Positions 1 to 64,000 of a DNA stretch of 64,000 nt are shown here, piece after piece. The notes below the pieces were generated by a model. It made no database searches. It was not told the DNA's origin and saw nothing but the letters and a program-made list of their open reading frames with translations. Origin of the DNA: Candidatus Poseidoniales archaeon (GTDB lineage Archaea > Thermoplasmatota > Poseidoniia > Poseidoniales > Poseidoniaceae). A program made the translations under genes and the position numbers. Numbering within the stretch: position 1 is the first letter of the stretch; the number at the start of each line of letters is the position of its first letter. The DNA lies in assembly GCA_003602575.1 (NCBI GenBank), contig QQRY01000001.1, positions 100,032 through 164,031 on the forward strand. Direction: 5' to 3'.

Positions 1-200
1 TTGATTTCATTTCCTCCTCCTACTAAGATGCTTCAATTCGGAGGGTTCCCTATCGCATCGCGATTATTTGGGAAGTCCCATTCGGCAATCTGCGGATCCA
101 TGGTATACATGCACCTCCCCGCAGCTTATCGCAGCTTGTCACGACCTTCTTCGGCACTCGAGCCGAGCGATCCCCCAGTTGGGTTGTAGCATCACATATT
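1..200 (-). rRNA. 23S rRNA, 5' portion (truncated by the window edge)
   Basis: The reverse complement reads ...CAACTGGGGGATCGCTCGGCTCGAGTGCCGAAGAAGGTCGTGACAAGCTGCGATAAGCTGCGGGGAGGTGCA...CCGAATGGGACTTCCC, which matches the conserved archaeal 23S 5' domain (GGTGGATxGCTCGGCTC...GAAGGACGTGxCAAGCTGCGATAAGC...CCGAATGGGA). The mature 5' end is estimated, not exact. Confidence 0.9.
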
Positions 201-412
201 GTATGTATTCACACACCATGCGAGTAACCCTTCGGTATCTAATTCATGCCTATTCGGCTTCCGCAGAAAACCGCCTCCTCAGGGACAGTTCTCCTCAGCC
301 CTTCCCCCGGCATAGGCATGCCAAGGTGCTAAGCAACCCACCGACCTACCACCCATATATGAACGAATCGGTTGACATAAGCCGAGTGGAAGGCATAAAA
401 TCACCTACTTGA
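200..412 (-). ncRNA. Structured non-coding RNA or 23S leader of unknown identity
   Basis: GC-rich, without a credible ORF, and flanked upstream by an AT-rich promoter-like stretch (about 415-475). Contains a perfect 9-bp inverted repeat (245-253 CATGCCTAT / 312-320 ATAGGCATG) and a smaller ACCGA/TCGGT pair (340-344 / 368-372). Confidence 0.4.
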
Positions 413-490
413 AACGCTAAAATTTGCTATTTTAATTTCTAAATTAAGAGAAAAATATGCACATTATTTTGACTTTGAATGGGGGGGAAA

Positions 491-1786
491 TTACAATAAT
501 CTAGATAAATTTTCATCAATTATAGTATCTCCTTTGTGCGAGGAAAGTAAATTTTTAGCATTTACGCTCTGGCCTATACTGACAAGTGCTGCTGCCTCTA
601 AATTAGCACCTTCAAGAGATGAAGGATTTCTTGAATTGTGAACCTGAACTATTTTCAAAGCCTTTTCAGCCCTACCGCTAACTAGTAATGCATGTGAAAG
701 ATTCAATAAAATTATTGACTCATCAGGGTCAGATTTAGCTGCCTCTCTTAAGGCCAATATTGCTGATTCGAATTGTGATGAAGCCATCATTTGTATTGAT
801 TCATCATCATCCTTGGCCATCTCGATTGCTCTTTGTAATAGAGAAAGCCCATAATTATTGAAAACTGCTGAATCACCATGCATCCTAGATGCCATTTTTT
901 GAAAAGAAATCGCTGCTTCTGCCCAAGAATTATTGGCGATTGCGAAATAACCTCTTTCAAGTTCAGAACCAAGATCGGTGTTCACGCCGACATCAACATT
1001 CAGAGCCTTAGCGGGATGAAGTTCCAAAGAAAGTGATGAAACATCCTGGCTGAAAGAAGGTTGAACTGAGTCTGTATTTGATTGTTCTATTTCCTGATGA
1101 TTGTACACAACTACATCATCCTCAGACTGATGCACGACCTCAACTACGGTTTCAGGAGATGAATAGATTTCATCTAAATTAGGATCTTCTGCTGTAATCT
1201 TCCATTCATCTGGAATTGAAAAAGAAGGATGCGCTTCTTCAACTTCTTTTGCTAGAAAAGATTCTTCTGATTCTACCCTAATGCTTGGTTCAGGTAGTGG
1301 TTCAACTCTAACCATGGTCAGAGTGTTAGGTTGTTCGGATTTTTCTTCGGGAGCGGATTCAACCAACGGTTTTTGGATTGTTTGAATGGGGGCATCAGTT
1401 TCTACTGCACTAGGTGAAATCGATTCCATCTCGCTATCATCTTCGCTATCAAATGGAACTCCTTCTGCTTGACTGCCAATACCAAAAGGTAGCCTAGATA
1501 AATGTATATTTGATTGACCAGAGTAGCCAAACGGAAGAGAACTATTGGTGGAAGATTTTGTTGTTATCGGGACTTTTATTTCATCCGTATCTTCAATTTG
1601 TTCAATTCCCTCCAACTCGTACAATGATATGACTGCATCATCCAAGCCTGGAACCTCGGAAGGCATGTTTGGATCTTCGTCATCACTTGCTAAGTCAATC
1701 AGGTTTTGGCTTCCACAGGCTGGACAAGACAGAGCATTTAATGAAAGAAGACCGCATATAGCACATTCTAACATTGTACTCCCCAT
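491..1786 (-). CDS. Zinc-ribbon (CxxC...CPxC) protein with an acidic linker and C-terminal TPR-like region
   Basis: ORF of 431 aa. N-term MLECAICGLLSLNALSCPACGSQN; the C-term has TPR-like helices (AIANNSWAEAAISFQKMA..., NLSHALLVSGRAEKALKIV). The initiator may be the Met of MLECA. Confidence 0.75.
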   Translation of the reverse strand: MGSTMLECAICGLLSLNALSCPACGSQNLIDLASDDEDPNMPSEVPGLDDAVISLYELEGIEQIEDTDEIKVPITTKSSTNSSLPFGYSGQSNIHLSRLPFGIGSQAEGVPFDSEDDSEMESISPSAVETDAPIQTIQKPLVESAPEEKSEQPNTLTMVRVEPLPEPSIRVESEESFLAKEVEEAHPSFSIPDEWKITAEDPNLDEIYSSPETVVEVVHQSEDDVVVYNHQEIEQSNTDSVQPSFSQDVSSLSLELHPAKALNVDVGVNTDLGSELERGYFAIANNSWAEAAISFQKMASRMHGDSAVFNNYGLSLLQRAIEMAKDDDESIQMMASSQFESAILALREAAKSDPDESIILLNLSHALLVSGRAEKALKIVQVHNSRNPSSLEGANLEAAALVSIGQSVNAKNLLSSHKGDTIIDENLSRLL

Positions 1787-1845
1787 TACTTACCAAACGT
1801 CGCCTACCTTTGAAGTAAACGCCTCCAAGAGTGCTAAATGTTCGA

Positions 1846-3609
1846 TTATTCTTCACTGTCTTTCTGCGGAGAAATAATTCCAACAGCTGATGAAATAGTT
1901 TCACTAACTATTTCTTTAATTTCATCAATGTCATTATCTACCAATGATTCAGCAAATCCTTTACCTTTACTTTTCCCTCTGTAAACTTGGTATATCATAC
2001 CGATAACTGAAAGGGCAACCAGAACTAGTTTCCACTCCATGCCGCCTCCTCCGACGACATAAACTAGAATCATGTAGAAAGAAACAATCAAAGTAGTTAA
2101 AATCATAATTGGGAAACCTGCTCTGAAAAATTCATTGAATGAAACAGGGTAGCCTGCCTCTTCGGACATTCCAGCCATAACCACATTTGCTGAAGCACCT
2201 ATTAAGGTACCATTTCCACCAAGACAGGCACCAAAAGCCAAAGCCCAAATCAATGGAGCTAAGTCAACACCAGCTCCATCTGAAATCTGTAGCACTATAG
2301 GGATCATGGTAGCAGTATAAGGTATATTATCGATAAATGCCGACGCAATAGCTGAAACCCAGAGGATAATTAAAATCGCAGCAGTTAACCTAACTAAACC
2401 ATCTTGACCTTGTGGAAACGCCTCAATCGCTTTCTGTACATATTCACCTATGAAATTGATAACTCCCAAATGTTGAAGTGAATGAACAAGTACAAACAAA
2501 CCAGCGAAAAACAGTAATGTGGTCCATTCAACTTCTTCCAACGGTTCATCTAACTCATGCCTGTTAGTAGCAAGAAGCATCAAAACCGAACCTCCCAAAG
2601 CGATCCATGATACTGGCATATGAGTTATTGGGTGTAAAAAGAAACCTAAGATAACTAAACCTAGAATAATTCCACTAGTAGTTAGCATCTTGTAATCTTT
2701 AATTCCGTATTTTGATTCTAACTCAGCAACATCTCTAATTCTCTTACCCGAGAATTCTTCAGCATAGAACCAACGAATAAACATGAATGCCGGGACAATT
2801 GTCATCAGTATACCGGGTGCCATCTCAATAATGAAATCATTAAAATTAACACCATCAGCGGCTAGATGTGAATACTCAGTTTTGTTTATCGCTGACTCTG
2901 ATAATCCTGAACCAATCATAATGTTTGGCGGATCCCCTATCATAGTTGCAGCTCCACCGATGTTCGAGAATAATACTTCAGATATCAATAATGGAATGGG
3001 CTTCAAGTCTAGAACTTTAGCAAGCTGGATTGTTACAGGAGTAAGTAAGAGAATAGTGGTAACATTGTCTAAAAACGCCGATAAAACTGCAGTTACAGAA
3101 CATAAAATGACAACTAGGCTCCATATTGAACCACCGCTTTTCTTGTATGCCTCGACAGCAAACCATTCGAAAACCCCAGTATGCGAAATTACCCCTACCA
3201 TCACCATCATACCTAACAGTAGACCTATCGTCTCCCAATCGATCATTGTTGTAACAGCTCTAAGAGTAAGAGCTGATTCTTCTGTGTAGTGATTTAAAGC
3301 GATAACAGCAACTAAACCCCCTAGTGCAGCAGCAAGTGTTCTATGAACCGCCTCGGTTATTATTAACGCATAAACTGCTAGTAAAATGAATAAGCCAACT
3401 ACTATTGCTTCTGATTTCACTCCATCTTTTAGTGTCAAATCTTTTCCCATCTCTAAATGAACGTCGGTTCCATCTGCGCCACCTGCAGCCATTGAATGGC
3501 CAGCAATAACCATACTTCCTACGAAAATTAAAAGCAAAAATGCGATTGTTCTAGACTTGCTGTTACGCTTCGTAATATTGAACATAGCCATCCCAATAAT
3601 ACCTTCCAA
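1846..3609 (-). CDS. NhaD/ArsB-type (ion transporter superfamily) Na+/H+ antiporter-like permease
   Basis: 587 aa, multi-TM, with motifs such as FLDNVTTILLLTPVTIQLAKVL, GGAATMIGDPPNIMIGS, SAFIDNIPYTATMIPI, LGGNGTLIGASANVVMAGMSE. Confidence 0.88.
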   Translation of the reverse strand: MEGIIGMAMFNITKRNSKSRTIAFLLLIFVGSMVIAGHSMAAGGADGTDVHLEMGKDLTLKDGVKSEAIVVGLFILLAVYALIITEAVHRTLAAALGGLVAVIALNHYTEESALTLRAVTTMIDWETIGLLLGMMVMVGVISHTGVFEWFAVEAYKKSGGSIWSLVVILCSVTAVLSAFLDNVTTILLLTPVTIQLAKVLDLKPIPLLISEVLFSNIGGAATMIGDPPNIMIGSGLSESAINKTEYSHLAADGVNFNDFIIEMAPGILMTIVPAFMFIRWFYAEEFSGKRIRDVAELESKYGIKDYKMLTTSGIILGLVILGFFLHPITHMPVSWIALGGSVLMLLATNRHELDEPLEEVEWTTLLFFAGLFVLVHSLQHLGVINFIGEYVQKAIEAFPQGQDGLVRLTAAILIILWVSAIASAFIDNIPYTATMIPIVLQISDGAGVDLAPLIWALAFGACLGGNGTLIGASANVVMAGMSEEAGYPVSFNEFFRAGFPIMILTTLIVSFYMILVYVVGGGGMEWKLVLVALSVIGMIYQVYRGKSKGKGFAESLVDNDIDEIKEIVSETISSAVGIISPQKDSEE

Positions 3610-3664
3610 TGAAAGGATATTATTGAGTATTCGCTTTTATTCTAGAAGTTAATGATGAAAATAC

Positions 3665-3940
3665 TCATCTCCATAAAACGCAAACATTACCACGAGATGT
3701 GACGATATTGGAATTGGTTTCCGAAGATAAATGCTCCCAAACTTGCTTTATCTGTTCTCTTTCAAAAAGGCCTCGATTAATTTTTATCTTGACTATGTCT
3801 TTTTTAGCCAATTGAGCATCTATTTCCTCAATCAAGTTTTCAGTAATACCAGATTTGCCAATTCTAACGCTTGGTTGAAACTCTTTAGAATTCGCAATTT
3901 TTTTAATCGATTGAGGAATATTTTTCGACATTATAATCAA
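3665..3940 (-). CDS. YhbY/CRM-domain RNA-binding protein
   Basis: 91 aa: SIKKIANSKEFQPSVRIGKSGITENLIEEIDAQLAKKDIVKIKI... matches the CRM fold and its GKxG motif. Confidence 0.85.
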   Translation of the reverse strand: MIIMSKNIPQSIKKIANSKEFQPSVRIGKSGITENLIEEIDAQLAKKDIVKIKINRGLFEREQIKQVWEHLSSETNSNIVTSRGNVCVLWR

Positions 3941-3948
3941 ACCTTCAA

Positions 3949-4269
3949 TTACTTCACGACATAGCGTCTAATATTTTGACAACTTAAACAAGTGACTATC
4001 TTCATCCCATTCTTTATCCTAGTCCTAACATTCGAACCATAAACAAATGGAATCTCACATTTACGGCATAGTAAAGATTTGGCCTTACTCGGTAAAGAAA
4101 GCCTATGCTTACGACTCAAAGACAGAATTTGTTTTGCAGAAGAATGTGCCAAAATTGAATCCTTAGATTCTGTTACTTCTAGTAAATGTATCAATGAACT
4201 TTGAATTTGACGCGCATTAGCAGTTCTCTGAGCCTTAGGTGTTCTGGAACGCTTACCTCTTTTACCCAT
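3949..4269 (-). CDS. rnp4: Ribonuclease P protein component 4 (Rpr2/Rpp21 family)
   Basis: 106 aa. Zn-binding CRKCEIPFVYGSNVRTRIKN...VTCLSCQNIRRY; adjacent to YhbY, a recurrent archaeal neighbourhood. Confidence 0.8.
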   Translation of the reverse strand: MGKRGKRSRTPKAQRTANARQIQSSLIHLLEVTESKDSILAHSSAKQILSLSRKHRLSLPSKAKSLLCRKCEIPFVYGSNVRTRIKNGMKIVTCLSCQNIRRYVVK

Positions 4270-4277
4270 GACAAAAC

Positions 4278-4907
4278 CTACTTAGCAAGTGCCAATAATA
4301 TATCTTCACTAATTGAATTGATTTCTCGATCTCCATCAATTCGGTGGAAAATACCTCGACTTTCATACCACTCTGCCAATGGAGATGTTTGTTCATGATA
4401 TGCTGCTAATCGGGATTGTACGGTTTCTTTGTTGTCGTCAGCACGTCTTTTCTCGGTAAAAGTTCCACACTCACAGCCTGAAGTAGGAACTGGATTGAAT
4501 ATTTCATGGAAAACTAAGCCGCAATCACCGCATGAATATCTACCACAGATTCGGTCAACTATTCTTTCATCTGGAACTTCAATGGCTATTACATGAGATA
4601 CATTTGTAATTTCAGAAAGGGCTTCTGCTTGTGGGATAGTCCTAGGAAATCCATCAAACATGACTCCATTCTTGGCATCAGGTAGCAATATTCTTTCACG
4701 AATTAAATCAATAATGATTGAGTCCGGGACAAGTAATCCGGCATCCATGTAACCTTTTGCTTCAAGTCCAGTCGGAGTTTTTTGTTTAACAGCAGCTCTT
4801 AGCATATCCCCAGTAGATACTTGAGGCAGACCTGTTGAGATTGTTATTCTCTCGGCTTGAGTCCCCTTACCTGCACCCGGCGGCCCAAATAATACAATAC
4901 TGCTCAT
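4278..4907 (-). CDS. adk: Adenylate kinase
   Basis: 209 aa. P-loop GPPGAGKGTQAERI, STGDMLRAAV, DGFPRTIPQAEAL, lid-domain CGRYSCGDCGLVFHEIFNPP-like zinc cysteines. Confidence 0.95.
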   Translation of the reverse strand: MSSIVLFGPPGAGKGTQAERITISTGLPQVSTGDMLRAAVKQKTPTGLEAKGYMDAGLLVPDSIIIDLIRERILLPDAKNGVMFDGFPRTIPQAEALSEITNVSHVIAIEVPDERIVDRICGRYSCGDCGLVFHEIFNPVPTSGCECGTFTEKRRADDNKETVQSRLAAYHEQTSPLAEWYESRGIFHRIDGDREINSISEDILLALAK

Positions 4908-4945
4908 GTATGGTCGTAGGACTACTTAGATTTGAAGATACGCAC

Positions 4946-7900
4946 TCACTTATTATTCTGCTCAAGCCACATATGACCATATGCATTCCATTGCTCAACA
5001 CTCCAACCTGGAGGAAGACCTGTTGGAGGTAGAGGGCGTGTTAGGGCTGGAGTTTGCGGCAATGGTGGATTGATTTTGGGCAATGGGATGACAGGTGGTA
5101 AATTCAATTTGGGAGGCATTCCGGCGGGAATATTCATCTTTGGTGGCATACCCTTTGGAATATTTGGAGCATTGCCAAAACTAGGTAATTCCATAGATTG
5201 TGCTAGAGCAGCCGCAATTTCATCAGCAGAGACTTCCCCACTGGTGATTTCATTGACCGAATTTCCAATATCTAATGCTTCATCACGACGATTAGAAATA
5301 TACTCCGGATTAACATAATTATCGGCTGAAACCAATTGAGAATCATCACTAGAAATCGAGCCACTACGTTTCATTCTTCTAGCGAAAATAACTCCAGACA
5401 CTAGTAGAGTGGATAAGATTAGAACCGAAATATACCATGGAACTGAATTGAATAATCCACTATTACCCTTAGAGGATTGAATACTTGACGAAATGGTCAT
5501 TTGCGCAACAATTTTTGAATCAGAGGTAACATTGATCAAAATTTGGAAAGAACCTTTTTCGGCTCCATCCTTAGGCTCGACCATAACTTCGAACTCGATA
5601 GAATCACCAGGCATTAGTCCTGAAATTTTTGATGGTTTAACATCGGTATTCCAACCTGAAACTTCAACTCCCTCTAAATCGGTAACTATTGCTGAAACGT
5701 CACCTTCGATAATAGTATTGCCATCATTTCGGAAAGTTATAATTTGAGATTCTTCGTTTCCAACTTCAATACCAATGAAATCCTTTAGTGAATTAGTGTT
5801 ACTCGAGAGATTTCCGAATGGAGATTCTTCGACTTTTACATCAAATTGAAGAGTCTCCATGACTGACCTTCCGTTACTTTCAGCAGAGACCGAAACAGTT
5901 AGAGAAAATGAACTCAATGATATCTCTTCATTTAACGGAGGGACAAGTCCAATTGAAACTGTGACCTGTTCTCGTGGATTTATCACCTTAACAGGGTTAG
6001 AAAATCCTACGAGCCAGCCGTCTGGAGGTAGAGAATAAGACCAATTTAGATTTAGAACAGAGTTACCGGTGTTGGATACCATCAAGTCATTATATGAGAA
6101 ATCTGAAGAAATCGATGCTGAAAGAGATTCAGGGCCTGTGAGTTCCAAAGAAACATCTTCTTTAACCAGAATACGAGTTGTATTGGTAACATAATTGAAA
6201 TCAGAGATCTCAGCCCTTAATGTGAATGAGTTTGAATCACCCTCCAATGCAGCAGTTGGAACATTTATTTGGAACTGAACTATTTGTGAATCTCCTGGTT
6301 GTATGGTAATTGAAACCTTTCTAGAATCATTTTCTGTATCAGAGTAGGCTTTCAAAAACCAACTTGGATTAGATGGTTGAATACTGATATCCATATCTAA
6401 AATAGAATTACCTAAATTCCTAATTTCATAATCTAAGAACTTAATTTCGCCACTATCAACAAGTACGTCCCGTGTTATTAGATTTGTACCCACGGGGACG
6501 CCATCATCAAGAAGATGAGCCTGGAATTCTTCTTTCTCCATGACAGAAACTGTAACAACTTCACTGTAATTTAATGTTAAATCTGTAGTGGACGTGACAT
6601 AACATGAGATTTGATCGGTTTCTCCAACCGCTGGCAAGCCATAAGCGACCGGTGGAACAAAAATTCGTACTGGCATCGAAAGGTAAGCTGAAATATCTAA
6701 TGGCTCAAAATCTAATGTCGAGGAATTTGAGTTTCCAAGCATTATTTGCCAGCGATTTTCAGATTCACAGGTAACAGAATATTGCGCAGCTGAATTACCA
6801 ACATTTTGTGCTGAAATCGAAAATGCAACTGATTCACCGGGCTTCGCTGCAAGGCCAGAAGTCCCTGCAGATACAACATTAACATCATCAACTTGACCTA
6901 TTTCAATCGTCAAACGTTGCGAATGAGAAACTGTGGGAAGACTTTGATATTGAACGGTAATATCGACATAAAATGTACCAAAACGAGCATATCTCGGATT
7001 ATTTGAATCATCCAAATTAGCATATTCATTTTCAAAACGCAAGATTACATCTTTGTAATCACCCGATGAACCTTGACCAGTTAGAGAAAATGGACCATTA
7101 TCGGAATATTGTTTAGTCCAAGCGTCCTCTGGCACAATAAAATAATTATAAATTGGATGTTTTTCTTGTACATTAGTTACAGAAAGCGTGACACTTTGGG
7201 TACCAGTACCTTCGTTTTTAATTCGTACAGGGACATCTATTCCTGTTTCATTACGGACATCAAATATTTTGATTGCAGAAGCAGCTCTATCTTCGGGTGA
7301 AACCGGTTCACTACCATCTTCATTAAGTGCAATTACTCTAACACCTAGAGAAGTCACCTCAATATCTGTTGTAATGATATTATTATCGATACCTGAAGAC
7401 TCATCATTCATCTCTTGAATTACATTGTCAGTATCAAGACTCAGTTTTAGAGTGTGAATGCCGGTCGTCGAAAAGGAACGTGTTGTAATAACCGATTCTA
7501 CTTCACTAGAAGCAACACCTTGCGAATCTCCCTGCATCAAGATAGTACCTTCTGTCAAATCTTCCAAAATCCAGTGGAATCCTGTAGTATCCAAGGTACC
7601 TTGATTCATCCATGCAACTCTAACTGAAACTACATCGTTTTGCAAAGGATTTTGCGAAGATAGGTATATTGATTCATTAAAAGTTGTTAAATCCGATTTT
7701 GGTTGTATTGACATATCACCTGTAATAACAATACTGAAATCTTGTTCATTTCCTCCTCTATGCATCACTTTAACTAACCAATTACCGGAATTTGTAAATG
7801 TACCCGGGGCAATTTTTATTCTTTCAACATTATTCAAGTCATCAGCGGTTCCGCCTTGTTTTGAGAATCCTGAAGCAAAATCATTACCCAACCATTGATT

Positions 7901-9856
7901 GCCAGAAGGATCAACTAAAATTAAATCTAAATTATTGACTAATTTTGACTGACTTTGTGCAGAATTAGCACTTCCGGCTTCATCGGTCCACACAAGCGTG
8001 ATATCGATGCCATGGCTGGGGTCTAGATTCAAGTCATAAAGTAGACCAAAACCTGAACGAAGTGATTTCTTGTCGTCGAAGTATGTCGACAAAATCGTGG
8101 TATCATCAGTAGGTAGTATTGTTTGTTCAAGATTTATTTGCCCCCAACCTTCTAAATTATTAGGAATATCTGGTGCTCCTAAATCGGTTGCTCCGTTGAT
8201 TAGTGCAGCTTTGATTAATGATGCTGAAGGTGAACTGATTCCCATCTGTTCACGTAAAAATTCCCTTGTTAGTGAGGCTATTCCTCCAGTGACAGCAGTT
8301 GCTTGAGAAGTTCCAGATAAAGACATGTAAAGCGGGTCTCCGTCGCCGTGGACACCTGTACCGCAAGAAAGACCTGAAGGGGATTTGGCCTCTTCAGCCC
8401 TTCCTGAACAAATTTCTATCCCTGGAGCGACTAAATCTGGTTTAATTCTACCATCAAGAGTTGGCCCTTGACTAGAAATTGCTGCTACTGCACCTGCAGA
8501 TGCTGATGAACTTGAACCTGTTGTACTCGCACCAATAGAGAGGATATTCTTCGCAGTACCTGGAGGTGAAATTTGTGATGCGCCGCTGGAACCTCTGTCA
8601 CCAACAGAGAAAATCGGTAATACAGAAGGTTCATCCCATACAAACTGGTCAACGGAACGTGAATCCGCAGTATACTCTCCGAAGTTTCCGTTTAGTCCCC
8701 AAGCATTAATGGCAATTCTAGCAGTTTTCTGCTTGGCATCCAAAAGAAGGTTGTAAATCGAACCTTGCCGTCCAAAAACTCCTGTGGGGTCATGCTCAAG
8801 CGCATACATTGTAACCAATGCTTCAGGAGCCATACCCTTCGCAGAAGAGTCTCCCGAGCCATCTCCAATTGCAGTTAAAGTCACATGCGTACCATGTCCT
8901 GTGTTACTATCAATAGGAGAAGAATCTAAACCGAACTGTGTGTAAATTGCGGAAACACGTCCAGAAATATCAGGATGATCTCTATCTAAACCAGTATCTG
9001 CAATCGCTAACATCTCACCTGAACCATCTAATGTGAATGTTGCAGAATTCTCTACATCAACAACGCCTGAAATAGCACCTGCGACAGCATTGTGTAGTTC
9101 AAGTCCATGTCCTTGTTCGATCCAAATTATTCTTCCATCAGAAGAGGCTTGGTCAATGAAATGAATTAAATTTGAGTTTGAAAGTGAAACTTGACATGCC
9201 CCAATACCACACCAAGCATCAACAGCTCCGTAATTTGTCAAGTCTAAAACTAATTTTTCAAATCCACCAAAATGTAAATCACTAGATGGGATGATCATCA
9301 AAGTATTATCGTTTTGAATTTCAAGTACTTCGCTACTAACTCTCCAACCAGGGTGCATGTTACCAATCCAACGAATCTGAGAGTCTTCACTCATCACATC
9401 ATAGACTTCAGCAGTATTTTCTGGCAGCCTTATCAACATTGTTGAGTCGCCTAGGTAATCTATAACTGTAAAACCATATTTTGATTGTAACTCATCGAGT
9501 TCTATTCCTGAAAAGTATTCTAATTGTAGAAGTGCGAATCCAGTATTTAGATAATCAAAGTCATCACTTAGAAAACCAGTAACTTTTGGCCCGTTTGATT
9601 TGAGAGGGTCAAATGTTCCCGAAGATAACTGAACTAAACCCGAGCCCCGATGTTGTTCAACTCCTGTCAAACTCATCGATGCTGCCTGATGCCAACTCAT
9701 TGTTGCCATCTCTAACTTCTGTTGCTCAGAATAATCAGGTTCAATAAGTTCCAATGACTCTGAAAAATGATTATTTTTACTGGACATAAGTACAGGTGAA
9801 AATGAGGTAAGCAAAAATAGTGCCAGCATCAAAAGAACACGACGATGGTTCACCAT
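4946..9856 (-). CDS. Secreted, membrane-anchored subtilisin-like serine protease (S8) with CARDB/NEW3-like repeats and a cytoplasmic LPPTGLPxGW tail
   Basis: 1636 aa. Signal peptide; catalytic motifs IADTGLDRDHPD, GHGTHVT, SLSGTSQATAVTGG; C-terminal TM (VPWYISVLILSTLLVSGVIFARRMKR), a Pro-rich linker, and LPPTGLPPGWSVEQWNAYGHMWLEQNNK. Confidence 0.9.
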   Translation of the reverse strand: MVNHRRVLLMLALFLLTSFSPVLMSSKNNHFSESLELIEPDYSEQQKLEMATMSWHQAASMSLTGVEQHRGSGLVQLSSGTFDPLKSNGPKVTGFLSDDFDYLNTGFALLQLEYFSGIELDELQSKYGFTVIDYLGDSTMLIRLPENTAEVYDVMSEDSQIRWIGNMHPGWRVSSEVLEIQNDNTLMIIPSSDLHFGGFEKLVLDLTNYGAVDAWCGIGACQVSLSNSNLIHFIDQASSDGRIIWIEQGHGLELHNAVAGAISGVVDVENSATFTLDGSGEMLAIADTGLDRDHPDISGRVSAIYTQFGLDSSPIDSNTGHGTHVTLTAIGDGSGDSSAKGMAPEALVTMYALEHDPTGVFGRQGSIYNLLLDAKQKTARIAINAWGLNGNFGEYTADSRSVDQFVWDEPSVLPIFSVGDRGSSGASQISPPGTAKNILSIGASTTGSSSSASAGAVAAISSQGPTLDGRIKPDLVAPGIEICSGRAEEAKSPSGLSCGTGVHGDGDPLYMSLSGTSQATAVTGGIASLTREFLREQMGISSPSASLIKAALINGATDLGAPDIPNNLEGWGQINLEQTILPTDDTTILSTYFDDKKSLRSGFGLLYDLNLDPSHGIDITLVWTDEAGSANSAQSQSKLVNNLDLILVDPSGNQWLGNDFASGFSKQGGTADDLNNVERIKIAPGTFTNSGNWLVKVMHRGGNEQDFSIVITGDMSIQPKSDLTTFNESIYLSSQNPLQNDVVSVRVAWMNQGTLDTTGFHWILEDLTEGTILMQGDSQGVASSEVESVITTRSFSTTGIHTLKLSLDTDNVIQEMNDESSGIDNNIITTDIEVTSLGVRVIALNEDGSEPVSPEDRAASAIKIFDVRNETGIDVPVRIKNEGTGTQSVTLSVTNVQEKHPIYNYFIVPEDAWTKQYSDNGPFSLTGQGSSGDYKDVILRFENEYANLDDSNNPRYARFGTFYVDITVQYQSLPTVSHSQRLTIEIGQVDDVNVVSAGTSGLAAKPGESVAFSISAQNVGNSAAQYSVTCESENRWQIMLGNSNSSTLDFEPLDISAYLSMPVRIFVPPVAYGLPAVGETDQISCYVTSTTDLTLNYSEVVTVSVMEKEEFQAHLLDDGVPVGTNLITRDVLVDSGEIKFLDYEIRNLGNSILDMDISIQPSNPSWFLKAYSDTENDSRKVSITIQPGDSQIVQFQINVPTAALEGDSNSFTLRAEISDFNYVTNTTRILVKEDVSLELTGPESLSASISSDFSYNDLMVSNTGNSVLNLNWSYSLPPDGWLVGFSNPVKVINPREQVTVSIGLVPPLNEEISLSSFSLTVSVSAESNGRSVMETLQFDVKVEESPFGNLSSNTNSLKDFIGIEVGNEESQIITFRNDGNTIIEGDVSAIVTDLEGVEVSGWNTDVKPSKISGLMPGDSIEFEVMVEPKDGAEKGSFQILINVTSDSKIVAQMTISSSIQSSKGNSGLFNSVPWYISVLILSTLLVSGVIFARRMKRSGSISSDDSQLVSADNYVNPEYISNRRDEALDIGNSVNEITSGEVSADEIAAALAQSMELPSFGNAPNIPKGMPPKMNIPAGMPPKLNLPPVIPLPKINPPLPQTPALTRPLPPTGLPPGWSVEQWNAYGHMWLEQNNK

Positions 9857-9916
9857 AACACATCGGACTCCTGTGAGGTTTTTGAAAACAACCCCATGAT
9901 GACCTCTAAATGCTCA

Positions 9917-10954
9917 TCAAATATTGTTATATTTTGAGATTGCTGAGTCTGTCTTCATAACTGATTTTTCCCAATTGGATTCCACACCCATCAATGCTCT
10001 AATAGCATCAACATTTTCTGGAATAACATCAGATTCTTGATGTATCGCTTGGAAATAATAAAGAGTATTTCCTTCCAACTTCACACCATCTTTCCAGACA
10101 AAAATTTCATGTAAATCGCCCCACTTACGACCTATGTCCCTTGCAAATTCCATAACTTCGGCGGTGGTAGTAATTCCAGTTTCTCCACCATTCATCAAAA
10201 TGATCCTTGGTTGAGAGCCCCACATAGAAAGTACCTTTTCCGTATCTAGTCCATGCCCTTCTGGCAATGTCGCAACTATTACATGAACGTGCATTATAGT
10301 AGTTGGAACTGCAACTGCCATGGAATTAATTGAGATCTCAGGCTTGACAGTCATTACATCAGGACCATGGTGAGAAGGTACTTTTAGAACCGGCTTGATT
10401 GCATTGATTGGTCCTTTGTTTGAGTCACCAGGGTCTGCTGCTCGACGAATCATAGTACACTCAACACTTAACTCACCACAGTGATTGTAAAGAGGTACTA
10501 ATGTCCTTGAAAGTCCGGTAGTATTGCAGGAAACTACACGAGTACCTTCTGCATTGAGGTTCTCTTCATGATTTGCTGATGAAGTATAAGACAACTCAGT
10601 CATCGAATGTTTCTCTCCACCTTGAAAAATCCACTTTACGCCGGCTGATTGATATTTTTCTTTGTTAGAAGCACCTATTTTGCCAGGTGAACAATCCACT
10701 ACAATGTCAGCAACAGAAAGTAAATCTGATAATCCTCCATGACACTCATATCCAGCTTTACCAAATGCATCAATTCTTTCTTGCTCATCAAATGTACAAT
10801 AGATGGGATATCCTTTTCTCACTGCTAAATCACAACCAAATGCAGGCCTAGTCTTAGTTACACCAACAATTTCCATATCATCTTGAGCGTCGACAGCATC
10901 TGCAACTCTCTTACCAATTGTTCCATATCCGTTGATAGCCACCTTAATTGTCAT
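9917..10954 (-). CDS. gap: Type II (archaeal) glyceraldehyde-3-phosphate dehydrogenase
   Basis: MTIKVAINGYGTIGKRVADAVDAQDDMEIVGVTKTRP...; SCNTTGLSRTL catalytic Cys; RRAADPGDSNKGPINAI. The ORF runs to 11035, but the internal Met (residue 28) fits the family N-terminus. Confidence 0.92.
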   Translation of the reverse strand: MTIKVAINGYGTIGKRVADAVDAQDDMEIVGVTKTRPAFGCDLAVRKGYPIYCTFDEQERIDAFGKAGYECHGGLSDLLSVADIVVDCSPGKIGASNKEKYQSAGVKWIFQGGEKHSMTELSYTSSANHEENLNAEGTRVVSCNTTGLSRTLVPLYNHCGELSVECTMIRRAADPGDSNKGPINAIKPVLKVPSHHGPDVMTVKPEISINSMAVAVPTTIMHVHVIVATLPEGHGLDTEKVLSMWGSQPRIILMNGGETGITTTAEVMEFARDIGRKWGDLHEIFVWKDGVKLEGNTLYYFQAIHQESDVIPENVDAIRALMGVESNWEKSVMKTDSAISKYNNI

Positions 10955-11055
10955 GCCCTCACCGATTACCTGTCCTTGAAGTCCCTCTATTAACAAATCG
11001 TTAGAAATATCTTGGTCAAAAACATCACAATTCATAATTTGCTCAAAGAAAGTAT

Positions 11056-12663
11056 ATGTTCAAGATACTTCGACATAGGCTCATGGCGGATGTGTTGGAT
11101 ATTGTCGAACGCTCGTTTAGTATCAATTTAAAACTCGGTTCTAGACTTGAAGCTGCAGCCCAACAAAATGCCATCTTACGTATTGGATGGACCAATTCAG
11201 GAGAACCGGTTCCAAAGAAAGGTGAGTTGGGGCTTTGTCCTGGCTTGCCTAAAGGTTCAAAACTTAGGGCTTTAGGAGTATTGGGTTCATGGATTGCAGC
11301 ATTTGGTAATGGTGGCAATTTCACAATCCAAGGCGATAGCGGCTCATTTCTTGGCGCAGGAAATAATGGAAATATAATCACATGTGAACAAAGTTCTGGA
11401 AACTATGCAGGTTTCGCTATGAAGACTGGAAAAATCAGTATCCTAGACGGAGCCGGTAATGATGCCGGTTCATGTATGACTGGAGGCTTACTCTACATTA
11501 GAGGAAATGTCGGTTCGAGAGTCGGAGGTGGAATGACTGGAGGATTAATTGTAGTAGACGGTGACGTTGGTAGCGACCCAGGGGCTGGAATGACTGGCGG
11601 TCGAATAATTATCAATGGAAGGTGCCCTAATCCTCCAGAGGGAGTGGCTTTGAGACCATTGACTGCTGCTGAACAAAAAGAAATCAACAAACAACTCGAT
11701 GATAAAAATCATGAAATTCCAAAAGATGCAATGTGCTTAGAAGCAAATGATACTATTTCAAGTCAAAATAGAGAAAATTTAGTTTCAAGTGGAGATCTTT
11801 CCGGAATTGGTTTGGTCCCTGGTGATGAAGGAAGAAAAATGCACTATGTCACTTGTGACACTGTTGCATTGATTGGGGAGAGAGGAGATGAAAACATACC
11901 TGTTGCTCTACCGTTGCCAATGATTCCTTGCATAGATGACGCTAAAGAATTGAAATTACCAAAAGATACCGATATTGCATTGGTTGATTGTCTAAATAAG
12001 CAACCATTCATGACTCGCCACAACCCTAGGAATAATGACTTTTTACTAATTGATTGTGAAAACCTATCTGATGTTTCACAAAGTATTACTCAATCGGGAG
12101 GTATAATCCTTGACTTCACATCTTTACCCAGTATGGATTCAGAAGAAATTGATGGCATGCTAGTGGCTCTTCGCTCTCTATCTGGAAGAAATAAGCCATA
12201 TGGCATCATAGAAGGCATTGGAAGAATAAACAGACTTCATACTCAAGCAACATATCATAATGCAGACCTAGCCATTTGTAAAATCGAAGATAATTCTGGA
12301 ATTTCCGAGGCGGCTAGCTTACCGCTAATCGGTAGAAGTAACAAGGCAACCCTAGAAGGAACTGATACAGATTCTGGAATATTACTTGGCTTTTCTGCAG
12401 ATGCCCAAGATCTAGCAATTCTATCAGCGACTGGAATTAAAGTGACATGTTGCGAAGTTCCGATGATAGATGCTATGGATTTAGCAATGTGGATACAAGG
12501 ATTGAATAGAGGCTTATCAAGCATTCTTCGAGAGTTAGGATTAGAATCAATAGACGGGTTGAATAGACTACATCTTCGTGCATTAGACCATGAGACTGCC
12601 GCTGTAAGTGGTTTGAGATTAGCGGGGTACGAGAGGCCATTACCACATTGGTTTGCAAGATGA
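11056..12663 (+). CDS. GXGXG-repeat (glutamate synthase alpha C-terminal/FwdC-like) domain fused to a degenerate glutamate synthase FMN-domain-like region
   Basis: GXGXG right-handed helix pattern (GAGNNGNIITCEQSSGNYAGFAM...GGMTGGLIVVDGDVGSDPGAGMTGGRIIINGR). The C-terminus LGLESIDGLNRLHLRALDHETAAVSGLRLAGYERPLPHW resembles the end of a GltB FMN domain. The start may be the second Met (MADVLDIVERS). Confidence 0.75.
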   Translation: MFKILRHRLMADVLDIVERSFSINLKLGSRLEAAAQQNAILRIGWTNSGEPVPKKGELGLCPGLPKGSKLRALGVLGSWIAAFGNGGNFTIQGDSGSFLGAGNNGNIITCEQSSGNYAGFAMKTGKISILDGAGNDAGSCMTGGLLYIRGNVGSRVGGGMTGGLIVVDGDVGSDPGAGMTGGRIIINGRCPNPPEGVALRPLTAAEQKEINKQLDDKNHEIPKDAMCLEANDTISSQNRENLVSSGDLSGIGLVPGDEGRKMHYVTCDTVALIGERGDENIPVALPLPMIPCIDDAKELKLPKDTDIALVDCLNKQPFMTRHNPRNNDFLLIDCENLSDVSQSITQSGGIILDFTSLPSMDSEEIDGMLVALRSLSGRNKPYGIIEGIGRINRLHTQATYHNADLAICKIEDNSGISEAASLPLIGRSNKATLEGTDTDSGILLGFSADAQDLAILSATGIKVTCCEVPMIDAMDLAMWIQGLNRGLSSILRELGLESIDGLNRLHLRALDHETAAVSGLRLAGYERPLPHWFAR

Positions 12664-12672
12664 GGAATAACT

Positions 12673-14364
12673 ATGCCAACAATTTCTGTCGAGCAAAATT
12701 TGATTACAAGTCTTCTTGCTAAGCATGACTTAGTTAACGACATTGAGGTTCTATCCAATGAATTACCACTTTTAGGCACAGATATCGATAACTGTACCGA
12801 AGATATTCTAGACATTGAGATTTTTCCAAATCGGCCTGATTTACTTTCTGGTGAAACCCTTTCTAAAGCGATAAGAAATTTCATACATGGACAGAAAGCA
12901 ACTCCAAGTTTGGATGTTAAACAAGGAGAAATCAAAATATCTGTTGATAGAGAATTAGAAAATATTCGACCAATTATCCTTGCAGGAGTGGTTAGGGGAG
13001 TCAAGTTGGAAGATGATTTAGAGGTTGATGCATTTATCAAATCACTGATGGACCATCAGGAAAAATTACACTTCGCATTGGGTAGAGGTAGACGTAGGGC
13101 ATCAATTGGAGTTCATGACCTTAGTACGTTAAAGCCGCCATTTAGGGTTAAGGCGGTTTCAGGAGATACAAAATTCACACCTCTTGCAATGAATGAAGAA
13201 ATGAGTATTGAGGAGATATTAGATAATCATCCAAAGGGTATTGATTACGCACACCTGTTAGAAGGATTTGATAAATTCCCCGTAATTACAGACTCGAATG
13301 ATGCAATCTTATCTTTCCCTCCGATTATTAATGGTAATCATACTACTGTTAACAAAAACACTAGAGATTTCTTCATCGATGTAACCGGATGGGATCAGCG
13401 TTCTTGTGAGGCTAGTTTGATGTTAATTGCTTCACAATTATGTGAAAGAGGAGGAGAAATCGAATCTGTTGAAGTAACTTCGTTTGACGGTGTTGTAAAA
13501 CAATATCCCGATGGTTCTGCAATTCAACATGAGGTTCCTACTGATTTGCTGGATGGCTTATTAGGTCGGATTTTAACCGATGAAGAAATTTCTAAAGCAA
13601 TTAATCGAATGGGAGGGAGGTATATTTCCAGAAACCCAGAAAATTCCATCACTGTTGAAATGCCTAGATGGAGATTTGATATATTGCACCCAGTAGATTT
13701 GGTTGAAGATATTGCAATTGGCCACGGATACGAAGATTTAGGTTCCGATGTACCTAAAGCACCGATGACTGCTATACCTCGTAGCGATGGACATTTGCGC
13801 AGAAGAATCCGTGATTCGATGCAGGGCCTAGGTTTCATGCAAATTCAATCACTTACCCTATCAAATGATGATGACCAATTTAATTTCATTAGATTTCCAC
13901 CCGTCGGAGAAGTTACAAGAATCACTAATCCAATCACCATTGACCACACATTGCTTAGACAATATTTGACGCCTGGCTTGATGCGCTTACTTGCAACAAA
14001 TCAACATCATAATCTCCCCCAAAGTGTATACGAACTAGGTACTGTTGTAAGAGACCACAAAAACTCGGATAGAGTTGCATTCTTGGTAGCTGAGCGTAGT
14101 GGTGGATTTGCAGCAGTTAGAGGGCGAGTTCAAGCATTTATGAGAGATATTGGAGCTGTAGATTACACTATTGAGAAGTTGCCCGATGGCGAAGGCCCTT
14201 GGCTGAGCGGACGATCTGCTAAAGTTGTAATCGATGGAATTCATGTTGGGTGTTTTGGAGAGATGGACCCTATAATTTCAGAAAAGTTTGAACTTCGTGT
14301 TCCTATAAGTGGAGCTGAATTTTCACTAACCAATTTGGCAGAATCTATTTCAGACCCAGTATGA
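12673..14364 (+). CDS. pheT: Phenylalanine--tRNA ligase beta subunit (archaeal type)
   Basis: 563 aa. MPTISVEQNLITSLL, DIEIFPNRPDLLSGE, RASIGVHDLSTLKPPF, HPVDLVEDIAIGHGYEDL, QLTxSN-like SLTLSNDDDQF. Confidence 0.95.
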   Translation: MPTISVEQNLITSLLAKHDLVNDIEVLSNELPLLGTDIDNCTEDILDIEIFPNRPDLLSGETLSKAIRNFIHGQKATPSLDVKQGEIKISVDRELENIRPIILAGVVRGVKLEDDLEVDAFIKSLMDHQEKLHFALGRGRRRASIGVHDLSTLKPPFRVKAVSGDTKFTPLAMNEEMSIEEILDNHPKGIDYAHLLEGFDKFPVITDSNDAILSFPPIINGNHTTVNKNTRDFFIDVTGWDQRSCEASLMLIASQLCERGGEIESVEVTSFDGVVKQYPDGSAIQHEVPTDLLDGLLGRILTDEEISKAINRMGGRYISRNPENSITVEMPRWRFDILHPVDLVEDIAIGHGYEDLGSDVPKAPMTAIPRSDGHLRRRIRDSMQGLGFMQIQSLTLSNDDDQFNFIRFPPVGEVTRITNPITIDHTLLRQYLTPGLMRLLATNQHHNLPQSVYELGTVVRDHKNSDRVAFLVAERSGGFAAVRGRVQAFMRDIGAVDYTIEKLPDGEGPWLSGRSAKVVIDGIHVGCFGEMDPIISEKFELRVPISGAEFSLTNLAESISDPV

Positions 14365-14420
14365 GTTTTTTTTGAACAAAACACCCGAGTGTTTCAAGAG
14401 ACTTACTCATTGCACTGCCT

Positions 14421-16886
14421 ATGAGCAGAGGAGTGGTCCTGATGTTGTTGGTGACAATTTTTGCACCAATGGTTTATGCCACCGCAAATACTCAATCACG
14501 AAGTGATTTTGTAGGGGTTAATTCTCAGGAAGAACTTATCATACACCGTAGTGAAACATTAGAGGTGCCAATTACTCTTCAAAACATTAAGGATTACACA
14601 CAGACTTACACATTAGAATTACTTTCAATTGGTGATGACTTGAGTGTTACTGGGCTTCCTTTGCAATATACTTTGGATCCTAACGGGCTTCGTCAAGTTA
14701 AATTTAGTATCACAGGTGACTCAAATGCAGGATATGCATCAAGTACCTTGAAATTGAATATTACTAATGATGTAAATTTGGATGAATATCACCATATTGA
14801 AATCGATATTGAAATTATGCCTCAATCAGACTTAGAGTTCGGGGTTGAAGGAATTTCACAATTCGTTGTTGATGCAGAAGTCCGCACTAATCTTGCAGTC
14901 AATATTACCAATAATGCATTACTTTCTGATGAAGTAACCTATAGCATCTCCACGCAATCATCATGGAATTGGGGTTGGACCATGAATCAAACCAACGGAA
15001 ATAATGCGTTAGAGACTCTATCACCCGGACAATTATCTTATGTTTATTTCTGGGTTGACATACCTTCTGTAGTGGATGGCTCGCCACTGTTTGAAACTGG
15101 ACCTAGATTCACCCTTATTGCGTCTTCAGGATTAGATTATGCCAAAAGTCAATGGTCATTTGATCTCTTAATGAGTGCTTATAGAAATATTTCTATCGAC
15201 TATGTAGAGGAAAATTTGACACTAGATCCTAATGAAAATGATAGAGTAAGCATCACTGTTCGAAATGTTGGTAATGTAAATAATAAAATTAGCATTGCAC
15301 TAGAGGCTATAGATGATTCTGGACAGCCAATTGCAAATATGGGACTTGCTGATAGAGTAGAGTTTGACGGCTGGACTGCTGCCCTTTTTGGCGCTAAAGA
15401 AGATATAGATCTCTTGCCTAATCAAGGACGCACATTTGAAGTCGGAATACAATCACCAAATGACTATTCAGGAAATTTTAATGTCAGAGTACATATCTAC
15501 CCTATCGGGGATATTTCAAAGAAAAATATCGTAGATGTTAGTGCGGATATTGAATGGGTACGTAATGGAAATTTAGAATTGATTAATGAGGAGTGTCTTG
15601 AGTTATTACCAGGACAACAATGTAAATCTGAATTTAGAATTACCAATACAGGAAATGCATTAGATAATTTTGAAATTAAGGTTAATGAAATACCTTCTTT
15701 CTTGCAATTTACTGGATCATCTTTGTCCTATAACTTACTACCAAATCAAGTTATTACAAGTGAAGAAATAATTGTAACGGCAAGACAAGAAGCCTTCGCA
15801 TTTGAAAATGGAAATATCGAATTTCAACTAGTACTTTCGGGAAGTCAAGAAGTGGTTTCAGAGGCTAGTAATACAGTGGTCATCGCTCCGCAAATTAACT
15901 GGAGTTTAGAGGAATTAGTCGAAGAAATCGATGCTAAAGGTAGACTCTCTATTGCTATGACTTTGAAGAATAATGGTAATGCCATTGACGGACTAGTAGT
16001 TCAACTGGAGTGTTCACACTCAACACAAATGACCTTCATACCACCAAGTAATGCAATTATTGAAGATGGGGTTGGTTTCCCTAGGTCTTTTGAAATTAAT
16101 GACTTACCATTAGGCTCTAATTTCACGATTAGAGCATGGGCTGAAATACCTGATGACCAAACAAGTAATGGAACAATGGAGTTGTACACTACAGTACGCT
16201 CAAGATTTGCTCCTGATCAACCATTTATTTTCACATCTTCAGCAGATTATCTCGGCGAGTCATGGCGTTCTGATGTTGAAGAAAATGATGATTATAGTTT
16301 TACTAAATTCACATCGGATGTAAAAATAATTGTCAAATCATGGGGTTTTGTGATTTTAGCAGTCATCATATCAACCATGATATTAAATCGGTCATTGAAA
16401 GACAGAAAGCAGAGATTGGAAGAGGAAGCTCTCAGACAATCATTATACAAGAAGAAAAACCCTGAGCAAGTAGAAGATTGGATGGGGAAATTTGAGCAGA
16501 AAAGTCAAACTGAAATGCAGGTGATTGAATCACCTGAAATCTCATCGGAAAGATTCGAGAATACATTCAAAAAATTTGCAGGACCTACTAAGCAAGCTTC
16601 TGCTCCAGTCGATGAACGATTAAGAGAGGCAGCAGGATTAGTATTAGATGTACATGATAAGACCAGTGTTATTGAATCGGCAGATGAATTGCTCGAACAG
16701 ATATCGAATGAAGGAATTGCGAGACCAATAAAGCAGAATCAATCTCTCGAGATGAAACCGGAGGAAACAAGTCTCACAACAAGAAATGACCCTAATAATA
16801 TTACAAATAAAAATCAACCAGCAGTAACAACCGTACAAAATTCTGTACCACTGCCAAAAAAGATTGAGGATGATTTAGATTTTTGA
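14421..16886 (+). CDS. Secreted membrane-anchored protein with NEW3/CARDB-like beta-sandwich repeats and a charged cytoplasmic tail
   Basis: 821 aa. Signal peptide VVLMLLVTIFAPMVYA; repeated VRNVGNVNNKISI / ITNTGNALDNFEI / LKNNGNAIDGLVV segments; TM KSWGFVILAVIISTMILNRS near the C-term. Confidence 0.7.
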   Translation: MSRGVVLMLLVTIFAPMVYATANTQSRSDFVGVNSQEELIIHRSETLEVPITLQNIKDYTQTYTLELLSIGDDLSVTGLPLQYTLDPNGLRQVKFSITGDSNAGYASSTLKLNITNDVNLDEYHHIEIDIEIMPQSDLEFGVEGISQFVVDAEVRTNLAVNITNNALLSDEVTYSISTQSSWNWGWTMNQTNGNNALETLSPGQLSYVYFWVDIPSVVDGSPLFETGPRFTLIASSGLDYAKSQWSFDLLMSAYRNISIDYVEENLTLDPNENDRVSITVRNVGNVNNKISIALEAIDDSGQPIANMGLADRVEFDGWTAALFGAKEDIDLLPNQGRTFEVGIQSPNDYSGNFNVRVHIYPIGDISKKNIVDVSADIEWVRNGNLELINEECLELLPGQQCKSEFRITNTGNALDNFEIKVNEIPSFLQFTGSSLSYNLLPNQVITSEEIIVTARQEAFAFENGNIEFQLVLSGSQEVVSEASNTVVIAPQINWSLEELVEEIDAKGRLSIAMTLKNNGNAIDGLVVQLECSHSTQMTFIPPSNAIIEDGVGFPRSFEINDLPLGSNFTIRAWAEIPDDQTSNGTMELYTTVRSRFAPDQPFIFTSSADYLGESWRSDVEENDDYSFTKFTSDVKIIVKSWGFVILAVIISTMILNRSLKDRKQRLEEEALRQSLYKKKNPEQVEDWMGKFEQKSQTEMQVIESPEISSERFENTFKKFAGPTKQASAPVDERLREAAGLVLDVHDKTSVIESADELLEQISNEGIARPIKQNQSLEMKPEETSLTTRNDPNNITNKNQPAVTTVQNSVPLPKKIEDDLDF

Positions 16887-17614
16887 GAGATAATATGTGG
16901 AAAATAGGTTCTGATGAAGCAGGTAGGGGCCCAGTTATCGGCCCACTGGTAGTTTGTGCTGTGGCAATGCCCATTGAAGAACATGATAATTTGATTGAAA
17001 ATGGTGTAAAAGACTCTAAATTTTTAAGTTCCATGAAGAGACAAGAATTGAAAAATTGGTTTATGGAAAATAGCAAGACTAAACCTTGGTATTATAGTAT
17101 CATAATATGCTCACCTGAACGCATAGATTCATCGTCAGGAAATCAGGGGTTGAATGTACTAGAAACAGAATTATTTGCAGAAGCGATAAATTCTCTTCCT
17201 TCTAATGTAAAAGAATCTGTCACTATTCTAAATGATGCTTGTGACGTTAAGCCAAAAAGATTCAGCGACCGAATTGCTAACCAATTGGTCTCATGGCCAT
17301 GGCCTAGGTCTTCTATTACTAGCGAACATAAAGCAGATGAAAATGACCCTTTCGTTGGAATGGCGAGTATTTTAGCTAAAGAGAAAAGAGATGAATGCAT
17401 CAAAGAGATATCTGATAAACTGGGCTTCTCTGTTGGTTCGGGTTATCCAAGTGACCCCAATACTAAGAAAATAATTCCACAATTAATTGGCGATACACCA
17501 CATCCACAACTTCGTTGGAGTTGGGCAACTGTAGAACGTGAGTGGAATAAAATTCATAAAAAAGAATTGCCTAAAAGAAACTCGGCGCCAAAAAATCAGT
17601 CTACATTATTCTAA
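16883..17614 (+). CDS. rnhB: Ribonuclease HII
   Basis: IGSDEAGRGPVIGPLVVCAVAM, KDSKFLSSMKRQEL, EHKADENDPFVGMASILAKEKRDE, GSGYPSDPNTK. Overlaps the upstream gene by 4 nt (ATGA). Confidence 0.95.
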   Translation: MRDNMWKIGSDEAGRGPVIGPLVVCAVAMPIEEHDNLIENGVKDSKFLSSMKRQELKNWFMENSKTKPWYYSIIICSPERIDSSSGNQGLNVLETELFAEAINSLPSNVKESVTILNDACDVKPKRFSDRIANQLVSWPWPRSSITSEHKADENDPFVGMASILAKEKRDECIKEISDKLGFSVGSGYPSDPNTKKIIPQLIGDTPHPQLRWSWATVEREWNKIHKKELPKRNSAPKNQSTLF

Positions 17615-17665
17615 ATTTCAAGATTTTTGCCCATGCACTTCATGAAGTATCAGTATTAGGATTGT

Positions 17666-19387
17666 ATGAATCCCATGTCTTGGACTCCCGATGCTAAAAC
17701 GATGAATCTGATTAGGCACATGGCAATACAAAATGCCATTGAATATGAGGGTAAAGCCAATCCTGGTTCAGTAATTGGAAGAATTATGGGTACTAATCCT
17801 GACTTAAGGCCACATGGTAAGACCATCAGCCCAATGATTTCTAAAGCGGTAATTGAAGCAAATAATTTAGCAGGGAATAAAGGTTTAGATCACCTTAGAG
17901 AAATTTTACAAAATGAGGCGCCACATCTGCTTGAAGAGAGGCAGAAAAAAGAAAGAAGAGTTGGTTTACCTGAATTATCAAATGCCGAGAAGGGTAAAGT
18001 TGTTTTGAGATTTGCACCTAATCCTAACGGACCACTTTCATTTGGGCATGCTAGAGGAATAGTAATCAATGGTTCATATGCAAAAAAGTTCGAAGGGGAA
18101 TTAATCCTAAGATTTGATGACACAGATACTTCTGTGAAGCCGCCATTACTTGAAGCATATCAGCAAATTCCAAAGGAAGCAGAATGGTTGCTCGGTTTCC
18201 CTCCACATCGAATTGTTATTGCTAGTGATCGTATGGAACATTACTATGAATATGCTCAAAAGATGTTATCGGATGGTTTCGGTTATGTTTGTACTTGCAG
18301 TGCCGAATCTTTTAGAGAATTCCGTGTTGCTAAATCTGAATGTCCTTGTAGAATTCAAGAAATGAGTACAAATATTGATATGTGGCAGAAAATGCTTGAT
18401 GGTACATTCAAACCGGGTGATGCTGTTGTTAGAGTTAAGACTGGAATGGAACTAAAAAATCCAGCACTTCGTGACTGGCCAGCTCTAAGAATACAAGATA
18501 CTGAAACAAATCCTCACCCAAGAGAAGAAATTGGCTCTAAATATCGAGTATGGCCATTACTTGATTTCCAAAGTGCTGTAGAAGATCATCTCCAAGGTGT
18601 GACTCATATCATTAGAGGCAAAGATTTGATGGATTCAACAAGAAAGCAAACATTACTCTACCAGCACTTTGGCTGGAATTATCCAGAAACAATGTATTGG
18701 GGGCGTGTTAAAGTTCATGAGTGGGGTGGATTTTCGACTTCGCAAATGCGTAGAGATATTGAAGCGGGTCTTTTTGAAGGATGGGATGACCCTCGTCTTC
18801 CAACAATCTCGGCACTGAAAGGCAGAGGGATCACTTCCGAAGCGCTAAGACAATTCTGGATAGAGTTGGGAGTAACACAAAAAGATATTTCAGTTCCACT
18901 AGCAACACTTTATTCTCATAATACAAAACAAATTGATGATGATGCTCCAAGAATTTCTTTCGTTCGCAACCCATTCAAGATAGAAATTACAGGAGAACAT
19001 GAAAACTCAGTTACAACCTCAGTACATCCTAACCATGACTCTATGGGAATACGCACTTTCGACGTGTCAAACAATAGTATATTTATCGAAAAAGAAGATT
19101 CAGATAAGCCCAAACTAAGACTAAAGGAATTTGCAGATTTTGATATGGATGGAAATTCAGCAAAATTTATTTCCAAAGCTAGAAGTGACAAGAGACCAAT
19201 TGTTCATTGGATTTCAGAATCAGATTGTCATAAAGCAAAGTTAATTTATCCAAATAACGAAGAAATCTTGACAATAGATGGTGTACTAGAAAACCATGAA
19301 TATGAGTCAGGAACGATGGTTCAAGTCGAACGTATAGGATATGGAATTCTTATCGACAGTTCAACAATAATGTTCACTCACGATTAG
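17666..19387 (+). CDS. gltX: Glutamate--tRNA ligase (archaeal GluRS)
   Basis: 573 aa. VVLRFAPNPNGPLSFGHARGIVINGSYAKKFEGELILRFDDTD and HEWGGFSTSQMRRDIEAG. Confidence 0.95.
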   Translation: MNPMSWTPDAKTMNLIRHMAIQNAIEYEGKANPGSVIGRIMGTNPDLRPHGKTISPMISKAVIEANNLAGNKGLDHLREILQNEAPHLLEERQKKERRVGLPELSNAEKGKVVLRFAPNPNGPLSFGHARGIVINGSYAKKFEGELILRFDDTDTSVKPPLLEAYQQIPKEAEWLLGFPPHRIVIASDRMEHYYEYAQKMLSDGFGYVCTCSAESFREFRVAKSECPCRIQEMSTNIDMWQKMLDGTFKPGDAVVRVKTGMELKNPALRDWPALRIQDTETNPHPREEIGSKYRVWPLLDFQSAVEDHLQGVTHIIRGKDLMDSTRKQTLLYQHFGWNYPETMYWGRVKVHEWGGFSTSQMRRDIEAGLFEGWDDPRLPTISALKGRGITSEALRQFWIELGVTQKDISVPLATLYSHNTKQIDDDAPRISFVRNPFKIEITGEHENSVTTSVHPNHDSMGIRTFDVSNNSIFIEKEDSDKPKLRLKEFADFDMDGNSAKFISKARSDKRPIVHWISESDCHKAKLIYPNNEEILTIDGVLENHEYESGTMVQVERIGYGILIDSSTIMFTHD

Positions 19388-19421
19388 GGTAACTATCAAA
19401 GCCCTGTTCTTATAGCGCCTG

Positions 19422-19844
19422 TTGATGACACAAGATAAGAAGACCATCGCTGAACTTAATCTTAATGACGAGCATATCACTGTAGGTGTTGATGATGCTC
19501 TCAAGGAAGGTGCTAAGAGGCTATTATCTGTTCCAGGCGGAATTCTAATCGTGCTTGATGATGATTCAAAAGTAAAGGGCGTGATGGGTTACAAACAGTT
19601 TCTTCAAGCAATCGAAAGAGAAATGGATATGAATTCATCTAAATGTGGGGAACTAATGGAAATGGATTTCATGGAAGTTAAAAACTCTGATTCGATCAAA
19701 GATGTCCTTAAACAAATCAAAAAACGTAGCCCTCAAGCGGTTGTTTCCGTTGATGAGAATGGAGAATTCTCAGGATATTTCTCACCGAGTGACTACAAAG
19801 AATCTCGAGCAATTGTAAAATCATTGAAGTCTTTAAAACTTTGA
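19422..19844 (+). CDS. CBS-domain protein
   Basis: 140 aa. Two short CBS-like units: VPGGILIVLDDDSKVKGVMGYKQFL and SPQAVVSVDENGEFSGYFSPSDY. Confidence 0.7.
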   Translation: MMTQDKKTIAELNLNDEHITVGVDDALKEGAKRLLSVPGGILIVLDDDSKVKGVMGYKQFLQAIEREMDMNSSKCGELMEMDFMEVKNSDSIKDVLKQIKKRSPQAVVSVDENGEFSGYFSPSDYKESRAIVKSLKSLKL

Positions 19845-19845
19845 T

Positions 19846-21930
19846 TTAACCGACTATCTTAATGGTTCTTGAACAACCACTACATGCAATTCTAAGTGGT
19901 CGAATGTCGCTTGTAACTATGTTTACTGTTTTACAAGCCGGGCAGCCTATAGTCGGCAACGATGTTTCAACTTGTGGAGCAATACTAGAATTCTGAAGAC
20001 TTCGACGCGGACTGACTAAACTAGTGATGAACCACAAAGAGACTACAGCAATTGCAGCACCTCCGATAAAGACTGGAGGGTAAGAGAAATAGTAAATTAG
20101 CATTACAAGTGGTATCAAAACTAATTCAAACATCAAAAACCTTCGATGCCTATTACGAGTAATGCGTAAACAGAATAGTAGGCCTAACAAAAATATGACG
20201 CCAGTGAGAGTGATGAGTGTTGTAGGGCCATAGAAAATTGAATCAGTTGGTTGAATGGTGATTGTAAAATCTTCTGATGGACTGATTGAATCACCTTCAA
20301 CCGTAATCTTTTCACCCCAAGGCATTCTTGAGTGCTTGAATATTAGGTCATCGGATTCTAATAATTCTGCTCCTGCAAAAGATGACATTCCTGATGAAGT
20401 TGCTTCTATTTTCAATGAATAGTCTTTCCAAATATTATCAGAACTAGACGATGTAAATGTTCGCATTAAAATGAAATTTGTATCCTTTTCCAATGTTTGA
20501 AGAGTAGAAAACTGAAGTTTCAACGGATGTTCAATGACACTGGTCTCACCCATTAAATCTACTGAAATCGATATTGTATCAAAATCACCTTGGTCTCCAA
20601 TTAGTTCTCCGCTATCAATCTGCATGCCATTGAGATCTGTCATATATGTCCTATATCTGTTAACCATTTCTCTTTGGAATTGTTCCAACTCTACTGATTC
20701 AATATTTTTACTAACTCTTTCCTGGTCTGTAATTGAGCCAGGATTCCAACCCCTTAGTACTGAATCTGGACCAATGTTAACATCTCCAATGTGGTCCATA
20801 CCCCACCTCATCCAGAATGCCATATCACCATCAACTTCTAAAGTGGTTAATCGAGATAATTTCAATTTACCTTTTGAAATTGACAACTCAACATTTTGTT
20901 CGATTGATAGAGGACTTCCAACACCACCTATAGATGTCCTTAATGGCTCATTTGACGGATAAAATGTTCCTGTACCTCCGCCACCATCAAATGTTTCAAC
21001 CAAGAATTCTGATTGACCAGAAAGTAATGGTCCTGAAGATTGTAAAGAAACTCTAATTGAAACTTGGATTGTCTCTTCGCCACCTGATGCACCTTGCCAA
21101 GTCCATGTTATAATGAATGAGTCTCCATTTTGGGTTTGAACTGGATTACCTGAAATCAAGATATTATTCACCCGCAGTTCAATAGAACTCGAATAAGATA
21201 ACGTGTCTAGGCCAAATGGAGAGTCTATTTTCACTGGTAAGTAGACATCACTCCCATCGACTATAGGATCTTCAATAGTCAAGTCTAGCAAAGGAATTTC
21301 TGCAGTAATTTTTGACTCATGATCAGAAGAGCCCCATAAGAATTCTAGCTTTGCCCCACTTTCTGGAACACTAAATACAACTGTTCTTGCAGTCAAGCTT
21401 AACTCGATGTCACTTGATGCTGACAGTGAAGTACTATCTACTGGAATATCAAAACTAAGAACCCCTTCACCTTGTGGTAAAATAGTTGAACCAATATCAG
21501 TAGAAGCAGAAAAGGAAAGTGATCCAATTTTTACAGTTGCAGTGGCGTTAACCTGTGCTCCACCAGCATCGCTAACTTTGTAATGAATTGAAAATGACCA
21601 AGTTGATTCAGGAACATCACCAGGCCATACTTGACTCATACTCCAAGTTCCTATTTGCTCTTCCGAGGTAATAGAATTGGAAATCGAGACTGAAGAGGAG
21701 TCTGTATCCAATTTCTGTGAAAATGGAGTCAAATCTCCACTAGCTCCTTCGACAAGATACAAGTCTACACTGGATGCAGTGTCGCAACAAACCTGAACTG
21801 GTTCTGCAGCAGCAGTATTGGTAAATGTCGTAGAAAATGGCATCAAAGTAGCACAAATCAACACTAAAAGTAAGGTTGTTGCCCGACTAAACATTGCTAC
21901 CACAGAATGCACGGAACATTCATGCCTCAT
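19846..21930 (-). CDS. Secreted membrane protein with a C-terminal zinc ribbon
   Basis: 694 aa. N-terminal signal sequence, long extracellular beta-rich region, two or three TM helices, then IGCPACKTVNIVTSDIRPLRIACSGCSRTIKIVG. Confidence 0.65.
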   Translation of the reverse strand: MRHECSVHSVVAMFSRATTLLLVLICATLMPFSTTFTNTAAAEPVQVCCDTASSVDLYLVEGASGDLTPFSQKLDTDSSSVSISNSITSEEQIGTWSMSQVWPGDVPESTWSFSIHYKVSDAGGAQVNATATVKIGSLSFSASTDIGSTILPQGEGVLSFDIPVDSTSLSASSDIELSLTARTVVFSVPESGAKLEFLWGSSDHESKITAEIPLLDLTIEDPIVDGSDVYLPVKIDSPFGLDTLSYSSSIELRVNNILISGNPVQTQNGDSFIITWTWQGASGGEETIQVSIRVSLQSSGPLLSGQSEFLVETFDGGGGTGTFYPSNEPLRTSIGGVGSPLSIEQNVELSISKGKLKLSRLTTLEVDGDMAFWMRWGMDHIGDVNIGPDSVLRGWNPGSITDQERVSKNIESVELEQFQREMVNRYRTYMTDLNGMQIDSGELIGDQGDFDTISISVDLMGETSVIEHPLKLQFSTLQTLEKDTNFILMRTFTSSSSDNIWKDYSLKIEATSSGMSSFAGAELLESDDLIFKHSRMPWGEKITVEGDSISPSEDFTITIQPTDSIFYGPTTLITLTGVIFLLGLLFCLRITRNRHRRFLMFELVLIPLVMLIYYFSYPPVFIGGAAIAVVSLWFITSLVSPRRSLQNSSIAPQVETSLPTIGCPACKTVNIVTSDIRPLRIACSGCSRTIKIVG

Positions 21931-21991
21931 AACTTACACTACTATAAGTTAAAAAAAAGTTAGAAAAATATACTCTATAACAATTTCCAAA

Positions 21992-22363
21992 TCACAGCGC
22001 TTTTTCCAATAGAGCCCCTAATTCTTTTTCAAATAGAGACACTATGGCTTCTCCAACTTCACCTTGTAAATCATCTGGAAGAAGCCTCAATCCCAAACGG
22101 GTTGCAGCCCTTGTTGCTTTGAGTTCAGCGTAAATTGTTCGTGCCTTGGTATGGAAATAGTAAGCGACTGCTTCTTTGATTTCTTGCTTCAATTCTGGAT
22201 CTTGGTCTACTTTAGAACGGATGTGAGACTTTAGTTCATCTTTCACAAGGTCTCGGAATGCATCAATTACCAAATCTTCAGTAGACATCAAATCTTGAAC
22301 TTGATCACGGATACTTCCAGTCAGTAGTCTCTCAATAGCCATGACAAGCCGAGTAGGCGACAT
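21992..22363 (-). CDS. Conserved-looking hypothetical helical protein (123 aa)
   Basis: Intact ORF in the S15-side gene string, rich in charged helical sequence. No family recognised. Confidence 0.55.
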   Translation of the reverse strand: MSPTRLVMAIERLLTGSIRDQVQDLMSTEDLVIDAFRDLVKDELKSHIRSKVDQDPELKQEIKEAVAYYFHTKARTIYAELKATRAATRLGLRLLPDDLQGEVGEAIVSLFEKELGALLEKAL

Positions 22364-22382
22364 GGTTTGAAGTCATCGTATA

Positions 22383-23318
22383 CTAAATACCAAGTTTTCC
22401 TTGAGAAATCAAGCCTCTCAAAATAGCGCTTGAATGTGCTTTGGTCTGCTCTTCCTCTGTCGGCCAACCAATCTTTGTCAAGTGAATTTGACTGTATATA
22501 TCCTGATTTTCGCCTCTAATCATCAAACGGTGCCATAGCAATTCCTCCAATCGAGGGGTAGAAATCACCTTGTCAACTAATGATGGAAGAGCTAATTCAC
22601 TTATTGCTTGACTCCTTGATTCAAAATTCATTTTATCCCAACGCTTTCTCAACCTTTTGAGCATAGTTTGAGAAATGTTTGGAATCATCCCTTCTGCAGA
22701 TTCTGGTACTTCTGGTAAAGGAACTACACTGACTGAACCTTCATCTCGAAGTATGTCTCTAATGGAGGAATGAATTGGATCGAATGTATTATCCAGTGAA
22801 TCTCTCATCCATTGACCACTTATTGAAAATGGTCGTAACCGTCTTACTCTCGCCCCATTCGGTGCAATTTTAGCAGCTATTGCTGCACACTGAGATACAA
22901 CATCCAATGCCCCCATTCTTTCGTTTTTCTTGGCCCCCATTCTAACACTAACTGACAATGGCAAAATCATAACATAATCTTCAACTTTCAAATCTGAACA
23001 GTTCCATGTCTCTTCAAATGGATTGATAGAAATAGTAAGGCCGTCTTTTTTGACATCTAATTCTTGCTTTTCACCATGTGGGGTATGTTGCCTAGATTTC
23101 AGCAGTCTTCTACTATATCTGATATCAGAATCAATACATGCAGATTCAAGATGTGATATCGCTAAAATGCCCTCTAAGTCACATGGAGCGTTTAGATAAA
23201 CCATCGATGATGATTTAATCAAATCACATATCGATTGAAGATAGGGTTTAGCATCTTCAAAAGGCGCTGACTCAAGTAAATCATTCATTGGGCTCAACTG
23301 TACCACAATCGCCCTCAT
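22383..23318 (-). CDS. Putative divergent/inactivated DHH (RecJ/GAN/Cdc45-like) protein
   Basis: 311 aa, immediately downstream of S15, where many archaea encode a RecJ-like DHH protein. SSMVYLNAPCDLEGILAISHLESACIDSDIRYSRR resembles DHH motif I (hhxxDxDGhxAhxhh) with partial loss of the acidic residues. Confidence 0.45.
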   Translation of the reverse strand: MRAIVVQLSPMNDLLESAPFEDAKPYLQSICDLIKSSSMVYLNAPCDLEGILAISHLESACIDSDIRYSRRLLKSRQHTPHGEKQELDVKKDGLTISINPFEETWNCSDLKVEDYVMILPLSVSVRMGAKKNERMGALDVVSQCAAIAAKIAPNGARVRRLRPFSISGQWMRDSLDNTFDPIHSSIRDILRDEGSVSVVPLPEVPESAEGMIPNISQTMLKRLRKRWDKMNFESRSQAISELALPSLVDKVISTPRLEELLWHRLMIRGENQDIYSQIHLTKIGWPTEEEQTKAHSSAILRGLISQGKLGI

Positions 23319-23357
23319 TCATCAACCTCTCCCAAAAGGAAGAGAACGAATTGATAA

Positions 23358-23816
23358 TCACTCGACCATTAGTCTTAGTTCATCACGCTTATATCGCCAG
23401 TCTGAAGGAAGTTTACCCTCTGACTTGTAATAATTTGATAAGCGTCGGATTTTAGATTCTGTAATTTCTAGTGAACGCTTGTTGTGAAGATCCTTGTGGT
23501 TTCCGCTACCTAAATGATTGATAATAGCAACTGCTTGCCTCATGAGGTTCATCATATCTTCAGGATAAGTTCCGCCAATATCGTTCTCGGCAAGTATTGC
23601 TCCGATTCTCTTCCCGACTACTAATCTAGCATCAGGAACTGAATGTTGGTCTCTAAGAATTATTCCAATTTCTGATGTGGAATGACCTGCTTTACCTAAT
23701 TCGACTATTAGAGAAGTGACCTCTTTTACATCTGTATTGGACCACTCAGGAGCTTCTGAGACAAATGGCTTAGTTGAGCCACTCTTTCCCTTTCTCGATT
23801 TGTACATACGTGCCAT
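23358..23816 (-). CDS. rps15: 30S ribosomal protein S15 (uS15)
   Basis: MARMYKSRKGKSGSTKPF...PEWSNTDVKEVTSLIVELGKAGHSTSEIGIILRDQHSVPDARLVVGKRI...NYYKSEGKLPSDWRYKRDE. Start placed at MARMY. Confidence 0.97.
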   Translation of the reverse strand: MARMYKSRKGKSGSTKPFVSEAPEWSNTDVKEVTSLIVELGKAGHSTSEIGIILRDQHSVPDARLVVGKRIGAILAENDIGGTYPEDMMNLMRQAVAIINHLGSGNHKDLHNKRSLEITESKIRRLSNYYKSEGKLPSDWRYKRDELRLMVE

Positions 23817-23909
23817 AATAACCACTCAAAGCAAGTTGGCGACTTGCCCCCCCTTCTTAATCACTCCGCATGGACGATGATTAGATTTATTGAATATAAT
23901 AGGGTATTT

Positions 23910-25685
23910 TCATAGCCTTTGATGAGATTTTGCTAGACGACCACCAGTTGTTGGCCATTCCCAAGCAGGCGCCACTGCTCTTGCTAAACCTACAGGTAAT
24001 CCATCTTGATAGACAAGAATGTCATTACCTGACTTGATATCTGAATCAAAACTATCAATGTTAGAATAAAAAATATCGCCCTTCCACTTTATACCTGATT
24101 TAAGTTCCATTTTTGAAAGAGATTTATTTTTATGAAGTACAGGAATTGCCGCCTTAGAAAAAGAGAATCCCCGCCTGTCAATAGACCACAGAGCGATTTG
24201 TGTGTTGTCTTTTTCCAATCTCCAAAAAGGTGGTTTACCTCTAATAGATACTCCTTCAAGCCAAAAATCATTTTTCATTTGCTTTCTAGAGACACTTGCA
24301 AATGTGTCCATTAAGGCACGATTGTTCCTCCTATTGGGCACTTCAAATCGTTCTAGAGCGTCCTTAACTACGCTTGATAAATGTTCTAGAGCGTCATGTT
24401 GGCCTGCTGACATTCCATTTCTAGTTTCAATGAGTTCAACATCACCAGTTGATAGTTTCATACTTGAATGATTTATCACAATCTGGTAGTTGTGACGTTC
24501 AAGTAATGCAAGAAGTGTATTTTGAGTTCTAAGTAATTCATCACTGGTCCAATCTCCAGTGACAGGAATATCATAATGAGATGCAGGCCAAACTTCCTCT
24601 AAATCTCTAGGTACTAAACCTAATGGAGAAGTTACCATAACCTCATGACATGAATTATTGTTAATTGCTCTAATAAAACGACCATGAGATTTAGAGAAAC
24701 GGTATGGTTTACGAGCTGAGCATGGCAATAAAATCAAAACTTTATCCAATCCCTTAGGAGCTTGGTAACTATTTGAAATAAATTCACACCATTCTCCGAC
24801 TACGGGATCACTTAAACTCGAATGACTACTACAATCAAGTTGCTTTTCCTTATCCACATGACTGGATAATAGTCCATCCTGACCTGTGCACAACTTGTCA
24901 TGAATTCTAAGATGTTCAACTAATTTAGGGCTGTTCAATGATTGCTTATCGACAAGGGAACGCAGATTACCACTTGATAAATGTGATTTTATTGATGCCA
25001 ATGATTGCCTCCATTGCTCTATTTGAACATCCATATCTGATGACTCATTCATCGAATCAACTGGCATCCTAGGGCCATTTACAGAAAGTATTGCTCCTGA
25101 TGAACTACATATTCTAGAGCGCGATAAGTCAAAAATATCTACTCCGAACCAACACAATACAGCAGCATTATCCGGCCCTCCAATGCCAGGAGTCCAAAGA
25201 AGTGAGCCTGGAAATCGATGCTTGAGTACATGAATTGCTTTGATTAGTTTTTCAGGTTGAGCAGCAAGTTGAGCAGCATCGACAAGAACAACAATACCTG
25301 GCTGTAAATCTGGGTTCACAAGTTCTTCATCGTGAGATAGTCTTTGCCAAGATACTGGGAGAAGCGGACCTATGCCTGCAGGCTCACCTGCATCCGCTTC
25401 TTCCAAAGAAGGCGGCAATACATGCCCTATCGAAGTCTGCCAATTAGGGGCTTTTTTAGAAAAGTCGGGAGGTGAGAGATTTAATTTTGATTCAATACTG
25501 ATTGTTGCAGGTATTTTATTGTCGGTGAATGATTTGAATGGAGCGAGATAATCATCCAGTTCTGGGTCACCTCGCAATTGAATCAAAATTGGAGTTTTGA
25601 CCTTTGGATTACTTCTGTCTCCCAAACTCCATGAACGAGCGTAGCGGTCTCGAGAAAAAACAACTCGTCCTAACTCCTGCGCCAT
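23910..25685 (-). CDS. arcS: Archaeosine synthase ArcS-like (TGT-related, PUA C-terminal)
   Basis: 591 aa. LPCSARKPYRFSKSHGRFIRAI...HEVMVTSPLGLVPRDLEEVWPASHYDIPVTGDWTSDE is the ArcS core; GNDILVYQDGLPVGLARAVAPAWEW is a PUA-like end. Confidence 0.85.
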   Translation of the reverse strand: MAQELGRVVFSRDRYARSWSLGDRSNPKVKTPILIQLRGDPELDDYLAPFKSFTDNKIPATISIESKLNLSPPDFSKKAPNWQTSIGHVLPPSLEEADAGEPAGIGPLLPVSWQRLSHDEELVNPDLQPGIVVLVDAAQLAAQPEKLIKAIHVLKHRFPGSLLWTPGIGGPDNAAVLCWFGVDIFDLSRSRICSSSGAILSVNGPRMPVDSMNESSDMDVQIEQWRQSLASIKSHLSSGNLRSLVDKQSLNSPKLVEHLRIHDKLCTGQDGLLSSHVDKEKQLDCSSHSSLSDPVVGEWCEFISNSYQAPKGLDKVLILLPCSARKPYRFSKSHGRFIRAINNNSCHEVMVTSPLGLVPRDLEEVWPASHYDIPVTGDWTSDELLRTQNTLLALLERHNYQIVINHSSMKLSTGDVELIETRNGMSAGQHDALEHLSSVVKDALERFEVPNRRNNRALMDTFASVSRKQMKNDFWLEGVSIRGKPPFWRLEKDNTQIALWSIDRRGFSFSKAAIPVLHKNKSLSKMELKSGIKWKGDIFYSNIDSFDSDIKSGNDILVYQDGLPVGLARAVAPAWEWPTTGGRLAKSHQRL

Positions 25686-25776
25686 ACATAATCCTACAAC
25701 CTCATATTATTGAAGGGTTTGAAGTTTTGAATGCCTAAGTTGAAACATTAAGTGCCCTAGGAGTGCTCAACGAGGT

Positions 25777-27990
25777 TTGTCCATGAGTTATAGGTTCAAG
25801 TCCATATCTATGCTGATTTTAGTGATTTTTTCGCTGATGGTAATCGAAGTATCAGGACAAACAAATGAGCCAGAGGTTATTGTTAATGATGGTCGTGTGA
25901 CAGGAGTTAATGTCCAGGCGGGTCAAACTTATTCTGAAAGTTGGAACATTAAAGAAAATGACTGGTATAGCATTAATATGGATTGCCAAGATTGCACTGC
26001 AACACTAAGTTTAGAGGGTGATTTAGTTGGCAGTTCAACTAGTTCTATCAATGGTATGGCGAGTTCTGATGGTATAATGGATTTGAGTATTGAAAGTTCA
26101 ATTAATGAAGTGATTGATTTATCTATAATTCATCATACAAATGACAATTATCAATCCATACGTCCTTCTCCCTTGGAAGTAGTACCAACAATTACTGGTG
26201 AAATATGCGCAAAGACTTCGGATTGCCTAGACCATTCTAGAGGAGATCTTGCATCGATTCCGAATGGAGAATTTACCAACTCATCATTTATCACAGGAGT
26301 TATTGATAGTGGACAATCTGAATACTTTGTAATCAATGTTTCAAAGGGCGATACTTTAGAGTTATCATTAGTCCATTCGAGTTCGGATTTATTTGTAGAG
26401 GTATATTTCCAAAATCAGTCAGAGGAAGAACTACTAATTGACAATATTAGTTCTCCAAGCCAATTAACTACAAATCATAAATTGGGTCCAAATTATTGGA
26501 ATTTTGATGATGATGGGAGAGCAGTGGTCAAAGTTGAATCACAATCGACAAACACTGTATGGGCACTACAACAAAATCTTTTCAAAATACAAGAATTAGA
26601 ATTATTACCAGCTAATATGGAATCCAAAGTATATGGACATAATTTCAAAAATGTACTAATCGATGTTTCATCTTCCGAAAGATTATCTCTAAACTCACCC
26701 TACTCAGGCGTTGAGGTTTCATCTTTCCAATTGATGAGTGGACAATGGGTTGAATCCGGTTCTTTCACATTACAACAAGATATAATTTCAAATCTATATG
26801 TTTACCCAAATGTTAGTGCCATGCGAATTGAAATGTCAGCACAAGTATTCCTAGTGGAAATTTCGGTTGAAGACTTCTCCGACCTAGGACAAGGATTGGA
26901 AGCACCATCTCTAGCGCCGATATATCTGGAAACCGATAATTCATCATGGCCAACTTTAGACTTAGAAAAAAGTATTCATAATGGGCAATTTACTCTACCG
27001 ATATTTGACCACTCTGATGTTTATAAAATCGAGATTACTGGCTGGGAAGACTCTATTCATTTTGTTAAATTCACTGTTGAAGGCGACATAGAAGATTGTG
27101 AAGTGGAATTGATTGAAAAGAACCAAGAAACATGGGAAAATAAAGAAACTAAAGTAAGAACAATCGCATCAGGCGACATACAAGTGGCTCTAGAATTAGA
27201 TAGGGGTACCCACTTCCTAAGGATTAGTATAATCAATTCCTCTGTATACAATAATACATGGGGAGAAAATATTGATTCAAAACAATATACGATTACTAGT
27301 CAATATGAATTAGTTGATGAAGGTGAAGAACCATGGTTCCCACCGGACGAGAATGCTGAAAAATGGGGCTCAATAGCTCGATGGTTCATGGGAGGGTTGT
27401 TTTTAATTCCTGGAATTATAGTATTGGTATTGTACAAGAAAAATCTCAATTTTGCAAATTCTCTTTCTAATAAAAAGAAGCGTTTGGAGTGGCTCAAGTC
27501 AAGACTAGATGAAGGTATAGCTACGCCTAAACAAAGTCGAAAATTTTTGAAACGAGCTCTTGACTCAATCTCAACATTAGAATGGAACTCTGCCTGTGAA
27601 ATATGGGGCGAATATGATATTGAACATAGGACTGACGGATTGGCAATGGTTGCGTGGAAATTAGATGAAAGATTATCAAAAGACAGTGCATCATGGCCAA
27701 TAATTATCGGACTAAATATCATTCAAGGAAACTGGGAGATGGCTGCACTTAGACTTGATGCACCAGAAGGTGAACCATGGAACATAACTAGCGTTCACCC
27801 TCGCTTCCTTTCCAAAGGTGAAGAAGTATTCCTTGACTCAATGGTAGAAGGAAATATTGTATTTATCACTGTAGAAATAGAAGGTAGTTCAAAGTGTGTT
27901 GATGTTGAACTAAATGGCCGATTAGATGGTGAGCCGTTCGCTGCAAGAATACCAACTACTCTGTGGAGAAACTCTGATTCTGAAGAGTGA
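25777..27990 (+). CDS. Secreted single-pass membrane protein with a PPC-like extracellular region and a large cytoplasmic domain
   Basis: 737 aa. Signal peptide; YFVINVSKGDTLELSLVHSSSDLFVEVYF (pre-peptidase C-terminal-like); TM IARWFMGGLFLIPGIIVLVLYKKN; about 190 aa cytoplasmic end. Confidence 0.65.
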   Translation: MSMSYRFKSISMLILVIFSLMVIEVSGQTNEPEVIVNDGRVTGVNVQAGQTYSESWNIKENDWYSINMDCQDCTATLSLEGDLVGSSTSSINGMASSDGIMDLSIESSINEVIDLSIIHHTNDNYQSIRPSPLEVVPTITGEICAKTSDCLDHSRGDLASIPNGEFTNSSFITGVIDSGQSEYFVINVSKGDTLELSLVHSSSDLFVEVYFQNQSEEELLIDNISSPSQLTTNHKLGPNYWNFDDDGRAVVKVESQSTNTVWALQQNLFKIQELELLPANMESKVYGHNFKNVLIDVSSSERLSLNSPYSGVEVSSFQLMSGQWVESGSFTLQQDIISNLYVYPNVSAMRIEMSAQVFLVEISVEDFSDLGQGLEAPSLAPIYLETDNSSWPTLDLEKSIHNGQFTLPIFDHSDVYKIEITGWEDSIHFVKFTVEGDIEDCEVELIEKNQETWENKETKVRTIASGDIQVALELDRGTHFLRISIINSSVYNNTWGENIDSKQYTITSQYELVDEGEEPWFPPDENAEKWGSIARWFMGGLFLIPGIIVLVLYKKNLNFANSLSNKKKRLEWLKSRLDEGIATPKQSRKFLKRALDSISTLEWNSACEIWGEYDIEHRTDGLAMVAWKLDERLSKDSASWPIIIGLNIIQGNWEMAALRLDAPEGEPWNITSVHPRFLSKGEEVFLDSMVEGNIVFITVEIEGSSKCVDVELNGRLDGEPFAARIPTTLWRNSDSEE

Positions 27991-27994
27991 ACAA

Positions 27995-29131
27995 CTAATT
28001 TCGACGTTGTTCAGCATCTTCTTCAACACGTGAGATAATATCATCAGGAGCCAAATCACTTCTTAGAACATCCAATGACTTCTTTACATTCTTACTAATT
28101 TTCTTTGGCATATGTAATTTGACCAACACCACAACATCGCCTCTTCCAGAACCTCTTGTTCTAGGTAAACCTCTCTTTCTTATTTCCAATGTCTCTCCAG
28201 AATTAGTCTGGGCTGGAACTTTGATGACTAAATCTTCACCATCGATGTGCGGTAAAGTTACTTGAGTTCCCAAAATCAAATCAGAATAACCTAACGGTAG
28301 AGACATTATCAGATCAGCATTTGACCGTTCAAACCATGGATGTTGTTCAATTTCTAGTTCTATGAATAAATCTCCATTTTCGCCGTTAGCATTTGCAGGA
28401 GGTTCTCCTTTTCCTCGCATTCTCAATCTAGTTCCATCTTCGGCCCCCAATGGAATATTGAAACGTAGTTTCGTTTCTTCTTGATTACGACCACTGCCGC
28501 TACAAGTCTTACACTTCGATTTTATTGTTCGACCACTCCCTCCACAAGAGGAACATTCTCTCACAACATCTTGAACGAAAGGTCCTATTTGTTGCCTTGC
28601 TCTTACCCTTCCTTGACCTCCACACTCGGAGCAAGTTTGAGTCTCTCCATTTTCTCCACCTGTGCCATTACAATCGACACATCTTACCGGGAGTTCAATC
28701 ACTAGTTCTTCTGAAGTTCCATTCAAAACTGATTCAATGTTTATACTATGCCTGATTAGAATATCACTACCACGCCTAGGCGATGAACGTCTAGAACCTC
28801 CACCAAAGAAACTGGAAAAGAAATCTCCTCCTAGAATATCTTCAAGATTAATATTGAAGCCACCACCGCCAAAACCTCCAAACGGTGAACCTGATGGGCC
28901 ATCGTGACCAAATCGATCATACATTTGTCGCTTTTCAGTATCTGAAAGAACTGCATATGCTTCTTGTATTTCCTTGAACTTATCTTCTGCATCATCTTCT
29001 GTGCTTCTATCAGGATGGTATTTCCTAGCAAGGCTTCTAAATGCATTTTTCAAATCTTTTTCTGTCGCATCTTTGGTAACCCCTAGCACTTCATAGTAGT
29101 CCCGTTTCTGCGACATGATTCCACCGAGCAA
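27995..29131 (-). CDS. dnaJ: Molecular chaperone DnaJ (type I)
   Basis: J domain with YHPDRS; four CxxCxGxG zinc motifs (CVDCNGTG, CSECGGQG, CSSCGGSG, CKTCSGSG); C-terminal DnaJ domain. Likely start MSQKRDYYEVLGV. Confidence 0.97.
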   Translation of the reverse strand: MLGGIMSQKRDYYEVLGVTKDATEKDLKNAFRSLARKYHPDRSTEDDAEDKFKEIQEAYAVLSDTEKRQMYDRFGHDGPSGSPFGGFGGGGFNINLEDILGGDFFSSFFGGGSRRSSPRRGSDILIRHSINIESVLNGTSEELVIELPVRCVDCNGTGGENGETQTCSECGGQGRVRARQQIGPFVQDVVRECSSCGGSGRTIKSKCKTCSGSGRNQEETKLRFNIPLGAEDGTRLRMRGKGEPPANANGENGDLFIELEIEQHPWFERSNADLIMSLPLGYSDLILGTQVTLPHIDGEDLVIKVPAQTNSGETLEIRKRGLPRTRGSGRGDVVVLVKLHMPKKISKNVKKSLDVLRSDLAPDDIISRVEEDAEQRRN

Positions 29132-29182
29132 ACCATCGGTAAACTCAATGCCCTTTGAACATCACGGATATTGAGGGATAAA

Positions 29183-30208
29183 TCAAGGTAAAATATCAAG
29201 TCCACAATTTAGACAAAAACGCTCGTTTGGTGGAGTTACAAACCCGCAACCTCTACATGTTTTCTGTCTATTAATAGGTGTTGAGGTTTGCTGAATTGGG
29301 AGACTTTGGTTATTTGGCATCATAGCCATTGATTCAATACTCTGAGAATTGGTTGCTTGTATTTCTTTATCCCACGAGTAAGCATCTTTGTCCATGGAGT
29401 ATCTAACTGGCTCCTCATTAGAAGAGGGATTATAATCCATATTTGTTCTTCCATCGAGTGAAACTTCTTTTTCACCTTCATCAGTCATAGAAGTAGCTTT
29501 CAATGTAGAATCAACATCTCGCCTAGTAGTTTGTAGTGGAGAATTAGGTCTCGAAACTGAAACAGGAGATGCCTTAGACGCAGCCTTTAGAGCATCGATT
29601 CTTCTCTCTTCGCGTTCTTGACTAATACTTTTATTTCCAAAAAGGCCACCAATCCAATCTAAGAAATTATCCATAGGACTTGACTTTCTTGTTGAACCAA
29701 TGGTAGAATCAATCGTTTGATCGTCAAATGTTGACTCACCAGAAACTCTTCTTGTAGCCTCAACTACATGACTGGCCTCATTTAGAAATTGAACCTCGAC
29801 TTTTTCGTCTTCTCCAACTACCATCTCGGGAGATTCTGTATTGATATCCCCAATATTTTGCTGGAGCTTTGCCCTACCTTCCTCGGATAATTCTGAATCA
29901 ACCTGGACATTTGTTTGCCAAACTCCATCTTCCTCGGCTTGGTAAACTTTCTTCATTTTCTTCATAACTTTGCTACGTCTATACTCATAGTCTTTGACAA
30001 GAAATGACTTACGATAAATGAAAAACCCTATCACTGCCCCTACTGCATAATAAGGAATCATAAGCAATGGTTCGATCTTGAAAACCTCTCTAAGAGGAGT
30101 GACAAAAACATGAATGAATATCAATAAAACAAGAGGCAGGAAAGCGACGCTTCGGGTACTAAGAGAGTCGTTAGCCATCGTATTCACCCTGCCACTTGTA
30201 TATATCAC
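29183..30208 (-). CDS. Membrane protein with a C-terminal zinc ribbon
   Basis: 341 aa. Two N-terminal TM segments (VAFLPLVLLIFIHVFVTPL, MIPYYAVGAVIGFFIY) and C-terminal TCRGCGFVTPPNERFCLNCGLDIL. Confidence 0.65.
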   Translation of the reverse strand: MIYTSGRVNTMANDSLSTRSVAFLPLVLLIFIHVFVTPLREVFKIEPLLMIPYYAVGAVIGFFIYRKSFLVKDYEYRRSKVMKKMKKVYQAEEDGVWQTNVQVDSELSEEGRAKLQQNIGDINTESPEMVVGEDEKVEVQFLNEASHVVEATRRVSGESTFDDQTIDSTIGSTRKSSPMDNFLDWIGGLFGNKSISQEREERRIDALKAASKASPVSVSRPNSPLQTTRRDVDSTLKATSMTDEGEKEVSLDGRTNMDYNPSSNEEPVRYSMDKDAYSWDKEIQATNSQSIESMAMMPNNQSLPIQQTSTPINRQKTCRGCGFVTPPNERFCLNCGLDILP

Positions 30209-30242
30209 TCAAGTATGTTCCCACCTAATGTGTTGTAATATA

Positions 30243-31277
30243 TCACCTATCATTTGACTCTCTGCCTTTTCTAAATAAACCACCAATTAGTCCTATTGAA
30301 AATGTTATGTGTAATGATAAAAGGCTCAATGGGACTCCAAAAAGAATAGAGGCCTTTCGCCATTTAATTGAAAATTTAAAACCTTCAATAAGTATGACCA
30401 GGATATAAATCAATGATGGAATATACCAAAATGGTGTTGAAGTAATTACTAGAATCATAGTTAAAATAAGTCCAATCCAGGGCAAGAATTCTCTTTTACT
30501 ATGCCTTGAAGGATGTTTTTTTATTATTTTAGTTCGCCAAAATCCATACCTATATCCCATTTTTAGCCAACTCGAGAAGTTTGCTCTCTTAACCATATTG
30601 ACATGAGTCTCATTCGTTCGATAAAGTTTGAAACCTGAATCTTGTAACCTCATTGATAGATCACTATCCTGACTTGTTATGAAATTAGTATCCCATCCTC
30701 CGACTTTTTCAACTGCTTTCCTTGAATGCATGCAGAATGCAGGAGTTCTAGTTTCACCTGTTTTGGAAAACGTTTCAAACTGTCCCGAACCACTACCTAA
30801 ATTCGATGATAGTGCTGCTTCAATCCATGTTTCAGTGATAGTTTTCTGCTCATCACTTGGAAGAACTCTGACCCCTAAACCTGCTAATTTCAAGGTTGAA
30901 TCATCAGAAAGATTTTGCCAAACCTCCAACCTCTTGGAGAGATGGTCTTTTGGTACGGTACAGTGTCCAATAAGTTCGACTAGTAAATCTATACTATCAG
31001 GTAATAACTTCAAAGATAAGTTCCTTGCTTCTGCAACATATTTTCCAGGATTATTTTCTAGTATAATCACTGGCCCGTCTCTCTGCTTAGAAGATTCTAT
31101 CATCTCCTCAACTATTTCTCTTGAACCATCGGTAGAACCACCGTCCAATACCAAAATCAAGAATTTAGAGGAATCCAATGTTTGAACTATTAAGGATTCA
31201 AGACATTTCCCAATATATTTCGACTCATTAAAAATAGGAATTACAGTCGCTATTATTGGACCATTTTTCCCACTCAT
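30243..31277 (-). CDS. Family 2 glycosyltransferase, membrane associated
   Basis: IIATVIPIFNESKYIGKCLESLIVQT...ILVLDGGSTDGSREIVEEMI; C-terminal TM helices. Confidence 0.9.
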   Translation of the reverse strand: MSGKNGPIIATVIPIFNESKYIGKCLESLIVQTLDSSKFLILVLDGGSTDGSREIVEEMIESSKQRDGPVIILENNPGKYVAEARNLSLKLLPDSIDLLVELIGHCTVPKDHLSKRLEVWQNLSDDSTLKLAGLGVRVLPSDEQKTITETWIEAALSSNLGSGSGQFETFSKTGETRTPAFCMHSRKAVEKVGGWDTNFITSQDSDLSMRLQDSGFKLYRTNETHVNMVKRANFSSWLKMGYRYGFWRTKIIKKHPSRHSKREFLPWIGLILTMILVITSTPFWYIPSLIYILVILIEGFKFSIKWRKASILFGVPLSLLSLHITFSIGLIGGLFRKGRESNDR

Positions 31278-31365
31278 GCCCTAAGAACTGAATAATGGCT
31301 TTCATACTTCGCCTGATTTTTTCTCAAAAAGACAGATTGAAGAGTAGATTCAAACACGCCGAACC

Positions 31366-31881
31366 ATGACTGGGCCCATCCTAAAGCTAAATGCCAAGGA
31401 TGAGGGGATTGAGGTGACAGTAGAAACTACACTATCAGGAGCCGACTCTCCAGAAAAAGTTACTGAATGCATCAACAACATCTTTCCGGATTTCAACATT
31501 AAAGGTAAATTATGCAATCCCGAATTAGGTAATGCAGAAGATCAAACCCTAGTCGATAATAATCTATCAATGAATGAATTTTTATTATTATTGCACAAAC
31601 AACAGATACTCGATACTGCATTGGATTCAATGAGTCGTAATTTAAGTTCTGAATATACAGAATTCGATATCCTTCGACAAGCGGCTATTTCTGGGAAAAT
31701 TGCATTCAATATACCAGGAGAAAAACCTCTAGGTGGTCTAATCACCATCAGATTAAATGGAAAAAACCTCAAAGATTGGATTGAGGCTGCTACTTGGCAT
31801 AAGGGCAGGGATAGCATCCCACGTTCAGTAAATGATGAATTAGCAATGGATAAATCAGGTGAAGCTACCACTTGGATTTAG
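31366..31881 (+). CDS. UPF0201/COG1931-type predicted RNA-binding/exosome-associated protein
   Basis: 171 aa. Layout of an N-terminal beta-alpha domain followed by LLHKQQILDTALDSMSRN...EFDILRQAAISGKIAFNIPGEKPLGGLITIRL. Confidence 0.6.
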   Translation: MTGPILKLNAKDEGIEVTVETTLSGADSPEKVTECINNIFPDFNIKGKLCNPELGNAEDQTLVDNNLSMNEFLLLLHKQQILDTALDSMSRNLSSEYTEFDILRQAAISGKIAFNIPGEKPLGGLITIRLNGKNLKDWIEAATWHKGRDSIPRSVNDELAMDKSGEATTWI

Positions 31882-32898
31882 TAATTCTTTGGCTATTTCT
31901 CTAGCCACTAATCCATCTAGTCCAATAAATTGCTCGACATCTCCCTCATGGGAAATCCACTTGACTTCATCATGTGAAGTCCAACTTTGTTTTTGCTCTA
32001 GATCAGGTATTGAGCCAACAAATTTACAAATCTCAACATTCAATTCAATATCGAAATTTTCGGAATTATGAAACCATTTTCCAAAACCCTTGACTCTTTG
32101 AACATTCCATTTAAATTCCTCTTTAATTTCCCTTTGTATTGCTTCAGTTCGAGATTCACCCCACTCAGATTTACCTCCGGGAAATTCCCACAACCCAAGA
32201 TTTCTCTCATCATTACGCTTTGCAACAAGCATTTTACCATCATTAATTATGGCACCTGCCACTACTGAAATCACAGGTTTAAACATTATCCGCCCAATCA
32301 TATTTACTAACAATTCTCGTGCCTTAGGTAAACTGAAATTATCATAATTAGGTAGATGTAAAAAAAGGCAATGAGTCTTATTCTCAACCGTATTTTCATG
32401 ATAAATTTCAGAAAGTGTGTGATAATATGTTTCATTACATACAAACTTACCAGCATCGAATGAAATTTCAGCATTAATGCTACCTTTATTGGTCAGAATT
32501 AATTCTGATTTGATTGTAGACTTGTACTCTTCTGTACCTAGAAGTCTATTTCTTAATTGTCGACCAGAATTATCCTCGATGCTCATATCGATAATATTCT
32601 GTGCCAATAATTCAATTCTTGGAATTTGACAATTCTGACACAGCCCCATATGTATTATAGCATCCCATTTCTCGCCAGATGACAACTTCTTCGAAGTTAA
32701 TTTGGCACCCACAGCATCTACTGAAAGAACTATCGTTTCTAATTCAATTTCTATGTCATCTATACGATAATCTCTAATTTCTCCCCAAGGGTCTCTAACA
32801 ACCAAAGATTCTTGTAGAGTTTCGATTAAATCGGCTGAAATGTTAGAAGAATGATTTGAAAATGGCTCAAAGCCTGTGACCAACACTCTCGCCATCAT
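31855..32898 (-). CDS. Pyroglutamyl-peptidase I-like (C15) domain fused to a NUDIX hydrolase domain
   Basis: N-term RVLVTGFEPFSNHSSNIS; PRIELLAQNIIDMSIEDNSG (E), DAGKFVCNETYYH (C), CLFLHLPNY (H) preserve the Pcp triad. C-term VVAGAIINDGKMLVAKRNDERNLGLWEFPGGKSEWGESRTEAIQREIKEEFKW is a Nudix box. Confidence 0.88.
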   Translation of the reverse strand: MMARVLVTGFEPFSNHSSNISADLIETLQESLVVRDPWGEIRDYRIDDIEIELETIVLSVDAVGAKLTSKKLSSGEKWDAIIHMGLCQNCQIPRIELLAQNIIDMSIEDNSGRQLRNRLLGTEEYKSTIKSELILTNKGSINAEISFDAGKFVCNETYYHTLSEIYHENTVENKTHCLFLHLPNYDNFSLPKARELLVNMIGRIMFKPVISVVAGAIINDGKMLVAKRNDERNLGLWEFPGGKSEWGESRTEAIQREIKEEFKWNVQRVKGFGKWFHNSENFDIELNVEICKFVGSIPDLEQKQSWTSHDEVKWISHEGDVEQFIGLDGLVAREIAKELLNPSGSFT

Positions 32899-32979
32899 AC
32901 CGTTCTAAATCATACAGTTATTGATATTCATGTAGGCAAATGAGCGCTATCTTGACAAACTCTAACCCTAACCTCGATA

Positions 32980-33330
32980 TTGGGCGGTACATTGGAAGGG
33001 GGCAATTCTCAGTTTGCAAATACTACTGCTGAGGTTGATGCAAAACCCAGTATATTTCGTGTTTTCAAGCAAATTTGGACAGAAATGACTCTTGGAGTTG
33101 GTTTTTGGGGCGCACTACGACCACTTGTGGCAGCATTATTGGCGCTCGTTCCGTTCCTATTTCTTGGTCAGCACTTCAATAAAAAGCACCGTAAGGCAAC
33201 TGACTGGACATTATTACAAATCCCATTGGCATTAACTGTAGTTCTCTGGTTTGCTTTGTGGGGATTCTCGATTTTTGATGCATGGCGTGATGGAACCAAG
33301 TTAGTATCAGAAAATAGTTTGAATAACTAA
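32980..33330 (+). CDS. Small two-TM membrane protein
   Basis: 116 aa with hydrophobic segments ALRPLVAALLALVPFLFLG and LLQIPLALTVVLWFALWGFSIF. Confidence 0.6.
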   Translation: MGGTLEGGNSQFANTTAEVDAKPSIFRVFKQIWTEMTLGVGFWGALRPLVAALLALVPFLFLGQHFNKKHRKATDWTLLQIPLALTVVLWFALWGFSIFDAWRDGTKLVSENSLNN

Positions 33331-34118
33331 GGCGTCCAAAGTTGATCGTAAACTTCGATTCTTCCAGTTTTCATATCCGTTAGATCGTTTAGGTCATCTT
33401 GATCAAATTCAGTCGGTAAGTCACCAGAAATTATGTTTCTAATATTTGTCGATTCAATCGCCCAGTACATGACTGATTCATCATTATTTGAGTGGTTTGG
33501 ATGATCGGGATCTTCGTGTTCTACAAGTGATTGGTAAACAATATTAACAAGCCCCAAAAGATGGCCTACTTCATGAACAAGTACGCTATTTTCAACCTCC
33601 TCTGCTGATGGACGTCCAAAAAATGGCCCTTTTGCCTCTTCGACTGAATCTCCAAATACTGCCACTGTAGAAGCATCTACAGCCACACCCAAAACGCTAT
33701 CATCGCTATAGGTTCCTGATGGGAATAATACCTGCCAGTGAAGTGTTGAGGAAGTTTGAGGATCGTTCTCTTTATTCTCCCATGCATGATATCTTACATC
33801 ATCACTTGTCCAAGAACCGGTATTTCCAAATACGGTTTCTGTGAATGTGATAGTTATTCCATCTGGCTTATCACAAACCTGCTCAAGCCTTTGTTTCAAT
33901 AAATCTGTACTACTTGATTTAGGTTGATAACCACTTTCATAGTCAACCTCAATGACAAGTTCTGTGTATTTACTAGAATCTAGACAAGCCATTACCAAAC
34001 CACCTGGAATACCACGATTATTATCTCCGATTATTATTTCATCCGAGATGCAACCTGAAAAACCACTCAATAACAGTACTGTGATAACAACTGCGAATTG
34101 TGACTGTCTCCTTCCCAT
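33327..34118 (-). CDS. Predicted secreted lipoprotein zinc metalloprotease
   Basis: 263 aa. Signal plus lipobox-like LLLSGFSGC; zinc motif VLVHEVGHLLGLVN (HExxHxxGL). Confidence 0.75.
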   Translation of the reverse strand: MGRRQSQFAVVITVLLLSGFSGCISDEIIIGDNNRGIPGGLVMACLDSSKYTELVIEVDYESGYQPKSSSTDLLKQRLEQVCDKPDGITITFTETVFGNTGSWTSDDVRYHAWENKENDPQTSSTLHWQVLFPSGTYSDDSVLGVAVDASTVAVFGDSVEEAKGPFFGRPSAEEVENSVLVHEVGHLLGLVNIVYQSLVEHEDPDHPNHSNNDESVMYWAIESTNIRNIISGDLPTEFDQDDLNDLTDMKTGRIEVYDQLWTP

Positions 34119-34153
34119 ACTTTACGCCAACCTTTCTCTATTTTCAAACTTGA

Positions 34154-34600
34154 CTACCATTCTTCAGGAAGTATTATTGGTGAAAATAATTGTCCTGGAG
34201 AGGTTGCAGAAGATAGTTGACTTCGGGCCAATTGCTCCCACATTCTCAGTGCCAAAATACCATCATCAAGTGCCATATCAGTTTCAATCAATGTAACACG
34301 AATAAGTGTGGCTAAGATGTCCATTCTATCATCGTCGACAATAGAAATTATTTTTTCTAAATCCATTTTTGTATTTGAGATAGTATTAGACTCATTAGAT
34401 AATGGCCACGGAGATGTGACCTTAACTGGAAAAAAGGCACCTGTATTAGAGATATGTTCATCTAATGATTTCATTAATTGCTTTATGTGATTACCAATTA
34501 CCATACTAACTTCAATTAATGGCATCTGCAATTGATTAATTAGATTGACCATCCTTTCTTGAAGTGTAACTAAACCATCAACTTCAAAATTCTCTTCCAT
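34154..34600 (-). CDS. Hypothetical cytoplasmic protein (148 aa)
   Basis: ORF 8 nt downstream of the giant 34609-40047 gene on the same strand. No family recognised. Confidence 0.55.
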   Translation of the reverse strand: MEENFEVDGLVTLQERMVNLINQLQMPLIEVSMVIGNHIKQLMKSLDEHISNTGAFFPVKVTSPWPLSNESNTISNTKMDLEKIISIVDDDRMDILATLIRVTLIETDMALDDGILALRMWEQLARSQLSSATSPGQLFSPIILPEEW

Positions 34601-34608
34601 TTAATCAC

Positions 34609-37600
34609 TCACTTCTTGAAAGATTCCATGTATTTCCAGCCATAATGTTCCCACTGATCCATAGTCCAACCTTCGGGTAAACCAGTAGGCGGAAGTGGTG
34701 CAATCCCAGGATTATTAGTCAATGGATTAACTACAGGTTGAGGCACTATTTGTGGGCTAGGTATTGGCATTGGTAATGGCTGTTGAACATTTAATGGCTG
34801 AATTGGATTCATTTCGGGAATTGGTTGATTAACAATATCTGGAATCTGTTTGTATTGATTCTGTTCTTCAATCACCTCTTCAGTTTGGTCTAATTCATCA
34901 GTTGAATCTTCATCCTCTTGCTTCATTCTTCTTGTTACAACTAACATCCACAATCCAAAGGATACAGATATTAGAGCTATCAAGAATAATGTTATACCAA
35001 ACATTTCGTCTCCAGCTTGTTGGGCTAGAGCTTCTCCATCTCTGACTGTCTCTTCTTTTACTAGCAATGGATCAATAGTTTTACGATCAATCTCATTGTC
35101 TCCAAGCATTGCTAAAACTCTGAATTCCAATGTAGTTGATTGCTGTTGAGATATGGAATATGGAATCGATATGTACATAGTTGAATTTTGATTGACAATT
35201 TGTGATTCTTCAGCAACCTTTACCCAGTTTTTTTGCAAATCTAAATATTCCAAAATAAATGTGACATTTCCTTTACTTCCTTCATTCAAAACCTGAACAT
35301 TTAGTATTGCAGTTTCTCCCACATTAGGACTAGGATTATCCCAACTAATTTGGGTTTGAGAACTTGATAAATCTATACTAGGACCAATTAATGCTAGAGG
35401 CCATGAAGCAAATGGCGAGGAGGCAGAATTAGAATTTACATCAAATGAATTTCCTGAGCTATCCGAACCAGTTAACCAGATGTCTAGCTCATAGGTTGTG
35501 AGAAGTGTAGTGGCTCCTAAATCTGTGAAATCTATGTTTCCATTCCAAAAATATGAACCCTCGAATTCTAAATATGAGTTCAGTATCTTGCTTCCTCGTG
35601 AAATTTCCGACTCACCTGCTCTTACCCTGTAATGGACTATAATCGATGAAGAGTCTGCAAAACCAAAGTCATCTGAAGATTCTACCAATATGGTAATATC
35701 AGACATTTTCGATATAGAAATATCTTCTCCTGCAACAACATTATCCAAACGAATCTCGTTTATTACAGGGCTTGTACTATCAACTGCTAGCCGCAATCTA
35801 GGTGTAATTGATGTTTCATCTTGGGATAATCCAGGCATATCTGCCATTTGTAGTGAAAGGTCAAGATGACCTGAAGGGGCACTTGGAACTAAGAAATCCA
35901 TACTGAAATAACCATCATCACGAATCGAAGTTTCCCATTGATTATCATAATCGAATAATGAAATGTCAAAAATTCCAGCTGGAGCAGGTGTTTCATCCTC
36001 TGAAAATAAGACTCTACCTGCAACTCTCATAGCCTGCCCCACACCGATATTAGATTCATCGAAATTCGAGTTGTAATGATTGATCCCATTACGTAATTCT
36101 ACTGCCGTTATGTGGCCTGACATTAAATCAAATCTGAAATCATTATCCAAACTCCAAGCATTACTAGACAGAACCTCATCCTCTACATTACAAGGCACAT
36201 CTGATTCAATGGAACAAGGATGGTCTGAAACCGATAGATGTGGTAAGTAGAATGACTCACCATCGGTGTCATAAGACTCTGCAAATAGCCAAGTTAATTG
36301 GAATTTTATACTTACAATCAATTTAGTTTGCTCAATGTTACCGATTTCAGCACTAGAATAAATATTGGATACTGCAATGAATTGAGAACTTGATTCTACA
36401 TTGATAATGGGTAGCCCGTCTAAACTTTCGCTTATAGTGGCATACATTGTCGTATCTAAATCTGAGAGGGAGTTGCCCAAGGTTAGTTGAATTGTATCGA
36501 TATCTTTCCAACCATTTCCGTCAGTAATTACAACTTGAGCAGTATAGTATACTCCGGGGTGTAAAGGCTCTTCATCACTATGCCCAATTATTGAACTATT
36601 GGAAGTATCGAACTCTGGAATGAATTCTTCACGGATGATATATGTCGAAAGGTCGCCGTCCCAGTCTGGAGGTTGCTCATCATTGGCAAATCCACATTTT
36701 GTATTACTTTGAGGACAAACAGGCCCACCGCCCATTGCAATCTGATTATTTTGTCCGTCCTCTCCTGTAACATAGAAAGAAACTCTCTGTCCGTGCGATA
36801 GAATAGAATCATCGATCAAACCTTGGAATATATTCAAACCACCAGATTTAATTTCTGGGGAAGAAAGAGTTTTTGTTTGATACTCATCAGAATTTGGCAA
36901 ATTATCTGAATTAAAATCATTACAACGTGTATCGATAATTGTCCTACATCCAAGCCAGTAGTGCAATGTCAGGAGTGTTGGTGGGTCGACTGAATCTTGT
37001 ATCGTTATTGATATTGGTTGCCCAGATGGAGCAGGTAAAGAGGCATGCAGATGTTGCCCATTCAACGGTGATGCAGAAATTACAAGTGGTGATTTTCCAT
37101 CTAGAATTAAGCGAATGTTATTGTAATTTGGATTTACGTACTCTGAACCATTAACAAGTTCAACTGCTTGTACATAGAAGACCATGCCCCCAGGAGTGGA
37201 TTGCATCGGTGTTTGGAATGTCAAATTATAGTATCCAAATCCCGGATTTTGTTCCTCATAAAGTATTTCTTGTTGTCCTACTGGCTGACCTGAGTTACTT
37301 ACATTTTGTCCAATAACACGAAGATTGAATTGACCAGGAAGAGGTGTGAATTGAGAACCTTCAAAGTTAATCATTCCAGTAAAAGTAATATTTGTTCCTC
37401 CTCGAAGCCATTCAAGATTAGTAACTTGGTTTCCTGACTCATCATAAACCATCATTGAGTTTAATTGTATATCATTTTCAATCTTCAAATCCATTGATTC
37501 TGTTTGCCAAGATGAAACTGCAACTCCATCATCATCTTCAACTGTAACCAGGGCTTGAGTGGCTTGTTCATCATTCCAATCCCATAATGTTTGGAATGGT

Positions 37601-40047
37601 ATCTGAATCTCTAGAATTCCATCACTATCAATATTTGATGAACAGTTATTGCTATCAAATATTGCTATTGATTCATTGTTCGTATTAGTTGAACATGAAT
37701 CTCCAAGTTCCCAAATAAAACTTGGATTATTCCCGTTAGAGTTAATTATTTCCACAAAAGTCCTAGTAATCCTTTCAACATCATCTCCAGCAGCAGCCTT
37801 GACTGTTAGAGTACGTTTTATCCCATCAGGGACAGAAACATCTCCATCTAAATCAACACTTATGGCACGAGTTTGCATCTTGTATTCGACATCGAGATCT
37901 GTGATTTTCATTCGCCCAGGTGTTTCGGCCTTGATAGAGAGAAATACGGTTTCATCGCCTTCTCCATTACTTGGGATCTCCTGATTAATAGCAGATACCA
38001 ATGTGGGTGTTTGAATAACTTCACTGCCAACTATGGATGAATCACTAACAGTTATTGATGATTCGTTAAGAAATTGTAGCGACTCCCAATCCCAATCACC
38101 AACTCCATTGATGTTTATCGACGGTTTATCTGGATATCCTTCCTCATACCATAACGTAAATGAATCAATTGACGGCGATGAATAAATGTTTGAGGAGCTA
38201 AGGGTTATTTCAAATCTCAAGATATCACCTGAACCCTCAGTCGGGAAATTTACTTCTTGATTATTTAGTGCTGAGAGCCAATTTGTCCCATTATCATTGG
38301 ACACTTTGACATCTATGGAGCCCCCTATCGGGACATCTGCAACCCATTCCGGTCTAACTTTGCCAACTTTAGTACCTGTGGCATAAAAGTCTGAGGTCCA
38401 AGTTCCTGAAGATGAGTAAGATGTGTAATAATCTAAATTTACCCACCACGAGACCGCAGTAGAACCAATTAATTGTGCCTTCCAAATCAATTGATTACCT
38501 GGATGTGCGAAATGTATTGTAGATAGAGAAGTTACCGCTTCCCAATGTGTGCCATTATCTGCTGAAACCCAGTAATCAACCCTATCTCCGACCGACGAAA
38601 CTGACCAGTAAGTCTCCATATTCACAGAAAGTACAGGATCTGTAGTCACAATAGTTTCTCCAAACCAAGTAGTAGTTCCTGGTGCTGGAATTGTGGGGTA
38701 AGTCATTCCAGCACCATACTCTCGATAATTTAGAGTTACAGAAGAAAAGGAAGAATAACTACAATCAACAGTTATCAGCCTTGAACCATCATATTGGAGA
38801 CCATAACCAAGAACTGTAATCTGCTTGGTATCTGTCTGTGGAGTAAGAACTTCTGAAGTACCGGTGATTTTCCATGCTTCTAGAACATCCTTATTTTGAC
38901 TACCAGAAGAACCTTTTTGACATCGCATGAAAAATGTTGATTCAATAACCTCTAGACCTCTTACTTGTTGCCCAGTTTTACCACATTGGTATGAGGAGCC
39001 TGAGGATGAAAAATAGGTGTATATTTTAGAACCTCGGGTAAATCCTCCATTTTGCATTTCATCAAATTCATAAGACACGATTCGTCGCTGAGAATTATGC
39101 AAAACCCAAACTACATCTCTCGAAGAATCATATGCAATACCTGTATAATCATTGTATTGCGGAGAAACATCATATGAGTCAAGACATGTCCAAACATCAT
39201 CCTTGGAAATATCAAATTCTAATATTCTATGATTCACAGCTGGAGCAGTAGATGTGTAATGATAGCGATAAGTCGATAGAATACCAAACAATCTTTCATC
39301 ATCTGTCACTGTCCAATCTCTAAAACCATAATATGCATAATAACTAGATGATGGCATCTGTGGTAGAGTACACGTCGATTGTTCCAGTAAAATTGTTGAT
39401 TCAACTGTGGCATTATTTGGATATAATCTCTTGACAACATTACTAAATTGCTTGGATGACCAAGTTGACAAAAATAGCCAATCATGGTGTTTCAAAATCG
39501 CCCCTTGACTTTGAGCAATCAATGCAGAAGATGTCTTTTTGACTTGCATTGAGAATAGATTCTCAGTGGAATTAGATGTATGTGGTTGTCTAATCGAATA
39601 AGTCCCATTATCCAACCAAGCATCAGAATTATTGCTAGTCTCTTCATCTAGACCATGGGGTGAAAAGGAATTATTCATTTGGCTAGGTGCGAGTGTTAAA
39701 TCCCCGCTTCTAGAATCAGTCAAACCAGAAATGCCCGCCATCCAGTCAGACCTTTGATCTACAACAACATCTGACCATCCGGTCGAAGATGCACCGGACA
39801 AAGTCATAGAGATATCATTAACTGTAGCCCCTTTAGGGATTGATATTTCAGCACCATCATCAGTCCTTCCATTTTGGTATAGAGCCATGTACTCATTACT
39901 TCCATCACTGAATTGATATATGTGCCTAGGTACATTATTTGCTGAAACATCATCAATTAGTATATCTGATAAAGGGGTTAAAGGAGTGAGGAACATGATA
40001 AAAACTAGTAGAAATGCTTTCGAAAAACTCGGCTTATCTACTCTCAA
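34609..40047 (-). CDS. Giant secreted membrane-anchored protein with a cytoplasmic LPPTGLPxGW tail
   Basis: 1812 aa. N-terminal signal, long beta-rich extracellular region, TM MFGITLFLIALISVSFGLWMLVV, acidic then Pro-rich linker, and LPPTGLPEGWTMDQWEHYGWKYMESFKK. Confidence 0.8.
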   Translation of the reverse strand: MRVDKPSFSKAFLLVFIMFLTPLTPLSDILIDDVSANNVPRHIYQFSDGSNEYMALYQNGRTDDGAEISIPKGATVNDISMTLSGASSTGWSDVVVDQRSDWMAGISGLTDSRSGDLTLAPSQMNNSFSPHGLDEETSNNSDAWLDNGTYSIRQPHTSNSTENLFSMQVKKTSSALIAQSQGAILKHHDWLFLSTWSSKQFSNVVKRLYPNNATVESTILLEQSTCTLPQMPSSSYYAYYGFRDWTVTDDERLFGILSTYRYHYTSTAPAVNHRILEFDISKDDVWTCLDSYDVSPQYNDYTGIAYDSSRDVVWVLHNSQRRIVSYEFDEMQNGGFTRGSKIYTYFSSSGSSYQCGKTGQQVRGLEVIESTFFMRCQKGSSGSQNKDVLEAWKITGTSEVLTPQTDTKQITVLGYGLQYDGSRLITVDCSYSSFSSVTLNYREYGAGMTYPTIPAPGTTTWFGETIVTTDPVLSVNMETYWSVSSVGDRVDYWVSADNGTHWEAVTSLSTIHFAHPGNQLIWKAQLIGSTAVSWWVNLDYYTSYSSSGTWTSDFYATGTKVGKVRPEWVADVPIGGSIDVKVSNDNGTNWLSALNNQEVNFPTEGSGDILRFEITLSSSNIYSSPSIDSFTLWYEEGYPDKPSININGVGDWDWESLQFLNESSITVSDSSIVGSEVIQTPTLVSAINQEIPSNGEGDETVFLSIKAETPGRMKITDLDVEYKMQTRAISVDLDGDVSVPDGIKRTLTVKAAAGDDVERITRTFVEIINSNGNNPSFIWELGDSCSTNTNNESIAIFDSNNCSSNIDSDGILEIQIPFQTLWDWNDEQATQALVTVEDDDGVAVSSWQTESMDLKIENDIQLNSMMVYDESGNQVTNLEWLRGGTNITFTGMINFEGSQFTPLPGQFNLRVIGQNVSNSGQPVGQQEILYEEQNPGFGYYNLTFQTPMQSTPGGMVFYVQAVELVNGSEYVNPNYNNIRLILDGKSPLVISASPLNGQHLHASLPAPSGQPISITIQDSVDPPTLLTLHYWLGCRTIIDTRCNDFNSDNLPNSDEYQTKTLSSPEIKSGGLNIFQGLIDDSILSHGQRVSFYVTGEDGQNNQIAMGGGPVCPQSNTKCGFANDEQPPDWDGDLSTYIIREEFIPEFDTSNSSIIGHSDEEPLHPGVYYTAQVVITDGNGWKDIDTIQLTLGNSLSDLDTTMYATISESLDGLPIINVESSSQFIAVSNIYSSAEIGNIEQTKLIVSIKFQLTWLFAESYDTDGESFYLPHLSVSDHPCSIESDVPCNVEDEVLSSNAWSLDNDFRFDLMSGHITAVELRNGINHYNSNFDESNIGVGQAMRVAGRVLFSEDETPAPAGIFDISLFDYDNQWETSIRDDGYFSMDFLVPSAPSGHLDLSLQMADMPGLSQDETSITPRLRLAVDSTSPVINEIRLDNVVAGEDISISKMSDITILVESSDDFGFADSSSIIVHYRVRAGESEISRGSKILNSYLEFEGSYFWNGNIDFTDLGATTLLTTYELDIWLTGSDSSGNSFDVNSNSASSPFASWPLALIGPSIDLSSSQTQISWDNPSPNVGETAILNVQVLNEGSKGNVTFILEYLDLQKNWVKVAEESQIVNQNSTMYISIPYSISQQQSTTLEFRVLAMLGDNEIDRKTIDPLLVKEETVRDGEALAQQAGDEMFGITLFLIALISVSFGLWMLVVTRRMKQEDEDSTDELDQTEEVIEEQNQYKQIPDIVNQPIPEMNPIQPLNVQQPLPMPIPSPQIVPQPVVNPLTNNPGIAPLPPTGLPEGWTMDQWEHYGWKYMESFKK

Positions 40048-40096
40048 ATTCTCACCTCCTCTGTTTGCTTATTTTCTAACTGTTAGAATAAATTTT

Positions 40097-43000
40097 CTAA
40101 CCGGTTTGTCTAGAATCATAACGTAGTGGTGATGAATCTCCACGTATTCCATCCTCCTCATCATCAAAAACTTCGAACCAATCAACAATCCAATCACCAT
40201 CTGTATCCCAATTCATAGGGTTCGAACCTTCGGCTATGTGGTCATCATCAAAATCCAAATTATACCAACCAAATTCATGTTCACCCACAATACGGACTGG
40301 AGCGGTAAGTGGGGAACTCGCATAGTAGATATCCCACTGATCGGTCCATTCACCCGATGTTAATACAACATCATCAGCAGTATTCAAAATCAAGAAATCT
40401 GAATCTTTGTCATCCACAATCAGTACATATCTGAAATCAATTGATGATTGTTGGTCCATTTTCAAATAATTCTTTGTTGCTTCTTCACTAGTCCCTAAAC
40501 CAAGTAAGAATCCCCTAAACTGCCACCACTCATCAACTGGTTGTCCTTGGTAAATTAGTGGACTTAATCTGACTGCATTTGGCGAAGTTAAATCAATATC
40601 TGAAATCATGAAAAATTCTTGGAAGTTGGTATAAGGAGTGTAGGAACAGCCCGCTCCTGAACAATCCCAATTACCATCCATATCGGGGTCATAATTAGCA
40701 TCGACTGGATCTGCTGGGTCAAGTGTAAACCAAGTAAATTCAAGCTCAGGCCTTGATAAAATTGCTCCATTTAATGAAAGCGGCAAACAAGACGTAGTAG
40801 TAGTTACACATTCGCCACCAGTTTCACCATCTATCCATTGAACCATAATCTGTAAGTAAGAACTGAAATTATCATTAGACTCATTCCAAGCCATGGAATA
40901 CTCATACCAATCAGGTAACATATCACCGTCTGAATCATTATCCATTGGATTAGTTCCATACTTGAACACTTCTCGACCATCTGATAAATTGTAGTCTATG
41001 TCGTGAGATACTACTTGTGAACCTGATAATTCAGTATTGAAGGTTACAGAATCGCCATCCGAATCATTCAAATCAGGTCTAGTCTGATTATTCCACTCCA
41101 TTAGGTTGGTGAAAGGTAAACTTCCCGGACCAGACTGTATAATGAACTGATATGGAATGAAATCTCTATCATCCCATTCACCCTGAATTGCAGGTACATC
41201 GAATGAGTTGCGGTCATACCATCCGTCATGGTCTCCATCATAATTAACATCGAAAGGATTTACTGGGTTTGCAGCCCAATGATTTTCAGTAGTGACATCT
41301 GGCATTCCATAGATTGCGTAGCAATATTCCCAACCATCAGGAATTGAGTCTCCATCCGAATCTGAACTTGTAGGGTCAGCGACTCCTATCAAAGTTCGAT
41401 TGAAATTATCTGAGTCTAACTCATTAATTTTCGCCATCCGGTCTGCGCTCTTTTGACCTTTATCGATGAAATCATTGTAGACACCATTTCTCGCCTGAAG
41501 ATAAGTGTAGCCCATTTCTTCCATGTAAGCATTGATAGCATCTGTTCCAAAACTCAAAATTCCTACTTCTTGAGGGACATTATTTCGCTCACTGTATTTA
41601 CCCCATGAGCGTGATTCCCATTCACGTAAGTTGGAGAATCGTTCATCTAGAGAAATATTCCCATCTCCATCGCAATCGAAACTATCTCCATCAGAATCTA
41701 GCAGAACGTCTCCGTCAATCAATGGATTGATACCCCAAAGATTCTCTTCGAGATTCCACTCAGCAAACCAATATTCGAATCCGTCATACATACCGTCTCC
41801 ATCGGTATCTGGATTTGTTGGATCTGTAATTCCCATCAATACAGATATGAAGATATTTGCAGGTTCTCCGTTTTGCCAATCGTTGAAATCATTGAGCAAT
41901 CTTTTCCCTCGCGTCTCCTTAGTGATTAGCATATTGAAAATTCTCTGAGCCTTCTCAGTTGGTTGAAGTAGGTCTCCATCTATGTGCATCAAAGGAGCAT
42001 CTTCAGGGTGGTCAATACCGTTATCTGGATTGGAATTAGCCAATGCAAATTCTTGAAGGTCATTGATTCCGTCTTCATCAGAATCAAACAGACCATCATT
42101 TGGATCAAGTGGATTAAGAGTCCACTTCTGAGAAGAAATATTCCAAGTGGTAAAAAGTAATTCTAAGCCATCAATGATACCATCTCCATCTGTATCTGGA
42201 TTATTTGGATCTGCTGTTTTTCCGGTCAAATTCACTTGTGATTCATCTATGAAAGAACCAAAAGAAGTATCGGTTAGAATTCCTGCCCATGCTTGGAAAG
42301 CATATGCGCTACCAATAGTGGTGACAAACCATTTTGGTGAGGTTCGGTTCTGATCTGTTTCAGAATATACAGGATCTATTGAGTTATATTCTTCCCAATT
42401 TGTCATGCCATCTTCATCTGCATCGCCCCATCTATCAATAGGATCTAATGGATTTAATGTCCACTTATCTTCTAGAAGATTCCATCTAGCAAACCAAATC
42501 TCCCAGCCATCTGGCATGCCATCATCATCAGTATCCGTATCTAATGGGTCGCAAGATCCAGCACTAATTTCTAATTGAGAGGCTAAAATGGAGCCTGCTG
42601 CTCTTTCAGCAAAATTAGCTTGTGGCATTCCTAATAGGCTAACATTAGCAAATAGATCTGTGGAAAAGCCATCAGGAATAGGGACTCCATCCAAAGTTTG
42701 AGTAGAATCAAACAGGTCTGTTCTGATATGGAATTCAAGCCAATTAACAAATTGTTCATTCGGTTGTAATACACCGTCATGATTAATATCGTATCCATCG
42801 CCATCAGGATTCTTGAAAGCATCTGAGCCATTGAGTGGATTGATACCAACTCTCGAGGAATCCCAAGAACATGCATAAACAGCCTCCCAGCCATCGGGTA
42901 ATGTATCTCCATCAGAATCAACATTATTTGGATCAGAAATGGACCAATTTAAGGCGGCAGAAGGAGATTCACCATGCGATTCCAATAATAGCCCATCAAT

Positions 43001-45844
43001 CGCTTGTAATCTAATCAATGACCACTTGTATTCACATAGATTTACCAAACCATCTTGGTCAGCATCCCATGTAGCATCTTCTGCCCTATTTGGGTCTAGA
43101 CTCCAATTATTCCCTCCAGTGAATGTTGAGCCAACCCATCTTCTATTCTCAATCTCCCAACCATCAGGCATTCCATCACCATCAGAGTCATGATTAGTTG
43201 GGTCTGTCCCGTAATCGACATTGGAAAATGCAAGATATGTAGCATTTGCAGATTGTCCAGCTGCATCATCACAAATATATTCCATTTGGATACTATAGTG
43301 GCACCATAAATTAGAACTTTCATAAAAGAATCCGAAGTACTCTTCGCCATCACTCAAGCCATCGCCATCTGTGTCTCCTACTTGCGGATTGGTGGAATTA
43401 TAACCTTCAGGAGTTCTAGCCTCATAGCGATATTCATCTATATTTGTCCACAGACGTTCAATAACACCATCACCGGATTGGTCAAGATCGATCCCATCAA
43501 AGTCAAAATCAAGTAAACCATCCCATGGGTCTGTAGGGTCTAAACCATTACCTAATTCCCATCCATCAGGGATTCCATCACTGTCTGAATCGTTTGAGCC
43601 CGGGTCTATCAATTCTAGATTTGAGTATTTTCCGGGAGATGAAGCTCCAAAGACTGTCATATTACCATCTAGGTTAATAGTGGCTAATTCAACAATTGAA
43701 CCAGGTATTGTTTCTTCTTGAAGAATTTGATAAACATTGGTATAATCTCCCGAAAGAGTCCAAGTTCCACGATTTGAACCAAGTATTATCTCCTGTCCCG
43801 TAGAGTGGATTGAGTAAATATCATTCAATTCTCTTGAAGGAGTAATATCTGTGCCTGGGTTTTCCAAAAGTCCACTATGAATAATCACATTATCAACTAA
43901 TTTCAGTTGGTGAAGTCCTGAAGGAGTTCCAAACCATAGAACCTGTGGATTTGATGGCGATGGCCCATCAAGCATTATGTCTCTTATCTCTGCAGGATTT
44001 GCATTCGAACCAGAGGCCAATAGTCGTAATTCATTGATTGATGTATCAATTCCAAAATCTTCCTCGGAGAAGTAAACGCGCCATTCAGGAATTGATGAAT
44101 CTCTAGCTGAGTCGGTTTTTACCAACATAAGACCCACATCGGTTGCTACAAATAATGTTAGATCTCCATCCATCAAACCGTGTTCAATATCGTTGACCGA
44201 TGTATTTACCTGAGATAAAGCATTAGAAATACCGTCGCCGACTGAATGAGTGATTTCAATCAAACCACTACTACTAACCTCGAAGACGTTTCCTGAACCA
44301 TTATATCCTAATCCAATTATGTGAGTATTAGAACTGGAAATTTGTAGTGTTGCTATCGAACTAATAGTTTCAGACATAGACCATTCCCAAGTGCTAAGGG
44401 AGTTAGTAAAACCATCTACCTGTATCCTAGCCACTCCTAAACCGACACTTGATGCAAACGCTATTGCATATAGTTCATCATCATCATATACCAACTCAGA
44501 GTCAAATAATTCTACACCTTGAGGCATCCATACATCAACGCTAGTAGTTGTTTCATAATCGAAAATTGTAAGTCCATATTTTGTTGTAATGTAGACAATA
44601 TCTTCTACTACCTCTATTTCTCTAACATCATGATTAAGAATACTATATGGTTCACCTTGTGCTCCAAAAGTAATTGGATAACTATACAATGATAGGTCTT
44701 CATGGGAATCATAAATTACTGACTTCAGTCCTGACATTACATTATTTCCGTCATCCTCGTAAATAAGATACTCTTCAAGATTAGAAAGTTGTTCACCTAA
44801 TTTCAATGCTGTAGGAGTTCTACTAACATCAGGTGACAGTACACCATCTCTATTAGAATCCCAACCATCATCATCTCCATCAAATAATGCACTGCTTCGA
44901 TTTAGTGGGTCCAAACCAAAGTGAACTTCCCATCCATCGGGTATTCCATCACCGAAAGACGGGTAGATATTTCTTAGAAGATAACCATCCCAGTTATATC
45001 GGTCTGAATCTTCGAGCAACGGGTCAGTACCCAACCACATATCTTCGCCAATCTGAGTTGTTGAATCTGTGGCGCAAGCAGAAAGCAGATTCTGGAATGT
45101 CGCATTTGCTCCGGTAGGGATGTAAGGCCAATTGGTTAGCACTGAACCTTCAGGTAAGGTTGCAATGCACCAAAGACCATCTAGTTCTGTTGTGTGATTT
45201 TCTGGAGAACCAAAGCTATATTCCTCAGACGAGGTATACCACTCAGTTGGAGAAAGAATACCATCTCGGTTTACATCAAATCCATCATAGTCGGGATCTT
45301 CTAGCATATCGCTGGCATTGAGTGGGTCAAAACTATCACAATCATAACGCTGTGAGGCTGAGTCATAACCCCCGATTCTCAAACACATATAGGCTTCATA
45401 TCCATCTGGCATCCCATCACCATCAGTATCTGAACTTCTAGGGTCCAAATAACTTCTAACCCCTTCGCGGTCAACCACTCCAGTCAACCCACGTGAAAAA
45501 CCAGGATCAGTACATGTGGCAGGATACGGCCAGCAATATTCTTCAGTGGCATTCAAACCATCTTTGTCATTATCTACTAAAGCATCAGAAGCATCGTCTT
45601 TATCCATTCCTGGCATCGAAACAGAACGGCCATCGATAGCAGTGAAGTTTATCCACTCGGAAAATAAATTTTCATGCACATCAGGGATTCCATCTCCATC
45701 GGCATCAGTAGTGGGCGGCTCCTCGAAATTAGTGGTTTCTGGGTGTACGTTAGAAACTGGAGAAATTACAGGAAATTGAGACATGAAAAGTAAACTTACA
45801 ACAACGGCAACTGTAGTCAACAAAGTAGATTGGCTTCGACGCAT
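40097..45844 (-). CDS. Giant secreted thrombospondin type 3-like calcium-binding repeat protein
   Basis: 1915 aa with a signal sequence and many D-x-D-x-DG-x-x-D repeats (DSDGDGIPDGWE, DTDGDGMPDGWE and variants). No C-terminal TM seen. Confidence 0.88.
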   Translation of the reverse strand: MRRSQSTLLTTVAVVVSLLFMSQFPVISPVSNVHPETTNFEEPPTTDADGDGIPDVHENLFSEWINFTAIDGRSVSMPGMDKDDASDALVDNDKDGLNATEEYCWPYPATCTDPGFSRGLTGVVDREGVRSYLDPRSSDTDGDGMPDGYEAYMCLRIGGYDSASQRYDCDSFDPLNASDMLEDPDYDGFDVNRDGILSPTEWYTSSEEYSFGSPENHTTELDGLWCIATLPEGSVLTNWPYIPTGANATFQNLLSACATDSTTQIGEDMWLGTDPLLEDSDRYNWDGYLLRNIYPSFGDGIPDGWEVHFGLDPLNRSSALFDGDDDGWDSNRDGVLSPDVSRTPTALKLGEQLSNLEEYLIYEDDGNNVMSGLKSVIYDSHEDLSLYSYPITFGAQGEPYSILNHDVREIEVVEDIVYITTKYGLTIFDYETTTSVDVWMPQGVELFDSELVYDDDELYAIAFASSVGLGVARIQVDGFTNSLSTWEWSMSETISSIATLQISSSNTHIIGLGYNGSGNVFEVSSSGLIEITHSVGDGISNALSQVNTSVNDIEHGLMDGDLTLFVATDVGLMLVKTDSARDSSIPEWRVYFSEEDFGIDTSINELRLLASGSNANPAEIRDIMLDGPSPSNPQVLWFGTPSGLHQLKLVDNVIIHSGLLENPGTDITPSRELNDIYSIHSTGQEIILGSNRGTWTLSGDYTNVYQILQEETIPGSIVELATINLDGNMTVFGASSPGKYSNLELIDPGSNDSDSDGIPDGWELGNGLDPTDPWDGLLDFDFDGIDLDQSGDGVIERLWTNIDEYRYEARTPEGYNSTNPQVGDTDGDGLSDGEEYFGFFYESSNLWCHYSIQMEYICDDAAGQSANATYLAFSNVDYGTDPTNHDSDGDGMPDGWEIENRRWVGSTFTGGNNWSLDPNRAEDATWDADQDGLVNLCEYKWSLIRLQAIDGLLLESHGESPSAALNWSISDPNNVDSDGDTLPDGWEAVYACSWDSSRVGINPLNGSDAFKNPDGDGYDINHDGVLQPNEQFVNWLEFHIRTDLFDSTQTLDGVPIPDGFSTDLFANVSLLGMPQANFAERAAGSILASQLEISAGSCDPLDTDTDDDGMPDGWEIWFARWNLLEDKWTLNPLDPIDRWGDADEDGMTNWEEYNSIDPVYSETDQNRTSPKWFVTTIGSAYAFQAWAGILTDTSFGSFIDESQVNLTGKTADPNNPDTDGDGIIDGLELLFTTWNISSQKWTLNPLDPNDGLFDSDEDGINDLQEFALANSNPDNGIDHPEDAPLMHIDGDLLQPTEKAQRIFNMLITKETRGKRLLNDFNDWQNGEPANIFISVLMGITDPTNPDTDGDGMYDGFEYWFAEWNLEENLWGINPLIDGDVLLDSDGDSFDCDGDGNISLDERFSNLREWESRSWGKYSERNNVPQEVGILSFGTDAINAYMEEMGYTYLQARNGVYNDFIDKGQKSADRMAKINELDSDNFNRTLIGVADPTSSDSDGDSIPDGWEYCYAIYGMPDVTTENHWAANPVNPFDVNYDGDHDGWYDRNSFDVPAIQGEWDDRDFIPYQFIIQSGPGSLPFTNLMEWNNQTRPDLNDSDGDSVTFNTELSGSQVVSHDIDYNLSDGREVFKYGTNPMDNDSDGDMLPDWYEYSMAWNESNDNFSSYLQIMVQWIDGETGGECVTTTTSCLPLSLNGAILSRPELEFTWFTLDPADPVDANYDPDMDGNWDCSGAGCSYTPYTNFQEFFMISDIDLTSPNAVRLSPLIYQGQPVDEWWQFRGFLLGLGTSEEATKNYLKMDQQSSIDFRYVLIVDDKDSDFLILNTADDVVLTSGEWTDQWDIYYASSPLTAPVRIVGEHEFGWYNLDFDDDHIAEGSNPMNWDTDGDWIVDWFEVFDDEEDGIRGDSSPLRYDSRQTG

Positions 45845-46053
45845 TCACATTCCACACTACAAAGCATACGCTTCGCTAAATCGATTGTCTCATTCTACAC
45901 TTATGAGCATGATGGAGCGATGTTCATACAATATATCAGATATTTGCGATGAATCGCCCCTCGATAATGATAATTTATCCCAAAATAGCACTATTCGTCG
46001 ATAAGATACAGATTTATTCAAGACCCTTACGCGATGCGCATGGTTTGATAGGC

Positions 46054-46878
46054 ATGGCAATGAGTATTACTCACCTTGGAACTGGTAGTAGAGGCAACTC
46101 TACACTAGTGGAAGCAGGGGGGGTCTGTGTACTACTTGACCAAGGCTTCAGCGGCAGACAATTGGAAAAAAGGCTTGGTAGAATGAATCTTCTACCAACA
46201 GATATCGATTGTATAATGATCAGTCATCATCATGGCGACCATGGAGGCGGCGCCGCTATCGCCCAAAAGAAATGGGGAATTCAAATTCTAGCAAATGAAA
46301 GAACAGCGATGGAACTAAATTTAGATCCGATGAAAACAACATATTTTGGTTCTCTTGATTTAATCAAAATTGGAGATGATTTGTCAATCCTAACCGTCCC
46401 TGTGCCGCATAGCGGTGCAGATAATGTCGCATTTGTAGCAAACTATCGTGGTGAAAGGGCTGCAGTGATTACTGATTTAGGGTCATGGACTGATGAATTA
46501 GTTAAACATGTTCACAATTGCCAACATATTTCTATTGAAGCGAATTACGATGAAGATTTACTAAATAACGGACCATATCCATTTTCTCTAAAAGAAAGAA
46601 TAAGAAGTAGAGGCGGCCACCTTTCAAATAAACAAACAGGTGAATTTCTTGCTGAAGTTTGTACAGAAAATACCCGCAGCATTGTGCTAACTCACTTAAG
46701 CGAAAAAAACAATTCACCACATTTGGCTGAATCTACAATACTATATCATATCGGAGACTTCTTTAGTGGAGATATCGATATTTCTTTACAAGACGGACCT
46801 GAGAAAACACATTTTGTTAATGGAAAAGGTGATTTGCATCAGAATGTTGTTACGATAAAAAGCAAGTCTGAGAAATGA
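46054..46878 (+). CDS. MBL-fold (YycJ/WalJ-like) metallo-hydrolase
   Basis: MAMSITHLGTGSRGNSTLVEAGGVCVLLDQGFSGRQLEKRL...IMISHHHGDHGGG. The ORF extends upstream to 45949, but the internal Met gives the typical N-terminus. Confidence 0.88.
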   Translation: MAMSITHLGTGSRGNSTLVEAGGVCVLLDQGFSGRQLEKRLGRMNLLPTDIDCIMISHHHGDHGGGAAIAQKKWGIQILANERTAMELNLDPMKTTYFGSLDLIKIGDDLSILTVPVPHSGADNVAFVANYRGERAAVITDLGSWTDELVKHVHNCQHISIEANYDEDLLNNGPYPFSLKERIRSRGGHLSNKQTGEFLAEVCTENTRSIVLTHLSEKNNSPHLAESTILYHIGDFFSGDIDISLQDGPEKTHFVNGKGDLHQNVVTIKSKSEK

Positions 46879-46929
46879 ATAAATCTTAGAATTCAATGAA
46901 AATATACCATTGACAAGGTCAATGCCTAA

Positions 46930-48015
46930 ATGATACCGAAGCATGAGAGTATCATGTCAAGTATTCGCCGATGCAAACTTGACAATAATATTACTCGAGA
47001 TGAAAGAGGAGTTAGCGAAGTTCTAGGAGTAATAATGATGCTTGCAATGGTCGTAAGTATCATGGGAGGAGTGTGGGTATTTTTGAACCCATATCTATCA
47101 GATTTCGAGGACAATACCAATTGGAATAAAGCAACTGGAATTGCTGATAGACTAGAGGATAGAATCGATGTCGTAGGCGATTCACCTAATGGAACCGGTG
47201 TTCGCCATAAATTATCTATGCAAAATTCCTTACTACAAGCAGTTAGCAATGTAGAACTATGGACTATATCTGCTGATCTAGTTTCCACTGACCAAATTTC
47301 GATTCGGAGTGTATCTGATAGTTCCATTGGAATTAGTTCTATGAATGAAACTGCACGTAAGGTGTCAATTACTACTAGTGATTCATATTTCGCAGAGACT
47401 TTTGTTTCATCGCAAACTGAGTCTATAGTGAACTACGATACCGTTAGTTCGGGTTGGAAAATGATAACTGTTTATGATAGCGAAGATATGCCTATACATC
47501 GAAGTATTAGTTATCCAATATCAGGGCTGAAGATAATCACTACACTTGAATCAGGTGAACATGAAATAAATATTGCAAATAATGCTAGAATTGAGCACTT
47601 TGCCAACGCCCCATGGGAAATCAGTAAGTACCCAAATATTCAGTTTGATGAATTGGCGTCAGGCGAATTTAGACTCTCAATACTACTGACAAATATCGAA
47701 GTTAATGGAACTCTGGGGATATCTTCTACACTTGGCATAGATATTTTATCTTCAGGAACTTTGACGCCATTCTCAGGATTTGGATATAATCTTAGGTTTA
47801 CAATGACCAACGAAATAGCCGCTGTTATTACTCCACAATACAATGAATTATGGCTTTCTGATTACTATCTAAACCGTGCTTCAGGAACATTGGATACATT
47901 CACAGGACTAGTCCCCTATGAGCGCTCCAGTGGCTTTGATGGGATCTCAGTTGAAACTCAAGGAATTCCGCTTTATCTGGATGTTAACATACAACAAGTG
48001 GTGGTTCAGAAATGA
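46930..48015 (+). CDS. Archaeal type IV pilin-like protein
   Basis: N-term ITRDERGVSEVLGVIMMLAMVVSIMGGVWVFL is a class III signal / pilin H-domain. Confidence 0.75.
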   Translation: MIPKHESIMSSIRRCKLDNNITRDERGVSEVLGVIMMLAMVVSIMGGVWVFLNPYLSDFEDNTNWNKATGIADRLEDRIDVVGDSPNGTGVRHKLSMQNSLLQAVSNVELWTISADLVSTDQISIRSVSDSSIGISSMNETARKVSITTSDSYFAETFVSSQTESIVNYDTVSSGWKMITVYDSEDMPIHRSISYPISGLKIITTLESGEHEINIANNARIEHFANAPWEISKYPNIQFDELASGEFRLSILLTNIEVNGTLGISSTLGIDILSSGTLTPFSGFGYNLRFTMTNEIAAVITPQYNELWLSDYYLNRASGTLDTFTGLVPYERSSGFDGISVETQGIPLYLDVNIQQVVVQK

Positions 48016-50234
48016 AATTAAACTTCACCAGGGATGAAGAAGCAGTTTCCGCTGCAGTTGCTACTGTTCTCTTGTTCGGAGGAGTTGTTTCTATTATTGG
48101 CTTGATGTTAGTTTCTATGGTACCAATTATCGAAGAATTAGAAGGCTCTATCGAAAGAGGAGATATGTCGGCGCAAATGATGATTTTAGCTGAACAAACA
48201 GAATCATTGAGTGAAAGTGGAATGCCAGGAGATTCAACACAAGTTGACCTCATCCCCCTAGACGGTTCGCTAGAATGGGATGTAAGTCGAGGAGGAATGT
48301 GGTACTCATCCACATGGCAAAATGAATCTAGTTTCAGGATGAAAGATGTATTAGACTTCGATAATTCATTACAGATTAAACATCCAGAATCATTTACCTC
48401 AGCAGTTTGCTTTGATGACCTTAGATTAGGACCTTCTCGACCATTCATCTACACGCCACCTACCTGGGCTGATAGTGCTCATATAGCCATATCAACAGGT
48501 TTGGCAATTCCACTTGGACCAGTAGAAGTAAGAATTACTGATTCTGGAAATGTTATTCAAACCGCTGACCTACAGATATACGAGTCGACTCTTGTCGACT
48601 TAACCTCAAATAATGATCCAAAAATCACTTCTTCGCATGAATTAGTAGTAATTTATTCCAATGGAGAAGGAGGTACTTCCCTAATCACATCAACGCAACC
48701 GAACCCTACCGATAATACCGGTAAAACTTGGAATATACCAGTAGAGTCAGGAGTTAATAGAATTCATATTATTAGCGAAGACTCAAATCAAATACAAATA
48801 GAATCTTCAACTCTCTCTGAAACTCATTATGCAATTAATAATGAAGAATTTAGGACCGGAGTATCTTTCACTTACCAATTCACACTGCTGCAACCTGATG
48901 TCATGAGGATAACCACTAGTACTAATTCACAATTGATTCTGCAAACAGAAGTAAATAATTTGAGCGGAGCAACCACTCTGATAAGTCAAGATGGAAACCA
49001 CCTAGGTCACGCTTTCATATCACCTTCATTGGAAGGTAAAATGGAATTCACCAATCCTGGAGATGACAGTGTAACTGTGACATGGCGCGGAGGAGGTACT
49101 TCGATCGCATCTCAAGGCTCAACGATTGTGGCCTGGCCTCCTGCAGGAATCAATGGCGCACCAATGCTAGATGCAGATGGCGATATCTTTGCTACGTGGA
49201 AGGTTTCAAATCAAGGAAACTTAGGAGAAGGTACTCACATAATTCCTGCATCGGATACTGGGGCATCATCAGGAATTATACATGACATCATCATCCCAAC
49301 TGATTCTTATTCGCATTCATTGTCCATTTCTCGCGCTGGAATTTCAAGTGATTGGAATATCTCTGGAGACTCGGAAATTGAAGGAACTATAGAAAATCCA
49401 GTTCAAAATATTGAACAAGCAATTTCAGCAGGAACTTATCAAATGGAAGTGATTGATGGCCATCCACTCAAAGTTCATCATTTATCAGGAAATAGTGGAC
49501 TTGTACAAGCCTCACACGATGGGGCAGATAGATGTACTAGCGTCAATATGATGGCAAGTGGTTGGATTACTGTAGATTTACCATGGAACTCGATGAGTGG
49601 TCAAGAAGATTCTAAGATTATGGAAGCATGGAGAGAAGGTGATTTCCCCGCTAGTCTCAAAATTACATTGATTGGGCAAGAAGGTGGTTCGAGTCATTCT
49701 AATCTTGCTACATCTTGGGTATTTCACCTCTCAAGGCTTGCTTATTCATTCTCTTCATCAATTACTGGGATGGAAGTTGCGTACTCTGGAGGTGCAATAG
49801 TTACCAACCATCCAGAATTTAACCCTACAATAATTCGAGAACCTGTCGATCGCTCAGGACCAGGCCCTAGATTTGCCGCTACCATTCCTTCCTTACATCC
49901 AACTAGTGATGGAGTAATCGGGGGAGGAAGTTTAACCTTAGACATTGAGTTGTCATCTCGAGAGTCACTTGCATCTGATATTGCGTATGAAGTTAGAAGA
50001 GGATGGTCTGAACCCTACGGCTCTGCAATTGCAAATGATGCATCTGATGGCTTGGAACTTAGTGAAGACTGGGCAGTGTATCCCGGAAGATTGGACCTAT
50101 TAACAGACTATGTAGGATGGGTACCCGATCCAAGCATAGGCACTTCTGAAGCAGTATGGCATACTGCCGGTGAGCCAATTCAATTCTCATTACAAATATC
50201 ATCACTAGATGTGATGGTAAGGGAGGTGATTTAA
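48012..50234 (+). CDS. Large archaeal type IV pilin-like protein
   Basis: 740 aa. N-term NFTRDEEAVSAAVATVLLFGGVVSIIGLMLVSMVPII; overlaps the previous gene by 4 nt (ATGA). Confidence 0.7.
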   Translation: MKLNFTRDEEAVSAAVATVLLFGGVVSIIGLMLVSMVPIIEELEGSIERGDMSAQMMILAEQTESLSESGMPGDSTQVDLIPLDGSLEWDVSRGGMWYSSTWQNESSFRMKDVLDFDNSLQIKHPESFTSAVCFDDLRLGPSRPFIYTPPTWADSAHIAISTGLAIPLGPVEVRITDSGNVIQTADLQIYESTLVDLTSNNDPKITSSHELVVIYSNGEGGTSLITSTQPNPTDNTGKTWNIPVESGVNRIHIISEDSNQIQIESSTLSETHYAINNEEFRTGVSFTYQFTLLQPDVMRITTSTNSQLILQTEVNNLSGATTLISQDGNHLGHAFISPSLEGKMEFTNPGDDSVTVTWRGGGTSIASQGSTIVAWPPAGINGAPMLDADGDIFATWKVSNQGNLGEGTHIIPASDTGASSGIIHDIIIPTDSYSHSLSISRAGISSDWNISGDSEIEGTIENPVQNIEQAISAGTYQMEVIDGHPLKVHHLSGNSGLVQASHDGADRCTSVNMMASGWITVDLPWNSMSGQEDSKIMEAWREGDFPASLKITLIGQEGGSSHSNLATSWVFHLSRLAYSFSSSITGMEVAYSGGAIVTNHPEFNPTIIREPVDRSGPGPRFAATIPSLHPTSDGVIGGGSLTLDIELSSRESLASDIAYEVRRGWSEPYGSAIANDASDGLELSEDWAVYPGRLDLLTDYVGWVPDPSIGTSEAVWHTAGEPIQFSLQISSLDVMVREVI

Positions 50235-50701
50235 TGAATAATTCAAACCTTCGAAAGGATACAAGCGCAGCTGCTACTGAACTTGGATATATTTTCACAT
50301 TTTTACTTGGCGTCCTACTACTCTCGATGTTCAGTTTGTGGGCATGGGACATTGAAACTGCCACTAGGGAAAGATGGAATGAACAAGCAATTCAAGCAAA
50401 TTTGGACGATATTGCCGCAGCAGTTGAACGTGCTGATGAGGCAAGTCGTATGGGGGATATTCAATATTCGGAATCAATCTATTGGCGAGCCACTGAAGCA
50501 GATGAAAATCAATTCACACTTAGTTTAACCAATAATTTATTGATTTTGGAAGATGGCTCGGGTGAACTTGATTTGGAAGTTTCAATCTCAGGCACAGGAA
50601 GCGGCCAACATTCCGGAGAGGTTCAACTATCGGGTGTAAGCACAATTTGGGTAGTTCACTCTGATGGAATAACTAGCGTTCAGCTTGAAAGACCACAGTA
50701 A
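50234..50701 (+). CDS. Minor archaeal type IV pilin-like protein
   Basis: 155 aa. N-term NLRKDTSAAATELGYIFTFLLGVLLLSMFSLWAWDIE; abuts the preceding pilin-like gene. Confidence 0.65.
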   Translation: MNNSNLRKDTSAAATELGYIFTFLLGVLLLSMFSLWAWDIETATRERWNEQAIQANLDDIAAAVERADEASRMGDIQYSESIYWRATEADENQFTLSLTNNLLILEDGSGELDLEVSISGTGSGQHSGEVQLSGVSTIWVVHSDGITSVQLERPQ

Positions 50702-53227
50702 TTATCTACCCATTACTGCATTATGAACTTGAGTTTGAACATCTTTCATCCTTGATTTTGCCCCTAACTCTCTAAATACAGAAAGTGCTCTTTGAAGATA
50801 TTCCATTCTACGCGATTTATCGGATGCAACTGTTCCTAATCGAGTCAATAACTCTCCAATCTGCATACGTAAATCATTTGCTTCGGCAATAATTAACGCT
50901 TCACGGAAATGTTCCATGGCTTCTTCAACCCTACCTGCATCTTGTAAAACTTCACCTAGTAGAATTGTAATATCGACCATTGAAAGAATATCTCCTTCCT
51001 CACCCATTGCTTCTAAGGCATTGGAATAGTGGTGGGACGCAACATCCAGATCTCCAATTTTGGCGTGATAGCGTCCTAGAACTGCCTGTGCACGGGCATG
51101 AATTTGTTGATTTTCAGAATTATCCGATTTTTCAAATGCATCTAATGCGTGCTTTCTTGCACGTTCAGTTTCTCCTAAATCGAGGAATGAGCGCGCTAGA
51201 ATCAGTTGCGAAGAAATCAATTCAACATCGTCGTTCTGTTCAAGAATTGCTTCAACTTCACCGTATGATTCTAAAGCCTTAGTACGATCCTTTTTTCTTC
51301 TAAGTAGATACCCCATATTATTGTAAGTTCTGGCTGCACCCATGGCATCTCCAAGTTCAATGAAATTTTTCAGTGCTTCATTGTGCATTGAAAGAGCGTC
51401 CTCTAAATTACCCTGCTTTAGGGCAATATCTGCTAATGCTGAGAGGACTTCGGCCTGTATTGGAACATTCTTTAGTTCAAGCGCTCCATTCTGTGCCTCA
51501 GTGAATACTTCTTTAGCATCTTCGAAGCGGCCAAGTAAAGCCATAATTTCCCCTTGTAGTTGATTGATCCTTGTCTTCGATTCTAGTTTTATTTCAGAAA
51601 GTTGAATATGTTCCATCAAACCTAATAGTTCCATATGTCCAAGTGCAACTAGACCTCTACCATCTTCAACGATTATCTTTGCAGCCTCCTCATTAGAATT
51701 TGAATTTATCAAATGATAGATTAATTCGATAGTAAATCCAGGCGTCTGCTTAGCTTTTGAATACCAATCAGCACATTTTGAGTGCGATTCTTTTTTCATC
51801 TTTTCATCTAAACTTCTGAGTAAAAATTCTCTAATTAGATCGTGGACATCATAAATGTCTGCCTCAACTTGACGAGCTAACCCTTGCTCTACTAGAGAAT
51901 CTAACTCATCTGTATCTAAGTCCTGCTCAGCAAGAGCGCCCAGAGGTACAGGTTCGCGATAAATCGATAGAGCAGAAAGAAGTCTCTTCTGTTCGGCACT
52001 CAATTTTGAAAATATTTCAACTGTGACATAATTTTCCAATGTTTCGTGGAATGCTCCAGCAGAAGCCCCTCGGTTAATCAATTCTAGAACCAGTGGGTGC
52101 CCACGAGAAATTCCATGGATATACAACCACTGTTCTTCACCCAAGTCCTCATAACTACTCAGTAATTTACGACCAGATTCAGAATCTAAACCATCGAGTG
52201 GCAGAACTAAACTAGCAATTCTACCCTCTGCATCTTTAGCTGGGACTACCGGCTTAAATGAGCGAGAAAACATTACTAATCCTATTTCTTCTTCACTTCC
52301 TAACAATCCTAAAGCCATAGCTTGGAAAGTTTGATGAAGAGTTGTATCTGAAATTTTATGAAAATCATCGATTACTATCAAAGAAGGTGCTCCACCTAAT
52401 GCATCGATCAGCAATCTAGCGGAATCTGCAGGCTTAGGGACCGGAGTAGTAGCAATATAGTCGGCAAACGTAGAATCTCCGATATTAGCTAACCAGTCAG
52501 CAATAGACTCGAAGAATGAACGCGAACCCTCCCAATCTTGACACCTGTGATAGAATAGATTACGTCTGTGCATAAAACGTTCAATAAGTTTTGATGCCAT
52601 TGTAGTTTTACCTATTCCTGCGATTCCTGGAACCAATAGAGTTGTTGCTCTAGCGTCCAAAAGATTACACATATTGTCAAGTTCTTTTTCACGACCATAA
52701 AAATGCCTTAATCTTGGTAAATCTCCCAAAGCAGTTACTAATTGCTTTTCAACATGCTTTGATAAATCTCTCTCAATAAGGTCTGCAGATAACATTCTAA
52801 CATCTAATATACAATTTTCATCTAGATAGCGTATGATATCCACAGAGCGCATACTAAAAGGTAAAATTGTATTTATATCACCAAGAGTCGTATTAGAAAT
52901 CTGTCCATCTTCAAGTATACACCTCAATGGAAAACTACGTAATTCATTCCAAGTTTCTTCTGCCACATTCATACCTGAATCGGTCAAAAAATACGCTTTA
53001 CGCTTTCGAGAAACGCCTTTGACGTGAGCCTGTCTTTCGATTAGCAAACCTTGATCTTTCAGACCTGCAATTGCCCTAGGAACATTCGAACGGGCAATAG
53101 CAACAGCGTTAGCAATTCCCATTTGAGATAGTGAAAATGGAACTTCTACACTGCTCTTGTAGTCAGAATAGTCTAACAAGTGTAGAAGTATCCTCTCCTG
53201 AACACCAGGCTTGGCATTTGAAACCAT
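50702..53227 (-). CDS. wHTH - STAND-type ATPase - TPR regulator
   Basis: 841 aa. MarR-like wHTH (ARSNVPRAIAGLKDQGLLIERQAHVKG...KAYFLTDSG); Walker A VPGIAGIGKTTMASKL (about 52600-52630); Walker B SLIVIDDFHKI; C-terminal TPRs (AARTYNNMGYLLRRKKDRTKALESYGEVEAIL...). Confidence 0.88.
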   Translation of the reverse strand: MVSNAKPGVQERILLHLLDYSDYKSSVEVPFSLSQMGIANAVAIARSNVPRAIAGLKDQGLLIERQAHVKGVSRKRKAYFLTDSGMNVAEETWNELRSFPLRCILEDGQISNTTLGDINTILPFSMRSVDIIRYLDENCILDVRMLSADLIERDLSKHVEKQLVTALGDLPRLRHFYGREKELDNMCNLLDARATTLLVPGIAGIGKTTMASKLIERFMHRRNLFYHRCQDWEGSRSFFESIADWLANIGDSTFADYIATTPVPKPADSARLLIDALGGAPSLIVIDDFHKISDTTLHQTFQAMALGLLGSEEEIGLVMFSRSFKPVVPAKDAEGRIASLVLPLDGLDSESGRKLLSSYEDLGEEQWLYIHGISRGHPLVLELINRGASAGAFHETLENYVTVEIFSKLSAEQKRLLSALSIYREPVPLGALAEQDLDTDELDSLVEQGLARQVEADIYDVHDLIREFLLRSLDEKMKKESHSKCADWYSKAKQTPGFTIELIYHLINSNSNEEAAKIIVEDGRGLVALGHMELLGLMEHIQLSEIKLESKTRINQLQGEIMALLGRFEDAKEVFTEAQNGALELKNVPIQAEVLSALADIALKQGNLEDALSMHNEALKNFIELGDAMGAARTYNNMGYLLRRKKDRTKALESYGEVEAILEQNDDVELISSQLILARSFLDLGETERARKHALDAFEKSDNSENQQIHARAQAVLGRYHAKIGDLDVASHHYSNALEAMGEEGDILSMVDITILLGEVLQDAGRVEEAMEHFREALIIAEANDLRMQIGELLTRLGTVASDKSRRMEYLQRALSVFRELGAKSRMKDVQTQVHNAVMGR

Positions 53228-53236
53228 CTTAATTCC

Positions 53237-56200
53237 TCAATTCTGCCCTGGCACGTAGTTTGGATCTGGAACCCACTGGCTAGTTTGCTCATCCCACAAC
53301 CATCCTGGGTGTTGTGATGATGTCGTTTGTTGGACTACCTGTTGAACTTGTTGTACAGGTTGTTGAATAACTGGCTGTGCTTGTTGAACTGCTTGATTAG
53401 TCGCAGGGATTTCAGGTACACTCTTTGTCTTAGCCCAAGCATACGGGTCAACAGCTTGTTCAGTGCTATATTGTGTTTCAGATAAATCATCTAATTCTTC
53501 TTCAAAGGTAAAGAAGAATGCACCAACTGCAACAAGAACTGCAAGTGCAACCACAATAATTATGATGATTAAAAGGAGGTTGGAACTCTCTTCTTCAGAA
53601 GTCAAAGATAATGAGAATTGAGTATTTTCATTATCATCTGTACTACTAAATACTTGACCATCCATTTCAAAGACCACAAGTCTGGAGTCAGCAGAACCTA
53701 GTTGGCTTGTAGTAAGGAACATTTGCCAAGTACCATCAGAAAGAACTCTTGTAGAATTAATTTCTTGGCCTGAACTAGAATCGAAACGTGCCTTAACAAG
53801 ACTATTTGGCAGACCAACACCTGAGAATGATGCTGGTTCAGAAGTAGTTACTATTGAATCAACGTTATCTCTGACGACAACGAATGTTATTGCATTGACA
53901 TAAATATCCACTAAACGTGAAAGTGTCGCAAGTTCGCTTCCATCTGTAGCTTTGAATTTAACATCTATCAAAGACCAATCTTTAATTTGGTCAGAACGTG
54001 AAGCAGACGGGTTGTATGTTGCAATTCCATCTACCGAAATGGAAAAGTAGGAATCATAGAAATTATCTATTTCAGTACTAGGGTCATCATATACTTCAAA
54101 GATTAATGTTCCACCTTCAGGGTCTGTGAAGAAACTATTCAAATCAAATACAGCACCATTTCCACAACGGTTTAGATTCCTTGAGTTCTCATCACAATAT
54201 ACGCTAACAGTGTTAGCCCATCCTGATGGGTCAAATGTAGGTGCTAAATTATCTACTGAATTGTCAATAGTAATAGTCACTGATGTCTCTTCAGAAAAGT
54301 CTTGACCATCAAATGAGCGTAAAATAATTTCATAATTCGAGTTGTGTGGTAAATTATTTGTTTTCCATACATTAGTCAAATCCCATGAACTGTTGAATAC
54401 CCCTGAATCAATTTGGTCTTGCCTAATGATAATACTAGTAGGAGAGTTTCCAGTATTCCTACCACCTTGATAAATATCGATCTCAACTCTAGTAATAATT
54501 CCATCATTATCCCATACATAACCACTGATTGGTGTGGAACTACTTCCTCTAATAACTTGAGATTCATACATACTTTCTAGCACTATACCAGGGATCGAAT
54601 TTTCGTTGACAATGTTAACTACTATTGTCTTAGCATCGCATGTATCGGCATTGTAGTCATTTGTACAGAAATCACTATCTGCGGCCCAAATAGTGAATGT
54701 ATACTGACCTGTTGCATAAATCGAATAATCCCAATCATATGACCATGCAGTTAGTGATTGACCTACCTCTGCATTAATACTAAACTTAGAGGTTTGTCCA
54801 TTTGCTTCATTTCTAATTTCGAACCAAATCTTTTGAATATCGCTTCCTTGAATACCAGAATATTGATCTGAAGCGGTTCCGCTAAACGATACTACAGAAC
54901 CTTTGGAAGAACTAGGTGAATGGGATTGTCCATCAGAAGGAGTATTGATAACTATCGAAGGTGCTTCAAGATTCAATTTGAATTTTCTAACTGTTAGAGG
55001 CGAATATTCAAGTCCATCATAGGAGCGTACTTTGAAAGTAACATCGCCTTCTCCTTCAGGATATGTTGACATGTCCCAATTGAATGTCCAACTGCTGAAA
55101 GGATAACTTTCTTGAGTAATCACTCCACCGGAATTTGATGTATCTACTGCAGAGTACCATTGACTAGAGCCTGGAGGTTGTATTTGTACTTCTTCTACAT
55201 AACCAAATTGCTTCTGCATTGCAATGATATCAGAGGCGTATGGAGGAGCTTCTCCATCCCATGCTGAGCCACTGAGTGAAACTGTTCGTGCAAAAGATGT
55301 GAACTCCGGTTGAGTCAATGTCACACTAGGAGGCATGTTGTCCAAATTAATTATGTCATCAATAGGGCCTGTCAAAGTAAAATCAAATTCATAAACACCC
55401 TTTCCAAACTTAAACGCCTCAACGCTGTAAGATGGTATTTCTCTACCTGATGCACAATCAGGGTCGTTTGCATCAGTCAGGGTGTCGCCATCATTATCAT
55501 AACCATCAGAACAAGTATTTTCATCCATAGAAGTAGTAATTGCAGGAGGTCCCGGGTCAACAACTACCGTTACGCCTTGTTCTCCAACTTGATTATTCCA
55601 ATTACGATCTAGATAAAAATCACTTGGAAGTGTCACCTCAGGAGTGTACCCAAACTGATCTGTAGTCAGAGAGTATAGTGGGAAGCCTGTTGAATTCTTG
55701 ATTATGACTGTAGCTTGGTCAACATTACTATTCGAGGCCTTGATTTGGAATCTTACTAATTCTCCTTCCCTCACTTGTGTACCCCATGCTGAGTTTTGGT
55801 TTTGAACATGTATTTTTGATGTGTCGAAATTTTGTAATCCAGCATATGATAATACTGTAGAATTATTGACTAGTTCTAGGGACATTGGCATGCCAACTGG
55901 AGGCATCTGAGATGTATCAGGAACTTGTAAACATTCATTTTGAACTGCAGGACATTCGGAATTCAACCATCTTAGTTGGACAGGATATATTTCATCGCCA
56001 CCTGCATCAGGTATGTATTCGGATTGTATAGTTACTCTTGATTCTGTAATATTGTAAACTTGAGTGGCATTGGTGAAAGTATTTCCAGAAAAGTAACCTA
56101 TTGAACCATATTTATTACCATAATTATCATCGTGATGCGAAATATTTACTCCAAAACTTTCGGTTTGCATAACATTTCCTTGGACATTTACGATTCCACC

Positions 56201-57655
56201 TTTAATTCTGAGTGCATCTCCTACACTATCGGTGACTGTATTATTGTAGAGCGTTGCTGAACTACGGAAAATATGGATAGCAGGACATTGGAATTCTCCC
56301 CCATACATCTTTTGAGAACTACAAGTTCCAGAATTATTCGATATTATGTTATCTTCCATGTACAGTCTTGATTGTGTTGGTTGAACGGAAGGCCAACCTG
56401 AATCTTGGTAGTGATATTCGCCATGAACTACTGGCTCTCTTGCTGTATCTGTAAACGTGTTTCCGATTGCTACTACATCTGAGGTACCATAAATCCAAAG
56501 ACCATTATATCCACCAATTGGGCCTACGATATTATTTTCTAAAGTGGCAATCGAAGAACGTACTGCAATTCCTGAACCACTATCTGCACCTGAAATAGTA
56601 TTACCAGATGCTGAAATTTGGGCTTGGTCATAAGCGGTAATTCCTGCTCCATCTGTTGTAATGAAAACATTATTTTCAATTTTCAAAGTATGCTTGATAT
56701 CTCCTGTTTGCTTGAGACCTTTGGTATCGACAGCTGCGCAGTTAACAGTGATATCGGAATTGGTTAATTCACCAGATGATTGTTGGAAAAATATACCATA
56801 TCCGTTATCAGTAATGTCAATCAAATCGAGTTCTGCATAACTATTTTCAATATAAATCATAGAAATACCATTTCCATTATTTCCGCATGAACCTTCAGAA
56901 TCACCAGTAAATGTACCACTTGAGACAGTAAAAGGATCTGAAATTCCTGCTCCAGCTCCATATGCAGAAAGTGCCGCTGACTTTCCGATTGAGTAATCAT
57001 CAATACCGAGTGTTAGGGTAGAATCTGTAATCGAAGGATTGGCTAAGTCAACCAATAAGATGTTAGTTCCATTGACGTTATCAAACTGCAAACCATTTGC
57101 ATTTGTATTTGAGCCATCAAAAACCAATGCTGAATACTTTGGTGCGATTCCACCTATTGTATCTACAGCCATTTCAAAACCATATGCATTGGTAAAGGTA
57201 ACATGATTCAATCCGGTCTTAGATTGATCGATTGTATTTCTAATTACCATTCCACCACCACAAGCAGTATCGATACTAATAACACAAGACCCTCTAACAG
57301 TGTAGTCGGTTGGTAAAGTCCAAGTGAATCTAGTCTTGGATGATGCACTACCATCAGAAGAAGCACCACATGAAGTGGATGCTACGCATATCGCCCCTTG
57401 GACATCAATATGCTTCCCATATGGAATATTTACTGTGGTACCTGCACTTACCACTAAACTCGCCCCTGAAGCAACAGTGACATTGTCGGTAAGTGTATGA
57501 GTTCCTGACCATGTTTCTTGGCCGTTCAAAATTCCTGATGTAGTTTGATTGATACCTGCTGCCGAAGAGTATGGTAGCATCAACATTCCAGCTAATGATG
57601 AAAGAATTAATAGCATAACTAAAGAGATACTTTTTCCAGATTTTTTATTCAACAT
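53237..57655 (-). CDS. Secreted membrane-anchored parallel beta-helix protein with Ig-like repeats and a W-rich cytoplasmic tail
   Basis: 1472 aa. Signal peptide; beta-helix-like segments (ISASGNTISGADSGSGIAVRSSIATLENNIVGPIGGYNGLWIYGTSDVVAIGNTF); TM LLLIIIIIVVALAVLVAVGAFFF; tail HPGWLWDEQTSQWVPDPNYVPGQN. Confidence 0.8.
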   Translation of the reverse strand: MLNKKSGKSISLVMLLILSSLAGMLMLPYSSAAGINQTTSGILNGQETWSGTHTLTDNVTVASGASLVVSAGTTVNIPYGKHIDVQGAICVASTSCGASSDGSASSKTRFTWTLPTDYTVRGSCVISIDTACGGGMVIRNTIDQSKTGLNHVTFTNAYGFEMAVDTIGGIAPKYSALVFDGSNTNANGLQFDNVNGTNILLVDLANPSITDSTLTLGIDDYSIGKSAALSAYGAGAGISDPFTVSSGTFTGDSEGSCGNNGNGISMIYIENSYAELDLIDITDNGYGIFFQQSSGELTNSDITVNCAAVDTKGLKQTGDIKHTLKIENNVFITTDGAGITAYDQAQISASGNTISGADSGSGIAVRSSIATLENNIVGPIGGYNGLWIYGTSDVVAIGNTFTDTAREPVVHGEYHYQDSGWPSVQPTQSRLYMEDNIISNNSGTCSSQKMYGGEFQCPAIHIFRSSATLYNNTVTDSVGDALRIKGGIVNVQGNVMQTESFGVNISHHDDNYGNKYGSIGYFSGNTFTNATQVYNITESRVTIQSEYIPDAGGDEIYPVQLRWLNSECPAVQNECLQVPDTSQMPPVGMPMSLELVNNSTVLSYAGLQNFDTSKIHVQNQNSAWGTQVREGELVRFQIKASNSNVDQATVIIKNSTGFPLYSLTTDQFGYTPEVTLPSDFYLDRNWNNQVGEQGVTVVVDPGPPAITTSMDENTCSDGYDNDGDTLTDANDPDCASGREIPSYSVEAFKFGKGVYEFDFTLTGPIDDIINLDNMPPSVTLTQPEFTSFARTVSLSGSAWDGEAPPYASDIIAMQKQFGYVEEVQIQPPGSSQWYSAVDTSNSGGVITQESYPFSSWTFNWDMSTYPEGEGDVTFKVRSYDGLEYSPLTVRKFKLNLEAPSIVINTPSDGQSHSPSSSKGSVVSFSGTASDQYSGIQGSDIQKIWFEIRNEANGQTSKFSINAEVGQSLTAWSYDWDYSIYATGQYTFTIWAADSDFCTNDYNADTCDAKTIVVNIVNENSIPGIVLESMYESQVIRGSSSTPISGYVWDNDGIITRVEIDIYQGGRNTGNSPTSIIIRQDQIDSGVFNSSWDLTNVWKTNNLPHNSNYEIILRSFDGQDFSEETSVTITIDNSVDNLAPTFDPSGWANTVSVYCDENSRNLNRCGNGAVFDLNSFFTDPEGGTLIFEVYDDPSTEIDNFYDSYFSISVDGIATYNPSASRSDQIKDWSLIDVKFKATDGSELATLSRLVDIYVNAITFVVVRDNVDSIVTTSEPASFSGVGLPNSLVKARFDSSSGQEINSTRVLSDGTWQMFLTTSQLGSADSRLVVFEMDGQVFSSTDDNENTQFSLSLTSEEESSNLLLIIIIIVVALAVLVAVGAFFFTFEEELDDLSETQYSTEQAVDPYAWAKTKSVPEIPATNQAVQQAQPVIQQPVQQVQQVVQQTTSSQHPGWLWDEQTSQWVPDPNYVPGQN

Positions 57656-57807
57656 AGTTTGGCCTCTAAGTCCCCCATTGATGGGACGAATATAATACTG
57701 CTCCCTTACAGTGATAATATTTGTATCAAATCATTATTAAAAATATCATGATTTACGACGTAAAGATATCAAATTTATTTAATAATATCAAATAATAAAA
57801 TAACAAA

Positions 57808-59055
57808 TCAGCAATTCGGCATCTTCCTAACTTCTTCTAACCAAGCCCCTGCGTCGAGATTTCCATAGCCCAATGAATCATCATGTTGGTAAATTGATTC
57901 ACTTGCACTTTGCCGTAATGCCTGTTTTACTTCACCGATACAAGAACTATCTTGGGTTACTGAAGAACGTAACTGAGGTTGATCTTCTAAAATTAATGCC
58001 AATGCACCTGTGACAAAAACAGTAGAATCTGAAGTACCACTACTCGAGAACCAAGAGTCATCAGTACCCGTACTGACTATTCTAACACCTGGGGCAATAA
58101 TTTCTGGTTTCTGATTTGGATGCATACGCTGGTCTCCATCGAAAGTAATCTGATTCCCCCGAGAACTATTTGCCCATAATTCTCCTCCTTCAGAAGATGC
58201 ACCTACCGATATAGCCAAAGGAACATTACTCGGAACCGATACGCGTCCATCATCACTTTCCCCTCCATCATTTCCTGCTGCAGCTACAACGAAAATTCCT
58301 CGGTCGATTGCTTTTCTAGTAGAGGACACACTCGGGCCTTCTCTAGTCATATCGTCAGTTTGTGCCCCACCAAGTGAAAGAGAGATTATATCTGCTGAAA
58401 ATTGTTCAATGCACCATTCTATTGCGTCTGAAATTGTTTGCTCACCTGCAGTATTCATTCCAGAACCATCATCGTCTAATGCTGCTACAACACCAAGAGT
58501 GACCCCTGGTGCAACACCCATCTGATGGGATTGCGACATGAGTATTCCAGCCATCAAAGTTCCATGGGCAATTACCCCATAATCGACAGGACTCACTGAG
58601 TTAGAAATCATATCTTTAAACACTACTTGAACACCTTCAAAGGCCGAGTGAGAGAGATCGATACCTGTATCGACAATGCAAACACGAATCCCATCTCCGG
58701 ACAGTCCATTTAGAATATCGTCCTCAAAGCCTGCTTGTTCAATTGCCCATTCGGATTTGGGAGGGGGGAGTTCAATGAACATATATCCCGATTGCCAAAC
58801 CCAAAGCATCAGTGATACTAGTATTGCGAATAATGTCAGGTTTGTATATAGAAAACGTCGTCCTCTAACACGATGAATTGGTTTTGCTAACATTGGAGCC
58901 CACCCTGTAACCTCGGACCTCCATTCATCTTGGAACCCGACTACTGAGGGATCAATAGCTGAAAGAATCCTATCGTCTTCCGGTTCTGGAAGAAGTTCGA
59001 CATTATCCAAACTACTCAAGCCATCACCACTATTAGTAGTGGTTGGGCTAAGCAT
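57808..59055 (-). CDS. Membrane-anchored subtilisin-like serine protease (S8), N-in topology
   Basis: 415 aa. TM FLYTNLTLFAILVSLMLWVWQSGYMF after about 70 residues; catalytic VCIVDTGIDLSHS, VIAHGTLMAGIL, SSSGTSDSTVFVTGAL; oxyanion Asn VAAAGNDGG. Confidence 0.92.
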   Translation of the reverse strand: MLSPTTTNSGDGLSSLDNVELLPEPEDDRILSAIDPSVVGFQDEWRSEVTGWAPMLAKPIHRVRGRRFLYTNLTLFAILVSLMLWVWQSGYMFIELPPPKSEWAIEQAGFEDDILNGLSGDGIRVCIVDTGIDLSHSAFEGVQVVFKDMISNSVSPVDYGVIAHGTLMAGILMSQSHQMGVAPGVTLGVVAALDDDGSGMNTAGEQTISDAIEWCIEQFSADIISLSLGGAQTDDMTREGPSVSSTRKAIDRGIFVVAAAGNDGGESDDGRVSVPSNVPLAISVGASSEGGELWANSSRGNQITFDGDQRMHPNQKPEIIAPGVRIVSTGTDDSWFSSSGTSDSTVFVTGALALILEDQPQLRSSVTQDSSCIGEVKQALRQSASESIYQHDDSLGYGNLDAGAWLEEVRKMPNC

Positions 59056-59073
59056 TTAATGGCTTGTCTCAAA

Positions 59074-62000
59074 TCAGAATCTTGTAGATGATTTGTTTCT
59101 TGCAACCTTCAAACCACCGTAGGCGACAAGAATTGCCAAAACAAAGATGATGACCATGAGCCAAACAGAAGTATCTTCTTCGACGTTCAATTTAGTTGGA
59201 AGGTCGAAATCGAATGTTTCAACATTACCTCCATCAGCAACATAATCTGCATCTTCGCCTAGTACATCGACACTAACTGCATAACGCTGATCTATCTTAG
59301 AAGTGGCGTTCAGTTCGAATACCGCATCAACTGTTTGTCCAGCACCCACGGATATGGTTTGTGGGGTCAGTGTTTCGAGTGTAACTCCCGCATCATCCGT
59401 TCTGTTAGCATAAACTACTACTGTTCCCGCGGACCTAAATCCTGAATTTTCAACAGGAACTATCAGTTCACCGCCACCGATTTCATTCTGGTATGATTTT
59501 TCATTTAGTGCGGATTGGTCCACACTTAGCGAAATTCTCGCCGAGAAAATATCGATTTCGACTGTAGTGTTAGTAGTATTATCCTCACTGGAAACTGTTA
59601 TCCATGCTTGAACCTTACCTGAAGTGAAATCAGATGGAGCGTAAACATCGAAAGTTTGGATAGTTGAGGAATCCTTATTCAGTGGCAGATAAGTCAAGTC
59701 TGGTGTTATTTCCCAACCAGCACCAAGAGAATTAGTTTGCTCAATCTTGATTCTATCGTTACCATTTCCTGTATTAGTTATGGTAAAGGAGAATGTACTT
59801 TGTCCACCTGGTGAGACTCCGGTTTCTTCTACTATGTTAGTAACCTCAATCCCATAAGTTTCTGGAATGAATACTGTGACGAATTCAGGAGTTGATGTAA
59901 CTGCGTCGTTAGACAAGGTGAAACTGATTTCATGTCCCTCTTCAAAACTCCAAACAGAACTTGCATTTGGCATGTTTATTCTTGCTTTGACAGTACTTGT
60001 ATTAGAAACAGAAGTATCAGTCAATGAGTCACCAATTCCCATCTCTATCTCAGTGGTAGATTCCCAACCGGTGCCATTGTAGAACTCAACACTCCATAAA
60101 TTGGAATCCATACTATCAGTAACTAGGCCGCTAATTACGAACTTGTCCCTACTTTCAGTACCTTCATAGACTGCATCAATTTCAAACTCAATGGTTTTGT
60201 AGCCATCATCATTTTCTATTGCATTCAACTCAGCAACACTGTTGTAAGTAGCATTGACGATTGAGGTCAAATCGATCTCCATGGAAGTCTTAGAATTGAT
60301 TCTACGAGAATAATCAACATATACATCTAAAATTCCTTGTTCGACCGTTGGAGTTGATGTGAATGAATAGTCCATTGAAAGATTACGTTCGTGTTGCACA
60401 GTTGTGAACTCAGAGGTCAACTTGATATCACCTAATGGCATTAGTACTTTGAGTTCACCATTAGAATCTACTGTATAGTTCCAACTTGTACCAAGCAATA
60501 AGTCAAACGAGATTTCCACTTCAGATTGAATCATTGCGTATCCAGCTGTATCTGATGTTCCAGTATGATGTTCATTTAGATTGATGTCTTGCCAATTTGT
60601 TGAGATTTCAACCCATCCGCCCGTTGACATATTCATTTCTAGAGTTCCACCACTGGAAATATTAGCATTCAAGAACCCAACTGCAACTCCTCCACCATTA
60701 TCATCGACATTTTGGCTTTGAACAACGACAGTCCACTTCCCAGGAGTAATTGTCTCACTCCATGAAAGTTTACCGTCTAGATATGTGCCTACGACTGTTA
60801 TCGGCTCAACATCTGATTCTGAACTTGGATACAATACTATTGAAGCACCATTGAGTTGTAGTTCTGGATTGGAAAGTGATGTTTGAATTATTCCGCTCAC
60901 ATCGACATTCTCTGCTTCCATCAATATGTCCTTAGTAATTGATTCATCTTCAACAACAAAGCCAGATTGATTTTCCATTTCATAGTATACAGTGCTATAA
61001 CCGTCCTTTTCAACAGTGATATTGTACACATTCCTTATAGGAACAAATAATTCCCAATCTCCGTCTATATTAGTTGAAACAACTTCATTAAATCCTCCTG
61101 GAAGATTGTCGGTAACGGTAACATTGGCTTCTTTAACCCATTCATTAGGATTATCTCCGCTAATACCATCTCTATCCCAATAAGCAGTACCCTGAATTAA
61201 AACGTTAACTTCAGCATGGACTGTTCCTAAGTCTACTGAACCGTCAACTGCTTCAGTTGTAGAGAATGGTGAATCATAGGTATCTAAAGATAGAGAACGG
61301 TTTGTACCTTCGTAATCCAAGAATAGACTCCAAGAACCTGGCATCAGGTCATCTGATACATTTCCATTCGTATCAGAGGACTTCAATGTAACATTACCAA
61401 ATCCGTCATTGCTAACTGCAATAACTCGGTTGTTTACTACAGGTTCTTCTGTTAAGTTTTCCAATAATTGCATATTTATCTTCATTGAATTGACTGTTTG
61501 AAGATCTAATCCTGTACGCAATGATGAATCACTACTAACTGTCAAAGGCATTCTGAGTAAAGTTGTATTATTTCCGTCGACTATCGGAGAAATAATTACG
61601 ACCCAATCACCTGCTTCCACATATGAAGAGAAATCTCCAGTTAGGTTGCTAGATAGAGGATGCCAATCATTTCTAGATTCGTTGTATAGAGAGAATTCTG
61701 CCTTCATCTCAACGCCTGTATGATCTTTAACAATTCCTTGAACTAGCCATTGGTTGGCAAATGATATCGAATGATTTTTCTGTTCATCGCCAAGTGTAAC
61801 AAATATATCTGTAGAGACAAACATGTTATTGAAATCACTAGCATTTTCGGAATCAACAGGATTATTTTCAACAGCAATAGTGTACTTACCTGGTAATAGG
61901 TCCAAGAAAATTTCTCCTACCGTGGTGTAGTTCGCTACTGTAACATTGATTACTCCATCATTTAGCAGTGTACTACTCAATGTAAAGTTAGAGTTAACTG

Positions 62001-64000
62001 GTAGCCCATGCTCAAAAGAACCATTTTGTGCAGAATCAATGAAAACATTGAATTTAACAGATTTAGCCGCCGGATTTGCGATTAATTCTACTGAGTTAGT
62101 AGTGAAATTATCTGTAACTACATGACCAATTAATGGAGATACACTAAGTGTTTCATCATCTATAGTAATATCATAAGTGTCTTTAGATAATCCTAGACTG
62201 AACACGCCTGAATCTGATACTTGTGAATTCCATTGTACACCATCGCCATTTGTCACAGTAACAGTTGGTAGATAATCCTCAAACATAGTAGAATCCCAAG
62301 TTGAGTTGTTATCGTAAGCATATAATACACCAGATACAGCATGAAGTTGTTCTAAGTAAATCGAACCTAAATTAAGGGTCGTAGAATTATCGATTTCGAA
62401 ATATGTGCTTCCTCCAAAGTTACCTGTACTTGATGCGATCATCTGGAAACTCAAATCGCCTGGTAGAGCAATGGTGAAATTACCTTCAATGTCTGAAGTT
62501 ATTTCACGCGTCAAATCGCCAGAGGAAAATACAATATTTACATTACTTGCTGATGTACTATTTTCTTCAGCTTGGCTAGTAGTCCAATTCTCATCAAAAT
62601 CAGAGGTGTATACCATTAGTTGACCTGAAACCTCTGAGGAAATTGAATAATCCATAGTTATAGATATGTCTTCATCAACTATTTCGAATGATTCGAATAA
62701 TAGATATTCATCAGAATTCGAATCAAATAGGCTGTAAGTTCCAGGTGTTAATTCAGCATTAATTATACCATTAACGTCACTTTGAACAGTCATCAAAGAT
62801 TCCGAAGAGGAAGAAGACAATTGAAGAGAACGATTGTCTAGTGAAAGTAAATCCTCGCCATTCGAATCATTAACAGGAGATGTTAATTGAACCGAAATAT
62901 CAAACATATCAGGTATGACTGAAATTGGAGATAATGTACTTGATACGTTACCTACAGAGATAGTTTGGTTAATCTCATAGAATGTATCATTATCCAAATC
63001 GATTCTAACTTGGTATTCTCCAGTAGAAATTGGACCGAAATTATATCCACCTGTAGAATTAGTTGTAACTTGTGAGAAACCATCATCTAGTAGTAAATCA
63101 TTCCATTCAAAAGTAGTATTTTCAATTGCATTGCCTTCACTGTCAGTAATATTTCCACGAAGAACAGAACCTGGAATAGTCATTGCGATATCATAAGTTG
63201 GATTAAGTCCGACATTAACTAGTTGAGGCAATTTAACTTCACGGCCGTTCTCTAATTGTGCAAACACCTCATAGTCTCCAGGTACTAGTCCGGTTTGGTA
63301 GAATGAACCTGGCTGTACTAGTTCGCCTGAGAAATATCCAATACCAGTAAATTCACCAGTACCATTGAATGTCCCAGTACCTTCAAACGTACCAATTCCT
63401 TGGAATGAAGACAGTTCAATATCTTGAACAAGAACTGTATTAGTGCTAGATGTGAATCTACCGTCAGCTTCAACGACACCGTCTATCATGTAGATAGGTA
63501 AGTCACCTGAATCATCTTGTAAACAAGCGGTCTGATTGACTGGCATCGATACATTTGTACTATCATTCGGGTCAACGTCACAAGCAGGAATCTCAGAAGC
63601 TTCTAGATTGATCCATGATGCCTTAATTGTTCCAGCACCATTCCATGTACCGTTAGCGACAAATGTTCGTCCCTCATTGACATTTCTAGTAAATGTTCCA
63701 GAAAAGTCAACTGCAGAGGCAATGCCCGCGCTGACAAAGGTGCCATTCTCTGTAAATGTAACCTCTCCAGTTCCTTCTATTATTCTAGTTTCATCGGTAG
63801 TAAACGACCCGTTTGTGGTCGTCATAGTAACGTCATCTGATATTCCAAATGTACTACGTAATACTATATCGGTGTCGACCAAAGGTTTTCCATTGAAGAG
63901 TTCATCTCCTATCCATGTAACCATTCCAGAAATTCCAGAACTTGAGACTTCAATGTCCATAGTTTGTGTAACTAACTCGGTTCTGTTGGCTTGTTCACCT
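59074..64000 (-). CDS. Giant surface protein with repeated Cna-B/carboxypeptidase-regulatory-like domains, C-terminal TM; 5' end outside the window
   Basis: The ORF as given starts at 63960, but the frame stays open to the window edge (upstream codons read GEQANRTELVTQT) and MDIEV is not a signal peptide. Repeated prealbumin-like units (GNITDSEGNAIENTTFEWN..., VQGIVKDHTGVEMKAEFSLYN..., GTAYWDRDG...); C-term TM VWLMVIIFVLAILVAYGGL. Confidence 0.8.
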   Translation of the reverse strand, partial: GEQANRTELVTQTMDIEVSSSGISGMVTWIGDELFNGKPLVDTDIVLRSTFGISDDVTMTTTNGSFTTDETRIIEGTGEVTFTENGTFVSAGIASAVDFSGTFTRNVNEGRTFVANGTWNGAGTIKASWINLEASEIPACDVDPNDSTNVSMPVNQTACLQDDSGDLPIYMIDGVVEADGRFTSSTNTVLVQDIELSSFQGIGTFEGTGTFNGTGEFTGIGYFSGELVQPGSFYQTGLVPGDYEVFAQLENGREVKLPQLVNVGLNPTYDIAMTIPGSVLRGNITDSEGNAIENTTFEWNDLLLDDGFSQVTTNSTGGYNFGPISTGEYQVRIDLDNDTFYEINQTISVGNVSSTLSPISVIPDMFDISVQLTSPVNDSNGEDLLSLDNRSLQLSSSSSESLMTVQSDVNGIINAELTPGTYSLFDSNSDEYLLFESFEIVDEDISITMDYSISSEVSGQLMVYTSDFDENWTTSQAEENSTSASNVNIVFSSGDLTREITSDIEGNFTIALPGDLSFQMIASSTGNFGGSTYFEIDNSTTLNLGSIYLEQLHAVSGVLYAYDNNSTWDSTMFEDYLPTVTVTNGDGVQWNSQVSDSGVFSLGLSKDTYDITIDDETLSVSPLIGHVVTDNFTTNSVELIANPAAKSVKFNVFIDSAQNGSFEHGLPVNSNFTLSSTLLNDGVINVTVANYTTVGEIFLDLLPGKYTIAVENNPVDSENASDFNNMFVSTDIFVTLGDEQKNHSISFANQWLVQGIVKDHTGVEMKAEFSLYNESRNDWHPLSSNLTGDFSSYVEAGDWVVIISPIVDGNNTTLLRMPLTVSSDSSLRTGLDLQTVNSMKINMQLLENLTEEPVVNNRVIAVSNDGFGNVTLKSSDTNGNVSDDLMPGSWSLFLDYEGTNRSLSLDTYDSPFSTTEAVDGSVDLGTVHAEVNVLIQGTAYWDRDGISGDNPNEWVKEANVTVTDNLPGGFNEVVSTNIDGDWELFVPIRNVYNITVEKDGYSTVYYEMENQSGFVVEDESITKDILMEAENVDVSGIIQTSLSNPELQLNGASIVLYPSSESDVEPITVVGTYLDGKLSWSETITPGKWTVVVQSQNVDDNGGGVAVGFLNANISSGGTLEMNMSTGGWVEISTNWQDINLNEHHTGTSDTAGYAMIQSEVEISFDLLLGTSWNYTVDSNGELKVLMPLGDIKLTSEFTTVQHERNLSMDYSFTSTPTVEQGILDVYVDYSRRINSKTSMEIDLTSIVNATYNSVAELNAIENDDGYKTIEFEIDAVYEGTESRDKFVISGLVTDSMDSNLWSVEFYNGTGWESTTEIEMGIGDSLTDTSVSNTSTVKARINMPNASSVWSFEEGHEISFTLSNDAVTSTPEFVTVFIPETYGIEVTNIVEETGVSPGGQSTFSFTITNTGNGNDRIKIEQTNSLGAGWEITPDLTYLPLNKDSSTIQTFDVYAPSDFTSGKVQAWITVSSEDNTTNTTVEIDIFSARISLSVDQSALNEKSYQNEIGGGELIVPVENSGFRSAGTVVVYANRTDDAGVTLETLTPQTISVGAGQTVDAVFELNATSKIDQRYAVSVDVLGEDADYVADGGNVETFDFDLPTKLNVEEDTSVWLMVIIFVLAILVAYGGLKVARNKSSTRF

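Follow-up and report, generated by a model that had tools for sequence, protein, structure and literature searches.

A C-terminal tail shared by diverse surface proteins of Poseidoniales is predicted to be a cytoplasmic mini-domain and may serve for docking

Several described protein elements resemble the tail reported here. PGF-CTERM and MYXO-CTERM elements carry their signature ahead of a transmembrane (TM) helix, and a basic cluster at the end. One study describes them as C-terminal sorting tags (PMC11980579). The SHOCT domain (PF09851) is a short helical module of about 30 residues, mostly C-terminal, which occurs on many unrelated proteins and whose role is unknown. It consists of two amphipathic helices and a loop with a conserved Gly. 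According to the SHOCT paper, the authors' initial test gave no oligomers (PMC3581485). The WW domain has two spaced Trp and forms a three-stranded sheet, 35-40 residues long. Finally, the Gram-positive LPxTG signal is cut by sortase.

The tail comes from a stretch of 64,000 nucleotides (the window) of a Candidatus Poseidoniales archaeon. The order Poseidoniales is also known as Marine Group II. Two papers rank them first in abundance among the archaea of the surface ocean, and state that they have no cultured member (PMC6461757, PMC6336850). A first-pass annotation had noted that two giant proteins in the window end in the same tail. This is indeed the case, with 15 of 28 positions identical.

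The first of these is a secreted or anchored subtilase of 1636 aa (4946..9856, minus strand), an open reading frame with a PF00082 match (E 2e-38) and the catalytic motifs. Its layout is signal peptide, S8 domain, Ig-like stalk, TM helix and tail, where the S8 domain has DTG287, HGT321 and the GTS serine motif. The C-terminal TM helix, WYISVLILSTLLVSGVIFA (5381..5437, minus strand), is followed by an RRMKR stop. From there a predicted cytoplasmic linker (5033..5380, minus strand) starts with two short predicted helices near the membrane, and continues as a Pro/Gly/Met-rich tether. Tail copy 1, LPPTGLPPGWSVEQWNAYGHMWLEQNNK, occupies 4949..5032 (minus strand), which is residues 1609-1636. Adenylate-kinase-like and GAPDH-like genes flank this subtilase (4278-4907 and 9917-11035). 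Across the order, the adenylate-kinase-like gene is beside the tail-bearing subtilase at 33 of 33 loci and the GAPDH-like gene at 27.

The second protein is a giant surface protein of 1812 aa (34609..40047, minus strand), an open reading frame that has no Pfam domain above the cut-off. Like the subtilase, it has a signal peptide ahead of its large ectodomain, and a single TM helix. Its C-terminal TM helix (34936..35004, minus strand) is followed by TRRMK, and then by a predicted cytoplasmic linker that is acidic and later Pro/Gln-rich (34696..34935, minus strand). Tail copy 2, LPPTGLPEGWTMDQWEHYGWKYMESFKK (34612..34695, minus strand; residues 1785-1812), was also modelled with AlphaFold2. Directly after this gene come those for a 148-aa protein without Pfam match (34154-34600) and for a protein of 263 aa whose matrixin match is below threshold (33327-34118). 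Both are kept with the giant in 10 of 10 loci, and the three genes are likely an operon. As the annotation claimed, a TM helix, a charged segment and a Pro-rich linker precede both tails, and the ectodomains are dissimilar, falling in separate BLAST clusters.

A profile built from just these two tails finds 11 copies in the window's genome, at E values from 8e-21 to 7e-9. This means that the likeness of the window tails is not chance. The aligned copies show no exceptions at P2, P4, L8, P9, G11, W12, Q16, W17, Y20 and G21. One complete Marine Group II chromosome has 10 strong copies. Of the 390 genomes of the phylum that were scanned, all 127 sampled Poseidoniales genomes contain the tail, so that the profile reaches far beyond the two paralogues it was made from. 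The tail-bearing families are Poseidoniaceae and Thalassarchaeaceae; one of them has 5-12 copies per genome, the other 1-7. The remaining 263 genomes of the phylum all lack it, among them those of the sister family f3, which we take to be MGIII. A laxer search of that family gave weak matches that are antisense or chance LPxGW fragments. A viral origin was considered and rejected, as the sole match on a viral contig (L092) is a chance one inside a transposase-like protein. The scan of all genomes retained the best 80 loci, and rare copies outside the phylum are possible.

Pfam, NCBIfam and PHROG contain no convincing family match to the tail. A sequence profile search of the PDB found no relative, only weak matches to WW chains at E 0.08 and above, and the motif strings are in no paper of the literature searched. 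Judged by these sequence comparisons, the tail is an undescribed mini-domain of about 25 residues, and not the already characterised domain that the first-pass annotation had allowed for.

In some 95 strong matches at retrieved loci, the distance from the end of the tail to the stop is 0-10 residues, or about 29-33 residues in one subclass. This subclass is mostly of the PKD type, and its extra residues form a second conserved end, often DDLDL/F. The window also encodes an 821-aa membrane protein (14421-16886, plus strand) that ends in KKIEDDLDF, and thus has the DDLDL/F end as well.

A hydropathy scan places a TM helix upstream of every strong match, with the tail signature 28-131 residues downstream of it. 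Conversely, the tail is absent from all of 442 genes that have no TM helix. The 8 residues after the TM helix contain more Lys/Arg than the 8 before it in 97 of 106 cases, and the reverse is true in 1. By the positive-inside rule, the tail should therefore be cytoplasmic. The annotation had proposed to test whether matches are always C-terminal and on the cytoplasmic side of a TM helix. Every strong match is at or near the C-terminus and behind a TM helix, and the charge rule points to the cytoplasmic side in 97 of the 106 cases.

AlphaFold2, run on 55 tails, predicts one helix, at residues 20-35 of 36. The pLDDT is 91 in block 11-20, the Pro-rich stretch, and 92 in block 21-30. When all 144 cytoplasmic residues of the window subtilase are modelled, the pLDDT is 84-86 over the tail, while most of the linker, one helix excepted, is at about 55-75. 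The predicted structure is thus a compact Pro-rich strand and helix on a loose tether. An invariant Gly sits in the middle of the helix, which suggests that the Pro-Trp segment packs closely on it. A PDB fold search with the tail model, which is only 36 residues long, found no match.

What is attached to the tail varies widely. When ectodomains alone are clustered, with tails left out, at least 9 unrelated groups bear the tail, in addition to a minimal TM protein. The annotation's notion of one tail on unrelated ectodomains therefore extends to 9 clusters. Pfam names for these groups are subtilase, PKD/CARDB, WD40-like propeller with TSP3, CARDB/NPCBM and arylsulfotransferase. Two more groups have a CxxCH-like or CPPC motif, recognised by eye only. 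The minimal form has a TM helix, linker and tail without an ectodomain, in about 135 aa (133-136; L004, L076, L087).

The tail is the best-conserved segment of the proteins that bear it. Between orthologues, identity is 0.63-0.77 in the tail, 0.33-0.60 in the ectodomain, 0.29-0.48 in the TM helix and 0.27-0.49 in the gap-rich linker. The loci in this comparison had been found by the tail pattern, and it was repeated on subtilase orthologues found by whole protein. That search is dominated by the ectodomain. It led to 19 C-termini, one of which runs off its contig, and the tail ends 17 of the other 18, with 11 invariant positions. The remaining orthologue (G039) has kept the subtilase and lost the tail, so the tail is not strictly needed.

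The nearest neighbour of a tail is in the same ectodomain family in 85% of cases, where 18% is expected (the maximum over 2000 shuffles was 34%). This points to old copies that have been maintained in parallel in each ectodomain family, rather than to recent copying of the sequence.

A relative of the tail also occurs in tandem. A 1760-aa giant, present in 39 of 58 Poseidoniaceae genomes (L158 to L177; G390:C1:1919951-1920088), ends in two repeats of the type [IVLM]PxGW[TS]xxQ[WY]. The window's own genome, which is incomplete, yielded no copy of this giant. Profile comparison of these repeats with the tail gives a probability of 96.6% (E 5e-10), from which we take the core module to be LPxGWTxEQW plus the helix.

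Other cytoplasmic ends exist as well. In paralogous giant subtilases (G000:C30:33500-40500, which is L106; L107; L115) the tail is replaced by a cytoplasmic, zinc-ribbon-like C-terminal module, CWSCRNPI...CPACGARYH. Yet other surface subtilases close with PPPPPGFE, and those of f3 stop just past the TM helix. Which cytoplasmic end is used thus depends on the individual protein and is not fixed by the protease. Within the window, a membrane protein (19846-21930, minus strand) has a C-terminal Cys4 zinc-ribbon-like segment (CPACKTVN...CSGCSRTIKIVG). A 1472-aa surface protein (53237-57655, minus strand) has a TM helix, a Gln/Pro linker and a different W-rich tail, PGWLWDEQTSQWVPDPNYVPGQN; as the latter is a single copy in the window's genome, it was rejected as a relative.

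What the tail does is a separate matter. Our preferred reading, to which we give an even chance, is that of a mini-domain by which these proteins dock to one cytoplasmic partner common to them all. Under this proposal, the consensus PPLPxxGLPxGW[TS]x[ED]QWxxYGxx[WY]L would fold into a cytoplasmic mini-domain some 25 residues long. A flexible tether rich in Pro and Ala would carry it at the inner end of Poseidoniales surface proteins that cross the membrane once. The extracellular parts vary (protease, PKD/CARDB, propeller/TSP3, ASST-like and others), and the tail would be their common handle. Most likely, a shared cytoplasmic or membrane-cortex partner would then bind the aromatic face of the helix, and by doing so gather, position or stabilise these proteins in the membrane. 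In favour of this reading we count the distribution over the whole order, the unrelated ectodomains, the C-terminal place behind a TM helix on the predicted cytoplasmic side, the high conservation of the tail, its long upkeep in separate ectodomain families, the prediction of a folded end on a loose linker, and the minimal protein that has no ectodomain.

The annotation had advised looking for a co-occurring partner, and this did not lead to one. Gene neighbours differ by ectodomain family: the subtilase has adk and a GAPDH-like gene next to it, and another family has a chaperonin gene. No neighbour is common to the tail families, and a common neighbour gene was rejected as the partner. Because the tail is universal in the order, there is also no contrast of presence and absence on which to base a partner search. 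Flotillin, for which the window's genome has a Band_7 match, is at best a guess for the scaffold; one paper reports it as widespread in Poseidoniales (PMC6461757). Besides the lack of a shared neighbour gene, three points count against docking. The conserved residues may largely serve internal packing, which would leave little conserved surface for a partner; orthologue G039 keeps the subtilase without the tail; and these same genomes encode further surface subtilases with zinc-ribbon ends.

The tails might instead bind each other, so that different surface proteins would cluster in patches and need no separate partner. The predicted helix is aromatic and amphipathic, and an invariant Gly lies halfway along it. 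This would suit such self-association, as would the tandem form and the use of one tail on many different proteins. However, the tail is acidic, with a mean net charge of -2.7, which disfavours packing of like with like, and the comparable SHOCT domain did not form oligomers in the initial test cited above. We regard self-association as fairly unlikely. The same charge bears on the idea of a membrane-surface anchor, in which the helix, rich in Trp and Tyr, would lie against the inner leaflet. Several aromatics are indeed on one face of the predicted helix, but this helix has on average 0.4 Lys/Arg against 2.2 Asp/Glu, its hydrophobic moment is a moderate 0.31, and an anchor does not need a long linker. 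This makes an anchor improbable in our view.

It is also conceivable that the tail is a biogenesis or stability tag, recognised in the course of export or by quality control; it could block C-terminal degradation or report that a giant protein is complete. Very large proteins carry the tail at their extreme C-terminus or close to it, on a tether predicted to be accessible to proteases. Against this, the 135-aa protein has the tail too, other giants of the same genomes lack it, and one subclass has about 30 further residues behind it. Such a tag is unlikely. Least credible by far is a sorting signal of the LPxTG type. LPPTG is present in both window tails, but LPxTG occurs in just 25 of 91 tails, and the T position can be T, S, G, E, A, D or H. 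The motif comes after the TM helix and not before it. Furthermore, the window's genome (87% complete) has no PF04203 match, in a search that was positive in 3 control genomes. On these grounds a sortase signal was excluded, which confirms the annotation's caution that the string is in the wrong place for one.

Docking could be part of something larger, an order-wide cytoplasmic sorting code. One reader or cortex scaffold would collect proteases, adhesins and sensors into one membrane domain by way of their common inner tail, and in a parallel set of paralogues the zinc-ribbon tail takes its place. This extension is tentative, and we think it somewhat doubtful. For the organisation of giant proteases and adhesins in Marine Group II, a universal and so far unannotated inner tail is useful as bait for whatever organises them. 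With its profile, the surface proteins that carry it can be searched for as a class, and the tail is a marker for the order Poseidoniales.

Among the known systems, PGF-CTERM and MYXO-CTERM resemble the tail in that they too mark the C-termini of many diverse surface proteins throughout a lineage. Their signature is before the TM helix however, and that of the tail is 28-131 residues after it. With the Gram-positive LPxTG signal it has in common that it is a shared C-terminal element on diverse surface proteins, with the letters LPPTG in some copies. It differs in its predicted cytoplasmic place behind the TM helix, and in that the T is not conserved. The WW domain has a similar LPxGW start, and the weak PDB profile matches are to WW chains of Salvador and Itchy. 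Only LPxGW is shared, the rest of the tail is predicted to be helical, and no Pfam WW match occurs among the tails.

SHOCT comes nearest in habit, being alike in size, position and spread over unrelated proteins, but where it has two helices and a loop, the tail is predicted to have a Pro-rich strand and one helix. Kinship was rejected: none of 55 tails match the Pfam profile, the profile-profile probability is about 0.1%, and two sub-threshold SHOCT matches in the window's genome are away from the tails. No SHOCT was found in the sampled Poseidoniales, while 3 of 3 sampled f3 genomes, which lack the tail, have it, as do others outside f3. The two are mutually exclusive in the sampled genomes, which could be coincidence. 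For the proposed sorting code, the parallel would be the way in which adaptor or scaffold proteins of eukaryotes act on receptor tails.
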